Positions 1 to 64,000 of a DNA stretch of 64,000 bases are shown here, one piece after another (within the stretch, counting starts at the first letter, position 1; every line of letters starts with the position of its first letter). Both the position numbers and the translations under genes were made by a program. Origin of the DNA: Phycisphaerales bacterium (GTDB lineage Bacteria > Planctomycetota > Phycisphaerae > Phycisphaerales > UBA1924); assembly GCA_023382935.1 (NCBI GenBank), contig JAHDXL010000002.1, positions 386,692 to 450,691 of the forward strand, in the 5' to 3' direction. The notes beneath the pieces were generated by a model. That model ran no database searches. It had not been told where the DNA came from and worked only from the letters and a program-made list of their open reading frames with translations.

Positions 1-189
1 GCAGGGCTTCACAGGCGTTGTGCAGGGCTTCACAGGCGTTGTGCAGGGCTTCACAGCCGCTCCGCATGGCTTCACAGGCGTTGTGCATGGCTTCACAGCC
101 GCTCCGCATGGCTTCACAGCCGCTCCGCAGGGCTTCACAGCCGCTCTGCATGGCCCAGGAACCGCTGTGGATGGCCCGGGAGCCCTCTC
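1..189. repeat. 21-bp tandem repeat array (about 8 units, cut by window edge)
   Basis: Nine consecutive 21-bp units can be read from base 1. They follow the pattern gcatggcttcacagccgctcc, with a second variant ending ggcgttgt, and the last one or two units (from 148) are degenerate. The unit length is a multiple of three, so plus-strand frames show heptapeptide periodicity (for example MASQPLR). One such frame runs to a stop near 221, so this could be the 3' end of a repetitive gene starting left of the window. It could equally be a non-coding minisatellite. There are no spacers, so it is not a CRISPR array. Confidence 0.85.
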
Positions 190-233
190 CCCCAGGCCGG
201 ACACACGTCTCGAAGGGCTGAGAACCGGTTTTT

Positions 234-247
234 GGGGGGGGGGGGGG
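234..247. repeat. G14 homopolymer tract
   Basis: An uninterrupted run of fourteen G follows TTTTT, between the tandem repeat and the stop codon of the CPBP-family gene. Such tracts are prone to slippage and to sequencing error. It lies outside any gene that I can support. Confidence 0.9.
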
Positions 248-289
248 CGGCGATGCCCCTCCGGAGGGGGGAGCGATCCCGGCCAGGGG

Positions 290-1108
290 TCAGCGGTCCA
301 GGTACACCGTCCCGCCGTAGAAGTACGCCCCCAGGCCGACGGTGAACACCCAGCACCCATACACGGCGTGCTCGATCGACGCGGCCAGCACGCTGCGGCT
401 GCGTTCATACGTCCAGGCGAACAGCAGCCCGCCCAGGAAGGTCAGCAGCGGAGCCACGCCGTTGAGAAAGAGGATGTGCATCCAGCCGAAGGCCGCGGCG
501 CTGCCCAGCACCCGCGCCCAAGGCCGCGTCAGTACGCAGGCGTAGCGATGAAAGAAGAACGCGCGATACAGCACCTCCTGCGGCCACACGCTGACCACCG
601 GGTACCAGACCATGATGACCAGCCACAGTCCGGGGCGCTGCCGCGGCAGCGCCCACGGGTGCGCGCCCGGCCAGACCAGTCGGCGCGTGGCGTCGTGGCG
701 GTCGAACAGGCCGAAGAGCCACGAGTCGGGGTGCAACTGCCAGGTGAGCAGGCCCAGCACGACCAGCATGGGCAGCGCGATGGCGGCCATCGCCGGCAGG
801 CGCGCCCGCGCGCCGGCCCAGTCCCACAACTGCCGCTTCCGAAAGGTGCGGTCGAGCAGCAGGCACACCAGGCACAGCAGCGTGAAGGCGCCCAGCGTCG
901 GCAGCATCAGCCCGGCGGGGTGCGGGGCGGACAGGTCGAGCCGTGCACACCAGTCGGCCACCGCCTCCGGCCGCGCCCGCCAGAAGGCAAACAGCGCCGG
1001 GACCAGGCCGAACAGCACGACCATCTCCGCGCTGCGGACCATCCGTCGGCCACCCGAGCATGGCGGGGCGGGCGCGTGATGCCGGTTGTGCGGGGTCGGC
1101 CACACCAT
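290..1108 (-). CDS. CPBP-family intramembrane protein (protease-like, altered motif)
   Basis: Membrane protein of up to 272 aa with several hydrophobic segments. It resembles the CPBP (CAAX protease and bacteriocin-processing, Abi) family of intramembrane metalloproteases. The three family motifs are recognisable. Motif 1 is QEVLYR at 177-182, where the usual first Glu of EExxxR is Gln. Motif 2 is FGWMH, with His211. Motif 3 is around His247 (EHAVYG), without the usual Asn/Asp four residues on. Two of the normal catalytic or metal-binding positions are therefore changed, and activity is doubtful. The longest ATG start is given. An internal ATG at 1042 would remove a 22-residue non-hydrophobic head and is as likely; neither has a clear Shine-Dalgarno (SD) site. 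The gene is divergent from the thiolase. Confidence 0.75.
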   Translation of the reverse strand: MVWPTPHNRHHAPAPPCSGGRRMVRSAEMVVLFGLVPALFAFWRARPEAVADWCARLDLSAPHPAGLMLPTLGAFTLLCLVCLLLDRTFRKRQLWDWAGARARLPAMAAIALPMLVVLGLLTWQLHPDSWLFGLFDRHDATRRLVWPGAHPWALPRQRPGLWLVIMVWYPVVSVWPQEVLYRAFFFHRYACVLTRPWARVLGSAAAFGWMHILFLNGVAPLLTFLGGLLFAWTYERSRSVLAASIEHAVYGCWVFTVGLGAYFYGGTVYLDR

Positions 1109-1166
1109 GTCTGCCGGGACGGTAGCGCCCCCGGCACGAGTCCCCCGTGGCGCCGGCCTCGGCGTC

Positions 1167-1172
1167 TACAAT
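1167..1172 (+). promoter_or_regulatory. -10-like hexamer TACAAT upstream of thiolase
   Basis: TACAAT lies 65 nt before the thiolase start. It matches the recurrent TACANT hexamer seen before many genes here. No clear -35 box is visible. Confidence 0.35.
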
Positions 1173-1237
1173 CGCCTTTTCGCCCGCCGGGCCTGCCGAT
1201 TTGGACGCGGGCATGGTCTTTTTGTCAAGGAGTCCGC

Positions 1238-2431
1238 ATGGCCAGCCAGCCCGTCATCGTCGCCGCCAAGAGAACGCCCGTCGGCCGCTTCTTCGGGGGC
1301 CTGAGCAAGGTGCCGTCTCCCCGACTGGGCGCCCTGGCCATCGAGGCGGCGCTGCGCGAGGTTCCCAAGGCCCGCCAGTACGCCGATGAGTGCATCATGG
1401 GCTGCGTCCTGCAGGCGGGCCTGGGCCAGAACCCGGCCCGGCAGGCGGGCCTGGGCGCGGGCCTCCCGGCGACCATCTCGGCCAAGACCATCAACAAGGT
1501 CTGCGGCTCGGGACTGGAAGCGGTGGTTCTGGCGGCCCAGTCCATCCGCGCGGGCGACAACCGTTGCGTGATCGCCGGCGGCATGGAGAACATGACCGCC
1601 GCCCCTCACCTGCTCCAACTGCGCGAGGGGGTCAAGTATGGCGAGGGCAAGTTGATCGACCACATGCAGTATGACGGGCTGACCTGCTCGTTCGAGTGCT
1701 GGGGCATGACCAACGCGGCCGATTACATCGCCCGCATGTACGACATCACCCGCGCCCAGCAGGACGAGTTCAGCGCCAGATCGCACAGACTCGCCTACGA
1801 GGCCACGCAGAAGGGCTCCTTCAGGGATGAGATCGTCCCGCTCACCGGCGAGCAGATCGGCAACAAGAAGAAGCCCGGACTGGATGGCGGCATCGCGGCC
1901 GACGAGGGCATCCGCGCTGAGACCACGCCGGAAGTCCTCGCGTCGCTGCGCACCATCCCCGGCCTGGAGACCATCACCGCCGGCAACGCCAGCCAGATTT
2001 CGGACGGCGCCGCCGCCGTCGTCGTCACCGACGCCAGATTGGCCGAGGAACTGGGCATCAAGCCGATCGCCCGCATCCTCTCCTATCACACCCACGGCGT
2101 TGACCCCAAGGAAATCTTCACCGCCCCGATCGGCGGCATCCGCGGCGCGCTCGACAAGGCCGGACTGACCACCGACGACATCGACCTGTTCGAGATCAAC
2201 GAGGCCTTTGCCGCCCAGGTGCTCTGCAACGTCAAGGAACTCAAACTGGACATCGGAAAGGTCAACGTGTGCGGCGGCGGCATCGCGCTGGGCCACCCCA
2301 TCGGAGCGTCGGGCGCCCGCGTACTCGTCACGCTCCTGCATCAGTTGAGGCGCCTCGGGGCAAGGCGGGGCGTCGCGGCGCTGTGTCTGGGCGGCGGCAA
2401 CGCCGTGTCCATGGTGGTCGAGGCCTGCTAG
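1238..2431 (+). CDS. Acetyl-CoA C-acetyltransferase (thiolase)
   Basis: Thiolase of 397 aa, the normal family length. It condenses two acetyl-CoA to acetoacetyl-CoA or cleaves 3-ketoacyl-CoA in the cytoplasm. The nucleophilic Cys is C89 in NKVCGSG. The NEAFAAQ segment, the catalytic His353 in GHPIGASG and the second Cys383 in CLGGGNA are all present. The frame is open far upstream, but the ATG at 1238 is chosen because AAGGAG sits 5 nt before it and the protein then begins like other thiolases (MASQPVIVAAKRTPVGRF). A GNAT acetyltransferase follows after about 80 nt. Family assignment is certain; biosynthetic versus degradative role cannot be told, so no symbol is given. Confidence 0.95.
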   Translation: MASQPVIVAAKRTPVGRFFGGLSKVPSPRLGALAIEAALREVPKARQYADECIMGCVLQAGLGQNPARQAGLGAGLPATISAKTINKVCGSGLEAVVLAAQSIRAGDNRCVIAGGMENMTAAPHLLQLREGVKYGEGKLIDHMQYDGLTCSFECWGMTNAADYIARMYDITRAQQDEFSARSHRLAYEATQKGSFRDEIVPLTGEQIGNKKKPGLDGGIAADEGIRAETTPEVLASLRTIPGLETITAGNASQISDGAAAVVVTDARLAEELGIKPIARILSYHTHGVDPKEIFTAPIGGIRGALDKAGLTTDDIDLFEINEAFAAQVLCNVKELKLDIGKVNVCGGGIALGHPIGASGARVLVTLLHQLRRLGARRGVAALCLGGGNAVSMVVEAC

Positions 2432-2510
2432 TTCTCTGCGTGTGTGCCGGGTCGGGCGGCATCCTGCCCCCTCGTGCATGTCGATCCAAGGCCGGGTCCG
2501 GAGAGAAGTC

Positions 2511-3056
2511 GTGCCGATATCGCACCATGATTCGGTGGAGGGCATCGTCATCCGCGAAACCGCCGCTGGAGACCTGCCAGCCATCCTCGGCATCATCAAC
2601 CGCGAGATCCTCGAGGGCAGCGCCCACTTCGGCCTGGTCCCCGTGACACCGGACGAACTGCACGCCGACTGGAGCCAGACGCGCGAGCGGTATGCATGGT
2701 TCAGCGCCATCGCCTCCGGCCGCGTCGTCGGCTACGCCCGCGGCGGCCCGTGGAAGACCCGCGGCGCCTACGCCTGGGCCTGTGAAATCGGCATCTACGT
2801 CGCACCGGCCTGCCAGGCCCGCGGCATCGGACGCTCGCTCTACGGCGCGCTGTTTCCCGAACTGCGGCGCAGGGGCCTGCGCACCGTCATCGCGGGCATC
2901 ACCCTGCCCAACGAGGCCAGCGTGCGCCTGCACGAATCGATGGGCATGAGGCCCGTCGGCGTCTTCGAGGCCGTGGGATTCAAGAACGGCGCCTGGCGCG
3001 ACGTGGGCTACTGGTCGCTGCACTGGGACGCCGACCAGCCGCCTTCGCCGCGTTGA
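2511..3056 (+). CDS. GNAT N-acetyltransferase (phosphinothricin-acetyltransferase-like)
   Basis: Acyl-CoA-dependent N-acetyltransferase of 181 aa from the GTG at 2511. The acetyl-CoA-binding motif A is ACQARGIGRSLY (Q/RxxGxG type), preceded by the beta4 strand EIGIYVAP. The C-terminal part (LHESMGMRPVGVFEAVGFKNG, split by the loop) matches the phosphinothricin/L-amino-acid acetyltransferase subgroup, so a small amine or amino-acid-like substrate is likely. The GTG start is chosen because GGAG lies 7 nt upstream and it begins just before the first strand. ATG codons at 2478 and farther upstream are alternatives. It follows the thiolase and converges on the PpiD-like gene. Confidence 0.85.
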   Translation: MPISHHDSVEGIVIRETAAGDLPAILGIINREILEGSAHFGLVPVTPDELHADWSQTRERYAWFSAIASGRVVGYARGGPWKTRGAYAWACEIGIYVAPACQARGIGRSLYGALFPELRRRGLRTVIAGITLPNEASVRLHESMGMRPVGVFEAVGFKNGAWRDVGYWSLHWDADQPPSPR

Positions 3057-3089
3057 ACATCGAGGATGCAGGTGAAGCGAAGACTCGAC

Positions 3090-5144
3090 CTACTCCTCGT
3101 CGGATGCTTCGCCCCGCTCACGCCGATACTGGAAATCGAGACGCTTGCGCAGCGCCGCCAGCGTGAACGGCAGGTGGTCGTTGAGGTTCTCGACCTGGCC
3201 AAATGCCGATTGCGCCAGCCCGTTGATCCACGCCGGCGTGATCTCGAAGCGATCGGTCAGAGTCGCCGGTCGATACGCCTGCACCCTGGCGATGGCCACC
3301 GCCTGCTGCGCCGGCAACTCAACCCCAATGACTCCGCGATCGACGGGAATCTGCCCGAATGGCGTCATGGGGTCGAGGTGAGTCGCGTGGTCCAGCACGG
3401 CCTTGCGGAACGCCTCGGTGTTCGCCCGCAGGTCAACTGCCTTGCTGTAGTCAAGATTGCCGACGTTGTTCTGGCTCACCGTGGCCCAGCGGCTCACGTA
3501 CAGGTTGCGTTCGCTCGGAGTCTGCGGAACCGCATCCTCTGATTCCGTCTGCTCGGGTTGCGCTTTGTTGAAGCGGGCTGCCACAGCCTCGAGTCCTTCC
3601 GCCTGTGCCAGGGCCTTCAGGTCATCCACTTGCTCTCTGAGCAGTTCGTAGGCACGAAGGCGCTTGTAGTCGGCCGTCACCTGCTCGCGGATCTCTTCCC
3701 AACTGTCGGGAGGCGATTGCGGCCGAGTCTCGAAAAGCACGATGTAATATCGATTGCCCGCGTTGTCTCGTGCAGGCGGATCGGCCACCGGCACGCGATT
3801 CTGAATCAGCACCTGCTTCGAATCGCCCAGCCCGCGCGCCATCGACGGGATGTTGGTGATCGGAATCTGTGTTGGTCCGACCTGCCAGTACGCCCTCCCG
3901 ATGCCATCCAGTCGGGCCAGGCCCTCGCTCGTGAACCACTGATCGACGCGGTACGTGATGCCGGGCTGCGGAAAATCGATGCCGCGCTGGTCCCTGATGT
4001 CCTGCACCACGGCCTCGGACAGCGACTCCATCGTCACCCCGCCCCAGTGCTCGTCGATCTGGTAGTACCCGTCGATCCGGCGGACGTCCTTGAGGGCTCC
4101 GCGGATGCGCCCCTGGATGATGCGGTCGGCGTCGACCATCAGGTCGTTCACCTGCTGATCGACGATTTCACGTTCGATGCGAGGCCGCTCGTCCTCAAAC
4201 TCGCCCGGATACTTGATGCGGTCCTCGCTGTAGCGTTTGCGCACCATGATTCGATCCGGCTTGACGGACGCGGCGATCGCCTGGTAATCCAGCACCAGCC
4301 AGCCCAACTTCACGCGCGGCGGCAATGTGTATCCGATGCCCATGTCGCCCTGACCCGGCAGCACGTCGCGGAACCGATCGAACTGCGCCCCCAGTTGCTC
4401 GTCGCCCGGTTCGCCGACCTGCTCGGCCAGTCGATCGGCCGGGATGAGCACGAAGTCGACGATCGCCTCGTCGCGGGCTTCCTTGATCGCCTGGACGACC
4501 TGCCGATCGCTCGGGCGGGCCATCTGTTCGTGCCGGCGCATCAGCCGCATGACGCCGCGAGCCTCGGCCAGCATCTTGAAAACCTCACTGTCGGGCATGC
4601 CGCGCCGTTGCGCCACCTGTCGCGCTCGCGCCGGGAGACCCGATCGCCAGTCGGCCGTTCGCGTGGCGATGGCTTCCTGTGTCTCACGCTGCTGCATCAT
4701 GAACTGCGCGATCTGCGCGTTGCCCTGCCACTGCTGGAGCAACTGAAACTGTACCTCGTACAACGCAAACACCGAGGCCAGTTCCTGCTCCAGCCACAGG
4801 CGGCCGTCGTCGGCCTCGCCGATCAGCCCCGCCTCGCGTGCCTCGGTCGTCAGCAGCAGCCAGTGGCTGCCCTCATCCTCCAGCCGGATCAGCCCGGGGA
4901 AACCCGTCCGCGAGTCGTAGAACATGAACGGAAAGACGTCGCGGATGATCTCCGGCGTCATGGATGCCCGCGTCGACTCGTAAATCGAGATCTTCTTCTT
5001 TCCCCCGTGCATGGTCGCGACGGTCTTGTCGGCCAGCGACGGACCCACCTGCTGAATGATCGGCCCGATCAGGAACACCACCATCAGCAGCGAGCCGCCG
5101 ATGGCGAGCAGGATCAACTGGTACTTGCGCAGGAACTTGAGCAT
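3090..5144 (-). CDS. PpiD/SurA-like membrane-anchored chaperone-like protein
   Basis: Protein of 684 aa with one N-terminal membrane segment (about residues 8-30, LILLAIGGSLLMVVFLIG) and a long, charged, helical extracytoplasmic part. Overall shape (short cytoplasmic head, single anchor, helical SurA_N-like region, repeated helical hairpins) resembles the PpiD/SurA class of periplasmic folding helpers. I do not see a clear parvulin PPIase domain with its conserved His and Gly motifs, so isomerase activity is not claimed. GAGGCGG lies 6 nt before the ATG. A terminator separates it from rpsD upstream, so it probably has its own promoter. Function is inferred from architecture only. Confidence 0.7.
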   Translation of the reverse strand: MLKFLRKYQLILLAIGGSLLMVVFLIGPIIQQVGPSLADKTVATMHGGKKKISIYESTRASMTPEIIRDVFPFMFYDSRTGFPGLIRLEDEGSHWLLLTTEAREAGLIGEADDGRLWLEQELASVFALYEVQFQLLQQWQGNAQIAQFMMQQRETQEAIATRTADWRSGLPARARQVAQRRGMPDSEVFKMLAEARGVMRLMRRHEQMARPSDRQVVQAIKEARDEAIVDFVLIPADRLAEQVGEPGDEQLGAQFDRFRDVLPGQGDMGIGYTLPPRVKLGWLVLDYQAIAASVKPDRIMVRKRYSEDRIKYPGEFEDERPRIEREIVDQQVNDLMVDADRIIQGRIRGALKDVRRIDGYYQIDEHWGGVTMESLSEAVVQDIRDQRGIDFPQPGITYRVDQWFTSEGLARLDGIGRAYWQVGPTQIPITNIPSMARGLGDSKQVLIQNRVPVADPPARDNAGNRYYIVLFETRPQSPPDSWEEIREQVTADYKRLRAYELLREQVDDLKALAQAEGLEAVAARFNKAQPEQTESEDAVPQTPSERNLYVSRWATVSQNNVGNLDYSKAVDLRANTEAFRKAVLDHATHLDPMTPFGQIPVDRGVIGVELPAQQAVAIARVQAYRPATLTDRFEITPAWINGLAQSAFGQVENLNDHLPFTLAALRKRLDFQYRRERGEASDEE

Positions 5145-5161
5145 GTTGCCGCCTCGAAATC

Positions 5162-5203
5162 AAAAGAAGGCGAAACCCCCGGGATGACCCGAGGATTCGC
5201 CTT
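5162..5203 (-). terminator. Rho-independent terminator after rpsD
   Basis: On the minus strand an 8-bp stem AAGGCGAA/TTCGCCTT (5196-5203 with 5167-5174) encloses a second stem CTCGGG/CCCGGGG with a short loop and is followed by CTTTTG. It lies 47 nt past the rpsD stop and just upstream of the PpiD-like gene. Confidence 0.75.
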
Positions 5204-5249
5204 GCTCATCCTCGGCGTCCGTTGCCGACGCGAGGTCTGAAATCTGCGA

Positions 5250-5849
5250 TCAACGATAGAACTCGATGATCAGGTTCGTGTTCACGTCGAACGGGATCTG
5301 GTCCGATGTCGGAAGCGCCACCACCCTCACCCGCAGTTCGGAAGGATTGAAGTCGATCCAGCCCGGAACTTCGTGCCCTGCCATCGACTCCATGTTCTCG
5401 CGGCACAACTTCTGAATCTTCGGCTTGAAACTCACCACATCGCCCACGTTGAGCAGGTACGACGGGCGATCGACCTTCCGTCCGTTCACCAGCACGTGCC
5501 CGTGTGCCACCAACTGCCGGGCCGCCCAGATCGTCCGCGCCACGCCCGAGCGACGCACCACGTTGTCCAGACGGCGCTCGAGCAACTGGAGCAGCACCTC
5601 GCCCGAGTTGCCGGGACGCCGTTTGGCCTCGGCGACGAAACGCCGCAACTGCCGCTCCATCACATGGTAGTGATAGCGGAGTTTCTGCTTCTCCTGCAGG
5701 CGGATGCCGTAGTCGCGCAGGCGACGCCCGCGATACCCGTGCATGCCCGCCGGGTTCAACTGGCGCTTGCTGGTGTGCTTGGGGGTGTCCGCGATCGGCA
5801 CGCCGACGCGACGGGAGAGACGAACCTTCGGTCCTGTGTAACGAGCCAT
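5250..5849 (-). CDS. rpsD: Small ribosomal subunit protein uS4
   Basis: Ribosomal protein S4 of 199 aa, a primary 16S rRNA-binding protein of the 30S subunit. The N-terminal rRNA-binding region (MARYTGPKVRLSRRVGVP) is followed by RRLRDYGIRLQEKQKLRYHY and a C-terminal S4 domain (ERRLDNVVRRSGVARTIWAARQLV, split at the helix turn) ending in HGHVLVNGRKVDRPSYL. The N-terminal Cys zinc-knuckle residues found in some S4 proteins are absent, so this is the Cys-minus form. The ATG at 5849 has GAGGAAAA 1-8 nt upstream. Unusually it is not next to rpsK, rpsM, rpoA or rplQ; it stands alone with its own terminator. Confidence 0.97.
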   Translation of the reverse strand: MARYTGPKVRLSRRVGVPIADTPKHTSKRQLNPAGMHGYRGRRLRDYGIRLQEKQKLRYHYHVMERQLRRFVAEAKRRPGNSGEVLLQLLERRLDNVVRRSGVARTIWAARQLVAHGHVLVNGRKVDRPSYLLNVGDVVSFKPKIQKLCRENMESMAGHEVPGWIDFNPSELRVRVVALPTSDQIPFDVNTNLIIEFYR

Positions 5850-6005
5850 GCTTTTCCTCATCCGTCCCCGGTCCATCGTGGCCGGGGTGTCGGCTCTGGG
5901 CCGACAATCACCTCGCCGGGTGGCCGCTCCTGCGGTCCGGCATGATTCGGGCAAACGAGGTGCATTGAAGGCCATCCCCACCCTGGGGTCAACCGCCGCG
6001 TACGC

Positions 6006-6011
6006 TACACT
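6006..6011 (+). promoter_or_regulatory. -10-like hexamer TACACT upstream of purF
   Basis: GCTACACT ends 67 nt before the purF ATG, in the 229-bp region between divergent rpsD and purF. It fits the recurrent TACANT hexamer. No convincing -35 or purine riboswitch fold was seen. Confidence 0.35.
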
Positions 6012-6078
6012 CCCCGGACACCCACCCGCGCCGACCCATAAAATCCTCTCTCCGGACCTGTGGAGCGACGGACCGCCC

Positions 6079-7539
6079 ATGCCCATCTCCCTCCCCATCC
6101 TCGATCCGAGCCGCACCCAGGATCGCCCGAAGGAAAAGTGCGGTGTCATCGCCGTTTGGGGACACCCGCGAGCCGCCCATCTCACCTATTTGGGGCTTTA
6201 CGCTCAGCAGCACCGGGGCCAAGAGTCGGCCGGCATCGCCGTCTCAAACGGCGTCCACCTCTCCGCCCACACCGGCATGGGACTGGTCCCAGACGTTTTC
6301 AGCCATGCCCGGCTCGATGAACTGGCTGCCCGCGGGGGGGCGGGGGCGATTGGGCACAACCGCTATTCGACCGCCGGGGGCTCGCTCTCCTGCAATGCCC
6401 AGCCCCTGCTCGAATCCTTCATCGACGGGCAGGTGGCCGTGGCGCACAACGGCAACCTGGTGAACGCCGAGGCTCTGCGGCGATACTTCGCCCAGCGCGG
6501 CAGCCTCTTTCACACTACCAGCGACACCGAGGTGATGATCCACCTCATCGCCGAACCGGAGCAGCGCCTCACGGTCGATCCGCTTGCGGCCACGCTGCGC
6601 CGACTTCAGGGCGCCTTCAGCGTGGTATTCCTGTTCGCCGATCGCATCGAGGCCGCACGCGACCCATGGGGATGGAGGCCGCTGGTGCTGGGGCACACCC
6701 CGGACGGGCACCCGGTCGTGGCCAGCGAAACGGTGGCGCTGGATGTCATGGGTGCTCGTTTGGAGCGCGAGATCGAGCCCGGCGAGATTCTCACGCTCTC
6801 CGACGCGGGCGTGTCGAGCCGTCGCTTTGCTCCCCCGGCCGATCGACTGGCCAGATGCGTATTCGAGCACGTCTACTTCGCCAATCCCGCCAGCGAAGTG
6901 TTCGGGCAGAACGTGCTCGCGGCCCGTGAGGCCATGGGCGCCGCGCTGGCCCGCGAAGCCCCGGTCGCCGCCGACTACGTGATGCCGATGCCCGACTCCG
7001 GGCGTTCGGCTGCTAACGGGTATGCCCGCCAGAGCGGTATCCCCTATCGCGAAGGCATCGTGCCAAACCGCTACGTCGGGCGTACGTTCATCAAGCCCTC
7101 ACAGGAGGAACGCCGCGCCGCCGTGCGCCTCAAACTCAATGTCATCTCCGAGATCGTGAAGGGGCGCAAACTCATCATCGTCGATGATTCGATCGTCCGA
7201 GGCACCACCACGCGCGAGAAGATGAAACAACTGCGCGAGGCCGGTGCCGCCGAGATCCACGTTCGCATCTCCTGCCCGCCGATCAAGCACCCGTGCTTCT
7301 TTGGCGTCGATTTCGCCACGCCCCATCAACTCATCGCGCACGACCGCTCCGTCGAGCAGATCCGCCAGTTCCTCGAGGTTGACAGTCTGCACTTCCTGAG
7401 CCTTGAAGGCCTGCTGGGCACGATGAAGCACGACCCGGACGACTACTGCACGGCCTGCTACTCCGGCGAATATCGCATCGACGTCGATCACCCGACCATC
7501 GAGCAGGTCGTCTACAAGGAGCAACTGGGGATGTTCTGA
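6079..7539 (+). CDS. purF: Amidophosphoribosyltransferase
   Basis: First committed enzyme of purine synthesis: makes 5-phosphoribosylamine from PRPP using glutamine. It has 486 aa. Cys21 is the Ntn-hydrolase nucleophile (KEKCGVIAVWG), so a 20-residue propeptide must be removed. GHNRYSTAG and HNGNLVNA belong to the glutaminase domain. KLIIVDDSIVRGTT is the PRPP-binding loop. Four Cys in RCVFEHVYFANP, HPCFFGVDFATP and CTACYSGEY match the Bacillus-type enzymes that carry a 4Fe-4S cluster. The frame is open upstream; the ATG at 6079 is selected because it gives the expected short propeptide. The gene converges on the oxidoreductase at 7625. Confidence 0.95.
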   Translation: MPISLPILDPSRTQDRPKEKCGVIAVWGHPRAAHLTYLGLYAQQHRGQESAGIAVSNGVHLSAHTGMGLVPDVFSHARLDELAARGGAGAIGHNRYSTAGGSLSCNAQPLLESFIDGQVAVAHNGNLVNAEALRRYFAQRGSLFHTTSDTEVMIHLIAEPEQRLTVDPLAATLRRLQGAFSVVFLFADRIEAARDPWGWRPLVLGHTPDGHPVVASETVALDVMGARLEREIEPGEILTLSDAGVSSRRFAPPADRLARCVFEHVYFANPASEVFGQNVLAAREAMGAALAREAPVAADYVMPMPDSGRSAANGYARQSGIPYREGIVPNRYVGRTFIKPSQEERRAAVRLKLNVISEIVKGRKLIIVDDSIVRGTTTREKMKQLREAGAAEIHVRISCPPIKHPCFFGVDFATPHQLIAHDRSVEQIRQFLEVDSLHFLSLEGLLGTMKHDPDDYCTACYSGEYRIDVDHPTIEQVVYKEQLGMF

Positions 7540-7562
7540 GCAACGCTCGCTTGAGGACGCCG

Positions 7563-7598
7563 CGCCCGGGCCGAGTCTCCGCCTCGGTGTGCCGGGCG
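7563..7598. terminator. Hairpin between convergent purF and oxidoreductase genes
   Basis: A 7-bp outer stem CGCCCGG/CCGGGCG encloses a 5-bp inner stem CCGAG/CTCGG. It lies in the 85-bp gap between two converging genes and could serve both strands. There is no T run, so intrinsic termination is uncertain. Confidence 0.4.
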
Positions 7599-7624
7599 TC
7601 TTCGGCGCCCTTGATCCGGCTCGC

Positions 7625-9004
7625 TCAATATTCCCGATCTGACAGGATCCCCGGCTTGGGTGCCGGGTAGCGGCCGTCCGTGTCGGGCAGCAGCGGGGCG
7701 GGCCCACCGATGGTCAGTTCGGCCACGCCGGGAGCAAACTCGTGCTCGCACTGCAAGGCCTCCTGGAAGCCGATCTCGCGACCCGTGTGTGCGCTCATGC
7801 GCCCCATGTTGCACACCAGACTGGCCTCGATGCCGCGCCGGGCCTCGTTATACGGCTTCCCGTCGCGGATCGCGTCGATGTAGTCGTTCCACTCGTTTTG
7901 ATACGGGTTCCGCTCGGCCGCAGGAACTTCCGAGTTCCACACGATGTTCTCACGCTTGAAGTCGGGGCGGCTATAGATGCGTGACGGCAGCCCGTAGTCG
8001 CCGTTACTCGAAACGATGGCCGAGCCCCTGGTGCCGTGCATGTGGCTGGAAAAACGTTCCTGGCAACCCTCGATGTTGCGCCCATTGAACATCATCTTGG
8101 TGCCGTCGGCGTAGGTGTATTCGATCGCGTACGAATCAAAGTTCTGGTCGACGTAGGGCACGCCGTCGTCGCGCAATCGGTAGTGCCGTCCGCCGTTGCC
8201 CTGCGCCTTGACCGGCCACGAGCCCTTCATCCAGCACAACTGGTCGATGATGTGGATGAAGAAGTCGTTGAACGCGCCGCCGCTGGCCCAGAGGAAACTG
8301 TGGAAACGGCGGATCTGGTATTCCAGGTCGGTGATGTCCGCGGGCTTGGGCAGCGACCGGAAGGTCACGATCGGACCCTGCATGCGGTACCCGTACTGCG
8401 AGATGATCTCGCCCAGTTCGCCATCCTGCACGCGGCGCGCCAGTTCCTGAAACGCGCGGCTGTGCCGCGCCATCAGCCCGACCGCGACCTTCAGGTTCTT
8501 CTGCTCTGCGGCGCGGGCCAGTTCGAGCATCTTCCGCGTGCTTGGCCCGTCGACCGTCAGCGGCTTTTCCATGAACACGTTGAGCCCCTTATCGATCGCG
8601 TAGGAGAAGTGGACCCAGCGAAATGCGGGCGGCGTCGCGAGGATCACCACGTCGCCCGGTCGCAGGCTGTCCATTGCGTGCCTGTACCCGTCAAAGCCGG
8701 TGAAGCGGCGCTCAGCGGGCACGTCCATCTTCGACGAGTCCGACTTCAAGAGGGCGTCGAGGCTCGATTCGAGCCGATCGGTAAACACGTCGGCCATGGC
8801 CACCAGACGCACCGGCCCGCGGCTGACGGACATCGCGTCGTGGGCCGCCCCCGTGCCCCGACCGCCGCACCCGACCAGCGAGATCTGGATCGTGTCATCA
8901 TCGCTGCGATGGACTCCGCCCAGCCCGTGGGTGGCAAGCAGCGTGGCCGCTGTCAATCCTCCGGCCTGGTTCAGAAACTCGCGGCGCGTCGTGTGCGTGT
9001 TCAT
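7625..9004 (-). CDS. Tat-exported Gfo/Idh/MocA family oxidoreductase
   Basis: NAD(P)-dependent oxidoreductase of 459 aa. The N terminus has a twin-arginine signal (TTRREFLNQAGG, then a hydrophobic Ala-rich stretch), so export in folded form is expected. The Rossmann fold is marked by SLVGCGGRGTGAAH. The family motif EKP appears in VFMEKPLTVDG. A C-terminal GFO/IDH/MocA alpha/beta domain follows. Planctomycetes carry many paralogues of this type, usually linked to sugar or inositol-like substrates; the substrate here cannot be told. The start at 9004 is preferred over longer frames because GAGGAG lies 4-5 nt before the ATG and it places the Tat motif at residues 6-9. Confidence 0.9.
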   Translation of the reverse strand: MNTHTTRREFLNQAGGLTAATLLATHGLGGVHRSDDDTIQISLVGCGGRGTGAAHDAMSVSRGPVRLVAMADVFTDRLESSLDALLKSDSSKMDVPAERRFTGFDGYRHAMDSLRPGDVVILATPPAFRWVHFSYAIDKGLNVFMEKPLTVDGPSTRKMLELARAAEQKNLKVAVGLMARHSRAFQELARRVQDGELGEIISQYGYRMQGPIVTFRSLPKPADITDLEYQIRRFHSFLWASGGAFNDFFIHIIDQLCWMKGSWPVKAQGNGGRHYRLRDDGVPYVDQNFDSYAIEYTYADGTKMMFNGRNIEGCQERFSSHMHGTRGSAIVSSNGDYGLPSRIYSRPDFKRENIVWNSEVPAAERNPYQNEWNDYIDAIRDGKPYNEARRGIEASLVCNMGRMSAHTGREIGFQEALQCEHEFAPGVAELTIGGPAPLLPDTDGRYPAPKPGILSDREY

Positions 9005-9172
9005 GGCTCTCCTCGGGACGTTCGAGTGCTGCGCGGCCATGCCCGGCCGCCCGAAGAGAGCATACGCGGAATCGGTGCTGAACGACCGCGCCGGGCGCGG
9101 GCAAACTCCCATGCACCAGTTCAGACGCAGAGACGCCGCCAATGAAAGCGGGGCAATCGCTCCGGAGGGCTT

Positions 9173-9688
9173 TCAGGTGAACAGGTGTTCGCCCGGCAGG
9201 GCCGCCGCATGGCGGATCCACTCAACCATCTGTGACTCGTCGATCGGCTCGCCTTCGTGGATGTGGAAGTACCGCACGCCCGCCTGCTTGGACGCTTCCG
9301 GTGGGACGGGCCGCAGCAAGGTGCCGTTGAAAAACGTCACCTTGATGTACCTTGCGAAACAGTGAAACGCGAGGAACCAGCCCTGGCCCTCGATGCCGTA
9401 GAACGGCGTGTTCCACCGCACCGCCTTGCGCACGTTCGGCACAGTTTCTTCGACGAGTCGATCGAGGCGAAGACCGACGCCGCGCTTCCAGTCCGGCATG
9501 GCTGCGATGTAGGCCTGCACCGGCTCGTCGCCGTCGCCCTTGGGAATCTGCGGGTTGCCGCCCGTGAGCAGTGTGACTTGGCCAGACGATCCGGCCGGCG
9601 CCTTCGCGGCCCGCTTGTTACTGGCGGGCTGCTTCGCCGATGCCGACCGTTGCTTTGACATGGCCTTCCTGCTCGATTTGTCGGGCAT
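9173..9688 (-). CDS. DUF1801 domain protein
   Basis: Protein of 171 aa. The first 45 residues are Lys/Ser/Ala-rich and probably disordered. The rest matches the DUF1801 fold: YIAAMPDWKRGVGLRLDRLV, a VRKAVRWNTPFYG strand-turn, FLAFHCFARYIKVTFFNG and a C-terminal helix. No catalytic role is established for this family. The start at 9688 (MPDKSSRK) is preferred over 9745 because GGGGGA lies 5-6 nt upstream. No operon partner is evident; the ABC permease gene ends 70 nt upstream of this start region. Confidence 0.8.
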   Translation of the reverse strand: MPDKSSRKAMSKQRSASAKQPASNKRAAKAPAGSSGQVTLLTGGNPQIPKGDGDEPVQAYIAAMPDWKRGVGLRLDRLVEETVPNVRKAVRWNTPFYGIEGQGWFLAFHCFARYIKVTFFNGTLLRPVPPEASKQAGVRYFHIHEGEPIDESQMVEWIRHAAALPGEHLFT

Positions 9689-9757
9689 GGCGATTCCCCC
9701 GAAGTGAGATACCTGCGGCCTGTCTCGGGCGCTCGGCATGACCACACGAGTCGCCGG

Positions 9758-10912
9758 CTAATAATCCCTCCGCACGAAGACGAACCCGGCCAGAGCCATC
9801 AGCACCGCTTCGAATCCCAGGGAGGTGCCGACGATCCACCACACGGGGCGGTCGCGCAACTTTGCGACGATGGCTTCCTGGCTCATCGCCGGACCACCGT
9901 GCTCCTCTTGTCGTTCCTGCTGATCGGCCTCGGCCTTGCTCTGCAACTTGGCGGTCTCTTCCGGTTTGACCAGCCAGCGGTCGAGCAGTTGTGTCGTCTC
10001 GGCCGTCTTGGGCAGCACGGTCTTGACCTTGAACATCATCCCGCTCCAGAATTGGAGCGACTTGAGCGCGCTCTGATCCGACTCCTGCGAGGCCCGCTCC
10101 CGCGCGATCACCGGCATCGCGGCGACGATCTCTTCGTCGGTCGGGGAATACTCCACCGCCGCCTCCTCACCCGCCTCGACCTTCTTCGCCTCGATCAGTT
10201 GCAGGCGTGTGTTTCGCTCCATGCGCTCGATGCGCGCGGCCCTTGCCTCGACTACCCGCTCACGCCCGCCGGAAAAGCCCAGCAGCACGGTGTCGGTTGT
10301 GTTCAGGATGTAGAGCATGAACCAGAACAGGATCGTCAGCAGAATCGCGGCAATCGCCGATCGTGTCATCACCCCGATCAGCACGCTCACGCAGTAGATG
10401 TAACTGAAGAACGTAATGACGATCGGAATCGCCAGGAAAACGCGCGGCTCCCACAGCCCGCCCCGTGCCCCGAGCACCACGAACGACATCAGCGTGAATA
10501 CGCCGACCTGCAGCGCCACGAACAGCAGTCCCGTGAAGTAGCGCGTCAGGAACATCCGCCAACGCCCGATGGGCTTCGACAGGTGAACCTCGATCGCGCC
10601 CGACTCCATCAGACTCGGGAAGAACCCGGCCGTCGAAATCAGCGCCAGGATCGCGGCCACCCACGTCAGCCAGATCCCCACCCCCAGGCCCTGGAAGACC
10701 AACTTGTAGAAGGTGGTCTTGTTCATCAGCGTCGAGTTGAACTCATCGACCGGGATCGTCCACCACAGGACCGCAATCCCCTTCTCGTTCAGCCCGAGCA
10801 TGGCGAAGATGGCCACCACCAACCCGGACAGCCCCAGCGTGATCCAGAACAATTTCCGTGCGCACAACTCCCGGTATGCATCCACCAGCATGGCCCAGGT
10901 CTGCGTGAGCAT
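9758..10912 (-). CDS. ABC-2-type transporter permease
   Basis: Integral membrane protein of 384 aa, the membrane partner of the ATPase encoded just upstream. It starts with a cytoplasmic helix and a first membrane segment (FWITLGLSGLVVAIFAMLG), then a large extracytoplasmic region, several central membrane spans, a charged loop rich in Glu/Lys (about residues 220-320) and a final span at the C terminus. This is the layout of ABC-2 permeases. Its ATG overlaps the ATPase stop by one base (TGATG), so the two are translationally coupled. Substrate unknown. Confidence 0.85.
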   Translation of the reverse strand: MLTQTWAMLVDAYRELCARKLFWITLGLSGLVVAIFAMLGLNEKGIAVLWWTIPVDEFNSTLMNKTTFYKLVFQGLGVGIWLTWVAAILALISTAGFFPSLMESGAIEVHLSKPIGRWRMFLTRYFTGLLFVALQVGVFTLMSFVVLGARGGLWEPRVFLAIPIVITFFSYIYCVSVLIGVMTRSAIAAILLTILFWFMLYILNTTDTVLLGFSGGRERVVEARAARIERMERNTRLQLIEAKKVEAGEEAAVEYSPTDEEIVAAMPVIARERASQESDQSALKSLQFWSGMMFKVKTVLPKTAETTQLLDRWLVKPEETAKLQSKAEADQQERQEEHGGPAMSQEAIVAKLRDRPVWWIVGTSLGFEAVLMALAGFVFVRRDY

Positions 10913-11895
10913 CAGCCCGCCCTCACTTTCCGGGCCGCGCCCACGTGCATCGGCTCTCCCGTCTCCGGATCCACCACCGCCTCCAAGAACAGATCCTCCA
11001 GCGTCGGCTTGTGCACCCAGCAGTGCGAGATCGTAAACCCCTGCCGCCGCAGGGCGTCGATTGCCGGCTGCACCTCGCGGGCGTCGGCGGTCTTGAGCAC
11101 CAGTTCCCGGTTCACCAGTTCCACACCGCCCTGCACGACCGTGCCGACGGTCGCTCGCGCGGCCGCCATGTCGTCCTCCGGCACCAGTCGGATGCGATAC
11201 CCGGCACGCCGGTCAATCAGTTCGCTCATGGTTCCCTGCAATCGCACCTCGCCGCGGAGAAGGATGGCCACCCGCTCGCACACCATCTCCAGTTCGCTCA
11301 GCAGGTGACTGTTCAGAAAGACCGTTTTTCCTTCGTTCTTCAGTCGCGTCACGATATTGCGGATGTCGCGCCGTCCCACCGGGTCAACTCCGTCCGTTGG
11401 CTCGTCGAGCAGCACAAGATCAGGGTTGTTGATCAGCGCCTGTGCAAGCCCCACGCGCTGGCGCATGCCCTTGGAGAACGAACCCAGTTTCTTGTCCGCC
11501 CAGTCCGTCATGTCGACCATTTCCAACAGTTCGCCGATGCGGCCCACGCGGTCCTTCCGCTCGATCTTGCCCATCGCGCCGACGTAGTGCAGCAACTGCC
11601 GGGCGGTCAGATAGTCGGGGAATCGGTGGTGCTCAGGCAGGTAACCCACCCGCGCCAGCGTGCCCTGGTCGCCCACGCGCCGCCCCAGCATTGTTCCCTG
11701 GCAGCGGCTCGGGCGGATCACCGTCATCAGGATCTTGATCAGCGTGCTCTTGCCGGCCCCGTTCGGCCCAAGCAGCCCGAACACCTCGCCGCGCTTCACC
11801 CGCATCTCGATCCCGCGCAGCGCCTGTACCCCACCGCGGTACGTCTTGGCAACGTGCGACAAGTCCAGTGCCCAGTCTCCATCCCCCTGGCTCAT
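10912..11895 (-). CDS. ABC transporter ATP-binding protein
   Basis: ATPase of 327 aa. Walker A GPNGAGKST lies at 43-51, the signature is SFSKGMRQRVGLAQAL, and Walker B plus the catalytic Glu is DLVLLDEPTDGVDP. The C-terminal 90 residues form the extra domain typical of CcmA/NatA/YhaQ-like ATPases that pair with ABC-2 permeases. The start at 11895 is chosen over a longer frame because it begins one base after the stop of the methyltransferase gene and gives a normal N terminus (MSQGDGDWALDLSHVAKTY). It is the middle gene of a three-gene minus-strand operon. Confidence 0.92.
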   Translation of the reverse strand: MSQGDGDWALDLSHVAKTYRGGVQALRGIEMRVKRGEVFGLLGPNGAGKSTLIKILMTVIRPSRCQGTMLGRRVGDQGTLARVGYLPEHHRFPDYLTARQLLHYVGAMGKIERKDRVGRIGELLEMVDMTDWADKKLGSFSKGMRQRVGLAQALINNPDLVLLDEPTDGVDPVGRRDIRNIVTRLKNEGKTVFLNSHLLSELEMVCERVAILLRGEVRLQGTMSELIDRRAGYRIRLVPEDDMAAARATVGTVVQGGVELVNRELVLKTADAREVQPAIDALRRQGFTISHCWVHKPTLEDLFLEAVVDPETGEPMHVGAARKVRAG

Positions 11896-11896
11896 C

Positions 11897-12559
11897 TCAC
11901 ACCTTTCGCGCAATGATGTGGAACACGTGCCACCGCTTGCCCGTCCCGCTGCAATCCGTCCCGTCTCGCTCCTCCTCTTGCAGCAGTTCGATCTCGAAAG
12001 GCTTGAGCAGGCGCTCCACCTCGTCCCTTGTTTGGTGAGAGCGATCCGGCAGTTTCGCCCACGAATCCCGATTACCAAACAACTGCCCGGCGAACCGTCC
12101 CCCCGGCGCGATTGCCAGCGTCAGCACCTTCCACAGCCCCGCGAAGCGCGCCGGCTCGCAGAACGGGAGTGAAAAACTCGCGTTCAGCAGTCGGCACGCC
12201 GGAATCTGACACTCCTCGAACGCCGACAGCCGCATCTCCAGGCGGTCCCACCGCTGGATGTCGGTCCGCTTCTGCATGCGCTCGAACGCCTCTTCATGTC
12301 CGTCGATGGCCACCACGCGCCATCCGCGTCGCAGCAACTCGGCCGTGTCGCGCCCCTCCCCGCAGCCCAGGTCCACCGCCAGCGGTGGCTGGTCGCACCC
12401 CGCCGGCACACCCTCGGCCTCAAATCGCTCCAGAGCGCCCAGCAGCGTGTCACGCGGCGGACGCCCGGCGCTGGCAGCGAAGTACCCGGGCCAGTCCCGC
12501 GTGGCCGCATACGCGTAGATCGGCTTGCTCGTCTCGTTGGTCTGCTTTGGTTCGGACAT
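11897..12559 (-). CDS. Class I SAM-dependent methyltransferase
   Basis: Methyltransferase-like protein of 220 aa. SAM-binding motif I is LAVDLGCGEGRDT at 60-72, followed by the acidic residue ending strand 2 (VVAIDGHEEAF). Similar to TehB-like and small-molecule methyltransferases; no substrate is indicated. It is the first gene of an operon with an ABC ATPase and permease, ending one base before the ATPase start. Its ATG at 12559 is only 13 bp from the divergent ubiD start. TACATT (12572-12577) lies 12 nt upstream, so any 5' leader must be only a few bases. Confidence 0.85.
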   Translation of the reverse strand: MSEPKQTNETSKPIYAYAATRDWPGYFAASAGRPPRDTLLGALERFEAEGVPAGCDQPPLAVDLGCGEGRDTAELLRRGWRVVAIDGHEEAFERMQKRTDIQRWDRLEMRLSAFEECQIPACRLLNASFSLPFCEPARFAGLWKVLTLAIAPGGRFAGQLFGNRDSWAKLPDRSHQTRDEVERLLKPFEIELLQEEERDGTDCSGTGKRWHVFHIIARKV

Positions 12560-12577
12560 ACTCTTGGACACAATGTA
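12559..12577. promoter_or_regulatory. Face-to-face overlapping promoters of methyltransferase and ubiD
   Basis: The two divergent start codons are separated by 13 bp (12560-12572). On the plus strand TACTCT (12559-12564) ends 8 nt before the ubiD ATG. On the minus strand TACATT (12577-12572) ends 12 nt before the methyltransferase ATG. Each candidate -10 box overlaps the start codon of the opposite gene. If both genes are transcribed from here, ubiD must be leaderless and the methyltransferase nearly so. Confidence 0.45.
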
Positions 12578-14726
12578 TCCCGACCTTGCCTCCTTCGTCG
12601 CCGCCCTTGAACGAGCCGGCGAACTCGTCCGCATCCGGACCAAAGTGTCCCCCGTTCTCGAAATCGCCGAGATCACCGATCGCGTCAGCAAGGCCCGTGC
12701 CCCATCCCTTCCTTCCCACTCGGCTCAGCGGAACGACCCGCGTTTCTTCGACCGCGGCGGACCCGCGCTTCTTTTCGACAATGTCGCCGGCTCCGACTTT
12801 CCCGTCCTCATCAACGCCTTCGGCTCTTACCGCCGCATGGAAATGGCACTGGGATGCGAGACAAGGACGGCATCGCACACCACCGGCTCCCAGCCAAATC
12901 AACTCGCCGCGGGCGGCTTCCAGCCGCCCATTTTCGATGGCTTCGAGTCCATCGCCTCCCGCATTGCCTCCCTCGTCAAGCCGCAGCCACCGCGGTCGCT
13001 CTCCGAGGCCTTTGACAAACTCCGCCTGTTCGCCCCGCTCGCCCGCGTCGGGCCCAAACGTCTCAAAACTCGTGGCCCCTGTCAGGAAGTGATTCGCACC
13101 GGCTCGGATATCGACCTGACGCGCATTCCCCTGCTCCGCTGCTGGCCGCTCGACGGCGACTTTGCCTCCCTCGGCTATCCAGCCGACGCCAACGCCCAGT
13201 CAGCGGCCCGCCACGACATGGACGAGCAGACCTGGAACGCTCACTTCCGAGGCCGCTTCGTGACGCTCGCCGGCGTCCACTCCGTGCATGCTGACGACCG
13301 CGACACCCGCGCTCCCTCCTCTCACAACATCGGCATGTACCGCATGCAACTGCTCGCCCGCGATCGGCTCGCGATGCACTGGCACATGCACCACGACGGC
13401 GCCGCCCACTGGCGCAGTTGGAAGACACTCGGACGCCCCATGCCGGTCGCGATCGCCCTCGGCGGCTCGAGCATCATGCCCTACGCGGCCACCTGCCCGC
13501 TCCCGCCCGGCATCTCCGAACTGCTCATGGCCGGTTTCCTCCAGGGCCACGGCGTGCGCCTCTGCCGTGCCGCCACTGTCCCCATCTGGGTTCCCGCCGA
13601 TTCGGACATCATCATCGAGGGCTACGTCCGCACCGACGCGGGCTACCCCGGCTGGGATCCGCGACGCGCTGACGCCGGCGCGCTCGGACCGGGCGCGGTA
13701 TTTGAAGGGCCTTTTGGCGATCACACCGGGTTCTACTCCATGCCCGACCGCTACCCAGTGATGGAAGTCACCGCCGTCACCCATCGACGCAACGCGATCT
13801 ATCCGACCACCATCGTCGGGCTTCCGCCGCAGGAAGACTACTACCTCGGCAAGGCCACCGAGCGCATCATGCTTCCGCTGCTGCGCATGGTCGCCCCTGA
13901 CATCGAAGATTACGACCTGCCCATGTTCGGCGCTTTCCACAACGCCGCCTTTGTGCAGATTCACAAGGCATTTCCGCTCCACGCGCGACGCGCCATCAAC
14001 GCCGTCTGGGGCGCCGGACAGATGGCCTGGACCAAGATCATCTTCGTGGTCGATCACGACGTAGACGTTCACGACACCCCGGCCGTGCTTCGCGCCGCGA
14101 CCGAACATGCCGACCCCTCGCGCGACCTCATTCAGCAGGTTGGAGCGCTCGACATTCTCGATCACGCCGCCCCCTGGCTGGCCGCCGGTGGCAAACTCGC
14201 CTTTGACTGCACGGTCAAACTGCCCGACGAGTCGATCGATTCCCGCCCGCGCACGCCGCGTGTGCTGCCCGATGACGCCGATCTGGCGAGATGGTCTTCG
14301 GTGCTGGCCGATGTGCCGGGTGTCGAAAAGGCCGCTTGCCCGCCGCTGCTTCGGGGCTGGGCCTTTCTGTCCACAGGCCTGACGGGCTCTCACGCCGTGC
14401 GCAACCTGCTCAACCGCGTCACCGAGGCCCTGCGAGCCTCGACCATGCCGCCGCCCGCGTTTGTGCTTGCGCTCGGTTCGGACGCGGACCCAGCCAACGT
14501 CGATCAGGCCATGTTCCGTCTCGGCGCCAACGCCGACTTTGCACGCGACATGCGCATCGTCGAAGTCCGCGGCCGGCACGTCGCTCTCTTCGATGCCACT
14601 CCCAAGCCCGTCGACGACGGCTATCCGCTGCCGGTTCGTGCCTGGCCTCCGATCCTTGAAATGGACCACTCAACCCGCGAACTGGTGACACGTCGCTGGA
14701 ACGACTACGGCCTGCCGGCCACATGA
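12573..14726 (+). CDS. ubiD: UbiD family decarboxylase (enlarged)
   Basis: Prenylated-FMN-dependent decarboxylase-like protein of 717 aa. UbiD enzymes decarboxylate aromatic or polyprenyl-aromatic acids, classically in quinone synthesis. Family landmarks: RGGPALLFDNVAG near residue 61, SHNIGMYRMQ, HMHHDGAAHWRSW, PQEDYYLGKATERIMLP, EDYDLPMFGAFHNAAF and TKIIFVVDHDVDVHD. The usual length is about 490-620 aa. The excess includes a non-conserved stretch around residues 95-170 before the catalytic core. The matching flavin prenyltransferase (ubiX) is not in the window. The ATG at 12573 gives a standard UbiD start (MYPDLASFVAALERAGEL). Confidence 0.88.
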   Translation: MYPDLASFVAALERAGELVRIRTKVSPVLEIAEITDRVSKARAPSLPSHSAQRNDPRFFDRGGPALLFDNVAGSDFPVLINAFGSYRRMEMALGCETRTASHTTGSQPNQLAAGGFQPPIFDGFESIASRIASLVKPQPPRSLSEAFDKLRLFAPLARVGPKRLKTRGPCQEVIRTGSDIDLTRIPLLRCWPLDGDFASLGYPADANAQSAARHDMDEQTWNAHFRGRFVTLAGVHSVHADDRDTRAPSSHNIGMYRMQLLARDRLAMHWHMHHDGAAHWRSWKTLGRPMPVAIALGGSSIMPYAATCPLPPGISELLMAGFLQGHGVRLCRAATVPIWVPADSDIIIEGYVRTDAGYPGWDPRRADAGALGPGAVFEGPFGDHTGFYSMPDRYPVMEVTAVTHRRNAIYPTTIVGLPPQEDYYLGKATERIMLPLLRMVAPDIEDYDLPMFGAFHNAAFVQIHKAFPLHARRAINAVWGAGQMAWTKIIFVVDHDVDVHDTPAVLRAATEHADPSRDLIQQVGALDILDHAAPWLAAGGKLAFDCTVKLPDESIDSRPRTPRVLPDDADLARWSSVLADVPGVEKAACPPLLRGWAFLSTGLTGSHAVRNLLNRVTEALRASTMPPPAFVLALGSDADPANVDQAMFRLGANADFARDMRIVEVRGRHVALFDATPKPVDDGYPLPVRAWPPILEMDHSTRELVTRRWNDYGLPAT

Positions 14727-14826
14727 TCAGCTTCGCGCCGGTGCCCATCGAACTTGGAACGGGGGCTTTCGGCCCTCCGCGCGTCAGGCCCCGGCCAAGG
14801 CCCGCTCACGCGGGCACCGTCGGCGC

Positions 14827-16362
14827 TCAGCCGCCGAGGTTCACCGATCCCCGCTGCGCTGCCAGCCAGTCGTCGGCAAGGTCCACGCATTTCTCCAGCA
14901 ACACCCGTGCGTTCTGTGTCGGGGCTCCTGCCGGCACGTCATTCAGAATCATGGCGAAGATCACCGTCCGTCCGCTCGGCGAGATCACGTATCCCGAAAG
15001 CGAACGCACCCCGTTGAGGTACCCGCTCTTCGCGTAGACGTCATTGCTCAACTTAATGTCGCTGAAGCGAGTCCGCAGCGTGCCGTTCCCCGGCGTAGCC
15101 AGCGATTGCAGCATCGCGCCACGGATCTTCGCATCCTTCTCGATCACGCGCAGCCATGACGCCAGCGTCGATGCAGAAACCCGGTTTTCGCGGCTCATTC
15201 CCGATCCGTCGGCCACCCTGGTGCTCGAAGCCGCATCCGGTCCCAACTTCTCCGAAAGCAGCATGCGCAGCACCGCCGCGCCCGATTCCCATGATCCCGG
15301 CTCGTGGTTCACCTCGTGCGCGACACGCTTGAGCAGCGCCTCGGCGTACAGGTTGTGGCTGTCGTTGTTGCACTGACGCAGCACATCGGCGATGCTCGTT
15401 CGAACCACCACCACCGCCTGCCCGCCGGCAATCCTCTCGTCCGGCGCGACCAGCCTCACCGCGTCGATGCCCTTGGCCCCGCCCTCCTTGCCGACCCGCA
15501 CGCCAGCCTTGCCCAGTTCATGGGCGATCACGCGACCGGCCAGCAGCGGAGGCTCGTGAAACGCCACATCCACCGGCTCCCCACCCCGGTTTCGTACGTC
15601 CCCGCGAATCTGGAACCGGTTCTCCGCCGTCGGCCTGGCCACCCACGCCGTCTGTCTCCCTTCCGTCACCGTCCGCGCCAGGTTGTCGATCTGCACCCAC
15701 GGGGCGTCCGGCTGCATTCTGACGCCCGGGAGCCCGCGGCCTCCCGACGCCGGCTCCAGGAAGATCGACAGTACGTTGGCGTGCAGGTTCACTCCGCCCA
15801 CCTCGGCACAGTACGACCTGTTCAACTGATCCGCAGGCCAAGTCGGATGCGCGTAGGCTCGATCGAAAACCCGGTCATCCACCACCAGTTCATCGATCTG
15901 CGTGATGCCCCGGTCCTGCACTGCCTTGACCATGCCGCCCAACAGATCCTGCAGCGTCATCGGTGTCGAGCTTCGCCCCAGCACTGCCGGGTCGCCCAGC
16001 GAAGGGTCGCCCGAGCCCACCAGCACCAGGCGCCCGCCGGCGTCCACCAGTTTGGTCTCGAACGAGAACTCCGCCCCGAGCACCATCAACGCCGCTCCGG
16101 ACGTGAGCAGTTTCATGTTCGAGGCCGGGATCATCGCTTGGTTGGCCCGATGGCTCCAGAGCACCTGCCCCGAGTCCACGTCCATGGCGATGGCGCTCAT
16201 GGTGGCCGTGCCCAGGTCCGTGCGCTGTCGCAGCGCGTCGAACTGGTATTGCAACTCCTGCCCCGTGGCCAGTGATGTGACGGCAAGGGCAACCAATGAA
16301 CAGGCGGCACGCTGTCCCCATCCCCGGGCCCGGCGTAACGCTTGGGTGGACAGAAATACCAT
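14827..16362 (-). CDS. dacB: D-alanyl-D-alanine carboxypeptidase/endopeptidase (peptidase S13, PBP4 type)
   Basis: Exported penicillin-binding protein of 511 aa that trims or cuts peptidoglycan cross-links. A signal sequence covers about residues 10-34. Active-site motif 1 is SNMK (Ser81, Lys84). Motif 2 is the SHN in CNNDSHNLYAEALL. Motif 3 is KSG in DVYAKSGYLNGV, replacing the commoner KTG. DGSGMSRENRVS matches the S13-specific DGSGLS loop. The ATG at 16362 has GGAGGGAG just upstream, better than the TTG farther up. It converges on ubiD. Finding a PBP agrees with peptidoglycan being present in planctomycetes. Confidence 0.93.
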   Translation of the reverse strand: MVFLSTQALRRARGWGQRAACSLVALAVTSLATGQELQYQFDALRQRTDLGTATMSAIAMDVDSGQVLWSHRANQAMIPASNMKLLTSGAALMVLGAEFSFETKLVDAGGRLVLVGSGDPSLGDPAVLGRSSTPMTLQDLLGGMVKAVQDRGITQIDELVVDDRVFDRAYAHPTWPADQLNRSYCAEVGGVNLHANVLSIFLEPASGGRGLPGVRMQPDAPWVQIDNLARTVTEGRQTAWVARPTAENRFQIRGDVRNRGGEPVDVAFHEPPLLAGRVIAHELGKAGVRVGKEGGAKGIDAVRLVAPDERIAGGQAVVVVRTSIADVLRQCNNDSHNLYAEALLKRVAHEVNHEPGSWESGAAVLRMLLSEKLGPDAASSTRVADGSGMSRENRVSASTLASWLRVIEKDAKIRGAMLQSLATPGNGTLRTRFSDIKLSNDVYAKSGYLNGVRSLSGYVISPSGRTVIFAMILNDVPAGAPTQNARVLLEKCVDLADDWLAAQRGSVNLGG

Positions 16363-16447
16363 CACTCCCTCCGTGGTGGGCTTGCTTTTTGATCGGCCCG
16401 GAGACGGGCTGGGCTTCACGAGAGTTCTCAACCCCTCTATCCCAGAT

Positions 16448-16924
16448 TCAGTTCCCCGGCGGCAGGCTCAATCCCAGCCCGGTCAACCGGGCCGCAATCA
16501 GCCCGAGCAACTCGTCCGCCTGACTCTTGGAGGACAGCACCCACTCGGTCCACACGACCCCGTTGATCGCCGAGGCCAGCGCGATCCCCTCACGCGTGGG
16601 CTTGGATAACTTCTTGAGGCCGATCCGGTCAAGGTCGGCGGCCGTGAGCGGAATGGCCAGTCGAGGCCGCCTGGGCTCGGGGATGAGAAACGCCACCGGC
16701 TCCTTCCTGTCCGTCTCGTACCGGATGGTCCATCGCCAGGGAATGCCATGCCAGCGGACGCTGGAACGGACCTTCGGCGCCGCATCCAGCCGCTCTAAGC
16801 AACGGTCCACCAGCATCTGGTCCTGCTTATTGAGACCCGCCAGCAGACTGCTTCGGTCTGGTCGACTGAACTGATCGTCCCACACGCTCGACACTGCCGT
16901 TGACACCGCCATGCCCGATTCCAT
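16448..16924 (-). CDS. Hypothetical protein
   Basis: Protein of 158 aa (154 if the ATG at 16912 is used). Not recognised. It is predicted soluble, with a Trp-rich central segment (WHGIPWRWTIRYETDRKEP) and helical ends (SKSQADELLGLIAARLTGLG). The sequence reads as coding by codon use (GC-rich third positions) and the gene fits tightly between dacB and the response regulator. It may be co-transcribed with dacB, whose ATG is 86 nt downstream. There are no signal peptide, membrane segments or catalytic motifs. Confidence 0.6.
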   Translation of the reverse strand: MESGMAVSTAVSSVWDDQFSRPDRSSLLAGLNKQDQMLVDRCLERLDAAPKVRSSVRWHGIPWRWTIRYETDRKEPVAFLIPEPRRPRLAIPLTAADLDRIGLKKLSKPTREGIALASAINGVVWTEWVLSSKSQADELLGLIAARLTGLGLSLPPGN

Positions 16925-17040
16925 CGACGCCCGACTTCCCCACGCAGGTGATCCGGGCGACGATCGCCCAGTTCCCCCGGCCAGCCGGTGCCCGGGGCGG
17001 TAGAGTGTACGGTTCGACCCAGCGGAAAGGTTGCCTATTC

Positions 17041-17523
17041 ATGAACGAAGACCTCACCCCAGCCCAGGATTTGGCCGCTGGGCTCGAAACACATCGACCC
17101 ACCATCCTCCTCGTCGATGACAACGAGCAGAACCTCGAATTGCTGCTCGCTTATCTGGAAGACCTTCCCTGCACCGTCCAGACTGCCACCGACGGCGTCC
17201 AGGCCCTCGAGAAAATGGCCAGCCTCAACCCGGACCTCGTCGTCCTCGACATCATGATGCCCCGCATGAGCGGGTACCAGGTTTGTGAGAGAATCAAGGC
17301 CGACCCAGCCATGCGCGACACCCCCGTTGTCATGGTCACCGCCCTGAATGAGGTCGGCGACGTCGAGCGGGCGGTCGACGCCGGGGCCGACGACTTCCTC
17401 ACCAAGCCGGTCAACCGCCTTGAACTGGTCACCCGCGTCACCTCGCTCCTTCGCGTCCGCGACCTGAAGCGCCAACTCGACAAGGCCGTCGAGCAGGTCC
17501 GCCACCTCCGCGACCAACCCTGA
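17041..17523 (+). CDS. Stand-alone response regulator (receiver domain)
   Basis: CheY-like receiver protein of 160 aa with no DNA-binding or enzymatic output domain. The acidic pair is Asp26-Asp27 (LLVDDNEQN), the phospho-acceptor is Asp70 (VVLDIMMPRMSG), the switch Thr is in VMVTALNE and the conserved Lys in FLTKPVNRLEL. The C-terminal 25 residues form a charged helix (RDLKRQLDKAVEQVRHL), a feature of receivers fused to or docking with coiled-coil partners (PleD/Rcp-like). The start at 17041 is used since GGAAAGG lies upstream and the frame then begins with a short linker. No histidine kinase is adjacent. It converges on rlmKL with no gap. Confidence 0.92.
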   Translation: MNEDLTPAQDLAAGLETHRPTILLVDDNEQNLELLLAYLEDLPCTVQTATDGVQALEKMASLNPDLVVLDIMMPRMSGYQVCERIKADPAMRDTPVVMVTALNEVGDVERAVDAGADDFLTKPVNRLELVTRVTSLLRVRDLKRQLDKAVEQVRHLRDQP

Positions 17524-19662
17524 TTACCCCCGGCTCAGCACCCAGCACCGGTGGATCTTCTTATTCCGAAAGTCTGCCGGAACGGTCTGGTGGCTAATCT
17601 CCCTCGTCACCAGACTCTCCGGGAAGGCGGGTTTGAACTTGCGGAAGTTTGTCGAGAAGTAAATCAGACCGCCCTGTTCAAGGTGTTCGCCCGCCGCGAA
17701 CAGCAACTCCGTGTGTCGGGCCTGCACATCCCAATCCTCCTCCGTCCGTTTGCTGTTCGAGTAGGTCGGTGGGTCGATTACCATCAGGTCAAACTTCTCG
17801 CCTGGACCGAGCGACTCGATGAAGGACATCGCGTCGGCCTGCACGAGTTCGTGTCGTTCGTCATCGAACCCGTTGAGTAACAAGTTTCGCTCCGCCCAGT
17901 CGAGGTAGGTCGCCGAAAGGTCCACCGTCGTGGTGTGTTGCGCGCCGCCCGACGCCGCGTAGACCGTAAACGCACCCGAGTAGGAGAAGAGGTTCAGAAA
18001 GCGCTTGCCTCGTGCCCGCTCACGCACCATCGCCCGCGTGATGCGGTGGTCGAGGAACAAGCCTGTGTCCACGTAGTCCGAAAGGTTGACCTCGAACCTG
18101 AGCCCCTGTTCGCCGACTACCACCGTGTAGCCGGCGTCGCTGACGCGCTCGTACTGGCTCAGCCCGCGCCGCCGCCCGCGCGACTTGAGAAATGCCTTGT
18201 CACGCTCGATGCCCAGAGTCCGGCACGCGGTGTCCATCATCCGGTCGAGCCAGTCCGCGTGCTGCGCCGGCGTGCGTTCGTGCGGGCGCTCGTACTCGGC
18301 CACGTGCAGGTGCCCCTCGTACACATCCACCACCAGCGGCACCTCGGGGATATCGCGCTCATAGAGTCGGTAGCACGTGATCCCACGCTCCGGCCACTTG
18401 CGCAGGTGACGGGCATGCTTGCCCAGCACCGTGGCGAACATCTCGGCCTGCCTTTCCGCCTTTTCATTCAGCCCGCCAAAGACGGGAGCCTTCTCACGCG
18501 GACCTTCGGCCCCACCGGGCGCCGGGCCGTGGAACTGGTAATACGTCGTCTGAATGTTTGCGTGGTACAACTTGCGCCGCCGCGTGGCTTCCTGCCCGAT
18601 CAGCCGCTCAAAGTCGGGGTAGCCGGTGAGAATGAAGTGCGACCACGTCTCCAGCCGGCGCAGCACCAGTGGAAACGAGCGATACAACTCTTCGAGTTGC
18701 TCGCGATCGCCGAGACGCTCGCCCCAGGGCGGATTGGTGATCAGGCACCCATATCCCACCCGCGAGCGCACTTCCTCGAATGCCCGCTGCTGAAAGTGAA
18801 TGTCCGGTTCAACCCCCGCGTTCTGTGCGTGGTGCCGTGCCTGCGACAGCGCCCGTTCGTCTATGTCCGTGGCCACCAGTCGATGCTCGATCGCCGGCAG
18901 AATCGCCGCCTGGGCTTGCTCGCGCGCCTCACGCCACGCGGCAGATGGAACCTGCGGCCACGCCTCGCTGGCAAACGACCGCCGCAGCCCCGGCGCGATG
19001 TTCCGCCCGATCATGGCCGCTTCAATCGCGATGGTGCCCGTCCCGCAGAACGGATCCATGAACGGCCGCCCGGGATGCCAGAAACTGAGCAACACCAGTC
19101 CGGCGGCCATGGTCTCACGCAACTGCGCCTCGCCCACGCTGGTCCGGTACCCGCGCTTATGCAATCCTGCTCCCGACGTATCGATCGTCAGGGTGGCCTC
19201 GTCGTGCAACAACGACACTTCGACCGCGTACGTCGGCCCGGTTTCAGGCAGTCGCTCGACGCCGTGGGCCTCCATCAAACGCTCGACGATTGCCTTTTTC
19301 GTGGCCCGCTGCACCGCCGGCACGCTCGACAGCACGCTTCGCACGCAGCGCCCGCTCACCGGAAATGCCGCTTCATGACCAATCCATTGCTCCAGGGGAA
19401 GCGCTCGGACGCCCTCGAATAGAGCGCCGAAGTCGCTTGCCGGAAACGAGCCAACCCTCACCAACACGCGCTCGGCCGACCGCAGGTGCAGGTTCGCTCG
19501 ACAGATAGCCTCAAGACCTCCCGTAAAGCCGACACGCCCCGTGCCGAATGGCTTGGCATCTTCGAATCCCAGCGTGTGCAACTCGCGCTGTGCGACGGAC
19601 TCCAGCCCGAAGGCTGTCACCGCCACCAGGTCCAGCATCTGGCTCTGACGCGCGGCGTTCAT
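17524..19662 (-). CDS. rlmL: Bifunctional 23S rRNA methyltransferase RlmK/RlmL
   Basis: Protein of 712 aa, close to the 702 aa of E. coli RlmL (RlmKL). It makes m2G2445 and m7G2069 in 23S rRNA. Domain order: N-terminal THUMP region; first methyltransferase with DPFCGTGTIAIEAAMIG and the catalytic motif ITNPPWGERLGD; linker; second methyltransferase with FLNLFSYSGAFTVYAASGG and DPPTYSNSKRTEEDWDVQ. The ATG at 19662 overlaps the stop of the upstream sua5 gene (ATGA), so they form a translation-modification operon. It ends one base from the response-regulator stop. Confidence 0.95.
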   Translation of the reverse strand: MNAARQSQMLDLVAVTAFGLESVAQRELHTLGFEDAKPFGTGRVGFTGGLEAICRANLHLRSAERVLVRVGSFPASDFGALFEGVRALPLEQWIGHEAAFPVSGRCVRSVLSSVPAVQRATKKAIVERLMEAHGVERLPETGPTYAVEVSLLHDEATLTIDTSGAGLHKRGYRTSVGEAQLRETMAAGLVLLSFWHPGRPFMDPFCGTGTIAIEAAMIGRNIAPGLRRSFASEAWPQVPSAAWREAREQAQAAILPAIEHRLVATDIDERALSQARHHAQNAGVEPDIHFQQRAFEEVRSRVGYGCLITNPPWGERLGDREQLEELYRSFPLVLRRLETWSHFILTGYPDFERLIGQEATRRRKLYHANIQTTYYQFHGPAPGGAEGPREKAPVFGGLNEKAERQAEMFATVLGKHARHLRKWPERGITCYRLYERDIPEVPLVVDVYEGHLHVAEYERPHERTPAQHADWLDRMMDTACRTLGIERDKAFLKSRGRRRGLSQYERVSDAGYTVVVGEQGLRFEVNLSDYVDTGLFLDHRITRAMVRERARGKRFLNLFSYSGAFTVYAASGGAQHTTTVDLSATYLDWAERNLLLNGFDDERHELVQADAMSFIESLGPGEKFDLMVIDPPTYSNSKRTEEDWDVQARHTELLFAAGEHLEQGGLIYFSTNFRKFKPAFPESLVTREISHQTVPADFRNKKIHRCWVLSRG

Positions 19663-20639
19663 GGGTGATCCGGCGCCGACGCCCGGCGCAGCCGGTCCTC
19701 GATGGCCGCCCACAGCGCCGCATCGCCCGTTCCGTGCGGACGTACCACCACAATGCGATCCATGCGCATGCTGTCGGCCCGTCGCAGCGCGTCGTACAGC
19801 GAAGCCGCGTACGACTCCGCGTCGCGCGGCATGCGAATCCACGCTCCGACGCTCCTGGAAGCCGTCTCCCCCGGTTCCTGCGCCAGCACCACGCTGGTGC
19901 GTGCCTCGCCGGTCACACGCGGCAGGTCGCCCACTTCGACCAGGACAGTCGGCGTGCGCGGCGCATAGTGCCGCTCCAGCAGCCCCGGACTCGACGAAAT
20001 CGCTCCTGGAGTGATCGTGACCTGCGAGACCTCGACAGGGCGACCCAGCACACCCTCGATCTGCCCGGGAGCGACGGCCCCGCGCCGCAGCACCTCGACC
20101 CGCTCGTCCCCCACGCGCACCACCGTGCTCTCGATGCCGATGCGGCACGGGCCCCCATCGAGCACGAAAAGTCCGGGAAACTCCGCTCGCACGTGATCGG
20201 GCGTGGTGGGCGAGACATGCCCCGAGCGATTGGCGCTCGGGCCGACCAGCGGCTCATCCAGGGCCTCGATCAGCGCCAGCGCCACCGGGTGGGCCGGGCA
20301 TCGCACGCACACGGTTTCGCCCCCCGCCGTGACTTCCGGCGGCAGTGCCGGGGCCCGCGGCACGATGATCGACAACGGCCCGGGCCAGAACGCGCCGGAC
20401 AGCCGTTCGGCCGATTCGGGCCAATCCGACACCGCACGCCGCGCCATCGCCTCGTCGCTCACGTGCACGATCAGCGGATTGTTCGCCGGGCGGCCTTTCA
20501 TCTCGAAGACCAGACGCACGGCGCCTGCGTCAAAAGCCGGCGCCCCCAGCCCGTACACCGTTTCGGTGGGAAATCCGATGGGTTCCCCGTTCCGCAGCCG
20601 CCGCACGGCCTCATCGAGTTGTCCGCGTTCGCCGGGCAC
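19659..20639 (-). CDS. Threonylcarbamoyl-AMP synthase (Sua5 type)
   Basis: Protein of 326 aa that makes threonylcarbamoyl-AMP from Thr, bicarbonate and ATP for the t6A37 modification of ANN-decoding tRNAs. The N-terminal YrdC domain has FPTETVYGLGAPAF, the KGRPANNPLIVHV motif and SANRSGHVSPT. A C-terminal Sua5 domain (about 200-326) makes this the long Sua5 form, not the short TsaC/YrdC form. The start is a GTG. The reading frame upstream looks conserved in style (CITYDLP) but contains no ATG, GTG or TTG before a stop, so the true start might be a rare codon. It is coupled to rlmL by a 4-bp overlap. Confidence 0.93.
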   Translation of the reverse strand: MPGERGQLDEAVRRLRNGEPIGFPTETVYGLGAPAFDAGAVRLVFEMKGRPANNPLIVHVSDEAMARRAVSDWPESAERLSGAFWPGPLSIIVPRAPALPPEVTAGGETVCVRCPAHPVALALIEALDEPLVGPSANRSGHVSPTTPDHVRAEFPGLFVLDGGPCRIGIESTVVRVGDERVEVLRRGAVAPGQIEGVLGRPVEVSQVTITPGAISSSPGLLERHYAPRTPTVLVEVGDLPRVTGEARTSVVLAQEPGETASRSVGAWIRMPRDAESYAASLYDALRRADSMRMDRIVVVRPHGTGDAALWAAIEDRLRRASAPDHP

Positions 20640-20768
20640 CGGGAGATCGTAGGTGATGCATCGAACCTGGACCGACCAGAATGAATGAGCCGCGGCCGTG
20701 AAGTGGCGGCCCTATTGGGGTGTGCGACGACATCGATGTCTCGTGGTCCGATCGGTACACTCGAAGTT

Positions 20769-22637
20769 TCAGGGAGCCGCCGGATCGTCGATCACCGCTT
20801 CCCCCTCGATCAACTGGTTCGCGTCCGGGACGATGAAGTTGATTCGATTGCGCTCCAGCGACGTCCCCATGGCCGCGTGCAGCCGCGCCACCGCGCGGTT
20901 GTAATCCAGCAGCGCCCTCGTCTCGGCCTGCTCGGCCGCCGCCAGCGCCGCCTGCTGGTTCAACTCCAGGTTCAGCCGCTCGACCGTGTAGCCACCCTGA
21001 CTGAGTTCCTTCTTGACCAGCAGCGTGCGCAGCGCCTCGGCCGCCGCCAGACGCGATGTCCGCGCCTGGTCGATCAGCCGGTAGTTCGTCACCACGTCAT
21101 CGAGCGCCGCCCGCACATCGGCCACGGCCTGCTGCACCGCACGCCGGTACTGCACCACCGATTGAAGCCGATCGAGCCTCGCCCGCCGATACCCCGCCTC
21201 GTTGGCGCGATTGCCCAGCGGCTGGCGAAACAACAGCCCGAACAGGAAGTTGTCGATGAACTCACGCTTGAACTGGTCGTTCGTCGCCTCGTCGGCGCTG
21301 TCCTCAAACCCGACCATCGCCAGTTGCGCCCGAAGGTCCAGTTGCGGAAGCCGCGCGTTGCGGGCCACTGTCTGCCGGATCGACGCGTCGTCGATCCCGA
21401 GAATCGCCTGCTCAATCTCCGGGCGGTTGGCGATCGCGGTTGTCAGCGAGTCGTACAGGCTGAACTCCATGGCCTCGTCCAGCGCCGAGTCGGTGGGCAC
21501 CAGCACCAGTTCTCCGCCGATGGGCAGGCGAGGATCGCCCATGAGCAGTTTGAGCCGGTCGCTGGCCGCACGCACCGCTCGCTGCGCCCGCAGCACGTCG
21601 GCGCGACGGCGTTCCACGCTGGCCACCGCGTCGGCGATCTGCGCCGGGTCGGCATCCAGAATGCTGCGCACCTTGATGTCGTCGCGCACCTTGATCCCGC
21701 GCTCCAGCAACTTGCTCAGGATCACCACGTCCTGGTTGGCCTGCACCAGATCCCAGTACGCATCCTCCACCTCCGTCACCGTCGCGATCAGTGTCTGCTT
21801 CAGCGACGAGATGGCCCGCCGCTCTGCGTTCTCCCGCGTCCGCACCTCGGCCAGGTTCGTGTCCGAGCCGAAGCCCTGGAGCAGTGGCTGGTTCAGTTCG
21901 GCCACCAGCCCCGCAGCCGTCGACGGATTGGGCTCCGATATCACGCCGAAGGAGCCCTGTCGCGTATCCGTGTAGGCGTATTGCTGTTTGACGGAAAACC
22001 GCCCGCCGGTGAGGAAGGTCCGCTCCAATCCCGCCGAGCCCGTGACGGTCTGGTCTGAACTCACGATCATGCGACCGCCGCCGAGATCGGGGATGGGCAA
22101 TGAACTCGTTGGCGTGTCCGTGTCCTGCCAACTCAGTTCACTGACGAATGCCCAATCGAATGCCGCCAAGGCGGCGACCACGTCGGCCTCACGCTGGGCC
22201 GGCCCGAAACGCGCGACCTCGACATTCAGATTGTGCCGCACCGCGCCCTTAATCGCCCGCTCCAGCGAAACACCCAGCACCTGCGGGCGGTTGCCGAAAA
22301 GGTCGTCGCTCAGCAGGAATCGGATCGCCGACGCCCCTTCGCTGCTGGCTCCTTCTTCCTTGGAAGTCAACTGGGTCAGATACCCGCCCGGGTCATACTC
22401 CGTACGCAGTTGCTCCATCACGCGCTCCGAGAGCCCCAGCGTTTGGGCCGTCGACTCCCGCTGCGTCTGCCTCGGGAGGGCGTGAGACTGTGAGTCGGTC
22501 ACTTCCCGCTGCACGGCGTTGCGCACGGCCGCTTTCAACTCTGCCTCGGATGATCGGTTCAGGGGCGAAGAACATGCGGTCAGGACGACGGTGCCCGCCG
22601 CCAGTCCGCTCAACGTCGCGATCCGTCTGGTAGACAT
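20769..22637 (-). CDS. TolC-family outer-membrane efflux lipoprotein
   Basis: Outer-membrane factor-like protein of 622 aa. It begins with a lipoprotein signal, with lipobox LTAC and Cys22 as the predicted lipidated residue. Two outer-membrane efflux repeats follow, with long amphipathic helices full of Ala, Arg, Gln and Leu (for example RRARLDRLQSVVQYRRAVQQ and ARTSRLAAAEALRTLLVKKE). It would form the exit duct of a type I secretion system or RND/MFP pump. No pump or adaptor gene is next to it. It is longer than typical OMFs (about 450-500 aa), with an extended N-terminal region. The start at 22637 gives a canonical lipoprotein signal. Confidence 0.88.
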   Translation of the reverse strand: MSTRRIATLSGLAAGTVVLTACSSPLNRSSEAELKAAVRNAVQREVTDSQSHALPRQTQRESTAQTLGLSERVMEQLRTEYDPGGYLTQLTSKEEGASSEGASAIRFLLSDDLFGNRPQVLGVSLERAIKGAVRHNLNVEVARFGPAQREADVVAALAAFDWAFVSELSWQDTDTPTSSLPIPDLGGGRMIVSSDQTVTGSAGLERTFLTGGRFSVKQQYAYTDTRQGSFGVISEPNPSTAAGLVAELNQPLLQGFGSDTNLAEVRTRENAERRAISSLKQTLIATVTEVEDAYWDLVQANQDVVILSKLLERGIKVRDDIKVRSILDADPAQIADAVASVERRRADVLRAQRAVRAASDRLKLLMGDPRLPIGGELVLVPTDSALDEAMEFSLYDSLTTAIANRPEIEQAILGIDDASIRQTVARNARLPQLDLRAQLAMVGFEDSADEATNDQFKREFIDNFLFGLLFRQPLGNRANEAGYRRARLDRLQSVVQYRRAVQQAVADVRAALDDVVTNYRLIDQARTSRLAAAEALRTLLVKKELSQGGYTVERLNLELNQQAALAAAEQAETRALLDYNRAVARLHAAMGTSLERNRINFIVPDANQLIEGEAVIDDPAAP

Positions 22638-22778
22638 GGGATCATCAACGTAGCGCCGAGGCGAACCATCGTCAAAACACGTCAGTAATTGGTCCGCGGG
22701 CCCGGGTTGCCCTGGCGGCCCCGGATAGTATTGCCCGGGCGACGTGCCAACCGATGTTACCAGTCGAAGGAGGCGGAC

Positions 22779-24155
22779 ATGCCCGCTCATTTTGTACGTT
22801 CTCTCTCGATCAGCCTGGCCCTGGCCGCATCCACCCTGCTCTCCGTCCGGGCCGACGCCCAGGCGGCCCGGGTGGCCGTGGTCAAGGAGTCGGGGGCCGT
22901 GATGCGCTCCGGCGACATGCCGCGCTTCTACCGCGTGGCCGACCTGTCCCCGGGCTCGATTGTGCGCGTGCTCGACGAAGTCGATGGCTGGGCTCAGGTT
23001 GTGTATCCGGAGTCCATCAACGCCTACGTCGAGGCCTCCAAGGCCCGCAAGATCGACGCCCGCACCGTTGAACTCACCGAACCGAGCACTTTGCTGGCCC
23101 CCAGCGCCCTCCTCGGCGCCGCCGGAAGTTGGTGCGCGCTTTACCCCCAGGCCCTGCCGGCCGGGACCAAACTCGAACTGATCGAAGAAGCCGTCGGCAT
23201 CGATCAGAAAGTCTCCAAGTACCTCGTCAAACCCCCACGGGCGACCAATCCCCCTCGCGGGTTCGTCCGGTCCGAGGAACTCCGCCCCGCTACCCCTGAA
23301 GAAGTGGCTCGGACACCTTTCGCACCCCCGGCTCAGCCTCAACCCAAGCCGGAGGTCAAGCCCGAGCCGGCTCCCGTTCAGCCTCAGAATCCCGCCACCC
23401 CAAGTACGGAGCCCGGCGTTCCGCCCACCAATCCGCTAGCCACCCAGCCAGTGCAGCCTTCGGGCCCGACGCCTGGGCAACCGGCCATTTATCCGGGGGT
23501 CGACAACTCGCTGCTGCGGCCGATGGAGTCGGGTGCTCTCCCGGACGCGAAGCCAACCCCGAACTTGGCGACGAACCAGGTAGGAGGTCCGACCCCAACG
23601 ACCGGGGATCTCACAACCCTGACCATCAATCAGTTGAATCAGGCGTTCGCGGACATGCGATCGCTTCCCCAGGACAAGGTGGACGCGGGGCTGGAGGAAC
23701 TGCTGGCCGAGTGCCGTCGATCCGCCGCGGCGTTGGCGGGCGAGCCCCAACTGGTTCAGGCGATCAACCAGCGCATCGAGTGGGTCCAGTTGCGAATCAA
23801 GTTGCGGGATGAGCGGCGTGCGATCCAGGCGACACTGGACCAGGCCGACGCGAAGTCGAACGAACTGGCCGCCAAGGTCCAGCAATGGCAGTCCTCGCGT
23901 GGGTACATCCTGGTCGGGAGGGTGGCGCCGAGCACGCTGTACGACGGGAAACGCCTCCCACTCATGTACCGCGTCGAATCGGTGGACGGCCCGGGGTTTG
24001 CGCGCACCATCGGGTATCTGCGTCCGGAAGAGGGGAAGAATTTTGATTCCTCCATCGGTGCGGTGGTGGGGGTGGTGGGCAAGACCGTCTACGACGACGT
24101 GCTGGGCGTGCGGATCATCAAGCCCGAGCGGCTGGATCCGCTGGACCCGCGCTGA
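22779..24155 (+). CDS. Secreted protein with bacterial SH3-like domain and Pro-rich linker
   Basis: Protein of 458 aa with a Sec signal (residues 1-24, cleavage near ADAQA). Residues 25-80 resemble an SH3b domain (VAVVKESGAVMRSGDMPRFY and the GWAQVVYPESINAYV strand), a fold that often binds peptidoglycan. A second such unit may lie at about 85-150. A Pro/Gln-rich linker (about 185-280) leads to a helical C-terminal region and an ending domain with VGRVAPSTLYDGKRLPLMYR. AAGGAGG is 5-6 nt before the ATG. It is divergent from the TolC gene. The exact role is unknown; a cell-wall-associated function is inferred from the SH3b-like part. Confidence 0.75.
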   Translation: MPAHFVRSLSISLALAASTLLSVRADAQAARVAVVKESGAVMRSGDMPRFYRVADLSPGSIVRVLDEVDGWAQVVYPESINAYVEASKARKIDARTVELTEPSTLLAPSALLGAAGSWCALYPQALPAGTKLELIEEAVGIDQKVSKYLVKPPRATNPPRGFVRSEELRPATPEEVARTPFAPPAQPQPKPEVKPEPAPVQPQNPATPSTEPGVPPTNPLATQPVQPSGPTPGQPAIYPGVDNSLLRPMESGALPDAKPTPNLATNQVGGPTPTTGDLTTLTINQLNQAFADMRSLPQDKVDAGLEELLAECRRSAAALAGEPQLVQAINQRIEWVQLRIKLRDERRAIQATLDQADAKSNELAAKVQQWQSSRGYILVGRVAPSTLYDGKRLPLMYRVESVDGPGFARTIGYLRPEEGKNFDSSIGAVVGVVGKTVYDDVLGVRIIKPERLDPLDPR

Positions 24156-24545
24156 GCGGCGTGAAGTCCGTGTACACTCTCAAATCGCCCGCTTTTTCCG
24201 GGGGAATTGAAACGGGGAGGGCAGGCGATGTTCGTTGGTGTGCGTGGACCGCCCGATGTTGGGGGCGTGCCGGGTCCGCGATAACGCCCGTCCGCGCAGG
24301 TGCTGCCGATCACGCGGAGAGAATTGCGGGAATTGTGATCCAACCGTTCAAAAGGCGCTCAAGTTTTCATCGGTTTGAACCGTTGTCCTATGCAGCCACG
24401 GTGCAGGTGCTCCGGGGCTCGCCCAGGGATGGGATGCATCGACCGGATGTCGCTTCGGAGCGGCGGGAGACCGCGAAGAGTGACAGACAGCCGGCCCTTC
24501 ATGGATGTAGGGATGACCCAATGTTCAGAAAGAGCGGTGGCTGTC
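24156..24545. other. Intergenic region with promoter-like box and candidate 18-codon ORF
   Basis: About 390 bp without an established gene. TACACT lies at 24173-24178, matching the local promoter-like hexamer. An ATG at 24228 preceded by GGGGAGG opens an 18-codon ORF (MFVGVRGPPDVGGVPGPR, stop 24284). Beyond that I see only low-complexity, Arg/Cys-rich frames that look non-coding. Confidence 0.3.
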
Positions 24546-24845
24546 ATGGACACAGTGTGGAAGATCCGGGGTGGGGGGCGTTCGGACTCGCATAGGCGCA
24601 GCCAGCGCCGTCAGCGGGAGATTGACGCGGCGCGGGCCGATCTGGCCGCGCTGGACCGCGTGAGCAACGAAGTGCTCGATATCGTGGCCCGGAGGCTTTG
24701 GGAGGCCTTGGGGATGGATGCCGAACTGGAACGTCGGAGAGAGGCGGCCCGGACTCGCGCGGCCCCGACCGATGCGCCAGCGGTGCATGTCAGACCCGAA
24801 GTGATCGAAGCGGCGACCGGGGCCAGGCCCCTCGCGGTGCGTTGA
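24546..24845 (+). CDS. Small hypothetical charged protein
   Basis: Candidate protein of 99 aa, very rich in Arg, Ala and Glu and predicted almost wholly helical (QREIDAARADLAALDRVSNE, then VLDIVARRLWEALGMDAELE). No family was recognised. Codon third positions are strongly G/C like real genes here, whereas the in-frame sequence upstream of 24546 is Cys/Arg-rich and looks non-coding, which is why this ATG is chosen. An ATG at 24513 is an alternative. The stop lies 21 bp before the FIST gene. Possibly a small regulatory or DNA-associated protein, but nothing in the sequence proves it. Confidence 0.5.
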   Translation: MDTVWKIRGGGRSDSHRRSQRRQREIDAARADLAALDRVSNEVLDIVARRLWEALGMDAELERRREAARTRAAPTDAPAVHVRPEVIEAATGARPLAVR

Positions 24846-24852
24846 TCGTGGG

Positions 24853-24858
24853 TACAGT
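24853..24858 (+). promoter_or_regulatory. -10-like hexamer TACAGT placing FIST gene start at +1
   Basis: TACAGT ends 8 nt before the ATG at 24867, with no Shine-Dalgarno sequence in between. Transcription would begin at or next to the A of ATG, giving a leaderless mRNA. Confidence 0.4.
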
Positions 24859-24866
24859 GCCTCGCG

Positions 24867-26129
24867 ATGGGGCTTTCGGATCATGGTGAGTGCAGCAGCC
24901 AGCCGGTGATCGGCTGGGGGCTTTCGGGTCATCAGGACCCCGACTTGGCCTGCCAGCACGTCATCGAGCAGGTGCGCTCGCAGATCCGTTCATGCGCAGC
25001 GAGTTTCGGCTTCGTCTTCTTCAGCGGCGATTTGCAGCGCCACGCGGGGCTGGTCGCCTCGCGCCTGTGCGAAGCATTGCAGACCGATGGGCTGATCGGC
25101 TGCTCCTCTCGCGCAGTCATCGGCGGGCGATCGACGCTTTTCGAACGGAGCGGGCTGGCGGTGCTGGCGGGCGCCATGCCGGGGGTTCTGGCGCGGGCGT
25201 TCGCGTTCGGGGCCAATGACCTGCCGCCGGACGACAACGACATCGACGCGGTGCTGGACGAACGTGTCCGGATGGAGGCGCACCGCGCGACTTTCGTGCT
25301 GGCCGACCCTTCGACGTTGGCGGTCCGTCGACCGATCGAGGCGGTCGCCCGCGCCACACCGGGCGGACGTCTGATGGGCGCCTTGACGACCAGCGAAAAG
25401 GGGCACCCGGTGCACCTGCTCGCAGGCGCGCAAACGCGGGAGGGTGGGCTGGTCGGGCTTTCCATTGGTGGGCCGGTGCGGGTGGATGTGGTGATCGCCC
25501 AGGGGGCAAGGCCGGTGGGAACGCCGCTGGTGGTCACCAAGGCTCATCGAAACCTGATCCGGCAACTGGGGGGGCGTCCGGCGATCCAGGTGCTTCGCGA
25601 AGTGGCCCACACCTTCAAGCCGCGAGATCGCAACCTGCTTGGGCCCGGGTTGTTTCTTGGGGTGGCGGTGGACGAGTATCGCGACCGGTTCGGACGTGGA
25701 GACTTTGCGATCAGCCGCATCGTCGGCGGCGACGAGGCGACCGGCTCGATCGCGATCGACTCGGAGATCAGGGCCGGGCGGACCGTGCAGGTGCATCTGC
25801 TCGATCCGGAGTCGGCCCGCAGTGACATGGCCCTGCTGCTCGACGCCCAGAAACTGCACGATCGCCCGATCGGCGCACTGCTGCTCAGCGACGCGGCCCG
25901 AGGCCCGGCCTTGTTCGGCGACGAATGGAGCGACGCGATCGCCGTCGCACGGGCCTTTGACCGGGATCAGTCCGGCACCGACGCGGCCAAGATCGGGTAC
26001 GAGATCGCCCAGCAGGCCGGTCCGGTGCCCTTGGCCGGTTGCTTCGCCTCGGCGGAAATCGGGCCGGGCGGAGGCGGTGTGCGGGCCCATGGCCTGGCGG
26101 CGTGCCTGGCGCTTTTCAGGGAAGGGTGA
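24867..26129 (+). CDS. FIST domain signal-sensing protein
   Basis: Protein of 420 aa built of FIST-N (about 30-215) and FIST-C (about 220-400). FIST proteins are soluble sensory modules thought to bind small ligands such as amino acids and often work with histidine kinases or diguanylate cyclases. Recognisable parts are FGFVFFSGDLQRHA, DGLIGCSSRAVIGG, the GGPVRVDVVIAQGARPVG strand pair and GCFASAEIGPGGGGVRAHG near the end, which fits the FIST-C hallmark. No kinase or cyclase is adjacent; this one stands alone. The start follows a -10-like box by 8 nt and no SD is seen. Confidence 0.88.
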   Translation: MGLSDHGECSSQPVIGWGLSGHQDPDLACQHVIEQVRSQIRSCAASFGFVFFSGDLQRHAGLVASRLCEALQTDGLIGCSSRAVIGGRSTLFERSGLAVLAGAMPGVLARAFAFGANDLPPDDNDIDAVLDERVRMEAHRATFVLADPSTLAVRRPIEAVARATPGGRLMGALTTSEKGHPVHLLAGAQTREGGLVGLSIGGPVRVDVVIAQGARPVGTPLVVTKAHRNLIRQLGGRPAIQVLREVAHTFKPRDRNLLGPGLFLGVAVDEYRDRFGRGDFAISRIVGGDEATGSIAIDSEIRAGRTVQVHLLDPESARSDMALLLDAQKLHDRPIGALLLSDAARGPALFGDEWSDAIAVARAFDRDQSGTDAAKIGYEIAQQAGPVPLAGCFASAEIGPGGGGVRAHGLAACLALFREG

Positions 26130-26391
26130 ACAGAAGGGCGGCGACAGGCAGGGATTGCCGGGTGTGGCGTCCAACTCTGCGTGCCACGAGTTCGGGTTCG
26201 CGCCTCCGTGCCCGACGGGTTGGACTCACCAACTTTCGAACACGAAAGTCGGAAGTGCACCAGTTTCCGGGATCTCGGCGAATCAGGCGTGGAACGCCGG
26301 AAACAGGATCCGGACTCGCCATTTCGCGGGATGCCGCTACGATGTCGGTCCCACAAACTGGCACGTTGGAACCCACTGCAATGGGGGATTC

Positions 26392-27801
26392 ATGCTCGGA
26401 CGCATTTTCAAGGCCTACGACATCCGCGGCGTGTACCCGGACCTGCTGAACGACCAGATGGCTTGGCAGATCGGGTATGGGTGCGGGAAGTTCCTGCTTG
26501 ACGACGCGGCGGCGGCGGGCGAACGCACGCCGATGATGCGCAACATCGTGGTCGGGCGTGACATGCGCAAGAGCAGCCCGAAACTGTCGGACCAGTTGAT
26601 CGCGGGGATGCGGGCCTTTGGCGCCAGCGTGATTGACATTGGGCTGGTGGACACCCCGATGGTGTACTTTGCGATCAACTACCTGGACTGTGCGGGCGGG
26701 GTGATGGTGACGGCCAGTCACAACCCGCCGCAGTACAACGGATTCAAGGTGTCGAAGCGGAACGCCAAGCCGGTGGGGGAGGCGACGGGTCTGGCGGAGG
26801 TGCGCAAGCACGCGGCGATGGTGGATCGGGCATTGGAGCCGGCGGCCGGCACCTCGGTCGAGGCTCGTGACCTGTGGGAGCCGTATCGCAAGCACGTCAT
26901 GTCGTTCCTCGATCTGGGTGGGAAGGAACTGAAGATCGTGGTCGATGCGAGCAACGGTTCGGCCGGCACGATGCTGCCCAAACTGTTCGGAAAGAACGGC
27001 AAGAACGTGCCGGGCCTGCAGATCATCGAGTTGAACTTCGATAACAGCAAGGGAGAGTTCGCGCACGAGCCAAACCCGCTGGTGGCGGCCAACCTGGTGC
27101 AGTTGCAGGAGGCCGTCATCAAGCATGGGGCGCATGTGGGAGTGTGCTACGACGGGGACGCAGACCGGTGCGTGGTGATTGACGAGAAGGGCGGAATCGT
27201 GGGAGGGGACCAGTTGACGGCGCTGCTGGGGGCGTGGTTCCTCAAGAGGCGTCCCGGGTCGGCGGTGGTGTATGACCTGCGTTCGACGCACGCGGTGGCC
27301 GAGGACGTGAGAAAGGCCGGGGGCAAGCCGGTGCGCGGGCGCGTCGGGCATGTGTTCATGAAGGCGCTGATGAGCGAGCACAAGGCCGTGTTCGGTGGTG
27401 AGTTGTCGGGGCACTTCTATTTTTCCAGGAACTTCAACGCCGACTCGGGCGTGATCGCGATGGCGACGGTGCTGAGCGTGCTGGCCGACGCGGGGCAGCC
27501 GATGAGCAGGTTGATCCGGCCTATTGCGCGGTATCAGCAGTCGGGGGAGATCAACTTCGAGATCGAGGAGAAGGATGCAGCGCTGGCGGCCCTGAAGGAC
27601 GCCTTCGGCGATCGCGGCGACATCGACGAACTCGACGGCGTGACGATTGACTGCTTCGAGAGCGAAGGCTGGTGGTGCAACGTGCGCAAGAGCAACACCG
27701 AACCGTTGCTGAGGCTGAACACCGAGGCGAGGGACCGCGAAACGCTCGAGCGTGCGCTGGCGGAGATCGCGCCGATGCTGGGGACGAGAGTGGCACACTG
27801 A
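26392..27801 (+). CDS. Phosphomannomutase/phosphoglucomutase
   Basis: Alpha-D-phosphohexomutase of 469 aa that interconverts hexose-1- and hexose-6-phosphate for polysaccharide and nucleotide-sugar synthesis. The phosphoserine loop is VTASHNPPQYNG, with catalytic Ser109. The Mg-binding loop is DGDADRC, the sugar-specificity loop is GGELSGHFYF, and the phosphate-binding loop is KSNTEPLLRLN. The GGELSGH form and overall length fit the AlgC-type dual-specificity phosphomannomutase/phosphoglucomutase group. The ATG at 26392 is preceded by GGGGGA. The frame is open far upstream because of GC bias, but residues before this start are not conserved in style. Confidence 0.93.
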   Translation: MLGRIFKAYDIRGVYPDLLNDQMAWQIGYGCGKFLLDDAAAAGERTPMMRNIVVGRDMRKSSPKLSDQLIAGMRAFGASVIDIGLVDTPMVYFAINYLDCAGGVMVTASHNPPQYNGFKVSKRNAKPVGEATGLAEVRKHAAMVDRALEPAAGTSVEARDLWEPYRKHVMSFLDLGGKELKIVVDASNGSAGTMLPKLFGKNGKNVPGLQIIELNFDNSKGEFAHEPNPLVAANLVQLQEAVIKHGAHVGVCYDGDADRCVVIDEKGGIVGGDQLTALLGAWFLKRRPGSAVVYDLRSTHAVAEDVRKAGGKPVRGRVGHVFMKALMSEHKAVFGGELSGHFYFSRNFNADSGVIAMATVLSVLADAGQPMSRLIRPIARYQQSGEINFEIEEKDAALAALKDAFGDRGDIDELDGVTIDCFESEGWWCNVRKSNTEPLLRLNTEARDRETLERALAEIAPMLGTRVAH

Positions 27802-27892
27802 AGGACGCTGAGCCGCAGGGCTTGTGAAGCCGGGATCGCTGTGCCGAGGAGAAGTACCCGGAACCAGACTCCCGCAGAACCGAGGGAACGCG

Positions 27893-28678
27893 ATGAGATT
27901 GCTCGAAGGCAAGGTCGGATTGATCGTGGGCGTGGCCAATGACCGCTCGTATGCGTGGCACATCGCCAAATCGATGACCGAACAGGGGGCGCGATGCGCC
28001 TTCACGCATCTGCCCGGCGACAAGAACGAGCGTCGCACGGCGCGGGCGCTCGAGCAGTTGGGCATCTCCAATCCGTGGCTGGCGCCGCTGGACGCGTCGA
28101 GCGACGCGGAACTGGACGCGGTGTTCGCCAAGTATCAGAAGGACCACGATCGGCTGGACTTCCTGGTGCACTCGATCGCGTTTGCCGATCGCGATTGGCT
28201 GCAGCCGGGCATGTTCACGGGTACTCCCCGGCAGGCGTATCTCTCGGCGATCGACGTGAGCGCGTACACGCTGGCGGCAATGGCGCACCGGGCGAGGGAG
28301 CAGATGGCCGGCAACGGCGGCGGGTCGATCATGGCGATGAGTTACTACGGGGCGGAGAAGGTGATTCCCGGTTACAACGTCATGGGCGTGGCCAAGGCGG
28401 CGCTGGAGTGCACGGCTCGATACCTGGCCAGCGAACTGGGCGAGCAGAAGATCCGTGTGAACGTGATCTCCGGCGGATATCTGCGCACCCTAGCCAGTTC
28501 GGCAGTGGGCGGGACGGACAAGATGGGCGAGTGGAACCTGCAGCGGGCGCCGCTGCGCCGCAACGTCGAGGGCGAAGACGTGGGGGGGACGGCGGCGTGG
28601 CTGGCGTCAGACTTGTCGCGAGGTGTCACCGGCGAGACAATCTACGTCGACTGCGGGGTCAACATCATCGGGCTGTGA
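27893..28678 (+). CDS. fabI: Enoyl-[acyl-carrier-protein] reductase
   Basis: SDR-superfamily enzyme of 261 aa that performs the last reduction of each fatty-acid elongation cycle using NAD(P)H. The FabI-specific nucleotide-binding start is VGVANDRSYAWHIAKSM, which has the G-x5-S spacing unlike classic SDRs. The catalytic pair is Tyr161 and Lys168 (YNVMGVAK, Y-x6-K), with the second conserved Tyr in MSYYGAEKV. RVNVISGGYLRTLAS follows; the usual AGPI/K there is SGGY. The C terminus GETIYVDCGVNIIGL is typical. GAGGGAA precedes the ATG. It is the target family of triclosan and isoniazid-type inhibitors. Confidence 0.94.
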   Translation: MRLLEGKVGLIVGVANDRSYAWHIAKSMTEQGARCAFTHLPGDKNERRTARALEQLGISNPWLAPLDASSDAELDAVFAKYQKDHDRLDFLVHSIAFADRDWLQPGMFTGTPRQAYLSAIDVSAYTLAAMAHRAREQMAGNGGGSIMAMSYYGAEKVIPGYNVMGVAKAALECTARYLASELGEQKIRVNVISGGYLRTLASSAVGGTDKMGEWNLQRAPLRRNVEGEDVGGTAAWLASDLSRGVTGETIYVDCGVNIIGL

Positions 28679-28791
28679 GCGCGGCAGCGTATGGGCAGCG
28701 GGCGGAGGCGCGACGTCCAATAACTGAGAATTTCAGGAGCATCCGCACTATTTCGCGCGCGATGGTGCGGGTCTGGGCCGATGAGGCGCGC

Positions 28792-29076
28792 ATGACCGGC
28801 TCGATCTCCAACCTGGCGGGATCGGTATCAGGTGCTTCCGGCGCATCACGCCTTGGACAGGCGGAGAAGTCGCGTGAGGCGGCCCGGAAGGACAAGGCCA
28901 AGCCGTCGGCGGCACAGACGCAGGACGTGGTCGAACTCGAGCACGCCGACGCGGTCCGCAGCCTGAAAGACGAAACCCAGGAAGAGGCGCAGGAAGACCG
29001 GCAGGAGCGTCCGGCCTATGGGGCTGACGGGCAGGCGAGCGCGCCCTCGCGGCCGCGACTGGACGTCGAGGGGTGA
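28792..29076 (+). CDS. Small hypothetical charged protein
   Basis: Candidate protein of 94 aa starting MTGSISNLAGSVSGASGASR and continuing as a highly charged, probably disordered or coiled tail rich in Glu, Gln, Asp, Arg and Lys (AEKSREAARKDKAKPSAAQ, then ETQEEAQEDRQERPAYG). No family was recognised. An ATG at 28762 is an alternative start. GATGAGGCGC before 28792 offers an SD-like GAGG at about 6 nt. It lies downstream of fabI on the same strand and converges on the membrane protein at 29134. Moderate support from codon use only. Confidence 0.5.
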   Translation: MTGSISNLAGSVSGASGASRLGQAEKSREAARKDKAKPSAAQTQDVVELEHADAVRSLKDETQEEAQEDRQERPAYGADGQASAPSRPRLDVEG

Positions 29077-29133
29077 GAGCGCGGAATCAACGTTGAGCAC
29101 GCCTGGCTGAAGATAGGTCCGTGCCGTGCACGT

Positions 29134-30624
29134 TCACGCTGCGTCGCTGGTGATGAGGTTGAGGCTGATCGTGCCGGGTAGCCCACGGCACTCGGCGCGG
29201 CGGATGCGGGTCAGTTCGCGAATGACGCGGTGCAGCACAACGCTGTCCTGATCGCGGCCGACGAGCCAGCCCGAATAGCGCAGGTCTTCGAGCAAGTCAT
29301 CGCGCAGGAAGTCGAGTCGCTCGTAGGGGTGTTGAGCGGCCAGCAGGCAGATGCCCGAGGCGATCCGTCCGAGTGTGAGGGGGCCGCCGCCGCCCAGGGT
29401 GATTTCGGACTGCACGAAACCAGCCTGGTCGATGACGATCTGGTCGCTGCAGGCTCGCACGAGCGGATCGGCTTCGAGCAGCGCGGCTATGGCGGCGTCA
29501 TCGTCGTAGTTGGCGAATCGCACGGCGGCCAGTCGCAGCCACGTCTCCGGACGATTCCGTTGGAAAGGAGCGACGGCTTCGAGCAAGGTGCGGCGTTCGG
29601 CCATGGGAATGCGAGCGCCGGGCGTGACCAGCCACGCACTCACGACCGAAGCGGCCGTGCGTTCGAGCACGGATGCATCATGCGGATCACGGGCCGACAG
29701 GGTCTGGGCGAGCCGGCGCATGGCGCGGACGCGAAATGCCCCGGGGTCGATGTGCGACGGGTCTTCCTCGCCGTCGAGCGGCAGGCGTCCGAACAAGCGA
29801 TCCGTCAGCGTAAGACGTGAAGGGAAGCGAGCCTGCGCGGCCGCAGCCACCAACAAGGAAGTGACCAGGGGATCGTGTGCGTCGGCGCCCGGGAGCAACG
29901 AGATGGTAAGTTGAGCGGGGTCGATGTGATGCGGGAACACGCTGGCGAAGGAGAGCGGACGAGGAGTCGACCAGTCGAACCATGTGGCCGGCTGGTCATC
30001 ATGTTCGGGAATGGCGGCCACTCCACCGCGCATGCCGTCGTGCCGGAACACCAGATCGAGGCGTGCGGTCGAATCGGGCGAAGCGCGCGGCTCGTCGATG
30101 GTGCGCCAGGAGACGGGCACAGCGGCCTCATGCGTCGTGATGGAGCGTGCCATGTCGGGCGGGGCGATGATGCCGATGCGAAGGGGCGAGGCCAGTTCGG
30201 GGCGGCGGTCGAGGGCGCGGGCGACCGCTTCGCGCAGTTGGCGGCCTGAACGCGGCTCGAAACTCCAGGCGGCGACGGCCAAGTCGGCGATGACGGCGTG
30301 GGTGGCCACCCCGAAGCGGAGCAGGGGAGCCAGTCGCCGCTGTGTGAGCGGAGAGATACGCAGTCCGGGCTTCGAGGCGCTCACGGGGAGCGGGACCGAG
30401 GCCTCCAGGAGATCAAGCCAGCCGCGCCGCCAAGCGGCGTAGACACCGGCGATGACCCACAAACCGACCGGCAGTCCGAGAAGCGGGAACGCCAGCCATG
30501 ACGCGCCGAGCATGTATCCAGTGGCGACCACCAGCGCCGAGCAGGCAAGGACGGCGGCGGCCGGTGAAAGACGAACATCGGTCAGCGCCGGTCCGGAACG
30601 AAGGGGTCGGTGCATGGTGGTCAT
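29134..30624 (-). CDS. Hypothetical membrane protein
   Basis: Protein of about 496 aa. Residues about 17-60 form two adjacent membrane segments (LSPAAAVLACSALVVATGYM and WLAFPLLGLPVGLWVIAGVY). The rest is a large soluble domain of alternating helices and strands with several HD and HDD clusters (RHDGMRGG, PEHDDQPATWFDW) but no catalytic motif that I recognise. The C-terminal part has helical repeats (WLRLAAVRFANYDDDAAIAA) that could be degenerate TPR-like. The start at 30624 (MTTMHRPLRS) is preferred over the longer frame since upstream residues are Cys/Pro-rich and not membrane-like. Function unknown. Confidence 0.65.
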   Translation of the reverse strand: MTTMHRPLRSGPALTDVRLSPAAAVLACSALVVATGYMLGASWLAFPLLGLPVGLWVIAGVYAAWRRGWLDLLEASVPLPVSASKPGLRISPLTQRRLAPLLRFGVATHAVIADLAVAAWSFEPRSGRQLREAVARALDRRPELASPLRIGIIAPPDMARSITTHEAAVPVSWRTIDEPRASPDSTARLDLVFRHDGMRGGVAAIPEHDDQPATWFDWSTPRPLSFASVFPHHIDPAQLTISLLPGADAHDPLVTSLLVAAAAQARFPSRLTLTDRLFGRLPLDGEEDPSHIDPGAFRVRAMRRLAQTLSARDPHDASVLERTAASVVSAWLVTPGARIPMAERRTLLEAVAPFQRNRPETWLRLAAVRFANYDDDAAIAALLEADPLVRACSDQIVIDQAGFVQSEITLGGGGPLTLGRIASGICLLAAQHPYERLDFLRDDLLEDLRYSGWLVGRDQDSVVLHRVIRELTRIRRAECRGLPGTISLNLITSDAA

Positions 30625-30779
30625 GGGACGAGACAGATCGACCAGCGCGTGCGCGTGGATCAGGGCGGGCGGGCAAGCCCCCGAGGGCTTCACACGAAGT
30701 GCGCAGGTCGTACCGAGGCGGGCCAACTTCTCGGACGCGCGGCGTGAACTGAAACAGCATCCTGTCCGAACGTCTTTCC

Positions 30780-31202
30780 CTACAGCAGTCGGGCGATGCG
30801 ACGCCCGAGGTCGGAGGCCTGTTCGGGATCAGCCGGGTGGGTCGTCCAGCGCATGGAGAGACCGGCACCGCCACGTCGTCCTTGGAAGCGAGGGACGATG
30901 TGGAAGTGGACGTGCGGCACCACCTGCCCGGCGTCGGCGCCGTTGTTGAGAAGGACGTTGTATGCCTGGGCGCCGGTGGCTTTGCAGATGGCCCGGGCCA
31001 GGCGGGGCAGTGCCCTCCCCAGCGCCGCGGCCGAGTTGTCGGACAAGGCATCGAGGGATTCGGCCGGCTCCTTGGGAATGAGGAGGGTGTGCCCCTCGCT
31101 GAGGGGGTTGATGTCGAGGATGGCGATGCATTTCTCGTCCTCGTACACCCTTTGAGCGGGGATTTCGTTTCGGATGATCTTGCTGAAGATGGAGTCGCTC
31201 AT
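30780..31202 (-). CDS. HIT family nucleotide-binding protein
   Basis: Histidine-triad protein of 140 aa. HIT proteins hydrolyse phosphoramidate or AMP-linked substrates such as adenosine 5'-phosphoramidate. The triad is PHVHFHIVPR (HxHxH). SIFSKIIRNEIPAQRVYEDE and GHTLLIPKEP are standard N-terminal family elements. The C-terminal helix includes ASDLGRRIARLL. It is divergent from mutL with 53 bp between start codons. A TATCAT hexamer lies 4 nt upstream of its ATG and no SD is visible, so it may be leaderless. Confidence 0.92.
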   Translation of the reverse strand: MSDSIFSKIIRNEIPAQRVYEDEKCIAILDINPLSEGHTLLIPKEPAESLDALSDNSAAALGRALPRLARAICKATGAQAYNVLLNNGADAGQVVPHVHFHIVPRFQGRRGGAGLSMRWTTHPADPEQASDLGRRIARLL

Positions 31203-31242
31203 GGGGGATGATATTCGGACGGGAAGCCGGACCCACCTCCCG

Positions 31243-31248
31243 TACAAT
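31243..31248 (+). promoter_or_regulatory. -10-like hexamer TACAAT placing mutL start at +1
   Basis: TACAAT ends 7 nt before the mutL ATG (CGGCGGC between). No SD motif can fit with a normal leader, so a leaderless transcript is the simplest reading. Confidence 0.45.
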
Positions 31249-31255
31249 CGGCGGC

Positions 31256-33157
31256 ATGACCTCCGATGCCGGGCTCGAATCGCGACCCCAGATCCGGAAA
31301 CTCCCGGCGCTGCTGATCAACCAGATCGCTGCCGGCGAGGTCATCGAGCGCCCCGCCAGCGTGGTCAAGGAGTTGGTCGAGAACTCGCTGGACGCCGGTG
31401 CAACGCGGATCGAGGTGGACCTCGAGGGAGGGGGCATTGAACTGGTCAGGGTGCGCGACGACGGAGGCGGCATCCCGCGCGAAGAACTGGCGCTGGCGCT
31501 CAGCCCGCACGCGACGAGCAAGATACGCCAAGCCGAGGACCTGGACCGGATCGTGACCATGGGCTTTCGCGGGGAGGCGCTGGCGTCGATCACCTCGGTG
31601 GCGCGGGTACGGGTGGTGTCGAAGCCGCGCGGTCAGGCCGAGGCGTGGGAGATCTGCGGCCAGGGCGAGGACATTTCCGAACCGCGGCCGGCGGCTGGGG
31701 CGCCCGGAACACTCATCGAGGTGCGCAACCTGTTCTTCAACACGCCGGCGCGGCGGAAGTTTCTGCGCACGGCGAGCACGGAGCAGGGAAGGTGCATGGA
31801 GTGGCTGACCGACCTGGCGATTGCACACCCGAGCGTGGGATTCATGGTGCGCTGCGACGGGCGTGTGCGGCTGGAGACCGGCCCCGACCAGGAACCGCGA
31901 CAGCGAGTACTCGCGCTGCTCGGCGAAGAACTGGAGGGCGAACTGATCGAAGTGCGGGCCGACCGGTTCGAGGACGCTCGCGGGTTGACGCTGTGGGGGC
32001 TGATTGGGCGGCCGGCCATTGCGAGGGCGACGCCCAGGGCCCAGCATGTGTTCCTCAACGGGCGGGCAGTGCGTGACCGCACGATCCAGCACGCACTGAA
32101 GGAGAGTTACCGCGGGCTGGTTGAGCCGGGGCGGCATCCCACGGCCGTGCTGCTGATCGAGATGTCGCCGACGGCGGTGGACGTCAACGTGCATCCAGCC
32201 AAACTGGAGGTGCGTTTCCGCGATCAGTCGGCGGTGCACCAGGCCGTGTTGCATGCGGTGCGAGAGGCGCTGCGGCAGAGCGACCTGACGCCGCCGGTGA
32301 GCGGGCGACGGTATGAGCCTGGGGCCCGACTTCCCGGCGCAGGATATTCACGTCCGCGGGATGGTGGAGAGGGATCGCCGGGCGCGCGGTATGAAGAACA
32401 CGTTCGCCCCGAGGCGCTGGTGGATTTTCTCAAGCGTGGACCGTTGCCGAATCCGTCGGCGATTCGGGCATCGCTGGATCAACCATTGGTGGCCAGCGGC
32501 CCGCTGGAAGCGATGGGTTTTGGCGACGGTCGCACATATGCCGAGCCACAACCCGATGAGGCGCTGCCTTCACCACGGCGGGCCGACCGCGTATTGCAGA
32601 TTCACAACAGTTTCCTGGTAACGCAGGACGAGAGCGGGATCGTCATCATCGATCAACATGCGCTGCACGAGCGGGTGATGTTCGAGCGGCTGGCCGCCCG
32701 GGTCGGGCGCGAGCCGCTGGAGAGTCAGCAGTTGCTCGCCCCGGTGAGCGTGCATGCGACGCGGCGTCAGATGGAACGCGTCGAGGAACTGGCCGCGCTG
32801 CTGGGGCGTTGCGGCATTGTGCTGCGGCCGATGGGGCCGCGCACGCTCGGCGTGGAGTCGTTTCCCTCGCTGCTGTTCCAGCGCGGGGTCGACCCGGTGG
32901 AGTTCATGACCGAACTGCTGGAAAAGGCCGAGTCGGAGGAGTTTGCTCCCTCGGACGAATCGGCGCTGCACGAGGTGCTGGACATGATGGCCTGCAAGGC
33001 GGCCATCAAGGCGGGCGACCGCATGAGCGAGCAGGAAATGGAGGAGTTGCTTCGGCTGCGCGAGAGCGTGGAGCGGAGTTCGGCATGCCCGCACGGGCGC
33101 CCGACCAGCGTGCGGCTGTCGATCGAGCAGTTGGAGAAGTTGTTTCACCGCAGGTGA
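31256..33157 (+). CDS. mutL: DNA mismatch repair protein MutL
   Basis: GHKL ATPase of 633 aa that couples MutS mismatch recognition to strand cutting. ATPase motifs: ASVVKELVENSLDAGAT (motif I), VRDDGGGIP (motif II) and ATSKI...MGFRGEAL (motif III). NVHPAKLEVRF marks the end of the transducer domain. The C-terminal dimer domain contains DQHALHERVMFERL, matching the DQHA(x)2E(x)4E metal-binding endonuclease motif, with MACKAAIKAGD and CPHGRPTSVRL as later metal-site motifs. It is therefore an endonuclease-active MutL, as in bacteria lacking MutH. The ATG at 31256 is chosen because a -10-like box lies 7 nt before it. Confidence 0.96.
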   Translation: MTSDAGLESRPQIRKLPALLINQIAAGEVIERPASVVKELVENSLDAGATRIEVDLEGGGIELVRVRDDGGGIPREELALALSPHATSKIRQAEDLDRIVTMGFRGEALASITSVARVRVVSKPRGQAEAWEICGQGEDISEPRPAAGAPGTLIEVRNLFFNTPARRKFLRTASTEQGRCMEWLTDLAIAHPSVGFMVRCDGRVRLETGPDQEPRQRVLALLGEELEGELIEVRADRFEDARGLTLWGLIGRPAIARATPRAQHVFLNGRAVRDRTIQHALKESYRGLVEPGRHPTAVLLIEMSPTAVDVNVHPAKLEVRFRDQSAVHQAVLHAVREALRQSDLTPPVSGRRYEPGARLPGAGYSRPRDGGEGSPGARYEEHVRPEALVDFLKRGPLPNPSAIRASLDQPLVASGPLEAMGFGDGRTYAEPQPDEALPSPRRADRVLQIHNSFLVTQDESGIVIIDQHALHERVMFERLAARVGREPLESQQLLAPVSVHATRRQMERVEELAALLGRCGIVLRPMGPRTLGVESFPSLLFQRGVDPVEFMTELLEKAESEEFAPSDESALHEVLDMMACKAAIKAGDRMSEQEMEELLRLRESVERSSACPHGRPTSVRLSIEQLEKLFHRR

Positions 33158-33206
33158 GCAAGTCGAGGGCGGTTTCCGAACGTCGGGTCATTGTGCCTGC
33201 ACTCGC

Positions 33207-33380
33207 CCATTCGCGCAGGCGTCTGGCGGATGCGGCGACGTTGTCGCGTCCGGCGACTTCGAGCGTGGTGGGCCCGTGAAGGCCGATCTCGAGCAGTGCG
33301 TGGACGATGCGTTCGATGCCGACGACGCCATCGCCGAGCGGGATGATGCCCATGCCGCAGCCGAAGACCCGGCCGCGCTT
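33207..33380 (-). pseudogene. Relic of a TIM-barrel sugar phosphate isomerase/epimerase C-terminus
   Basis: The minus-strand frame reads RVFGCGMGIIPLGDGVVGIE followed by RIVHALLEIGLHGPTTLEVA and a SARRLREWA helix. This is the ending style of xylose-isomerase-like (AP endonuclease 2 superfamily) sugar isomerases: G-rich turn, DGxVD-like strand, helix, LEV/E strand. Nothing upstream (beyond 33380) continues the barrel in any frame, and the frame has no own stop but runs on antisense into mutL. I therefore read it as a short leftover. It abuts the ASKHA relic exactly at 33378-33380. Identification is by eye from about 58 residues. Confidence 0.45.
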
Positions 33381-34343
33381 GGGGTGAGGCCATTCAGGAC
33401 CGCCTTCAACGGACATCGCTTCGAATCGCCTTCGCCTGCTTGGGCCGGGATTGAAGGACTGTCGCCCGACGTGCACTTGCTGCCAGGTGCGTCGGCCTAC
33501 GTCGGCGTGGACAACGTGGCGGGTGTCGATGCGGTAAACCTGCCGCTCTCACCCGGACCGGTTCTTTTTCTGGACTCGGCACCAATCGGGAAATGGTGCT
33601 CTGTGACGGGCGCCGGCTGACCGTATGCGCCAAGGCCGCAGGTCCGGCGTTCGAAGGCGTAGGCCAGAGTTGCGGCGTGCGAACCAGCCGTCGGGCCATC
33701 AGGGGGGGTGCGTGGCCTGTGAGCCACCGGTCGTCACTGGAGCGACGTTGCGCGATGGGGAAGCCGAGCCCGTGGGCGTGTGCGGGACGGCATACGTCGA
33801 TCTGCTGGCGGGCGGCCGGGCGGGCGGGTTGCTTGACGCTCTGGCTGCGTGACCTCTGAGGGGCAGTGGCGCTGGAGCCACGCACTGCGGGAGTCCAGAC
33901 GCGGCCGGCTCGAGATTCGCTTGTCGCCCCGGCGCGGGGAGTGGAAGGACCATCGTCATGCGCGTCACGGAGCGCGACATCGCGGCGGTGCTCCAAGCCA
34001 AGGCCGCAATCAGGGACGGTATCGAAGTGCTGCTCGAGCGATCAGGGCTGCGCGGCATCGACTGCACACGATCTGCCTGGCCAGCGGCTTCGGCACACGG
34101 ATCAACGTTTCAAACGCAGTCGCAATCGGCCTGCTGCCGCAGGTGGACCCGCTGCGAGTCGTGCCGTTGGGAAACACGTCGCTGGCCGGCGTGGCGGCGG
34201 TCGTGCTGGATGCCGAGCGGCTGGAACGGATGGCTCGACTGGCGGGCCGGATCGAGCCGCACACGCTCGGGCACGATGACGACCTCGAGGAGCGATGCAT
34301 CGAGTCCCTGCGTCTGCCGCATGCGATCGGGAGATCAGCCTGA
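33378..34343 (+). pseudogene. Decayed ASKHA-domain (RACo-like, DUF4445) gene with several frameshifts
   Basis: The family's C-terminal ASKHA domain can be reassembled from three plus-strand frames. Frame A (33378-33575) gives ALGVRPFRTAF, DVHLLPGASAYVGVDNVAGV and PGPVLFLD. Loss of one base near 33576 moves to frame B: GTNREMVL, CAKAAGPAFEGVGQSCGVRT (LDIGTNGE and AAGPAFEG are family hallmarks). A shift in the G7 run 33703-33709 moves to frame C: EPVGVCGTAYVDLLAGGRAGGLLDALA, then a stop at 33850. VTERDIAAVLQAKAAIRDGI follows at 33961. Another shift near 34065 restores frame A: CLASGFGTRINVSNAVAIGL to the end. The N-terminal part, normally with a 2Fe-2S ferredoxin domain, is missing. Intact relatives reactivate corrinoid proteins or are uncharacterised ferredoxin-ASKHA proteins. 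Confidence 0.85.
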
Positions 34344-34378
34344 TCGACGCGGCGCAAGACCAACGGTGTGTGGCCGCG

Positions 34379-34418
34379 ACAAAAAGAACCGAGCCCCGGC
34401 CGTAAGGCCGAGGCTCGG
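34379..34418 (-). terminator. Rho-independent terminator of the metzincin gene
   Basis: On the minus strand CCGAGCC-tc-GGCC-TTAC-GGCC-gg-GGCTCGG folds into a stem of about 13 bp interrupted by one 2-nt mismatch. It is followed by TTCTTTTT. It lies 24-63 nt past the stop at 34442. Confidence 0.8.
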
Positions 34419-34441
34419 AATGTCGATCAATCAGGCTCGCA

Positions 34442-36709
34442 TCAGTTGGTGACGTTGACCGTCGACCAGTTGGAGTAGGCGGAGAAGATGGTTCCGTTCT
34501 TCGCGCGCACGCGGTAGCGGAAGGTGCCGGCGCCGGGCGTGTCGTCACGGGTCACCACGTTGGCCGCGGTGTTGGCTACGACGCCCTGGTTGACCCACGA
34601 GCCGCTCACACTCTGCTGGCGCTGGAGTTGGAAGCCCGTCTCGTTGTTGCTGTTGTCAGTCCAGGTGCAGCGAGCGGTGCCTGCGCCGAGGTTCGAGGCA
34701 GCCATGTTTGTCGGGGCCGCGGGCGGCGTCGGATCGGCGACGGTGACGCTCTGGTAGGCCGACCACGGACCGGTGCCGGCACTGTTCTTGGCGCGGATGC
34801 GGTAGCGCCAGGTGCCATAGCCGCAGTTGTCGACGTACTCAGTAGTGTTTGCGGGCAGGTTGCTGGCCACGGTGGTGAGGTTGGTCCATACTCCGTCCAC
34901 CTTCTGCTGACGCTGAACATCCCATGCGGTTTCGTTGGGCAGATCGGTCCAGGCGACGCGGGCCGTGGCGTTGCCGAGGTCGGTCACGGTGGGCTTGGCG
35001 GGCTTGACGGGAATGGTCTCACCGCCGGTAATCGTGACGGTGACCGAATCGCTGTCACTCATACCACCGGAGTCGGTGGCCGATGCCGAGATGGTATGAA
35101 TGCCGACCGACAGACCCGAGTAGTTGAGGGGGTTGCCCGAGCCGAACACTCCGTCGAGGTTGGAGGACCACACGGTGTTGGCGCCGATGTCCCCGTCTTC
35201 GGGGTCGCTGGCCAGGACGGAGAAGAACAGAGTCGCGCCTTGGGTGGCAACCGTGCCGTTGACCGGCGTGGTGATCACCACGCTGGGGGGCGTGTTGGGC
35301 GGGGGACCGTGATCGATGCATCCTCGAGAGGCGGCGTAGTTCTTGATGCCGGTGGCCGAAACGCCGAAGTCGGGCAGGCCAAGCCCGGAGCACCCGCCCA
35401 GGCCGGAGCACATGATGCGGCAGGCCGACTGCCCGTCGCAGTGCTGTGCGCTGAAGTTGTGCCCCATCTCGTGGGCGGTGAGGGAAATGCGGCTGTTGTA
35501 GTTGCTGGTGAAACGGGACTGGCTGAGCCCGAAACCGTTGTTCGTGCACACGGCGCTGAGCCAGGCGATGCCGATTACGCTTCCGTTGATGCTGCGCCCG
35601 GTCATCAGGTGTGCCAGGTCACGATGCACGTTGGTGTGGTTGGCCAGCCAATACGAGCGGAATTGATCGAGGAGCGTGCTGGGGTCATTTGTGGTGTAGG
35701 GGTTGCTGGCGCTGGACGTGCGGACGATGATCTGCGTGATCACGAAGGTGACGTCGCAGTCGCGCTCGTAGATCGTGTTGATGCCGTTCTGGATGTTTTG
35801 AATGTCGGCGATGGTGTTCGCCTGGGAAGAGCCGTTGAGTTGATAGAACTGATAGTCGGCGTCATAGGCGACCTCGGCCGTGTGGATGGTGGTGCCTCGC
35901 TGGCCGCCAGTCTGCATGTCGATCTGGTTGAACCCGTCGTTCTCGGCGTGATCAAGAGCGCCGCCGCAGGTGTGCCCGGTCGCGCGGGTGGCCAGCCCGG
36001 GGTACACCACGTACACGTCGGCGGGAACGCCCGGAATCACGTCGGCCAGGGGCTGGATGTACCAGCCGTCGTCCGGATCATCGTTGAAGATGATCTGGGC
36101 GGTCATGTGCTCACCGATGGACGCGGACACGAGACTGCCGGGAATTTCGACCACGCGCCCGCGATAGGTCTGCTCGATCGGAGCGGGAACTTCAACCAAG
36201 GTGCCGCTCCCGTCGTCGACAAGCACACGGAAATCGGGACTGCGGACGCTGGAGGGCCTCAGTTCAAGCGTGTACACGCCGCCGTTGAGGACCACCGGGA
36301 TGAGCATGGCCTGGCGTGTGTTGCCAGGAACGGTCAGCAGTTCGAGCGTGTGAATGTCCACGCCGAGGTCGTTGCCGATGAAGGTGTCCGTCGACGCGAT
36401 GTCGGCCACGATCGCGCTGGGGAACTGGCCGAGCAGGGAGCGAGCCGCGCCAACGCCGACCCCCACGCGGAGCAATTGGGCGCCTGACTCATCGGTGCCG
36501 AGCACCGACCCGTCGATGGCCGACAGAGCGGCCTCGCGGGCGGGTTCTGAGGCTTCGGCTCCCCAGACGACGACCAGAGTTCCGGCGCCAAAGTCGGTGT
36601 TGAGCCGGGCCAGGGCGTTGCCGTCGATCGGCTGGGGCCCGGAGGCCAGACCAGCGCCGCAGGTCAGCGCGAGCAACACGCCGCCTGCCACATTGCCAAG
36701 ATGACTCAT
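34442..36709 (-). CDS. Secreted metzincin (reprolysin-like) metalloprotease with Big and FN3 domains
   Basis: Exported zinc protease of 755 aa. Signal peptide 1-22. A pro-region precedes the catalytic domain (about 245-460). The zinc site is HEMGHNFSAQH (His413, Glu414, His417, His423), the HExxHxxxxxH metzincin form, followed by a Cys-rich stretch (CDGQSACRIMCSGLGGC) whose Met fits the Met-turn. Residues about 465-560 form a bacterial Ig-like domain (PPSVVITTPVNGTV, then HTISASATDSGG). Two fibronectin type III modules end the protein (both with ARVAWTD/ARCTWTD strands and YRIRAKNSAG/YRVRAKNG). ACGGAG lies 6-7 nt before the ATG. No dockerin tail, unlike the other secreted hydrolases here. Confidence 0.92.
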   Translation of the reverse strand: MSHLGNVAGGVLLALTCGAGLASGPQPIDGNALARLNTDFGAGTLVVVWGAEASEPAREAALSAIDGSVLGTDESGAQLLRVGVGVGAARSLLGQFPSAIVADIASTDTFIGNDLGVDIHTLELLTVPGNTRQAMLIPVVLNGGVYTLELRPSSVRSPDFRVLVDDGSGTLVEVPAPIEQTYRGRVVEIPGSLVSASIGEHMTAQIIFNDDPDDGWYIQPLADVIPGVPADVYVVYPGLATRATGHTCGGALDHAENDGFNQIDMQTGGQRGTTIHTAEVAYDADYQFYQLNGSSQANTIADIQNIQNGINTIYERDCDVTFVITQIIVRTSSASNPYTTNDPSTLLDQFRSYWLANHTNVHRDLAHLMTGRSINGSVIGIAWLSAVCTNNGFGLSQSRFTSNYNSRISLTAHEMGHNFSAQHCDGQSACRIMCSGLGGCSGLGLPDFGVSATGIKNYAASRGCIDHGPPPNTPPSVVITTPVNGTVATQGATLFFSVLASDPEDGDIGANTVWSSNLDGVFGSGNPLNYSGLSVGIHTISASATDSGGMSDSDSVTVTITGGETIPVKPAKPTVTDLGNATARVAWTDLPNETAWDVQRQQKVDGVWTNLTTVASNLPANTTEYVDNCGYGTWRYRIRAKNSAGTGPWSAYQSVTVADPTPPAAPTNMAASNLGAGTARCTWTDNSNNETGFQLQRQQSVSGSWVNQGVVANTAANVVTRDDTPGAGTFRYRVRAKNGTIFSAYSNWSTVNVTN

Positions 36710-37052
36710 CGCAGTCTCCGTACTGAAATCCGAACCCTGTTTCCACCGGCGGGGGAATTGCTCGAAAACCGAGCACCCTACCCACAGGCGAGTCGCCTGG
36801 GTTCTAGAGGCAACCCCTCCGTTGAGACCCCTCACAACGCCTTTGGGAAAACGCACCGAGACGAACCAAACACCGCAAGTGCTGTGGCTTCAGCGGGATA
36901 GGCTGACAGCCCCCTTCCTAGAATCAATAAAATACCTAGATGACCATGTCACCGCAAGCCCCAATTTGTTGAGACTGAGATAGGGAAATAGCCGCATCTG
37001 ACGAGATATCACCTACCCAAAGTGACCGGGTCGGGGGATCTCAATGGCTCGA
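36710..37052 (-). promoter_or_regulatory. 343-bp leader and promoter region of the metzincin gene
   Basis: Read on the minus strand, TTGCGG (36952-36957) and TATTTT (36929-36934) are spaced by 17 bp in a locally AT-rich stretch, a plausible sigma-70-type promoter. This gives a leader of about 210 nt. Near the gene two hairpins follow each other: CAGGCG/CGCCTG with a 3-nt loop (36785-36799) and TGCTCG/CGAGCA with a 5-nt loop (36759-36775). No known riboswitch consensus was recognised. Confidence 0.35.
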
Positions 37053-38243
37053 TCATGGCGCCGGGGGCACTGCCAAATCCATCCAGACCGGGAAATGGTC
37101 CGTATCGCCCTCTTCGATCAGGCGCCAGACGCCCGAAGCCAGGGGTGTCAGTGAGGCCGAGGGCAGGATGTAGTCGACTCTCAACCCGAAACGGGCAGTG
37201 TCATCGGGGTCGAGCCCTTCGATCGAGATATCGCTGGCGGGCACGGTGCCGCTGGAGATGCGCGGGTTGGAGAGCAGGAAGCGGTCTATCGGATCGCGAT
37301 ACGAGTCGCCCTCATCCGGGTCGGCGTTCAGGTCGCCGAGAATGACGAACGCCGAGCCGGCGGGCAGCCCGCCGCGGACCTCCGCGTCGTCGACGAGGTA
37401 GTCGGCGTTGGCGATGTAGTCGGCCCAGAAGCGGATTTCGTCATGGTTGCGCCTCTTGTTGCGCCCTTCGGGCCCGTCAAAGGCGGGTGGTGTCGGGTGG
37501 CTGCACAGGAAGTGAACGACGGCCCCGTTGGGAAGTCTGACAGGCACATCCCAATGGCTCTTGGAACTGAGCCGGAAGAGGTCGAGCACCTCTTCGGAGT
37601 AGAACATGCTTCCATCCGCGTGGCGCGGGAGTTCCGGATCGGGCATCGACTTCCACGGAAAGAGCCGGAAGGTGCGGATCGCTGTTTCTTCGATGGCCAG
37701 GCGATCATCGACCAGCAGGGCCATGCCGTACTGCCCCGGAAAAGTGCCGTAGCCCCAGCAGTCGTTGCCGTAGGTGCGGGCACGTTCGTTCGGTGCGGCG
37801 CGTGTGCTGTCGGCGCGGAGGGGGTCGGGCAGCGGGAATGCTGACTGTGCTTCGCCGTTCTGATCGAGGTCGAAGCCGCTGGGCATGCCGGTGTTGGGGC
37901 GCGAGGTGTAAATGCGATAGGTGATGGGGGTCAGTCCCTCCTTCTGCGGCACGCTCAGGTAGTTCTTGACGAAGTGCTCAGCCGTCCAGGCGCCGGTCTC
38001 GGGGCGTGAGAAGTCGTTGGGGGCCGCGAAGGCGATTTCATTCAGGAGGATGACGTTGGGACCGATCCGCTGGATCGTCTCGGCGAGGCGGCGCATGCGC
38101 GGGTTGTGTGCATCGGCCACGTCGTCGGGGCGGACGTCTTCCAGGTTGAACGTGGCGACGCGGATGCCCAGGGTCTGGGATTCCTGTGCCAAGGCGCCCG
38201 TTGCCATCACGGCTGCACAAAATGCTCCAGCAAACTGCCGCAT
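37053..38243 (-). CDS. Exported endonuclease/exonuclease/phosphatase-family protein
   Basis: Protein of 396 aa with a Sec signal (1-19, cut near GALAQ). The EEP fold is shown by VATFNLEDV at the start, NVILLNEIAF carrying the metal-binding Glu, FLCSHPTPP, the FVILGDLNADPDEGD strand with catalytic Asp/Asn, GLRVDYILPS and the final DTDHFPVWMDL with the catalytic His. All active-site elements are therefore present. Family members are nucleases, lipid or inositol phosphatases; secreted bacterial ones with this length are often annotated only as EEP proteins. AAGGAGA lies 5 nt before the ATG. It lies between the metzincin gene and tRNA-Arg. Confidence 0.9.
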   Translation of the reverse strand: MRQFAGAFCAAVMATGALAQESQTLGIRVATFNLEDVRPDDVADAHNPRMRRLAETIQRIGPNVILLNEIAFAAPNDFSRPETGAWTAEHFVKNYLSVPQKEGLTPITYRIYTSRPNTGMPSGFDLDQNGEAQSAFPLPDPLRADSTRAAPNERARTYGNDCWGYGTFPGQYGMALLVDDRLAIEETAIRTFRLFPWKSMPDPELPRHADGSMFYSEEVLDLFRLSSKSHWDVPVRLPNGAVVHFLCSHPTPPAFDGPEGRNKRRNHDEIRFWADYIANADYLVDDAEVRGGLPAGSAFVILGDLNADPDEGDSYRDPIDRFLLSNPRISSGTVPASDISIEGLDPDDTARFGLRVDYILPSASLTPLASGVWRLIEEGDTDHFPVWMDLAVPPAP

Positions 38244-38344
38244 TGAAGTCTCCTTGCGTACCCGAGCAGCATAGCCGGAAAGCAGCCGGTCGGTCGGGCG
38301 TGGTTGACATCCGTGGCCGCGGAGCGAGACTTCAGGCGGTCAGT

Positions 38345-38418
38345 GTCCCGGTAGCTCAGTTGGATAGAGCAGCGGACTTCTAATCCGCAGGTCGTGCGTT
38401 CGAATCGCACCCGGGATG
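38345..38418 (+). tRNA. tRNA-Arg (anticodon TCT)
   Basis: A 74-nt cloverleaf. Acceptor GTCCCGG/CCGGGAT (with one G-T pair at the end), D arm with GTAGCTCAGTTGG, anticodon stem GCGGA/TCCGC with loop CTTCTAA giving TCT, variable loop, T arm GTGCG-TTCGAAT-CGCAC, discriminator G. CCA is not encoded. It decodes AGA, and possibly AGG. It lies head-on to the M64 peptidase gene, whose stop is 9 bp away. Confidence 0.97.
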
Positions 38419-38426
38419 TTCGACGG

Positions 38427-39833
38427 CTACAGCCCCGGGCAGGGCTGGGCCACCAGTTGCAGGTAGCGCTGCACGTCGAAGAAATCGATCACCCCGTCGG
38501 AGTTCAGGTCGGCCGACGGGTCGCGTGCGGCGAAGTCGTCGAGGAAGTCCTGCACATCGAAGAAGTCAACCAGCCCGTCGCCATTTCGGTCGGCGGGAGG
38601 GATCGCGACATGGATGACCCATTGGCGTGTTTCGCTCATGCGGGCGGTGCGGGCCTGTTCGTCGCGCACCAGCGGCGTGTTGTCGACCACGGTCACCGAA
38701 AGCACGTACACGCCCGGCTGCAACTGGAGCGGACACAGCGCCAGTTCCGGCTCGGACAACTGCACGGGCGTGTTGTCCACTCGCCATGTGATGTCCAGGT
38801 CGTGCCCGAGAGGCTCGACCGGCGTGACGAACACCAAGTCGTTCGGGCCAAGCACCGTGTCCATAGGCGTCGAGGCGTCGATCGGGTCGACGTGGTCGTA
38901 GAAACTGAGGATGAGGGTTTCGGCGCTGGGGAGATTGAACGGCCGACCGAGGCTGCGCATCATCGAGTTGTTGCTCGGGCGATAGATCCCTCGCAGGCTG
39001 TAGTAGGCGCCTTCGTAGGTTCCGACAGGGTTGTCGAAGTCGGGCCGCGAGACGCTGAGCCAGTCGGCCCACTTGGTGCCGAGCGTGGCCATCTGGTCGG
39101 CGTTGTAGATGGAGACGTTGCGTTCAGCCGGCTCCGGCCCGGTGTAGGTTGTGGGCCCGCCGTAGTCATACTCGTCGGCCAAGTCGCCGATGGAGTGCCC
39201 GAACTCGTGGATCATGACCTGTGGAGCGGCGGCGTTGCCACCCGAGCAGGTGGCCAGGTTGCTGGAGGTGTAGCCGGCGCCGCCATACTTGGTGGAGTTG
39301 GCCAGTGCGGCGACCTGGTCGACCTGCGGGGCCGAGCGTGCGGCCAGCAGTGCCTTCCCGACGCTGACGCACAGAAGTCGCTCGATGCCGGAGCACCAGA
39401 AGGCCATGTCGAGCGCCGTGTTGCGTGACACGCCCTGATTGGGGTCGTTGTCCACTCCCGAGTCAGTCGAAACGACATCGACGCGGTGGACGTTGAAGAA
39501 CGAGGCATAGGTGGCGAATGGCTCGATTGCGAACATGTCGTTCAGCGCGTTCATGGTGTGGGAGGCATAAAGCCCCAACTGCTCGGCTTGATACCCGTCG
39601 CCCACGAATACCAGATCAATTCGGTTGTCGCTGGGGCCCGAGTCGATGATGGTCTGCCAGTTCCAGGTGGAGCGGGGCATGCCGGGATCGACGGGCATGG
39701 GCATGAGCAACCGACCACCGGTGAGTGACCCGTCCGTTGCCAGGTAGTCGTAATAGACCATCTCCTGACGCAAAACAGGCTCGGGTGGTCCGAAAATGGA
39801 AAGGATCAGAGCGGTAGTCAGGATCGAACTCAT
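38427..39833 (-). CDS. Secreted M64-family peptidase with GC-type dockerin tail
   Basis: Protein of 468 aa. A hydrophobic signal covers residues 1-15. The peptidase M64 (IgA peptidase-like) domain shows RIDLVFVGDGY at 71-81, FAIEPFATYASFFNVHRVDV, DMAFWCSGIERLLCV and the zinc site MIHEFGHSIGDLADEY (His209, Glu210, His213). A beta domain follows (about 330-410). The last 60 residues contain two dockerin-like calcium repeats (DRNGDGLVDFFDVQDFLDDF and DLNSDGVIDFFDVQRYLQ), ending CPGL. The start at 39833 has GGGGAGAAGG upstream. It is divergent from the sigma factor gene. The dockerin tail is shared with proteins at 49938 and 61418. Confidence 0.92.
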   Translation of the reverse strand: MSSILTTALILSIFGPPEPVLRQEMVYYDYLATDGSLTGGRLLMPMPVDPGMPRSTWNWQTIIDSGPSDNRIDLVFVGDGYQAEQLGLYASHTMNALNDMFAIEPFATYASFFNVHRVDVVSTDSGVDNDPNQGVSRNTALDMAFWCSGIERLLCVSVGKALLAARSAPQVDQVAALANSTKYGGAGYTSSNLATCSGGNAAAPQVMIHEFGHSIGDLADEYDYGGPTTYTGPEPAERNVSIYNADQMATLGTKWADWLSVSRPDFDNPVGTYEGAYYSLRGIYRPSNNSMMRSLGRPFNLPSAETLILSFYDHVDPIDASTPMDTVLGPNDLVFVTPVEPLGHDLDITWRVDNTPVQLSEPELALCPLQLQPGVYVLSVTVVDNTPLVRDEQARTARMSETRQWVIHVAIPPADRNGDGLVDFFDVQDFLDDFAARDPSADLNSDGVIDFFDVQRYLQLVAQPCPGL

Positions 39834-39992
39834 CGGCCTTCTCCCCGTGAGGCCCGGTCCCCCGGGGACGCTTCTCCGGGTAGACCAAGCCCGGGTGCCG
39901 GAAGCCTGCAGAGGGGCTTCCGCATGTCCCATGGTGAATGTACACTGTTGAAGGCGTTGGGCCAAGCCGAGTGGGAGCGGTTCAGGAGAGAA

Positions 39993-40643
39993 ATGGGGGC
40001 GCGAGTGGCCGAATCTTTGCCGGTCGAGGTCAATGAGGATCAACTGGTGTCGCGTGCGGTGGCGGGGGATGAGGACGCGCTGTGCGAGTTGCTGCGCCAG
40101 TTCGGGCCGCAGGTGCGTGAGCGGGTGAAGAACCGCATCGGGCAACAGTGGAGATCGTCGGTGGACGAGGACGACGTGCTTCAGGTGACTTACCTAGAGG
40201 CATTCCTGCTCATCAACCAGTTTCAGTCGCGCGGTCCGGGTTCTTTTCTCGCTTGGCTGACGCATGTGGCCGAGAACAATTTGCGCGACGCGGTGCGTGG
40301 GCTTCAGGCGGCCAAGCGGCCCGACCCGCGCCGCCGCGTGCAGCCCAAGGGTTCGGATTCGTTCGTGGCGCTGGTGGAGATGCTGGGTTGCACCGACACA
40401 ACGCCGAGTCGGCATGCGGCCCGCGACGAGTCGGCCCGGTTCCTCGAAGCGGCGCTCGGAACGCTTCCCCCGGATTACGAGCGTGTGGTGCGTCTGTATG
40501 ACTTGGAGGGGCAGTCGGCGGCCGAAGTGGCTGCCCAGTTGGGGCGGTCCACCGGGGCCATCTACATGCTCCGGGCCCGCGCCCACGAACGACTGAGGGA
40601 ATCGCTGGGCAGCGGGTCCAATTTCTTCACCGACGCGGGCTGA
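39993..40643 (+). CDS. RNA polymerase sigma-70 family (ECF-type) sigma factor
   Basis: Sigma factor of 216 aa with only regions 2 and 4, as in ECF sigma factors. Region 2: EDALCELLRQFGPQVRERVK and DDVLQVTYLEAFLLINQF, the DxxQxxxL/F core-binding pattern. Region 4: LPPDYERVVRLYDLEGQSAA with the helix-turn-helix VAAQLGRSTGAIYMLRARAH. The ATG at 39993 is chosen for AGGAGAG 3-9 nt upstream; an ATG at 39924 would add 23 residues. TACACT at 39941-39946 is a possible -10 box. The kinase gene follows after 25 nt. In planctomycetes such sigma factors are often partnered by Ser/Thr kinases rather than classical anti-sigma factors. Confidence 0.92.
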   Translation: MGARVAESLPVEVNEDQLVSRAVAGDEDALCELLRQFGPQVRERVKNRIGQQWRSSVDEDDVLQVTYLEAFLLINQFQSRGPGSFLAWLTHVAENNLRDAVRGLQAAKRPDPRRRVQPKGSDSFVALVEMLGCTDTTPSRHAARDESARFLEAALGTLPPDYERVVRLYDLEGQSAAEVAAQLGRSTGAIYMLRARAHERLRESLGSGSNFFTDAG

Positions 40644-40668
40644 GCAGCCGCATTGCCCCGGGCCAGCC

Positions 40669-41916
40669 ATGAGCAGCACATCGGGTTTGCCAACGCGGGG
40701 CTCATTTGAATCGGACCTCATCGAGGCCGCCCGGATTCAGGCCCAGCACGGGCTGGGCATCGGACCCGGAGGAACGGCAGGGGGCGCCATTCCCGGGTAC
40801 CGCCTGCTCAAGGAGATTCACCGCGGCGGGCAGGGGGTCGTGTATCTGGCGGTGCAGGAAGCCACACGCCGCAAGGTGGCCATCAAGGTGCTGCGTGAAG
40901 GCCCGTTCGCCGGCGAGAACGACCGCTCGCGCTTTGAACGCGAGGTGCAGGTGCTGGCGGCCCTGCGTCACCCGCACATCGTCACTGTGCATGACAGCGG
41001 GAGTTGCGCCGGGTGCTTCTACTTCGTGATGGACTACGTGGCCGGACTTCCGCTCGACCGGCATGTGGAACTGCACGGGTTGACGATGGAGCAGCGGCTG
41101 GATCTGATGGCGACGATCTGCGAGGCCGTGAATGCCGCGCACCTGCGCGGCGTGATCCACCGCGACCTCAAGCCGGGGAATATCCGCATTGACCCGCAGG
41201 GCGTGCCGCATGTGCTCGACTTCGGGCTGGCCAAACTGAGCGGAACGGACGACATGCACTCGTCGCGCGGGATCGAGATGACGCAGACGGGGCAGTTCAT
41301 AGGATCGTTGCCGTGGGCGAGTCCGGAGCAGGCTCGAGGCCTGTCGCACGCGATCGACGTTCGGACAGATGTGTATTCACTGGGGGTGATGCTGTACCAG
41401 ATGCTTGTGGACCGGTTTCCGTATGACGTGGAAGGCCCACTGAAGGATGTGCTGGAGCGGATATCGAGCGTAGCGCCGACTAGTCCGCGGTCGCTTTCAC
41501 GGCTGGTGCATCCCGAGGCCGAGGCCATTGCGCTCAAGGCGCTGAGCAAACGCCCGGAAGATCGGTATCAGAACGCGGGCGAACTGGGGCGTGACATCCG
41601 TCGCTTTCTGGCGGGCTTGCCCATCGAGGCCAAGCGTGACAGCACGATGTACCTGATTCGCAAGGCGATGCACCGCTACTGGATCCAGTCGTTGATCGCG
41701 GGCGGGTTGTTTCTGCTGGTGCTCGCGTTCAGCGTGACCATCACGCTGATGTTCAAGGTGCAGTCGGAACTGCTCGAGCAGGCGGCCGAAGATCGGCAAG
41801 CCTGGTTGATCGAGCGAGAACGGCTCATCGAGCGAGCCGCTGAGGCCGAAAGGCGATTGGGCGTGCCGCCGACCGATGCCAGCAATGAGGGTGGGAACGA
41901 GAGCTCGAAGCCGTAG
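40669..41916 (+). CDS. Transmembrane Ser/Thr protein kinase (Hanks type)
   Basis: Kinase of 415 aa. The Gly-rich loop is EIHRGGQGVVYLA at 49-61, the ATP-anchoring Lys is K73 (VAIKVL), the catalytic loop is VIHRDLKPGN (Asp166) and the Mg loop is DFG at 184-186. The activation-segment end is WASPEQARG (APE variant SPE). One membrane span at about 340-363 is followed by a charged coiled-coil tail of about 50 residues, unlike kinases with large sensory domains outside. It forms a two-gene unit with the ECF sigma factor 25 nt upstream, so phosphorylation of that sigma factor or its partner is a reasonable inference. Confidence 0.95.
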   Translation: MSSTSGLPTRGSFESDLIEAARIQAQHGLGIGPGGTAGGAIPGYRLLKEIHRGGQGVVYLAVQEATRRKVAIKVLREGPFAGENDRSRFEREVQVLAALRHPHIVTVHDSGSCAGCFYFVMDYVAGLPLDRHVELHGLTMEQRLDLMATICEAVNAAHLRGVIHRDLKPGNIRIDPQGVPHVLDFGLAKLSGTDDMHSSRGIEMTQTGQFIGSLPWASPEQARGLSHAIDVRTDVYSLGVMLYQMLVDRFPYDVEGPLKDVLERISSVAPTSPRSLSRLVHPEAEAIALKALSKRPEDRYQNAGELGRDIRRFLAGLPIEAKRDSTMYLIRKAMHRYWIQSLIAGGLFLLVLAFSVTITLMFKVQSELLEQAAEDRQAWLIERERLIERAAEAERRLGVPPTDASNEGGNESSKP

Positions 41917-42052
41917 GTTCTCGGACGGAGTAGTCGCGCTTCCCGCCCCATTCGTCAAGGTCGAATGCACGTGAGTGCAAGGTGGGCGGTGCAGGTCCAC
42001 TCGGGCGCCCATTCTGCCGAGTCAACTCGATCGATGACGGACGGAGGTCGTG

Positions 42053-42706
42053 ATGGCCGGAGCCAGTCGACGTCGAATCAACGCGATTACCTCGGTTGCC
42101 TGGGCCTCGTGCCTGGGCATGGTTTCGGTGGTGGCGCTGGCGGTGGTCGAGCATGACCTGCTCGCGGCTGCGTACGCCGGTGGGTTTGTCATGGCGCTGG
42201 GTTATGTCGGCATGGTTCTGCTGAGCGGGCGTCGTGCAGGTATGGCCACGCTGGGCGCTGGCGTAGTGCTGGGCACGGCCGGCGTCTGGCTGGGACCGGT
42301 GCAAAATTACCTGAGGCCGGTGGTGGTTGACACGGCCACGCGCATTGGCATCGCGGAGACATTCGCCGAGGCGTATGTGGCGCTGCCCGCGGCGGCGGTC
42401 GCGTCGGCCTTGCTCGTCGGACTACTGCTATATGCCGGCGCTGGCTGTGGACGGATCGGTTTTCAGAGCGTGCTGGCAGGGACGGTTGCCGGCGTGTGCC
42501 TGATCGCGCCGGGTGAAGCGGCGGTGCGGATCCCTGCGTCCGGGTTGTTGTGGGGGCTCATCGTCCTGTTGAGCGTGGCCACCTGGGCCAGGGACCACGC
42601 GCTGCGCCTCAGCGAGGCGAGCACGTTTGTGCGCCTGGGTCAAGAAGGACCGCTGGCCACGCTGGCACGCGGATCGACCCAGTCGCCGGGTGCCACGCCT
42701 CCCTGA
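42053..42706 (+). CDS. Hypothetical multi-pass membrane protein
   Basis: Protein of 217 aa with five or six hydrophobic segments (for example INAITSVAWASCLGMVSVVA, AAAYAGGFVMALGYVGMVLL, LAGTVAGVCLIAP and SGLLWGLIVLLSV). No family was recognised. It resembles the CvpA shape in its first half (membrane helices followed by a VDTATRIGIAETFAEAYVA helix), but this is weak. GGAGG sits 4-5 nt before the ATG at 42053; a GTG three bases earlier is also possible. It is downstream of the sigma-kinase pair by about 135 nt. Its 3' end overlaps the convergent zincin-like gene by 67 bp. Confidence 0.75.
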   Translation: MAGASRRRINAITSVAWASCLGMVSVVALAVVEHDLLAAAYAGGFVMALGYVGMVLLSGRRAGMATLGAGVVLGTAGVWLGPVQNYLRPVVVDTATRIGIAETFAEAYVALPAAAVASALLVGLLLYAGAGCGRIGFQSVLAGTVAGVCLIAPGEAAVRIPASGLLWGLIVLLSVATWARDHALRLSEASTFVRLGQEGPLATLARGSTQSPGATPP

Positions 42707-43218
42707 GTGAATGGAGCCAGTTCGGGCGGCACTTTCCTGAGCCCACGGCGTTGCGCCTTGGCCACTGCGTAGGTCAGCGACTCGTGCACGCGCCGGCGCA
42801 CGCGGTCGGTGATGCTGATGCCCCAGGCGTCCATTTGTTCGAGCGCAAAGCGCCAGGCGTGCAATTCCTCGAGGCAGCGGGGGCGATAGGTCTCAAAGCC
42901 GATCGCATGGTGCCCGACTTCATGCAGGAACACGGCCGCAGACATGGGTCCGCGGGGACGCGGCGACTCTATCAGCCTTGCGATCGTTCCGTCCGTGTAG
43001 TACACCTGCCAAGCCACCCCGCTGGTGCCCGATCTCCACTTGCGCACCCGCACGCCGTGCTGCGCCAACATCTGCCTCTGCATGTTCTCGTAGCGTTCGG
43101 CGGCCGGCTCTAAAGGTGAGTTTGAGCGGGAGGCGCGAGGCCTTGGCTGCGGGCTGGGGCGCGTCCGGTCGGGGCGCATCGGCATCGCAGGGTCCAGCAG
43201 ATCCCACAGCGTGCGCAT
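42640..43218 (-). CDS. Putative zinc metallopeptidase-like protein (HExxH)
   Basis: Protein of 192 aa, soluble, with a basic, Pro/Arg-rich head and a compact domain holding FLHEVGHHAIGFE (HExxH) followed by CLEELHAWRFALEQM, whose Glu could be the third zinc ligand. The layout resembles ImmA/IrrE-type gluzincins, which cut repressors or anti-sigma proteins, but it is too divergent to be sure. The ATG overlaps the fmt stop by one base (TGATG), so it is coupled to def-fmt. The last 67 bp overlap the opposite-strand membrane protein gene. A third gene of this type in a def-fmt operon is unusual. Confidence 0.75.
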   Translation of the reverse strand: MRTLWDLLDPAMPMRPDRTRPSPQPRPRASRSNSPLEPAAERYENMQRQMLAQHGVRVRKWRSGTSGVAWQVYYTDGTIARLIESPRPRGPMSAAVFLHEVGHHAIGFETYRPRCLEELHAWRFALEQMDAWGISITDRVRRRVHESLTYAVAKAQRRGLRKVPPELAPFTQGGVAPGDWVDPRASVASGPS

Positions 43219-44168
43219 CAGCCTCGCTCCTGCACGCAGCGCACCAGCGCCCCGGCCTTGGGGTGTCTGCCGCGAGCAAACTCGCCCCAGGTCATCACCT
43301 TCCTGCCCGGAGGCTGCAAGTTCTCGATGCGAACGGCGGTGCCCTGTCCGCATGCAATCACCCCGCGATCGGCGTCAACCAGCGTGCCCGGCGCCGCACC
43401 TGCTTGATCGGACGAACCGTTCTCCACTTGCACGCGCAGCAGTTTGAACTCCACGCTTCCCAGGCGCGCCGACACGCCCGGCCACGGAGTCAGCCCGTGC
43501 ACACGCCGCTGCACCACGGACGCCGCGGCGGCAAGATCGAGCCATGCGTCTGCGCGGCCGAGTTTGGGGGCCAAAGTCACCAGCGACTCGTCCTGGGCCT
43601 GCCCGCGCAAGGTGCCGGCCGCGTACGAGGCCAGCACCTGCCGCACCAGCGTCGGGCCGTCGGCGCTGAGCAGGTCGTGCAGTTCGCCGGCCGTCTGGTT
43701 CGGGTCAATCAGGCGCGTGGACTGAGCCAGCACAAGACCCGCATCCATCCGGTCAGCCAGCGTGATGACTGAGTTTCCGGTCTTTGGGTCGCCGGCGAGG
43801 ATGGCCGCGTTGATCGGCGCCGCCCCACGCCACCGCGGCAACAGCGAGGCGTGCAGGTTGATGGCGAAGCGATCGGCCAGCAGGCGCGAGCCGAGTTTCT
43901 GCCCATAGGCAATCACCACCCACGCATCGGCGTCGATGGCGCGGATGCGGTCCACCGTTGACGTTTCGTTGACCTTTTCCGGGCGCATGAGTAGCGCCCC
44001 CCGTCCGCTTTCGACCACCCACTGGCTGATAGGCGTCGGCGTCAGCGTCGAGCCGCGGCCTGCCGGGCGATCCGGCTGTGACACCACGCCGAGCAGTTCA
44101 TGCTCGTCGGCGAGCATCTTCAGCGTGGGTAGCCCGAACGCACCGGAACCAAAGTAGACCACCTTCAT
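43218..44168 (-). CDS. fmt: Methionyl-tRNA formyltransferase
   Basis: Enzyme of 316 aa that formylates initiator Met-tRNA using 10-formyl-THF. Catalytic residues Asn104, His106 and Asp142 are seen in INLHASLLPRWRGAAP and LADRMDAGLVL. The N terminus KVVYFGSGAFGLPTLKML and the C-terminal OB-like domain (WPGVSARLGSVEFKLLRV) are normal. The gene begins 19 nt after def on the same strand, the classical def-fmt pair. TATGCT (44175-44180) 6 nt before the ATG may be an extra internal promoter. Confidence 0.96.
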   Translation of the reverse strand: MKVVYFGSGAFGLPTLKMLADEHELLGVVSQPDRPAGRGSTLTPTPISQWVVESGRGALLMRPEKVNETSTVDRIRAIDADAWVVIAYGQKLGSRLLADRFAINLHASLLPRWRGAAPINAAILAGDPKTGNSVITLADRMDAGLVLAQSTRLIDPNQTAGELHDLLSADGPTLVRQVLASYAAGTLRGQAQDESLVTLAPKLGRADAWLDLAAAASVVQRRVHGLTPWPGVSARLGSVEFKLLRVQVENGSSDQAGAAPGTLVDADRGVIACGQGTAVRIENLQPPGRKVMTWGEFARGRHPKAGALVRCVQERG

Positions 44169-44187
44169 CAGCCCAGCATACGCCCGG

Positions 44188-44745
44188 CTAACGGACCCCG
44201 CCGCGCCGTTCGAGGGCTCGCACCAGCGGCTCGACCTGCATGCGATGGACTTGGATCATGCGATCGAGAATCAGCACGCCATCGAGGTGGTCATACTCAT
44301 GCTGGATGCACCGAGCCAGCAGACCTGCTGCACGCAAGGTGAATCGCTGCCCGTCGAGCCCCGTGGCGGTCACCGTGACCTGGGTGGGGCGAATCACATC
44401 GCCGCGGATCTCAGGCAGGCTCAGACAGCCTTCCTCGAGTGGTTCGAGGTTGCGGGCCGGATCCGAGAGTTCCGGATTGACGAACACCAGGGGGCCTTCC
44501 GTCGCCGTCGGCGGATCGGCCAGCGTGTCGCGTCCCTCTCCCGGTGGGATGTCGATGACGAAGAGCCGCCAGGGAAGCCCGACTTGCGGGGCGGCCAGTC
44601 CGATGCCTTCGGCCTGTCGCATCAGGTTGACCATCTGGAGGGCCACCTCAGCGACATTGGGCGTCAAATCAATCGGCCCGGCCTTCTGGCGGAGGATCCG
44701 CTCGGGATAGAAACGAATGCGCAAACTCCCCGGGTCTACGTTCAT
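44188..44745 (-). CDS. def: Peptide deformylase
   Basis: Metallo-enzyme of 185 aa that removes the N-formyl group from nascent proteins. The three motifs are GIGLAAPQVG at 47-56, EEGCLSLPEI with metal ligand Cys107, and QHEYDHLDG with metal ligands His149 and His153 and catalytic Glu150. It is first gene of def-fmt-zincin. TACAGT (44752-44757) ends 6 nt before the ATG with only CCCCTG between, so a leaderless transcript is likely. Confidence 0.97.
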   Translation of the reverse strand: MNVDPGSLRIRFYPERILRQKAGPIDLTPNVAEVALQMVNLMRQAEGIGLAAPQVGLPWRLFVIDIPPGEGRDTLADPPTATEGPLVFVNPELSDPARNLEPLEEGCLSLPEIRGDVIRPTQVTVTATGLDGQRFTLRAAGLLARCIQHEYDHLDGVLILDRMIQVHRMQVEPLVRALERRGGVR

Positions 44746-44751
44746 CAGGGG

Positions 44752-44757
44752 ACTGTA
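44752..44757 (-). promoter_or_regulatory. -10-like hexamer TACAGT placing def start at +1
   Basis: On the minus strand GTACAGT is followed by CCCCTG and then ATG. The spacing (6 nt) leaves no room for a Shine-Dalgarno sequence. Confidence 0.4.
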
Positions 44758-44839
44758 CGCAGAGGCCGACGGCGCAGGCTCGCGGTGAACCGGCTACACT
44801 CTTTCCCGCCTCTCGGATGGGTAAAAACAGGGGACCGGC

Positions 44840-46357
44840 GTGGCATTGTTTGGGAAGAAGAAGGACGAAACAGCGGACGGCGAAAGTCTGCCGCCCGATG
44901 ACGCGAGCGTGGCGGCCGGCAACGGCGACGCCGACGGGCACTCACCGGAGAAGGCAGCCAAGTTCTTCGAGCCGGCAAAGATCCGTCACGAGTCGGGCAA
45001 CTACGAGTACGCCGCGCAACTCTGGCTGCAGGGACTGGCCTGGGATCCGACCGACCTCCAGGCCGTGAAAGACTTCTGGCAGACCGTCCAGAGGTTCGCC
45101 GAGACGCAGAAGAGGAAGAGCCCGAGCAAGGAAATGCTCAAGGCGGCGTCGGAAGCCAAAGGCCCCCTGCGCCGCTTTCTCACCGACCTGCTCAACGCCT
45201 CATTCCGGTGGGAGGATCCGCTGGCGGTGCTCAAGGCAGCCGAAGCGGCCGCGGACGTCGAATCGATCGCGGTGGCCGACCTTTACGCGACGCGAGCCTA
45301 CGGGCTGGCTCGCTTGGACAAGAAGCCACGCAAAGACGTGTTTGTCCGCCTGATGAGGGTGTTCAGCCGGACGGGCAACTTCAAGTTGGCAGTGGAGAGC
45401 GGCGAGACCGCCCGGCAACTGGATCCCTCTGACGGCGAACTCCAGGCCGACGTGCGCAACATGATGGCTCAGCAGACCATGTCGGCGGGCGGCTTCGATC
45501 AGGCCGGGCAGTCCGGCGGGTTTCGCAAGAACATCCGCGACGCGCAGCGCCAGGCCGAGTTGGAAGCGTCGGACCGGCTGGTCCGCACGGAAGAGGAGAA
45601 GGAAAGGCTCGTTGAGGCCGCCAAGCGTGATCTTGACGCCAACCCCGATGACCCGACCCTCATCGACCGCTACGGGCAGGAACTGCTCAAGCGTAACAAG
45701 CCGGGGGATCTGATCCGGGCGATGAATCACTACGCGCAGGCATACCAACGTACCAAGCAGTATCGGTTTCGACAGAAGTCGGGCGAGATCCAGTTGCGGT
45801 TGATGCGGCAGAACCTGGCGCGTCAGCAGAAACTGGCCGAGCAGAATCCCGACGACCTCGACGTCAAGTCCAAACTGGAGTCGATGAAGAAGGAACTTGA
45901 CCGCGTCGAGACCGACGAGTTGCGCGGGCGGGTGGAGAACTACCCGACGGACCTGGCGGCCAAGTTTGAACTGGGCAAGAAGTTGTTCGAAATCGGCGCG
46001 TATGACGAATCGATTGCGCTCTTTCAGGCCGCTCAGGACGACCCGAAGAACCGCGGGCAGGTGCTGGCGTACATGGGACGTGCGTTCCAGCAGTTGGAAG
46101 GCTGGGAGAACGAGGCCATCCAGACGCTGCGCAACGCGATCGACATGTTGCCCGATTCCAAGTCGGACCTGGGGCTCGAACTGCGCTACGACCTGATGCT
46201 GGCCCTCTATGCCAAGGCCAGGCGTGAGCGCGAGCGATCCTCGGCCGAGGAGGCGGACCAACTGGCGGCCGGCATCGCGATGCAGCGGTTCAATTACCGC
46301 GACATCCGCGAGCGGCGGGCCGCGATCAAGGCTCTGCTCGACGAACTGAGGGACTGA
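44840..46357 (+). CDS. TPR-like repeat protein
   Basis: Protein of 505 aa, soluble, almost wholly helical. It starts MALFGKKKDETADGE. TPR-like pairs occur at about 45-75 (RHESGNYEYAAQLWLQGLAW), 145-215 and 355-430 (GKKLFEIGAYDESIALFQAA, then GRAFQQLEGWENEAIQTLRN). A central, highly charged helix (about 230-340, ERLVEAAKRDLDANPDDPTL) may form coiled coil. It is likely a scaffold for protein contacts; partner unknown. The start is a GTG with AGGGGA upstream. TACACT (44795-44800) is the nearest promoter-like box. kdsB follows 7 nt downstream, so the two are probably co-expressed. Confidence 0.8.
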   Translation: MALFGKKKDETADGESLPPDDASVAAGNGDADGHSPEKAAKFFEPAKIRHESGNYEYAAQLWLQGLAWDPTDLQAVKDFWQTVQRFAETQKRKSPSKEMLKAASEAKGPLRRFLTDLLNASFRWEDPLAVLKAAEAAADVESIAVADLYATRAYGLARLDKKPRKDVFVRLMRVFSRTGNFKLAVESGETARQLDPSDGELQADVRNMMAQQTMSAGGFDQAGQSGGFRKNIRDAQRQAELEASDRLVRTEEEKERLVEAAKRDLDANPDDPTLIDRYGQELLKRNKPGDLIRAMNHYAQAYQRTKQYRFRQKSGEIQLRLMRQNLARQQKLAEQNPDDLDVKSKLESMKKELDRVETDELRGRVENYPTDLAAKFELGKKLFEIGAYDESIALFQAAQDDPKNRGQVLAYMGRAFQQLEGWENEAIQTLRNAIDMLPDSKSDLGLELRYDLMLALYAKARRERERSSAEEADQLAAGIAMQRFNYRDIRERRAAIKALLDELRD

Positions 46358-46364
46358 GCGAGCC

Positions 46365-47120
46365 ATGGGCGCGGTCGTCATCATCCCCGCGCGGCTCGGC
46401 TCGACGCGATTCCCGCGCAAGGTGCTGGCCGATCGCACCGGAAGCCCGCTCGTCCAGCACGTCTGGGAGCAGGCGAGGCAGAGCGCCGCCGAGCGTGTGG
46501 TGATCGCCACCGACGCCGACGAGGTGGCCGCTTGCGTGCGGGCGTTTGGCGGGCAGTGCGTGATGACCTCGCCGGCGCATGAGAACGGCACGAGCCGCCT
46601 GGCCGAGGCCTCGACACTGCTCGGATTGGGCGATGAGGCGATCGTGGTCAATGTGCAGGGCGACGAGCCGGAGATCGAGCCGGGCACGATCGACGAAGCC
46701 ATCGGCCTGTTGGAACGATCCGGGGCTGCGATGAGCACCATTGCCACGCCAATCGAGAGCGAGGCGGTCTTCGCCAGTCCCAGCGCTGTGAAAGTGGTGC
46801 TGCGGAGCGGGGCCGACGGGGTGGCGCGAGCGATGTATTTCTCGCGGGCGCCGATTCCACACGTGCGTGACTCGGGCGACCGGGCCGATCTCCTGCTGCA
46901 CGTCGGCATCTACGCCTATCGGGCAGGATTTCTGCGGCGGTACGCGGCACTGCCCCCGACGCCGCTGGAACGTGCCGAGAAACTCGAGCAACTTCGAGCC
47001 CTCGAACACGGGTTTGAGATCGCGGTTGGTGTGCGGAAGATTGCGTCTGTTGGGGTGGACACCCCCGAGGACTACGAGCGATTTGTCCGTCGCTGGCAGG
47101 CGCGAGGCGGGTCGGTGTGA
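46365..47120 (+). CDS. kdsB: 3-deoxy-manno-octulosonate cytidylyltransferase
   Basis: CMP-KDO synthetase of 251 aa that activates KDO with CTP for lipopolysaccharide inner core. The nucleotide-binding start is IIPARLGSTRFPRKVL, followed by VIATDADEVA, the HENGTSRLAEAS substrate loop (in place of the commoner SGTDR), VVNVQGDEP, and YAYRAGFLRRYAALPPTPLE with EKLEQLRALEHG, typical of KdsB. Its presence supports an LPS-containing outer membrane. It lies 7 nt after the TPR gene and converges on the RidA gene with a 2-bp gap. Confidence 0.94.
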   Translation: MGAVVIIPARLGSTRFPRKVLADRTGSPLVQHVWEQARQSAAERVVIATDADEVAACVRAFGGQCVMTSPAHENGTSRLAEASTLLGLGDEAIVVNVQGDEPEIEPGTIDEAIGLLERSGAAMSTIATPIESEAVFASPSAVKVVLRSGADGVARAMYFSRAPIPHVRDSGDRADLLLHVGIYAYRAGFLRRYAALPPTPLERAEKLEQLRALEHGFEIAVGVRKIASVGVDTPEDYERFVRRWQARGGSV

Positions 47121-47122
47121 AG

Positions 47123-47593
47123 TCACTCGACCTCGAACAGAAACTCGACCTCGACCGTCACATTGAGCGGGAGGGCCGAACTGCCCACGGCGGCCCGGGC
47201 ATGCTTGCCCGCCTCGCCGAAGACGGCGAGCATCAGGTCGCTGGCGCCGTTGGCCACCTTGGGCTGATTCCCGAAGTGGGGCTCGGAGGCCACGAAGCAT
47301 CCCACCCGTACCACCCGCCGGATGCGGTCGATGGTGCCGAGTTCGCTCGCGGCCACGGCCAGCGCGTTGAGGGCGCATTGCCGGGCGGCGGCTGCGGCCT
47401 GCTCGATCGAGCCGGCGGCTGGCATGGGGCCGGTCATGGTCACCTTCCCTTCGACGATCGGTATTTGTCCGCTGATGAAGAGCAGGTTACCGGAAAGGAC
47501 GGCGGGGACATATGACGCGACTGGGCGTGGGGCGGCCGGCAGGGTGAAACCCAGTTCCGCCAGCCGCTGGGAGGGGGTGGAGCCTATGGACAT
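47123..47593 (-). CDS. RidA family (YjgF/YER057c/UK114) protein
   Basis: Protein of 156 aa of the Rid superfamily. RidA enzymes deaminate reactive enamine/imine intermediates; several subgroups have other roles. Typical parts: YVPAVLSGNLLFISGQIPIV, AARQCALNALAVAASELGTI, RVVRVGCFVAS, and HARAAVGSSALPLNVTVEVE, where Arg occupies the position of the substrate-binding Arg105. It is longer than E. coli RidA (128 aa) and resembles the subgroup with extended N terminus (PSQRLAELGFTLPAAPRP). AGGAAA lies about 5 nt upstream of the ATG. Confidence 0.92.
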   Translation of the reverse strand: MSIGSTPSQRLAELGFTLPAAPRPVASYVPAVLSGNLLFISGQIPIVEGKVTMTGPMPAAGSIEQAAAAARQCALNALAVAASELGTIDRIRRVVRVGCFVASEPHFGNQPKVANGASDLMLAVFGEAGKHARAAVGSSALPLNVTVEVEFLFEVE

Positions 47594-47959
47594 GACACTT
47601 TCCTGTGGAAAATTGGGACTGGGTGTGAAGGAACCGCTTGCAGCGGCTCGGCGGATAGGATAGTGTCTCAGTGCTGTGCACAGCGTGGCTGCGTGTGGGG
47701 GATGATGAATTGATCACTGCCCTCATCTGGTGGAACTTCTCCACCGCTCTTTTGCCTCTCCACAGGCGGCCGACAATCTGACCCGCGAGCGACACGGGGT
47801 GGTTGCGCGCGGCGTGATTGGGCCGATCCGCGCGGAGAGACAGGTCTCCAACCGGAACAAGGCAAGCCCCACATGGCGTGGAGCCTCGAGCGTCGAGGCT
47901 CCGGGTTCAACGTTCATCGGTCGCGTGTGCGACCACGTACTCATGTGGAGTGAATGCAA
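47594..47959. promoter_or_regulatory. Upstream region of the pseudopilin gene with a perfect hairpin
   Basis: A 366-bp gap between divergent ridA-like and pseudopilin genes. At 47880-47902 a perfect 10-bp stem GGAGCCTCGA/TCGAGGCTCC closes a GCG loop, 57 nt before the pseudopilin start. There is no T run after it. GTGGAG before the ATG is the ribosome site. No clear promoter hexamers were seen. Confidence 0.5.
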
Positions 47960-48922
47960 ATGACTCAGAAGAATCGTCGTACCGGCTTTACGCTCATCGA
48001 ACTGCTGGTGGTCATCGCGATCATCGCCCTGCTCATCGGCATCCTGCTGCCGGCGTTGAGCAAGGCCCGCAAGACGGCTCAGCAGTTGAAGGACTCGACC
48101 CAGATCCGCAACATCCTGCAGGCGATGGCGGTGTTCGCCAACCAGAACCGCGACACCTATCCGCTGCCCAGCCGCGTGGACAAGGGGAACGCGACGATCA
48201 ACGTGGCCGCCGGTCAGGAGACCACCAAGGACACCACGCGCAACATGTTCTCGATCCTGGTGTTCGACGGGTCGATCCCGACGGAGATGTGCATTGGCAC
48301 GACGGAGCCCAACGGTCAGTTCGAGGTGTACAAGGACTATCAGTTGAGCCGTCCGACCGGCGCCTATCAGCCTGAGTTTGCGCTGTGGGATCCCAAGTTC
48401 TCGGCCAACCCGTCGGACGCGAGCAACTCGACGGTTGCCGGTCAGAATGCCCAAGGTAACTTCTCCTATGCTCACACGCTGCCCTTCGGCAAGCGCAAGA
48501 GCCTCTGGAGCAACGACTTCAGCGCTACCCAGGCCATGCTGTCCAACCGCGGTCCGGAGTATGACCTGAACGGCGGCGGGCAGAGCGGCACGTGGGAACT
48601 GATCGACGGCGTGCTCGGCAAGCAGTCCAACACGCTGCTGATCCACGGCAGCCGCAGCAAGTGGGAAGGCCTCATCGGCTACAACGACGCGCACGTTGAC
48701 TTCTCGCCCGAGCCGAACCCCGAGAAGTTGATCTTCACCTTCACCGGGCTGACCAACCAGTACCGCACCCAGCCTGACAACGTCTTCGCGTGCGAAGATG
48801 ACGCCCTGCGCACCGAGGCTCCGGACAACATGCGCCTCAATCAGCGCAATGCCTGGCTCCGCCAGGTCTCCCGCGTCACGGTGAGCGGCACGACCACGAC
48901 CGTGACGATCTTCCAGGACTGA
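47960..48922 (+). CDS. Type II secretion pseudopilin/prepilin-like protein
   Basis: Protein of 320 aa. The class III prepilin signal is a short basic leader (MTQKNRRTG) followed by FTLIELLVVIAIIALLIGIL, where cleavage after Gly and methylation of Phe with Glu at +5 are expected. LLPALSKARKTAQQLKDSTQ continues the helix in the style common to planctomycete pseudopilins (often grouped with DUF1559/H-X9-DG proteins). The mature globular part (about 270 residues) has IGYNDAHVDFSPEPNP near the end, resembling the H-x-D region of that group. The start at 47960 gives GGAG at 9 nt; an ATG at 47954 is possible. Processing would need the peptidase at 58903. Confidence 0.9.
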   Translation: MTQKNRRTGFTLIELLVVIAIIALLIGILLPALSKARKTAQQLKDSTQIRNILQAMAVFANQNRDTYPLPSRVDKGNATINVAAGQETTKDTTRNMFSILVFDGSIPTEMCIGTTEPNGQFEVYKDYQLSRPTGAYQPEFALWDPKFSANPSDASNSTVAGQNAQGNFSYAHTLPFGKRKSLWSNDFSATQAMLSNRGPEYDLNGGGQSGTWELIDGVLGKQSNTLLIHGSRSKWEGLIGYNDAHVDFSPEPNPEKLIFTFTGLTNQYRTQPDNVFACEDDALRTEAPDNMRLNQRNAWLRQVSRVTVSGTTTTVTIFQD

Positions 48923-48950
48923 TTCGACTCAGTCTGACCCGATCGCAAAC

Positions 48951-48988
48951 GGGTCCGCGGGTTCACCCCGCGGACCCTTCTTCATTTC
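48951..48988 (+). terminator. Rho-independent terminator of the pseudopilin gene
   Basis: Stem GGGTCCGCGGG/CCCGCGGACCC of 11 perfect base pairs with a 5-nt loop, followed by TTCTTCATTTC, 28 nt after the stop at 48922. Very stable. Confidence 0.85.
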
Positions 48989-49007
48989 TCGGCGCGGCGC
49001 TTCGCGT

Positions 49008-49013
49008 TACACT
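49008..49013 (+). promoter_or_regulatory. -10-like hexamer TACACT placing xth start at +1
   Basis: GTTACACT ends 8 nt before the GTG at 49022 (CTTGCCCC between). It lies between a strong terminator and the gene, so it is the only place for the xth promoter. No SD is present. Confidence 0.5.
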
Positions 49014-49021
49014 CTTGCCCC

Positions 49022-49804
49022 GTGCGGATCACCACCTGGAACATCAACGGCTTCCGGGCGGCCGCCCGCAAGGGGCTCATGGCGCAGATCGAGCGTCTGA
49101 ACCCCGACGTGCTGCTGTTGCAGGAAGTGCGGGCCCTGCCCGAGCAACTCGAGCCGGTTCACGCGGCCCCGGCGGGATGGCATGTACATTGGCATCCGGC
49201 GGCGCGACCAGGCTATTCGGGCGTGGCCGTGTGGTCACGCCACCCAATGAAGATTGAGAGCGTCGGGCTGCACAACGATGGGTCTGACCACGAGGGGCGC
49301 CTGGTCGTCACGCGCATCGGCCCGATCCGCGTCGCCAGCGTCTATCTGCCGTCGGGTTCCTCCGGCGAGCACCGACAGGCGGAAAAGGACCGATGGCTGG
49401 AGGAGTTCCTGCCTTGGTGTGAGCAGTTCACGCGATCGCGCGTGCCGACGATTCTCGGGGGTGACTTCAACATCGCGCACACAGAGCGTGACATCTACCA
49501 CTGGAAGAGCAATCAGAACACTTCTGGCTTCCTGCCGCACGAGCGGGCGTGGATGACCAGTTTCCTCGCGCAGGGCTGGCATGATTTCGTGCGCGAGCGT
49601 GTCGGGCCGGTGGACGGGCCCTACTCGTGGTGGTCGAGCCGCGGGCAAGCGAGGGCGCTGGATCGCGGATGGCGGATCGACTACGTGGCGGGGAATCGCG
49701 CGGCCGGCAAAGTTGCGTGCGAGGCGTGGATCGACCGCGAGGCCGGCATCGCTGTTTCGGACCACGCGCCGGTGAGCGTGGAACTGGACGTGAAAGTGGA
49801 GTGA
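49022..49804 (+). CDS. xth: Exodeoxyribonuclease III (AP endonuclease)
   Basis: Base-excision-repair nuclease of 260 aa, EEP superfamily. Landmarks: RITTWNINGFRAAARKG start, LLLQEVRA with metal-binding Glu, VASVYLPSG, GGDFNIAHTERDIYHWK with catalytic Asp and Asn, YSWWSSRGQARALDRGWRID and the final SDHAPVSVEL with the catalytic His. The translation start is a GTG 8 nt after a -10-like TACACT box and without an SD, suggesting a leaderless mRNA. Cytoplasmic, unlike the exported EEP protein at 37053. Confidence 0.94.
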   Translation: MRITTWNINGFRAAARKGLMAQIERLNPDVLLLQEVRALPEQLEPVHAAPAGWHVHWHPAARPGYSGVAVWSRHPMKIESVGLHNDGSDHEGRLVVTRIGPIRVASVYLPSGSSGEHRQAEKDRWLEEFLPWCEQFTRSRVPTILGGDFNIAHTERDIYHWKSNQNTSGFLPHERAWMTSFLAQGWHDFVRERVGPVDGPYSWWSSRGQARALDRGWRIDYVAGNRAAGKVACEAWIDREAGIAVSDHAPVSVELDVKVE

Positions 49805-49937
49805 AGGCAACCGCGTACGGTGTCAATCGTCAATTCGACGCTCCCGATACGATGCCATGTGAAGATGATGCATCGACGAAGCCCGCGGGGTCGAAACCGA
49901 CCCGGGCGATCATGGTGCGGTTGCGGGAGGGTCTGTC

Positions 49938-51293
49938 ATGCTCGGACGAGTCGTTGCGATGGTGCTCGCCGGGTTCGCTTCGGTGGCGGTGGGGCAGGAT
50001 CTGAGCCAGCCCGGTCCGTTCGCGGCCGGGTTTCGCCAGGTGAGCGTGAGCCGCCCCGATACGAGCACGTTCACCGCGAGGCTGTTCTATCCGGCCACGA
50101 GCGCAGGGCAGAATGCGCCGCTCGATGCTTCGGCGGCCCCATTCCCAGCGGTGAGTTTCGGGCATGGGTTTTTCCAGGCTGTGCCCAACTACCAGAGCAC
50201 GCTTTCGCACCTGGCTACGCATGGGTATCTGGTGATCGCGACCGACTCGCAGGGGGGCTTGTTTCCGAGCCATTCTGCGTTTGCGGCCGACATGTTGCTG
50301 TGCCTGGGATGGCTGGAACAGCAGAACGCTGATCCGGGGTCCGCGCTGTACGGCGTGGTGAATACGCAGGCGTTTGGGCTCAGTGGCCACTCGATGGGCG
50401 GTGGAGCGAGCATTCTTGCGGCCGACGATCCGCGCGTGCGTGCGGTGGCGCCATTGGCGGCGGCGAATACGAGTCCTTCTGCAATCGATGCAGCGGACGA
50501 ATGTCTGGTTCCGGTCAGACACATCGTCGGCTCGGCCGACTCGATCGTTTCGGCCAACTCGACACGGCAGATCTTTGCGAACTCTTGGCGACCACGGCAG
50601 TTCGTGAGCCTTCAGGGCGGGTTTCACTGCGGGTTCATTGACGCGCAGGGCTTTGGGTGCGACTCGGGCTCGATGACCCGGGCCGATCAACTTGCCCGCA
50701 CGCGCCGCCTGCTGACCGAGTTTTTTGATCTCTACCTCAAGGGCGATCAGCAGCGCTGGGAGACTGTGTGGATGCCCGATGCCCAGACGGACCCGCGCGT
50801 GTTGGTCACGCTCGAACCGGATAGCGGACTGTCACCGACGGATTCGGCGCTCGTGGTGCGGGCGGGTCGCCGGGCCAGCGTTTCCATGACGCTGACCAAC
50901 CTGGGCCCGCAGGCATCTGGCTTCGAGATGCTGTCTCTTGGAGCCGGGTGGATGGAAGTGATGCCGGGCGTCGTCGGGCCTTTGGCGACGGGCTCGGCGG
51001 GGGATCTGGAAGTCTGGGTGCGTCCGCCGCTCAACACAGTACCGGGGACCCATGATCATCTGGTCACTGCCCGCTCACAGCGAGACGGAGGCACGCGGTC
51101 GTTCGCCCGTATCAACGTGACGGTGGTCTGCGGGCCGGACCTGAACGAAGACGGCGTGCTCGATTTCTTCGACATCCAGGAGTTCCTGGCGAACTTCGCG
51201 GGCGGGGCTGCCGAGGCCGACGTGAACGATGACCGGCAGTTCAACTTCTTTGACGTGCAGATCTTCCTCGACGCGTTCTCCCGAGGGTGCTGA
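49938..51293 (+). CDS. Secreted alpha/beta hydrolase with GC-type dockerin tail
   Basis: Exported protein of 451 aa. Signal 1-19 (cut near VAVGQ). The hydrolase domain (about 40-280) resembles chlorophyllase/polyester-hydrolase (dienelactone hydrolase-like) enzymes: AVSFGHGFFQ oxyanion region, nucleophile Ser152 in GLSGHSMGGG, HIVGSADSIV carrying a likely catalytic Asp and FHCGFID with a likely catalytic His. A beta sandwich (about 295-390) follows. The tail has two dockerin-like repeats (DLNEDGVLDFFDIQEFLANF and DVNDDRQFNFFDVQIFLDAF) and ends SRGC. The second repeat lacks one calcium-binding Gly/Asp (DRQFN). A lipase, esterase or polyester-degrading role is an inference. Confidence 0.88.
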   Translation: MLGRVVAMVLAGFASVAVGQDLSQPGPFAAGFRQVSVSRPDTSTFTARLFYPATSAGQNAPLDASAAPFPAVSFGHGFFQAVPNYQSTLSHLATHGYLVIATDSQGGLFPSHSAFAADMLLCLGWLEQQNADPGSALYGVVNTQAFGLSGHSMGGGASILAADDPRVRAVAPLAAANTSPSAIDAADECLVPVRHIVGSADSIVSANSTRQIFANSWRPRQFVSLQGGFHCGFIDAQGFGCDSGSMTRADQLARTRRLLTEFFDLYLKGDQQRWETVWMPDAQTDPRVLVTLEPDSGLSPTDSALVVRAGRRASVSMTLTNLGPQASGFEMLSLGAGWMEVMPGVVGPLATGSAGDLEVWVRPPLNTVPGTHDHLVTARSQRDGGTRSFARINVTVVCGPDLNEDGVLDFFDIQEFLANFAGGAAEADVNDDRQFNFFDVQIFLDAFSRGC

Positions 51294-51334
51294 ACTCCGG
51301 CGTGGCGCGGGCGGCGTGGCCTATCCTGCCTGCG

Positions 51335-52600
51335 ATGTCGTCCGAGCCGCAGGGTTCTGCTCCTCAGCCACCGCCGAGACGGCGTGACCACCCGCTGGCG
51401 CGCAGTTGGGCGGGCATGATCGGATTGGGCACGATCGCGATCATTTTCACGTTGTGTTTCACGTCGATTCCGTGGACGTTCGGCCGCCCGGCGGGCGAGA
51501 CGATGGTCAGCCGCTACGAGAGCGGGCAGCCGCGGCAGTCTCTGATTCCGCCCACATGGGCGCCAAAAGACGCGACGGATCTGCGGCGGATCGTCGATGC
51601 ATCACCGCCGGAGGTCGTGGAGCAGATCGTCGCCGAGGTTGCTCGGGACATGGGCGTGCCAACTTCCCAGGTTGCTTCCAGCCGCGACGCGATGGTGCTG
51701 CGGGCGGTGGCCGAACGCCTGGGCGACGCGGCGCCGGCATTCGTGCTCGGGTCTGATCAACTGGGTCGATCGCTGACGACGCGCCTGCTGGCGGGGGGCG
51801 CGATTTCGCTGAGCGTGGGCGTGGCGGCCGCACTCATATCCGTGATGATCGGCACGCTGTACGGCGCGCTGGCCGGGTACGCGGGCGGGCGGGTGGACGC
51901 GCTGATGATGCGCGTCGTTGACATCCTGTACGGACTGCCGTACATCCTGCTGGTGGTGCTGATTGCGGTGGCGGCCGACGGGGCGATTGACCGCTGGCAG
52001 CGACACACGATCGAGCAGAGGGCCGCGGAGAGGTCAGCGTGGGTCGCGGGGCAACTTGCCGGGCTTTCGGACGCTGGATCTGAACAGCGTGTGCAACTCG
52101 AGAATCAGGCAATGGCCCGGTTCGGCACCGGGGAACTCTCCGGCCCGCAGCGGACGCGCATCGACGTGGTCGCGCTGCTCGTCGCGATCGGGGGCGTGAG
52201 TTGGCTGACCATGGCGCGGGTCATTCGTGGGCAGGTGCTCAGCCTCAGGGCCCAGCCCTTCGTCGAGTCGGCCCGGGCGATCGGCGCGCCGATACACTGG
52301 ATCTTCATTCGGCACCTGCTGCCCAACCTGCTCGGACCGATCATTGTGTACGCCACGCTCACGGTGCCGCAGGCCATCTTGCAGGAAAGTTTCCTGAGTT
52401 TTCTGGGCATTGGCATCAAGCCGCCGCTGCCGAGTTGGGGCAATCTGGCGGCCGACGGCTTGAGCGAACTCAACCGGCACCGCTCGCACTGGTGGCTGCT
52501 GTTCTTTCCCTGCTTCATGCTGGGCGTGACGCTGCTGGCGCTGAATTTCGTCGGCGAGGGGCTGCGCGAGGCCTTCGACCCGCGGAGACAGCGCCGATGA
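51335..52600 (+). CDS. Peptide/nickel-type ABC transporter permease (OppC-like) with insertions
   Basis: Permease of 421 aa; usual OppC/DppC length is about 300. TM1 is at about 27-46. The conserved [19 protein letters not shown] motif at 138-155, TM helices at 160-210, the EAA-type ATPase-contact loop [20 protein letters not shown] and final TM helices are all present. Two extra segments explain the length: an extracytoplasmic stretch of about 85 residues between TM1 and the DQLGR motif, and a charged helical insert at about 215-275. The start at 51335 is used rather than 51287. It overlaps oppD by 4 bp. No OppB-like partner or binding protein is present in the window. Confidence 0.9.
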
Positions 52601-53658
52601 GCAGAGCGGGGCGTCCATTGCTGGTGGTCGACGATCTGGCGGTGTCGTTCCGCAACGGACCGGGCCCGCGCGTGCAGGCAGTCGACGGCGTGCAGATGAC
52701 GATCTACCCGCGCCAGACGCTGGCGGTGGTGGGAGAGTCGGGCTGCGGCAAGTCGGTCACGGCCCTGACCACGCTCGGGCTGGTGCCAAGTCCACCGGGC
52801 CGGACGGACCGAGGGCGTATTCTGTTTGAGCGGGCCGATGGCTCGGTCGTGGACCTGCTCTCGCTGGAGGCTCGCGCGATGCGGGAACTCCGCGGTGGGG
52901 AAATCGCGATGATTTTCCAGGAGCCGATGACCAGCCTCAACCCGGTGTACTCGGTGGGAGAACAGATCATCGAGGCCGTGGTGACACACCAGCACTGCAC
53001 ACGCCGGCAGGCAAGACAGGCGGCGATCGAGGCGATGCGCGAGGTCGGTATCCCCGGGCCCGAGGATCGGGTTCATGCATATCCGCACCAATTCAGCGGC
53101 GGTATGCGGCAGCGTGTGATGATCGCGATGGCACTGGCGTGCCGTCCGCGATTGCTGCTGGCCGACGAGCCGACCACGGCTCTCGATGTGACGATCCAGG
53201 CGCAGATTCTTGATCTTCTGTGCGAGTTGCAGCGCTCGCGCGGTCTGGCGGTGATGCTCATCACGCACGACCTCGGCATTGTGGCCGAGCGGGCGCAGGT
53301 CGCGTGCGTCATGTATGCGGGGCGCGTGGTGGAGTATGCGCGGGTGAGCCGGCTGTTCTCTGAGCCGAAGCATCCGTACACGCGCGGGCTGCTGGCCTGC
53401 ATCCCGCGTCTGGGGCATCGCCAGGAACGGTTGCGGACGATCCGGGAGGTGATCGACGACCCGGCGCAGTTTGCGCCCATTGCGACGGGCAGCGGGCCCG
53501 CCCGCCCGTGGTGGCCGGGGCACCGGCCGCCTGCCGATGCTTCGCAACCGATGCTCGTGGAGGCAGACCCTGAACATTGGGTGGCAGTCTGGGCCGATAC
53601 ACTCTGCGTACAGCGCCGGCCTGACATTGCCCCGGAAGTGGTGGGTCAGCCAAACTGA
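52597..53658 (+). CDS. Peptide/nickel-type ABC transporter ATPase (OppD-like)
   Basis: ATPase of 353 aa. Walker A is GESGCGKS at 46-53, the Q-loop is [12 protein letters not shown], the signature is [15 protein letters not shown], Walker B is [12 protein letters not shown] and the switch His is in LITHDLG. The C-terminal [19 protein letters not shown] belongs to the oligopeptide/dipeptide ATPase family tail, but the usual four Cys of the Fe-S-binding tail are not all seen. ATGA overlap with the permease gene shows coupling. No OppF-like second ATPase follows; a glycosyltransferase does, 13 nt on. Confidence 0.93.
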
Positions 53659-53671
53659 ACGGAGGTTCGGC

Positions 53672-54754
53672 GTGCAGACGCTGGTCATCGCCGACAAGGG
53701 ATTCGCACTGCGCGAGCGTTCGCTCATCCGGCGCCTGCTGGTCGGCCTGACCGATGAAGGTCTGCGCGTGCGTTGCGCGATCCCGCGTTCGCTGGAATCG
53801 AGCGTCAATCTGGACGTCATCACTGACGTGATCGGGTACGAGGAACGGGGGCTGCTGCTGTCGCGATCGTCGCGTGTCACCTCGCTGCTCCGGAATCTGC
53901 GCACACTCGAAGGCGACGAACCGCGACTGGACATCGTGCATGTCTTCGGCGGCGCCGTGTGGAGTTTTGGCGTCGAGGTGGCCCGTCGCACGGGTGCGCT
54001 GGCGGCGCTGGAAGTGTGGCGACCCGGTTTGGCCGAGCGGGCCCGCGTCTTTCGCTCCGGCGACGCGCGCGTGGCGTTCTTCGCTCCTTCGCCGGGCATC
54101 GAACGGGCGTTGCTGCGAGAGGGAGCGGGGCTGCTGGTGCGGCTGACGCCCTGGGGTGTCCACATGCCGCGGACCCCGCGCCTGATTCTCCGCCCCGACC
54201 GCGTCGCAGCGGTGATGCTTGCCGGTTCGGGACGGAACCGGGCGGGTTTCATGGACGCCTTTGTCGGCGCTTGCAAGGTGGCGGCCGCACGTCAGGACAT
54301 CATGCTGTTCGTTGACGCCGACGCGGCCCATCGCGCCGGGTTGTGGCGACACGCGCGGCAGGCGGGCGTGCTGGATCGTGTTTCGCTCATCGACGCCACG
54401 GAGGACCGCCGCGACCTGGTCTTGCGTGCCGACATCCTGCTCTATCCAGAGAACCGAGGCGAGCAGCGTACGCTGATCCTCGACGCGATGGCCAGCGGGA
54501 TGGCTGTCGTGGCCTGCGACGACCCCATGGTCCCCTCGCTGATTCCCGGCCAGACCGCCCGCGTGCTCAATCACGCCTCGGCCGAAACTTGGGAAGGGGA
54601 ATTGCTCCGGCTCATCGAGCACCCCGATGAGGCCCGCACGCTCGGGCAATCGGCCCGGGAGCGTGTCCGCCTCGACTTCCGCGCCTCGACGCACATCCGC
54701 GCAGTCGTCGAGGCCTACGAGTGGCTGATCAGTCCGACCGCCATTCCGTTCTGA
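53672..54754 (+). CDS. Glycosyltransferase (GT-B type, group 1-like)
   Basis: Protein of 360 aa with the GT4-like two-domain layout. The N-terminal half has FALRERSLIRRLLVGLTDEG and DIVHVFGGAVWSFGVEVARR. The C-terminal half has AVMLAGSGRNRAGFMDAFVG, DRVSLIDATEDRRDLVLRAD and the donor-binding region LLYPENRGEQRTLILDAMAS followed by GMAVVACDD, which matches the EGxxxxxLEAMAxGxPVV pattern loosely (E of the EX7E motif is replaced). The start is a GTG with GGAGG 7-8 nt upstream. Probably involved in cell-surface polysaccharide synthesis, by inference. It follows oppD by 13 nt. Confidence 0.85.
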   Translation: MQTLVIADKGFALRERSLIRRLLVGLTDEGLRVRCAIPRSLESSVNLDVITDVIGYEERGLLLSRSSRVTSLLRNLRTLEGDEPRLDIVHVFGGAVWSFGVEVARRTGALAALEVWRPGLAERARVFRSGDARVAFFAPSPGIERALLREGAGLLVRLTPWGVHMPRTPRLILRPDRVAAVMLAGSGRNRAGFMDAFVGACKVAAARQDIMLFVDADAAHRAGLWRHARQAGVLDRVSLIDATEDRRDLVLRADILLYPENRGEQRTLILDAMASGMAVVACDDPMVPSLIPGQTARVLNHASAETWEGELLRLIEHPDEARTLGQSARERVRLDFRASTHIRAVVEAYEWLISPTAIPF

Positions 54755-54844
54755 GGCGGGGTGCGTTCACCGATTGCCTTGAATTCGTACGATCAGACGC
54801 CCTGCCTTGTACCATGTGACCAGGCCGATTCAGGGAGGACTGTC

Positions 54845-55912
54845 ATGGCGAAGCATCGTGGAGTGATTTTCCCGTGCACTTGGTCCCCACTGATGCAGTC
54901 TGGCGCGCGATTCTGGCCCCGGGGCGGGCAGAACCTCTTTCGTGCTGTCTGCGCAGGAGTGGTTTCGGGCGTTCTGGCGGGGTCGGCCTCCGCTGCGGTG
55001 AAGGCCGTCGACGAGAGCGATGGTCGGAGGCTGGTGCTCCAACTGGCCGACGGTGTCACCGTCGAACTGGCGTGGATCCCCCCAGGCATGTTCAACATGG
55101 GCAGCCCGGAGACCGAGGAAGGACGCGCCGCCAACGAGGGCCCGCTGCATGCCATCCGAATCAGCCGCGGGTTCTGGATGATGACCACCGAGGTGCGCCA
55201 GGATCAATGGCAGGCCCTCGATCGCAAGAACCGGTCCCGGTTTCAGGATGATCCTCGCAAGCCCGTGGAGACGGTGGACTGGTTCGAGGCCCTGGAGTTC
55301 GCCAATCTCGCGACCCAGGCCATCGCCAGAACCTACCCGGATCTCAAACTCGAGCCTGCCTATGAGGTGGAAGCGGTGGAACGGTTGCATGACGGGCGCA
55401 CGCGCGAGGCGGCCGTCACCTGGCACCGCGAGCGCCGCGGGTTTCGGCTTCCGACCGAGGCCGAGTGGGAATATGCCTGCCGGGCCGGCACCACGACTCC
55501 CTTCCACACCGGCGACACCATTGACAGCGAGCAGGCGAACTTCAACGGCACTCATGTCTATGGGGCCAGCGAGGCGGGCGAGTATCGCGGCCAGAGTACG
55601 GCAGCGGGGAGTTTTCCGCCCAACGCCTGGGGCCTGCACGACATGCACGGCAACGTGTCGGAATGGTGCTGGGACCGCTACAGCGCACAGTGGCACGCAA
55701 AGGACCAAAACGCGGCCAACGGAGGGCAGGAGTGCATCGACCATGCCGGTCCGGCGGAGGGTCAACTACGTGTTGCACGCGGCGGTTCGTGGGTTGATGG
55801 GCCTTGGTTTGTGCGCTCGGCCCATCGAACCTCGCTGGCGCCGATCATGACCTTCTACAACAACGGCTTCCGACTCGTGCTGGACAGCGAGGCTGCCCCC
55901 GACGCGGATTGA
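54845..55912 (+). CDS. Exported formylglycine-generating-enzyme-like (SUMF1/FGE) protein
   Basis: Protein of 355 aa with an N-terminal export signal (hydrophobic stretch about residues 32-50, LFRAVCAGVVSGVLAGSAS, after a long basic head). The FGE-sulfatase domain shows WIPPGMFNMGSPETEEGRA, TTEVRQDQWQAL, RLPTEAEWEYACRAGTTTPF, GLHDMHGNVSEWCWDRY, RVARGGSW and FRLVLD at the end. The paired active-site Cys of true formylglycine-generating enzymes is not apparent, so a binding or other role is likely. GGGAGG is 6-7 nt before the ATG at 54845. No sulfatase gene is nearby. Many such proteins occur in planctomycetes. Confidence 0.9.
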   Translation: MAKHRGVIFPCTWSPLMQSGARFWPRGGQNLFRAVCAGVVSGVLAGSASAAVKAVDESDGRRLVLQLADGVTVELAWIPPGMFNMGSPETEEGRAANEGPLHAIRISRGFWMMTTEVRQDQWQALDRKNRSRFQDDPRKPVETVDWFEALEFANLATQAIARTYPDLKLEPAYEVEAVERLHDGRTREAAVTWHRERRGFRLPTEAEWEYACRAGTTTPFHTGDTIDSEQANFNGTHVYGASEAGEYRGQSTAAGSFPPNAWGLHDMHGNVSEWCWDRYSAQWHAKDQNAANGGQECIDHAGPAEGQLRVARGGSWVDGPWFVRSAHRTSLAPIMTFYNNGFRLVLDSEAAPDAD

Positions 55913-56114
55913 TGAAGGCTCGGGCTCGATACCCAAGGGCCGTCCCATAACGCATCCGACTTCCGTTTATGCACCCTGCTCGGGTGTCAGTTTCTTCGCC
56001 TTGCACGCGGAAACTCATGGAACATAAGAGGTTGCGCGGTATGGTGGCAAAGGGGCCACCCATCCCGGGCAGGCTCCGGAATGTTCAAGACGCCCAAGAT
56101 CAGAGGAGCCTGAG

Positions 56115-56936
56115 ATGCTGCCTGTGCTGCTGTTGTCCGCCGTTGTCATGGGTTCGCCGGTGAGCACCAACGGGTTGCTTGCCCGATCGGTCCAGTTGGA
56201 CGAGCGTGCCCCGGTCGTTGAGAACCAAGTCATCTTCATCACGCCGGAGTTGTACACCCCGGCAGAGGAAGTTCGGGGGCATGTCGTCGGGCAGATTCCG
56301 TCGCAGGTGGCGTTGCGATCGGCGGCCGAGCGTGCCCGCCTGGGCGCCGGGCCAGAGGCTCCGCAGTGGATCGTCATTCGCTTTCGCGACGGACTGTTCG
56401 CGATTGATCCTTTCCTGCAACTGCCCGACGTGACGCCGGAGACGGCCAGGCAGTTGTTCAAGTCGATGAAGTACGGCACGGGCGCTCCGGTGGCCACGCT
56501 GGGCACCGATCGCTCGCTGTTCAACCGGCAGCGCATCGAAGCGACGGAGGATCTGTTCCGGGCGCTCGAACACGAGCGCGTCGAGTGGCTCAAGCAGAAC
56601 CGCTATGTCCAGGCCGTGCGGACGTGGTCGGGTGACCCTGACCATGCTTCGCAGCAGAGCCGGGCGCCGGGGCGCGACGCGCTGCCCGAGGACTTGCCCC
56701 GCACACGCCCGATCGAGGAAGTGCGTGCTCCGGCGGGCGGGGTGATGCTGGTGCAGGGCGATCAGCCCGTGCGCGTGTCGCTGCCCGACCTGGGCGTGTC
56801 GGCGGACGTGCGCCAGCGTGTGGCGGCCAACGGGGGCTATCTGAACCGCCCCGCCGAGGCCAGGAAGGAGCAGGCGACCAGAGAGGCGACCGTTGCCCGG
56901 GCCGAAAACACGCCGGGGGCACCTGCCAAGCAGTGA
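56115..56936 (+). CDS. Secreted hypothetical protein
   Basis: Protein of 273 aa. The first 13 residues (MLPVLLLSAVVMG) form a short hydrophobic signal. The rest is hydrophilic, with VIFITPELYTPAEEVRGHVV, QWIVIRFRDGLFAIDPFLQL and a helical stretch ending EWLKQNRYVQAVRTWS. The last 100 residues are rich in Pro, Ala, Arg and Glu and probably disordered. No family was recognised. GAGGAG lies 7-8 nt before the ATG. It follows the FGE-like gene by about 200 bp and precedes xseA. Confidence 0.65.
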   Translation: MLPVLLLSAVVMGSPVSTNGLLARSVQLDERAPVVENQVIFITPELYTPAEEVRGHVVGQIPSQVALRSAAERARLGAGPEAPQWIVIRFRDGLFAIDPFLQLPDVTPETARQLFKSMKYGTGAPVATLGTDRSLFNRQRIEATEDLFRALEHERVEWLKQNRYVQAVRTWSGDPDHASQQSRAPGRDALPEDLPRTRPIEEVRAPAGGVMLVQGDQPVRVSLPDLGVSADVRQRVAANGGYLNRPAEARKEQATREATVARAENTPGAPAKQ

Positions 56937-56999
56937 ACTCTCTGTGATTCTCCCTCCCGCGGCAGGACATCGGCCGGGCGACGTGCGATACTGCACGTC

Positions 57000-58514
57000 G
57001 TGACCGGCCGACTGCCATTTGACCCTGCCAACACCGCCGCCGTCCGGCGCAGGCAGCCCGATGAGCCGATGTCGGTGTCGGCGCTGGCCACGCGCATTGA
57101 CCTGTGTCTCAAGCAGGGATTCACGGGGCCTGTGCGCGTCGTGGGCGAGGTTAGCGGCTTCCGGGAGCGCACCCATTGGTACTTCGACCTCAAGGACGAA
57201 TCGGCCGTCATCAACTGCGTGTTGTTTGCCTCGCGGGCCGCCCGGTCGAGCGTGCGCCCGCAGAACGGGCACGAACTGGTCGTGACCGGCTCGCTGGAGT
57301 TCTACGCACCGGGGGGCAAGGTCTCGCTGGTCGCCACGTCGATTCAACTGCGCGGAGCGGGCGACCTGGAATTGCGATACCGGGCCTTGTGCGAGGAGTT
57401 GCGGGCGCTGGGCTGGTTTTCGGCGGATCGCAAGCGCCCATTGCCGAGTTTCCCGCGGAAGATTGCCGTCGTGACCAGCCGCACCGGCGCCGCCCTGCAG
57501 GACGTGCTCGACACCTTCAAGCGGCGCATGCCGGCGATCGAGGTGGTTCTGGTCGATGTGCGTGTGCAGGGCCAGAACGCCGCCCCGGAAGTGGCGCAGG
57601 CGATTCGCAGCCTCGGGGCTGCTCGCCAGCGACTGGGCATCGACGCGATCCTGGTCACCCGTGGCGGCGGGTCGATGGAGGATCTGTGGGCGTTCAACGA
57701 ACGAATTGTGGCCGAGGCGATCGTGGAGTGCCCCGTGCCGGTCGTGGCGGCCATCGGACACGAGACTGACACAACGATCGCCGAACTGGTGGCCGACGAG
57801 CGCTGCGCCACGCCCACGCAGGCCGCGATGCGTCTTTCGCCCGATCGGGTTGAACTGACGCGGCAGTTGTCGTCGATCCAGCGGCGACTGCGGACCGACC
57901 TGGGCAAGCAGATTGCCTCGGCGCGTCGGCTGCTCGATGCGCTCGCTGGTCGGCCTTGCCTGTCGTCCGGCGTGCAACTGTTGATCCCGCGGCGTGAGCA
58001 CAGCGTGCGGCTTTGCGAGCGTGGGCGCATCGCCGTCGAGCGCCGCATCGCGCGCCAGCGCCAATTCCTCGACCGCCTGAGGACTCGGCTTGATGCCGCG
58101 CGCCCCCAGATGGCCCAGGCACGCAAGCGGGAGCAACTCGGGTGGCTGAGCGCGCGTCTGAGTGAAGCGGCCCGCAACCGCATAGATCGCGAGACACTGG
58201 CCGACTTCGCAACCAACCTGCGCCGGGCGCTGTGCACGAGCGTGCGGTCCCGCCGCCTGCGGCTGGACAGCCTCGATGTGCATCTGGCTGCCGTATCACC
58301 GCAGCGGGTGCTCGATCGCGGCTACTCGATCACGACCGATGAACGCGGGCGCGTGATTCGTTCGACGCGAGATGTTGGCGCCGATGCGCTGATCGACACC
58401 CGCGTGGCCGACGGGTCGTTTCGCTCGCGAGTGGAAAAGCCTGGTCGGGAGCGTCGTCCCCCCATCGCGCCCAAGTCCGCGTCGCCTTCGCCCGGTACGT
58501 TGTTTGATTCGTGA
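57000..58514 (+). CDS. xseA: Exodeoxyribonuclease VII large subunit
   Basis: Catalytic subunit (504 aa) of the ATP-independent, metal-independent single-strand exonuclease. N-terminal OB fold: VRVVGEVSGFRERTHWYFDL. Catalytic domain: KIAVVTSRTGAALQDVLDTF, ILVTRGGGSMEDLWAFNER and VVAAIGHETDTTIAELVAD, all diagnostic. A long coiled-coil region follows (about 300-420), then the C-terminal DRGYSITTDERGRVIRS segment. The GTG at 57000 comes 7 nt after a GATACT box. xseB follows after 142 bp. Confidence 0.96.
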   Translation: MTGRLPFDPANTAAVRRRQPDEPMSVSALATRIDLCLKQGFTGPVRVVGEVSGFRERTHWYFDLKDESAVINCVLFASRAARSSVRPQNGHELVVTGSLEFYAPGGKVSLVATSIQLRGAGDLELRYRALCEELRALGWFSADRKRPLPSFPRKIAVVTSRTGAALQDVLDTFKRRMPAIEVVLVDVRVQGQNAAPEVAQAIRSLGAARQRLGIDAILVTRGGGSMEDLWAFNERIVAEAIVECPVPVVAAIGHETDTTIAELVADERCATPTQAAMRLSPDRVELTRQLSSIQRRLRTDLGKQIASARRLLDALAGRPCLSSGVQLLIPRREHSVRLCERGRIAVERRIARQRQFLDRLRTRLDAARPQMAQARKREQLGWLSARLSEAARNRIDRETLADFATNLRRALCTSVRSRRLRLDSLDVHLAAVSPQRVLDRGYSITTDERGRVIRSTRDVGADALIDTRVADGSFRSRVEKPGRERRPPIAPKSASPSPGTLFDS

Positions 58515-58521
58515 ACGAAGG

Positions 58522-58583
58522 GGCCCGACCGGAAGGGAGAGGAGTTTGACCTTTTTCGTCGAAGGAGTACATCGGGTCGGGCC
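58522..58583. promoter_or_regulatory. 9-bp inverted repeat between xseA and xseB
   Basis: GGCCCGACC (58522-58530) and GGTCGGGCC (58575-58583) are perfect complements 44 nt apart in the only gap of the xseA-xseB-peptidase run. It could form a weak hairpin that tunes readthrough or an operator; no T run follows. Confidence 0.3.
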
Positions 58584-58644
58584 ACCCTGATTTCCACCGG
58601 TCATCGTCGAACTCGCCTGCCTCGACGTCCGACTTCACGCGCGG

Positions 58645-58650
58645 TACGCT
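58645..58650 (+). promoter_or_regulatory. -10-like hexamer TACGCT before xseB
   Basis: GGTACGCT ends 6 nt before the xseB ATG (GTCACC between), with no SD. It suggests a separate, leaderless promoter for xseB in addition to any readthrough from xseA. Confidence 0.35.
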
Positions 58651-58656
58651 GTCACC

Positions 58657-58893
58657 ATGCCCAAGGCTCAGGACACCCCGCCCGATCCCGAATCGCTGAG
58701 TTACGAGCAGGCGGTTGAAGAACTGGAGGCGATTGTCGAGCGCATCGAAAGCGGCGAAGCGAGCCTCGAAGAGTCGATGAAGTTGTATGAGCGAGGCACG
58801 AAACTGCTGCGACGGTGCCGGGGTGTACTCGATCAGGCCGAGCAGAAACTCTCGGAACTCGACGCAGCCACCCTCGCCCGAGAAGGGGAGTAG
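58657..58893 (+). CDS. xseB: Exodeoxyribonuclease VII small subunit
   Basis: Small subunit of 78 aa that binds the coiled coil of XseA. The family core is YEQAVEELEAIVERIESGEA followed by SLEESMKLYERGTKLLRRCR and LDQAEQKLSEL, an almost complete XseB sequence. It lies between xseA and the prepilin peptidase gene, whose ATG is 9 nt past the xseB stop. Confidence 0.96.
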   Translation: MPKAQDTPPDPESLSYEQAVEELEAIVERIESGEASLEESMKLYERGTKLLRRCRGVLDQAEQKLSELDAATLAREGE

Positions 58894-58902
58894 TCTGCGG
58901 GC

Positions 58903-60360
58903 ATGCCGATGACCTTCTACACGCTTCTCGTGCCCTGCACGTTTCTGCTCTTCATGTTCGCCTACGGGGCCTGCGTCGGGTCGCTGGTCAATGTGCTGGT
59001 GTACCGGCTTCCGCGAGGCATGGGCGTGGTGCGCCCGGCGTCGAAGTGCCCCAATTGCGGGACCAAACTGACCTTCCGCGAGAATATCCCCATACTGGGG
59101 TGGTTGCTGCTGCGAGGCAAGTGCCGCTTCTGCAAGCAGCCCATTTCGGTGGAGTATCCGCTGGTCGAGACTGCTGTTGCGCTCTTGTTTGCCACGCTCT
59201 ACCTGCTGTTCTTCGGATTGCCTGAGATGGGACGGGGGCCCTGGTTCGATTTGCTGCAGCCGGAGTGGGCGTTGAACGGGCTGGCGAGCAGTTGGCCCGA
59301 ACTGGTGGTGATTATGCTGCTGTTCGGGGCTTTGACTGCGGTGACGCTGATTGATGCTCGGACGGCGCAGATTCCACTGGTTCTGGTGTGGGCCCCGGCG
59401 CTCCTGGCCTTGGTGTTTCATGTCGGACATGCCATCGTGGTGCAGGTCAGGCACGGCGGGCCGGTCGCGGAACTGGGGACGCTGGGCTGGCGGTTGGCGG
59501 ATGGCACGCGGTGGATGGCCGCCCCGGGGCAGATCTGGTCCATTCCGACGGCAGGCATTCATCACTGGTGGTTCGTCGGGATGGCGCTGGGTGGGACGGT
59601 CGGCCTGGGCGCCGCGTTGGTGCTTCTGGAGATAGGCCTGGTCCGGCGGAGTTTTGCGGACTACGACGAGTGGGAGGCCAAAGCCCGGGCCGCGGCCGGG
59701 GGCCGCCGTGACCAAGCGGAAGGTGAGCAGGCACTCAAGTGCGGCGAGGACAGTGTGTTGCCGGAGGTTACGGCTCCGGAGGTCGTGGCAAGTGGTACGG
59801 CCACCGATGCCGAGATGTGGATTCAGTATCCCTTCGCCCGACGGGAGATGCTCAAGGAGATGGCGTTTGTGGCCATGCCCCTGGCGTTGGCCATTGTGGG
59901 CATGTGGCTGGCGCCATGGCTGGTCGAGCGGGTGTACGGGCCCTACAGCCGGACTGACCCGTTTTCGATGGATCGCATCCCTCCGGTGAATGTGCCGTTG
60001 TGGCTGAGCGTGCTGTCGGGGGTGCTGGGTGGGTACCTGATCGGCGGGGCGGTGGTATGGGGCGTGCGCATCGTCGGGTCACTGGCTTTCGGCAAAGAGG
60101 CGTTGGGGCTGGGCGATGTGCACTTGGTGGCGGCCATCGGCGCGTGCGTGGGATGGATCGACGCGATTCTGGGCTTTTTTGCAGCGGCCTTTGTGGGGCT
60201 GGCGTGGACGTTGCTTGGCGCGGTGCTCCGTGGGCGCATGGGGCGCACGCTGCCATACGGGCCTTACATTGCGGTGGCGACGCTGTTGGTGGTGGTGGGC
60301 AAGCCGGGGATCGAGTGGATTTTGGAGCGGTTGTCGGGTGTGCCCATCAACCTGCCGTAG
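58903..60360 (+). CDS. Prepilin peptidase (A24 family) with large insertion
   Basis: Membrane aspartic peptidase of 485 aa that cleaves and often methylates prepilins. The N-terminal domain has two CxxC pairs, Cys49/52 (KCPNCGTKLTFRENIPILGW) and Cys74/77 (KCRFCKQPISVEYPLVE), as in PilD. The first catalytic Asp is D151 (VTLIDARTAQIP). The second is D405 in LGLGDVHLVAAIGA (GxGD motif). About 250 residues separate the two Asp, against roughly 60 in PilD. The extra part includes a hydrophilic stretch at about 255-310 and added membrane helices. TAGTCT, overlapping the xseB stop, lies 6 nt before the ATG. It would process the pseudopilin at 47960. Confidence 0.92.
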   Translation: MPMTFYTLLVPCTFLLFMFAYGACVGSLVNVLVYRLPRGMGVVRPASKCPNCGTKLTFRENIPILGWLLLRGKCRFCKQPISVEYPLVETAVALLFATLYLLFFGLPEMGRGPWFDLLQPEWALNGLASSWPELVVIMLLFGALTAVTLIDARTAQIPLVLVWAPALLALVFHVGHAIVVQVRHGGPVAELGTLGWRLADGTRWMAAPGQIWSIPTAGIHHWWFVGMALGGTVGLGAALVLLEIGLVRRSFADYDEWEAKARAAAGGRRDQAEGEQALKCGEDSVLPEVTAPEVVASGTATDAEMWIQYPFARREMLKEMAFVAMPLALAIVGMWLAPWLVERVYGPYSRTDPFSMDRIPPVNVPLWLSVLSGVLGGYLIGGAVVWGVRIVGSLAFGKEALGLGDVHLVAAIGACVGWIDAILGFFAAAFVGLAWTLLGAVLRGRMGRTLPYGPYIAVATLLVVVGKPGIEWILERLSGVPINLP

Positions 60361-60467
60361 ACAGTGGCACGCGGGCGTCCTTTGATGCTGGTACATTGTC
60401 GGGACTGGTCAGCAAACTCGCGCACGAAGCGTGAGTCGCTCAACGGACTGCACGGAGGATCAAGCAC

Positions 60468-61088
60468 ATGGTGGGGACGAGGCTACTTGCGGCGGCGGCT
60501 CTGGCGGGCCTGGTTCTGCTCGGCGGTTGCAACAAGGTCAAGCGGGGTGATTATGACGCCGCTGTCGGCGAGAACACGGAACTGCGCCAGCGACTGGGGG
60601 AGGCGCAGGCCTCGCTGACCGAAGTGAACGAGCAGAATCGCCAACTCACGGCTGCGAATCAGCAGTTGATGGAGGAGAACCAGCGGCTGGCTGGCGGAGG
60701 CGCGGGCGGCAGCGGGGTCGGATACACCGGCGGCGGCTCGGGAGAGGTGGTCATTTCGATTGCCGGAGACGTGCTGTTCCGGTCCGGGCAGGTCACGATC
60801 AGCGACGAAGGTCGGCGTGCGTTGGACCGCGTAGCGAGCCAACTCAATTCGCAGTACGCTGGGCGGACGATCCGTGTCGAGGGGTATACGGACTCTGACC
60901 CGATCCGCAAGAGCAACTGGAAGTCGAACGAACACCTTTCGGCTGAGCGGGCGCTGGCGGTCGAGAAGTACCTGGTGTCGAAGGGTGTCAGCAACGACCG
61001 GATCTACTCGGCGGCATTTGGCCCTTCGAAGCCGAAATCGACGAAGGCGGCCAGCCGGCGTGTCGAGATTGTGATTCTGGCGAACTGA
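60468..61088 (+). CDS. OmpA-family outer-membrane lipoprotein
   Basis: Protein of 206 aa. Lipoprotein signal with lipobox LLGGC (Cys21). A coiled-coil helix (about 30-78, ENTELRQRLGEAQASLTEVN) and a Gly-rich linker lead to the C-terminal OmpA domain (about 95-206), with GDVLFRSGQVTISDEGRRAL, IRVEGYTDSDPIRKSNWKSN, SAERALAVEKYLVSKGV and ASRRVEIVIL. The peptidoglycan-contacting Asp and Arg of the family are present (TDSD, RRVE). It resembles Pal/MotB-like anchors; with the coiled coil it may tether the outer membrane. GGAGG lies 9-10 nt before the ATG. TACATT near 60391 is a possible -10. Confidence 0.92.
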   Translation: MVGTRLLAAAALAGLVLLGGCNKVKRGDYDAAVGENTELRQRLGEAQASLTEVNEQNRQLTAANQQLMEENQRLAGGGAGGSGVGYTGGGSGEVVISIAGDVLFRSGQVTISDEGRRALDRVASQLNSQYAGRTIRVEGYTDSDPIRKSNWKSNEHLSAERALAVEKYLVSKGVSNDRIYSAAFGPSKPKSTKAASRRVEIVILAN

Positions 61089-61153
61089 CCGAGTGGCCCA
61101 CCCGGGGCCGAGAGGTCTATATTGTGATCCGCCCGATCGAATGGGCGGTGTTC

Positions 61154-61227
61154 GGGCGATTGGCGCAGCTGGCTAGCGCGCCTGCATGACACGCAGGAGG
61201 TCACAGGTTCGAGTCCTGTATCGCCCA
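61154..61227 (+). tRNA. tRNA-Val (anticodon GAC)
   Basis: A 74-nt cloverleaf: acceptor GGGCGAT/ATCGCCC, D arm TGGCGCAGCTGGCTAGCGC, anticodon stem CCTGC/GCAGG with loop ATGACAC giving GAC, T arm ACAGG-TTCGAGT-CCTGT, discriminator A, no encoded CCA. It reads GUC and GUU. A terminator follows 16 nt downstream. Confidence 0.95.
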
Positions 61228-61243
61228 CTTGACGCAACTTGGC

Positions 61244-61276
61244 AAACCCGCCCGCGAAGGGCGGGTTTTGTTTTTT
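61244..61276 (+). terminator. Rho-independent terminator after tRNA-Val
   Basis: Stem AAACCCGCCC/GGGCGGGTTT with loop GCGAA, then TGTTTTTT. It ends the tRNA-Val transcript. Confidence 0.9.
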
Positions 61277-61417
61277 GGGCCGTCGGAAGGTCGCTCGGAA
61301 TCCCGCTGGCGGCCAAGGGCGAAGGCTTGCGGGTATACGAGATTGCCAGTAGGCTGGCGGTGGATGAGGGGGCGACCCCCCCGGGTGTTGTGGGTTTATT
61401 TGGGCAGGGAGGGAGTC

Positions 61418-63184
61418 ATGCTTCATAGGTGTGGTGGCGTGCTGAGCGCTTTGCTGGTGGTGACGAGTGCGGCGGGTCAGGCGGTTCATGTGGACCTGAC
61501 CGCGTTGTCATCGGTGGTGACGGTGAGGGTGGAGCCGGCGGTTGCATCGGCACCGTATTTCGACGCGACGGTCGAACTGGGTGTGTGGCCGGCGATGATC
61601 GCAGTGTATGTCGAGCCGGACGTTCGTCAGCAGGTGGACGTGGGTGCGGCGGTGAGCGCGGTCGGTCTCGGCGGGGCCCAGTTGCAGGCGAGCACGGTGC
61701 CGGGCTGGACATATGTGAAATTGCCGGGTGAGGCCAGGCTGGGCTCGGCCGAGCAGGCGGTGTGGTCTCTGGCCGATCGAGGGGACGTGAGTTTCGCGTC
61801 GCTGGTGTATGTGGGGCAGGGTGGCCTGCCGGTCATCCCGTCGCGTGATCTGCTCGTTTTCTTTTTGCCGGAAACGGGTGTCGAGGCACAGGCGACGATT
61901 CTGAGCGACCACGGCGCCACGTTGATCGAGCGTGATGCGGCCGGGATGGCAGGGCTCGTGAGGGCACGGCTGAACGTGCGAAGCGGGGATGAAGTGCTGT
62001 CGATCGCGCAGGCAATCAATGACCGGCCCGAGGTCGCGTGGGCGCAGTCGGATCACGTCTACTGGGCGCGGCACATGGGGGCGCTTCCTCCGAACGACCC
62101 GCTGTTTCCGCAGCAGTGGGCGTTGGAGCAGGCCAACGACGAAGACATGGACGCACTGGATGCCTGGGGCATCACGATCGGCGACGATTCAGTGCGCGTC
62201 GTCGTGCTCGACACGGGCACGCAGCAGGATCATCCCGACATTCACCAGGTGACCGGGCAATCGTTCACCGGGTCAGGAACCAATGGAGGTCCGGGCAATC
62301 GGTGCGACAACCACGGGACGGCTGTGGCAGGATGTGTCGCGGCGACGATCAACAATGGGATTGGCATCGCGGGTATTGCGCCGGGCGCGCGGGTGCAGGC
62401 CGCCAAGATCTTCAACGAGATCGACTTCCTTGGTCTGCTGTGCCTGCCTTTCCTGGAGTCCACAGATGCTTGGACGGTGGCGGGGATCAACTGGTCAGCC
62501 AGTTCGGGTGCGCGGGTGACCAACTCGTCGTGGGGAGGCGGGAACCCTTCGGCGGCGATTACGACGGCCTTCGACACCACCAAGGCAGCCGGCGTGGTGC
62601 ACTTCGCGGCGGCGGGCAATGACGGGACGGGGACGGTGGGATATCCGGCGAACCTGGCGTCGGTGAACGCGGTCGCGGCCATGGCCAGCGACGGCACTCG
62701 AGCGAGTTTCAGCACGTACGGGCCGGGGTTGTTCATCAGTGCGCCGGGAGCGGCGGTGCTGAGCACCGATCGCACGGGTAGTGCCGGCTACGGATCGGAC
62801 AACTGGACGACGATCGACGGGACGAGTTTCGCTTCGCCGTATGCGGCCGGTGTCGCGGCGCTGGTGATTTCGGCTCATCCGTCGCTGACGCCTGACGAGG
62901 TCAGCGACATCATGGCGCAAACGGCGGTGGACAAGGGAACGCCCGGCTATGACACGGGCTTCGGATGGGGATTTGTCAATGCCGGTGCGGCGGTGGCTGC
63001 GGCGGCGGGCAACCCGTGCCCGCCCGATCTGACGGGTGACGGGGTGCTCGATTTCTTCGACGTAAGTCTGTTCCTGAGCAATTTCTCGGCCCAGGCTCCC
63101 AGCGCCGACCTGACGGGCGACGGGCTATACGACTTCTTCGACGTCAGCCTCTACCTGGGCATGTTCTCCGCCGGTTGCCCCTGA
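61418..63184 (+). CDS. Secreted subtilase (peptidase S8) with GC-type dockerin tail
   Basis: Exported serine protease of 588 aa. Signal 1-20. A pro-region runs to about 225, including ILSDHGATLIERDAAGMAGL, which looks like a fervidolysin-type propeptide. Catalytic triad: Asp265 (VVLDTGTQQDHPDI), His299 (CDNHGTAVAG) and Ser470 (DGTSFASPYAAGVAALV); oxyanion Asn401 (AAGNDGTG). The tail carries two dockerin-like repeats (DLTGDGVLDFFDVSLFLSNF and DLTGDGLYDFFDVSLYLGMF) and ends AGCP. The start at 61418 has GGGAGGGAG just upstream and gives a normal signal. It is flanked by terminators at both ends, so it is a single-gene unit. Confidence 0.94.
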   Translation: MLHRCGGVLSALLVVTSAAGQAVHVDLTALSSVVTVRVEPAVASAPYFDATVELGVWPAMIAVYVEPDVRQQVDVGAAVSAVGLGGAQLQASTVPGWTYVKLPGEARLGSAEQAVWSLADRGDVSFASLVYVGQGGLPVIPSRDLLVFFLPETGVEAQATILSDHGATLIERDAAGMAGLVRARLNVRSGDEVLSIAQAINDRPEVAWAQSDHVYWARHMGALPPNDPLFPQQWALEQANDEDMDALDAWGITIGDDSVRVVVLDTGTQQDHPDIHQVTGQSFTGSGTNGGPGNRCDNHGTAVAGCVAATINNGIGIAGIAPGARVQAAKIFNEIDFLGLLCLPFLESTDAWTVAGINWSASSGARVTNSSWGGGNPSAAITTAFDTTKAAGVVHFAAAGNDGTGTVGYPANLASVNAVAAMASDGTRASFSTYGPGLFISAPGAAVLSTDRTGSAGYGSDNWTTIDGTSFASPYAAGVAALVISAHPSLTPDEVSDIMAQTAVDKGTPGYDTGFGWGFVNAGAAVAAAAGNPCPPDLTGDGVLDFFDVSLFLSNFSAQAPSADLTGDGLYDFFDVSLYLGMFSAGCP

Positions 63185-63214
63185 ACAGGGCGAGTACCGT
63201 CCATAATACTTCCC

Positions 63215-63248
63215 AAAGCCCGCCGTGCTCGGTGCGCGGCGGGTTTTT
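63215..63248 (+). terminator. Rho-independent terminator of the subtilase gene
   Basis: Stem AAAGCCCGCCG against CGGCGGGTTTTT (7 bp of G/C plus A-T extension), about 11-nt loop, then TTTTTC. It lies 31 nt past the stop at 63184. Confidence 0.82.
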
Positions 63249-63360
63249 CAATGGGTGGGACACGTTCACAAGTAGATAACCGGAGTTAGTTGTCCTAATC
63301 TGTGAAGAAATCGGGGAACGCAACTGGAAGGTGTCGGATGCCCGACGGAGATTGGAGGCC

Positions 63361-64000
63361 ATGATGGACTGGCGCATTGCTTTGGGAGCGACTCTGGTGC
63401 TGGGTGTTTCGGCGTGGTGTCATGCTCAGGAGGGCGGGGGGACCGGTAAGCCGACTGAGTCGGAGAAGCGTCCGTTCGGGCAGTTGCCTCCGAATGCGGG
63501 CTGGCTCAGCGATCCCAAAGCCGAGGCAACGAACCCGTGGGAAGCGATCGGCGGCGGGAAGGTGCACCTAGACGATCGGCTGCGTTTCGAGTTTGCAGAA
63601 ACCGACAAGCGAAAGCCTTCGTTCGCGCTGACGAACCGGATCCGGCTGGGGTATGAGACCAAAGCGTTCCACGGGCTGAGCGCGATGATCGAGATGGAGA
63701 ACGTGGCCACTCCGGACAGTGATTGGTACTGGGTCGCGGCCACGGGAGACGGCGACCCGGCGCGGACGAACGTCTCAGACCCGACGGACACGGAAGTGAA
63801 CCAGGCGTGGGGCCGGTATCGGCGTGACGGCCTGTTCGAGAGCGAGGCATTCATCGACATCAAGGCGGGGCGGCAGCGGCTCACGTTTGACGATCATCGC
63901 TTTATCGGCAATGTGGGTTGGCGGCAGTTCGAGCAAACGCTCGACGCGGCGCGGCTGGACGTGGGCAACAAGAAGTTGACGTTTCACTACGCCTACGTGT
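63361..64000 (+). CDS. Alginate-export-type outer-membrane porin, 5' part (cut by window end)
   Basis: The open frame runs from ATG 63361 (or 63364) to the last base without a stop, giving 213 residues. The head MDWRIALGATLVLGVSAWCH is a signal peptide. The mature part has alternating strands such as VHLDDRLRFEFAETDKRKPS, TNRIRLGYETKAFHGLSAMI and IKAGRQRLTFDDHRFIGNVG with WRQFEQTLDAARLD. The GRQRL-FDDxRFIGNVGWRQ segment is characteristic of alginate_exp-type beta-barrel porins. GGAGG lies upstream of the ATG (63353-63357). The transported substrate is unknown. The 3' part is outside the window. Confidence 0.85.
   Translation, partial: MMDWRIALGATLVLGVSAWCHAQEGGGTGKPTESEKRPFGQLPPNAGWLSDPKAEATNPWEAIGGGKVHLDDRLRFEFAETDKRKPSFALTNRIRLGYETKAFHGLSAMIEMENVATPDSDWYWVAATGDGDPARTNVSDPTDTEVNQAWGRYRRDGLFESEAFIDIKAGRQRLTFDDHRFIGNVGWRQFEQTLDAARLDVGNKKLTFHYAYV

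Follow-up and report, generated by a model that had tools for sequence, protein, structure and literature searches.

A 5′-truncated, frameshifted DUF4445/RACo-like pseudogene within a ~1.2-kb segment seen in a single Phycisphaerales genome

The window analyzed here, a stretch of 64,000 nucleotides from a Phycisphaerales bacterium (assembly GCA_023382935.1, contig JAHDXL010000002.1), contains a mutL gene (31208..33157, plus strand), an open frame with Pfam MutL_C, DNA_mis_repair and HATPase matches, and, to the right of it, a gene for an M12B-type (reprolysin-like) metalloprotease (34442..36856, minus strand), an open frame with Pfam Reprolysin matches and a weak fn3 match. The MutL protein is 88–89% identical and the metalloprotease 80% identical to its counterpart in the congener G002, the only genome among those examined in which mutL and the M12B gene are arranged in the same way. 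The synteny blocks on the two sides (30152–33160 and 34439–38519) are collinear with that genome, where they lie 112 bp apart, and the distance from the mutL stop to the M12B protease stop is 1284 bp here as against 118 bp in G002. The synteny break and the stop-to-stop distance delimit an extra segment without counterpart in G002 (outer limits 33161..34438), the GC content of which is 0.68, compared with 0.66 for the window. A terminator-like hairpin located 3′ of the M12B gene (34389–34418, minus strand; 13 pairs, 11 of them GC) lies at the right end of this segment; a GC-rich hairpin that appears comparable by eye is found at the same place in G002 (L038, about 3070–3097). Elsewhere in the window, three long open frames on the minus strand (26116–28131, 29134–30726 and 56100–58283) showed no Pfam match at the thresholds used, and the real genes in these regions may differ; part of the frame at 29134–30726 matches G002 at the equivalent place with 76% identity.

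The extra segment harbors, on its plus strand (33378..34343), the remnant of a gene of the DUF4445/RACo-RamA family (PF17651 + PF14574), which comprises the end of the Raco_middle domain and the RACo_C_ter domain and corresponds to ~310 residues. The Pfam profile RACo_C_ter (PF14574), which represents the C-terminal ASKHA domain, matched a single locus in the genome at E ≤ 0.001, located at about 33575–34325 of the window, and did so in three ordered pieces (profile positions 8–50, 67–162 and 163–252; E values 1.8e-11, 2.2e-7 and 6.2e-16), so that the conserved C-terminal segments of the family occur in the remnant in their usual order. In addition, the DNA was aligned by frameshift-tolerant dynamic programming to a profile of 29 full-length relatives, hand-picked from 104 extracted proteins. 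This alignment spans 33357 to 34319, through to the end of the profile, with a score of 394, whereas the reverse strand scored 30 and dinucleotide shuffles gave a mean of 28 and a maximum of 42 (n = 30). Frameshifts were identified near 33575, 33702–33712 and 34062, together with an in-frame TGA at 33850, and hence there is no single open reading frame; one of the shifts lies at a run of seven G residues (33702–33708), and the last frame terminates at a TGA at 34341–34343. The frame around 33850–33955 is uncertain, and a compensating pair of shifts could stand in for the TGA at 33850. A sequence-only reading of this DNA had described hallmark segments of a DUF4445/RACo-like protein in order but in three different frames, separated by at least three frameshifts, and had proposed a frameshift-aware comparison with DUF4445 proteins; the PF14574 pieces and the significant alignment across the joined frames bear this out. 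The shift positions given in that reading were right to within a few bases, except that its G7 run (33703–33709) lay one base too far to the right. At the level of sequence comparison, the stretch at ~33378–34343 is therefore confirmed as a DUF4445/RACo-like (ASKHA) pseudogene.

The alignment covers positions 263–579 of the 579-residue stop-to-stop frame of L005, an intact relative from the same order, and thus runs from about residue 228 to the end of a 544-residue protein that contains Fer2 (18–84) and Raco_middle (129–289) domains in addition to RACo_C_ter. L005 matches the PDB entries 3zyy and 4c1n (E 4.6e-80 and 2.6e-78), which carry the depositors' name iron-sulfur cluster binding protein and which we take to be the RACo protein. 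Since the first ~20 aligned bases of the remnant overlap strong isomerase homology on the opposite strand, its true start is placed at ~33378–33390. The remnant thus begins at about residue 228–235 (L005 numbering) and retains the C-terminal ~57% of a DUF4445/RACo-like protein; it lacks the N-terminal [2Fe-2S] ferredoxin domain as well as the beginning of Raco_middle, a loss that amounts to about two fifths of the gene. According to the literature, intact proteins of this family use ATP to return a corrinoid from its inactive Co(II) state to Co(I), and activating enzymes of this kind are described as reducing corrinoids in an ATP-dependent manner (PMC6739815). With its ferredoxin domain gone and with shifts, a stop and changed invariant residues, the remnant is probably not a working member of the family.

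Upstream of the DUF4445 remnant, between it and mutL, the opposite strand encodes the end of an AP_endonuc_2/sugar-isomerase-like protein (33198..33398, minus strand). Three genomes of the order, G052, G045 and G198, contain frames of ~300 residues whose ends share 56–66% identity with this fragment (E 4e-24 to 3e-20), the corresponding tblastn identities being 55–65%. In place of a complete TIM barrel of ~280–300 amino acids, only the C-terminal ~67 residues are present, and about three quarters of the gene (its 5′ part) is gone; at the point where its relatives terminate, the frame lacks a stop and continues to 33006, inside mutL. The fragment itself matches PF01261 (AP_endonuc_2, xylose-isomerase-like TIM barrel) weakly and under the cut-off (E 0.0015), and the two full-length relatives scanned, L178 and L177, match it above the cut-off. 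The two 5′-truncated remnants meet head to head at 33376..33392, the isomerase homology reaching 33395–33431 on the minus strand and the DUF4445 homology starting from ~33378–33390 on the plus strand, with essentially no sequence between them. Since the window thus contains a second broken gene, the earlier statement that every other gene in it is intact does not hold.

The DUF4445 remnant has also changed at positions that are otherwise strictly conserved. A conserved-column test was performed with the 37 intact rows of the 38-row tree set that contains the pseudogene, and 10 of the 46 columns invariant in these relatives are substituted in the pseudogene; the intact relatives show a median of 0 departures, with a worst case of 6 of 52 (L125). 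At a 95% conservation threshold, the pseudogene (14 of 66) and L125 (14 of 74) depart about equally often, and at a 90% threshold the values are 22 of 88 and 22 of 92, respectively. A tree of 94 rows, built by a quick method from 93 of the 104 extracted proteins and the pseudogene, gives the latter the longest end branch (1.93 vs. a median of 0.61). The rows left out of this tree were the duplicates L064 and L050 and nine others (L161, L070, L085, L055, L075, L163, L077, L118 and L071), which are mostly short or located at contig ends; L163 is a 686-residue frame and a second copy from one genome. These observations bear on the possibility that the gene is in reality intact and merely appears broken through indel errors, or that DNA of another organism was chimerically joined to this contig during assembly. 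One of the shifts does lie at the G7 run, and the genome is assembled in 35 contigs. However, indel errors can neither remove about two fifths of one gene and three quarters of its neighbor nor substitute invariant residues, and, moreover, collinearity with G002 holds on both sides of the segment, the genes there are open and the GC content of the segment is close to that of the window. An error of sequencing or assembly is thus very improbable; the truncation and the substitutions indicate that the gene is not a product of indel errors, and the earlier suspicion of a genuinely decayed gene stands on this point.

The third positions of the last pseudogene piece still have a GC content of 0.84, and two open frames of 164 codons each (33849–34343 and 33958–34452) overlap the end of the remnant, features that could be expected if the remnant retained some function, such as the production of a peptide from a late frame or service as a spacer beside the M12B terminator. 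Such a role is hardly credible, because the first of these frames contains only the last ~86 residues of DUF4445 and the second only ~35, the remainder being out-of-frame translation, because invariant residues are changed, and because the stretch is missing from G002. A scan of 33000–34600 for promoters of the sigma-70-like type found no site. Programmed frameshifting was ruled out by argument, given the several shifts, the missing 5′ part and the changed invariant residues. The DUF4445 remnant therefore probably yields no functional product.

The distribution of the two genes was analyzed in a set of 163 genomes of the family, including the present one, of which 112 have a completeness of 90% or more and a contamination of no more than 5%. 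Neither PF14574 nor the isomerase fragment (at E ≤ 1e-4) was found in any of the 162 other genomes. Among 400 genomes of the order, PF14574 is present in 23, namely the genome under study and 22 genomes in two other families (f5 and f6). A looser search with the isomerase (E ≤ 0.01, 100 relatives) gave three strong matches, all of them in f5 and f6, and weak matches in 16 further genomes (E 1.3e-4 or worse), some of which belong to the family of the present genome. Other families of the order accordingly possess full-length relatives of both genes. The three isomerase-bearing genomes G052, G045 and G198 show no PF14574 match, and, within the flanks examined, no isomerase gene adjoins DUF4445 among the best 80 of 586 confirmed DUF4445 loci or in the other neighborhoods compared. 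A DNA-level search with 33158–34441 against 61 genomes of the family revealed no convincing match outside the segment itself; matches at E ≤ 0.01 were obtained in 33 of the 61 (the present genome included), and these, the segment itself aside, are pieces of ~23–88 bp with E values no better than 5e-5, which were taken as chance. At the mutL–M12B site of the congener G002 there is no trace of either remnant; one 12-bp inverted match in its 112-bp gap (E 0.006) was likewise attributed to chance. In a second congener, G001, a different gene follows mutL, and this genome is therefore uninformative on the site.

The broken gene had been interpreted from the sequence alone as a sign that corrinoid-dependent methyl transfer, or a related redox-activation system, was present in an ancestor and is being lost from this genome. 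Genomic context elsewhere in the order gives this idea some substance. In the two same-order neighborhoods examined (G041 and G056), an intact DUF4445 gene adjoins a DUF1638 gene, and genes for B12-binding, URO-D-type and homocysteine S-methyltransferase (S-methyl_trans) proteins are located within several kilobases. With 341 and 338 bits, the two DUF4445 proteins fall short of the NCBIfam cut-off of 800 for AcsV, and with 95 and 105 they also remain below that of 500 for RamA; hence neither is AcsV or RamA in the strict sense. On the basis of mutant fitness data, a function in B12 reactivation has been inferred for the DUF4445 proteins of diverse bacteria, and DUF1638 has been tied to this function as well (PMC5764234); the adjacency of the two genes in G041 and G056 fits the link described there. 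The RamA-like protein PGA1_c15200 of Phaeobacter inhibens, an inferred B12 reactivator that acts with a DUF1638 protein (PMC5764234), belongs to the same domain family as the remnant. The present genome differs from that case in having no DUF1638 gene and in encoding a methionine synthase (MetH) with its own reactivation domain (PF02965), a domain that P. inhibens is described as lacking (PMC5764234).

Partners for a corrinoid reactivator were sought in the present genome (G000) and in the congeners G001 and G002, all three of which have completeness values of 91–95%. DUF1638 was found in none of the three, and neither was the URO-D family (PF01208), for which 8 of 14 control genomes were positive. 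The URO-D family includes the heme enzyme uroporphyrinogen decarboxylase, and heme synthesis in these three organisms may be absent or may proceed by another route. B12-binding_2 domains in the present genome are confined to MetH and one protein of ~270–288 residues. The ~270-residue protein encoded at G000:C7:54399–55211 (L190:400–1212) combines a B12-binding domain with a weak match to B12-binding_2 and is possibly a B12-dependent regulator; frames of similar size with a weak B12-binding_2 match occur in G001 and G002. A stand-alone S-methyl_trans gene is present in the genome under study and in G001, and absent from G002. Among the families searched (DUF1638, URO-D, B12-binding_2 and S-methyl_trans), no dedicated corrinoid partner for the reactivator thus appears to be encoded. 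A role of the former gene in reactivating the organism's own methionine synthase was set aside because MetH carries PF02965. Cases of methionine synthase without this domain have been described (PMC5764234), and Sinorhizobium meliloti is reported to have both a RamA-like protein and a MetH equipped with the domain (PMC5764234); the presence of PF02965 is therefore no proof that a reactivator would be useless.

Descent from a family ancestor with corrinoid-dependent methyl transfer, of which the present genome would keep the last trace, is consistent with the occurrence of DUF4445 in 22 other genomes of the order and with the gene neighborhoods of G041 and G056. It would nevertheless require losses in every other sampled branch of the family, given that neither DUF4445 nor the isomerase is found in the other 162 members, and it sits poorly with the lack of DUF1638 and URO-D in all three congeneric genomes. 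We consider it unlikely, and the proposal that an ancestral pathway is being lost here is not upheld. Gain and loss at the site itself are not directly polarizable, because G002 is the sole informative congener. One gain followed by decay is favored because the alternative, a loss in each of the other members sampled, involves more events, an argument made by counting rather than by fitting a model, and on this basis we infer gain rather than repeated loss.

The reading that we prefer, with a probability of roughly three in four, is that a foreign segment was gained in the lineage of this bacterium and is now decaying, and that it does not constitute evidence of a working corrinoid pathway being lost. 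The segment, acquired between mutL and the M12B gene, would have brought in no fewer than two genes, one isomerase-like and the other for a DUF4445/RamA-like reactivator. If the two were divergently oriented neighbors, the simplest route to the present structure would be a single deletion that removed both 5′ parts and joined the 3′ ends head to head; this step is conjectural because no relative among those compared has the isomerase beside DUF4445, and two separate pieces may instead have been joined on arrival. The DUF4445 remnant would then have accumulated its frameshifts, at least three in number, its stop and its substitutions at positions that are invariant elsewhere. In the tree, the pseudogene falls in the 38-row set, which consists mainly of Planctomycetota and Verrucomicrobiota, and outside a fork to which 18 of the 23 rows from Phycisphaerales belong, a placement of low confidence given the long branch and the quick method. 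The segment ends show no clear target-site duplication; the direct repeats D1 (33110/34449) and D4 (33117/34421) are imperfect, lie in mutL and in the protease gene or terminator region, and are unconvincing as such duplications.

Pseudogenes arising from failed horizontal transfer are a recognized class (PMC10580986), and the present case resembles them in that the gene is broken in one genome, was not found in close relatives and has full-length copies in more distant lineages. It differs in that two remnants stand head to head and that no donor emerged, the best DUF4445 identity being 44%. A more specific version is offered tentatively and is possible rather than probable: the transfer would have passed from one family of the order to another, reaching a lineage without the partner genes, and one deletion spanning the promoter region that the two divergent genes shared would have beheaded both. 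If this version is true, the locus would provide a clean example of incoming catabolic DNA dying in a lineage of the Planctomycetota.

Taken for itself, the DUF4445 remnant is an ordinary pseudogene. Together with a second 5′-truncated remnant it occupies a segment of ~1.2 kb that was found in no other genome. It is poor ground for annotating a capacity for corrinoid methyl transfer in this bacterium, and it cautions that a single decayed gene is no proof of the loss of a pathway: once the congener and the 162 other genomes of the family are taken into account, the case points to a short-lived gain instead of a loss.
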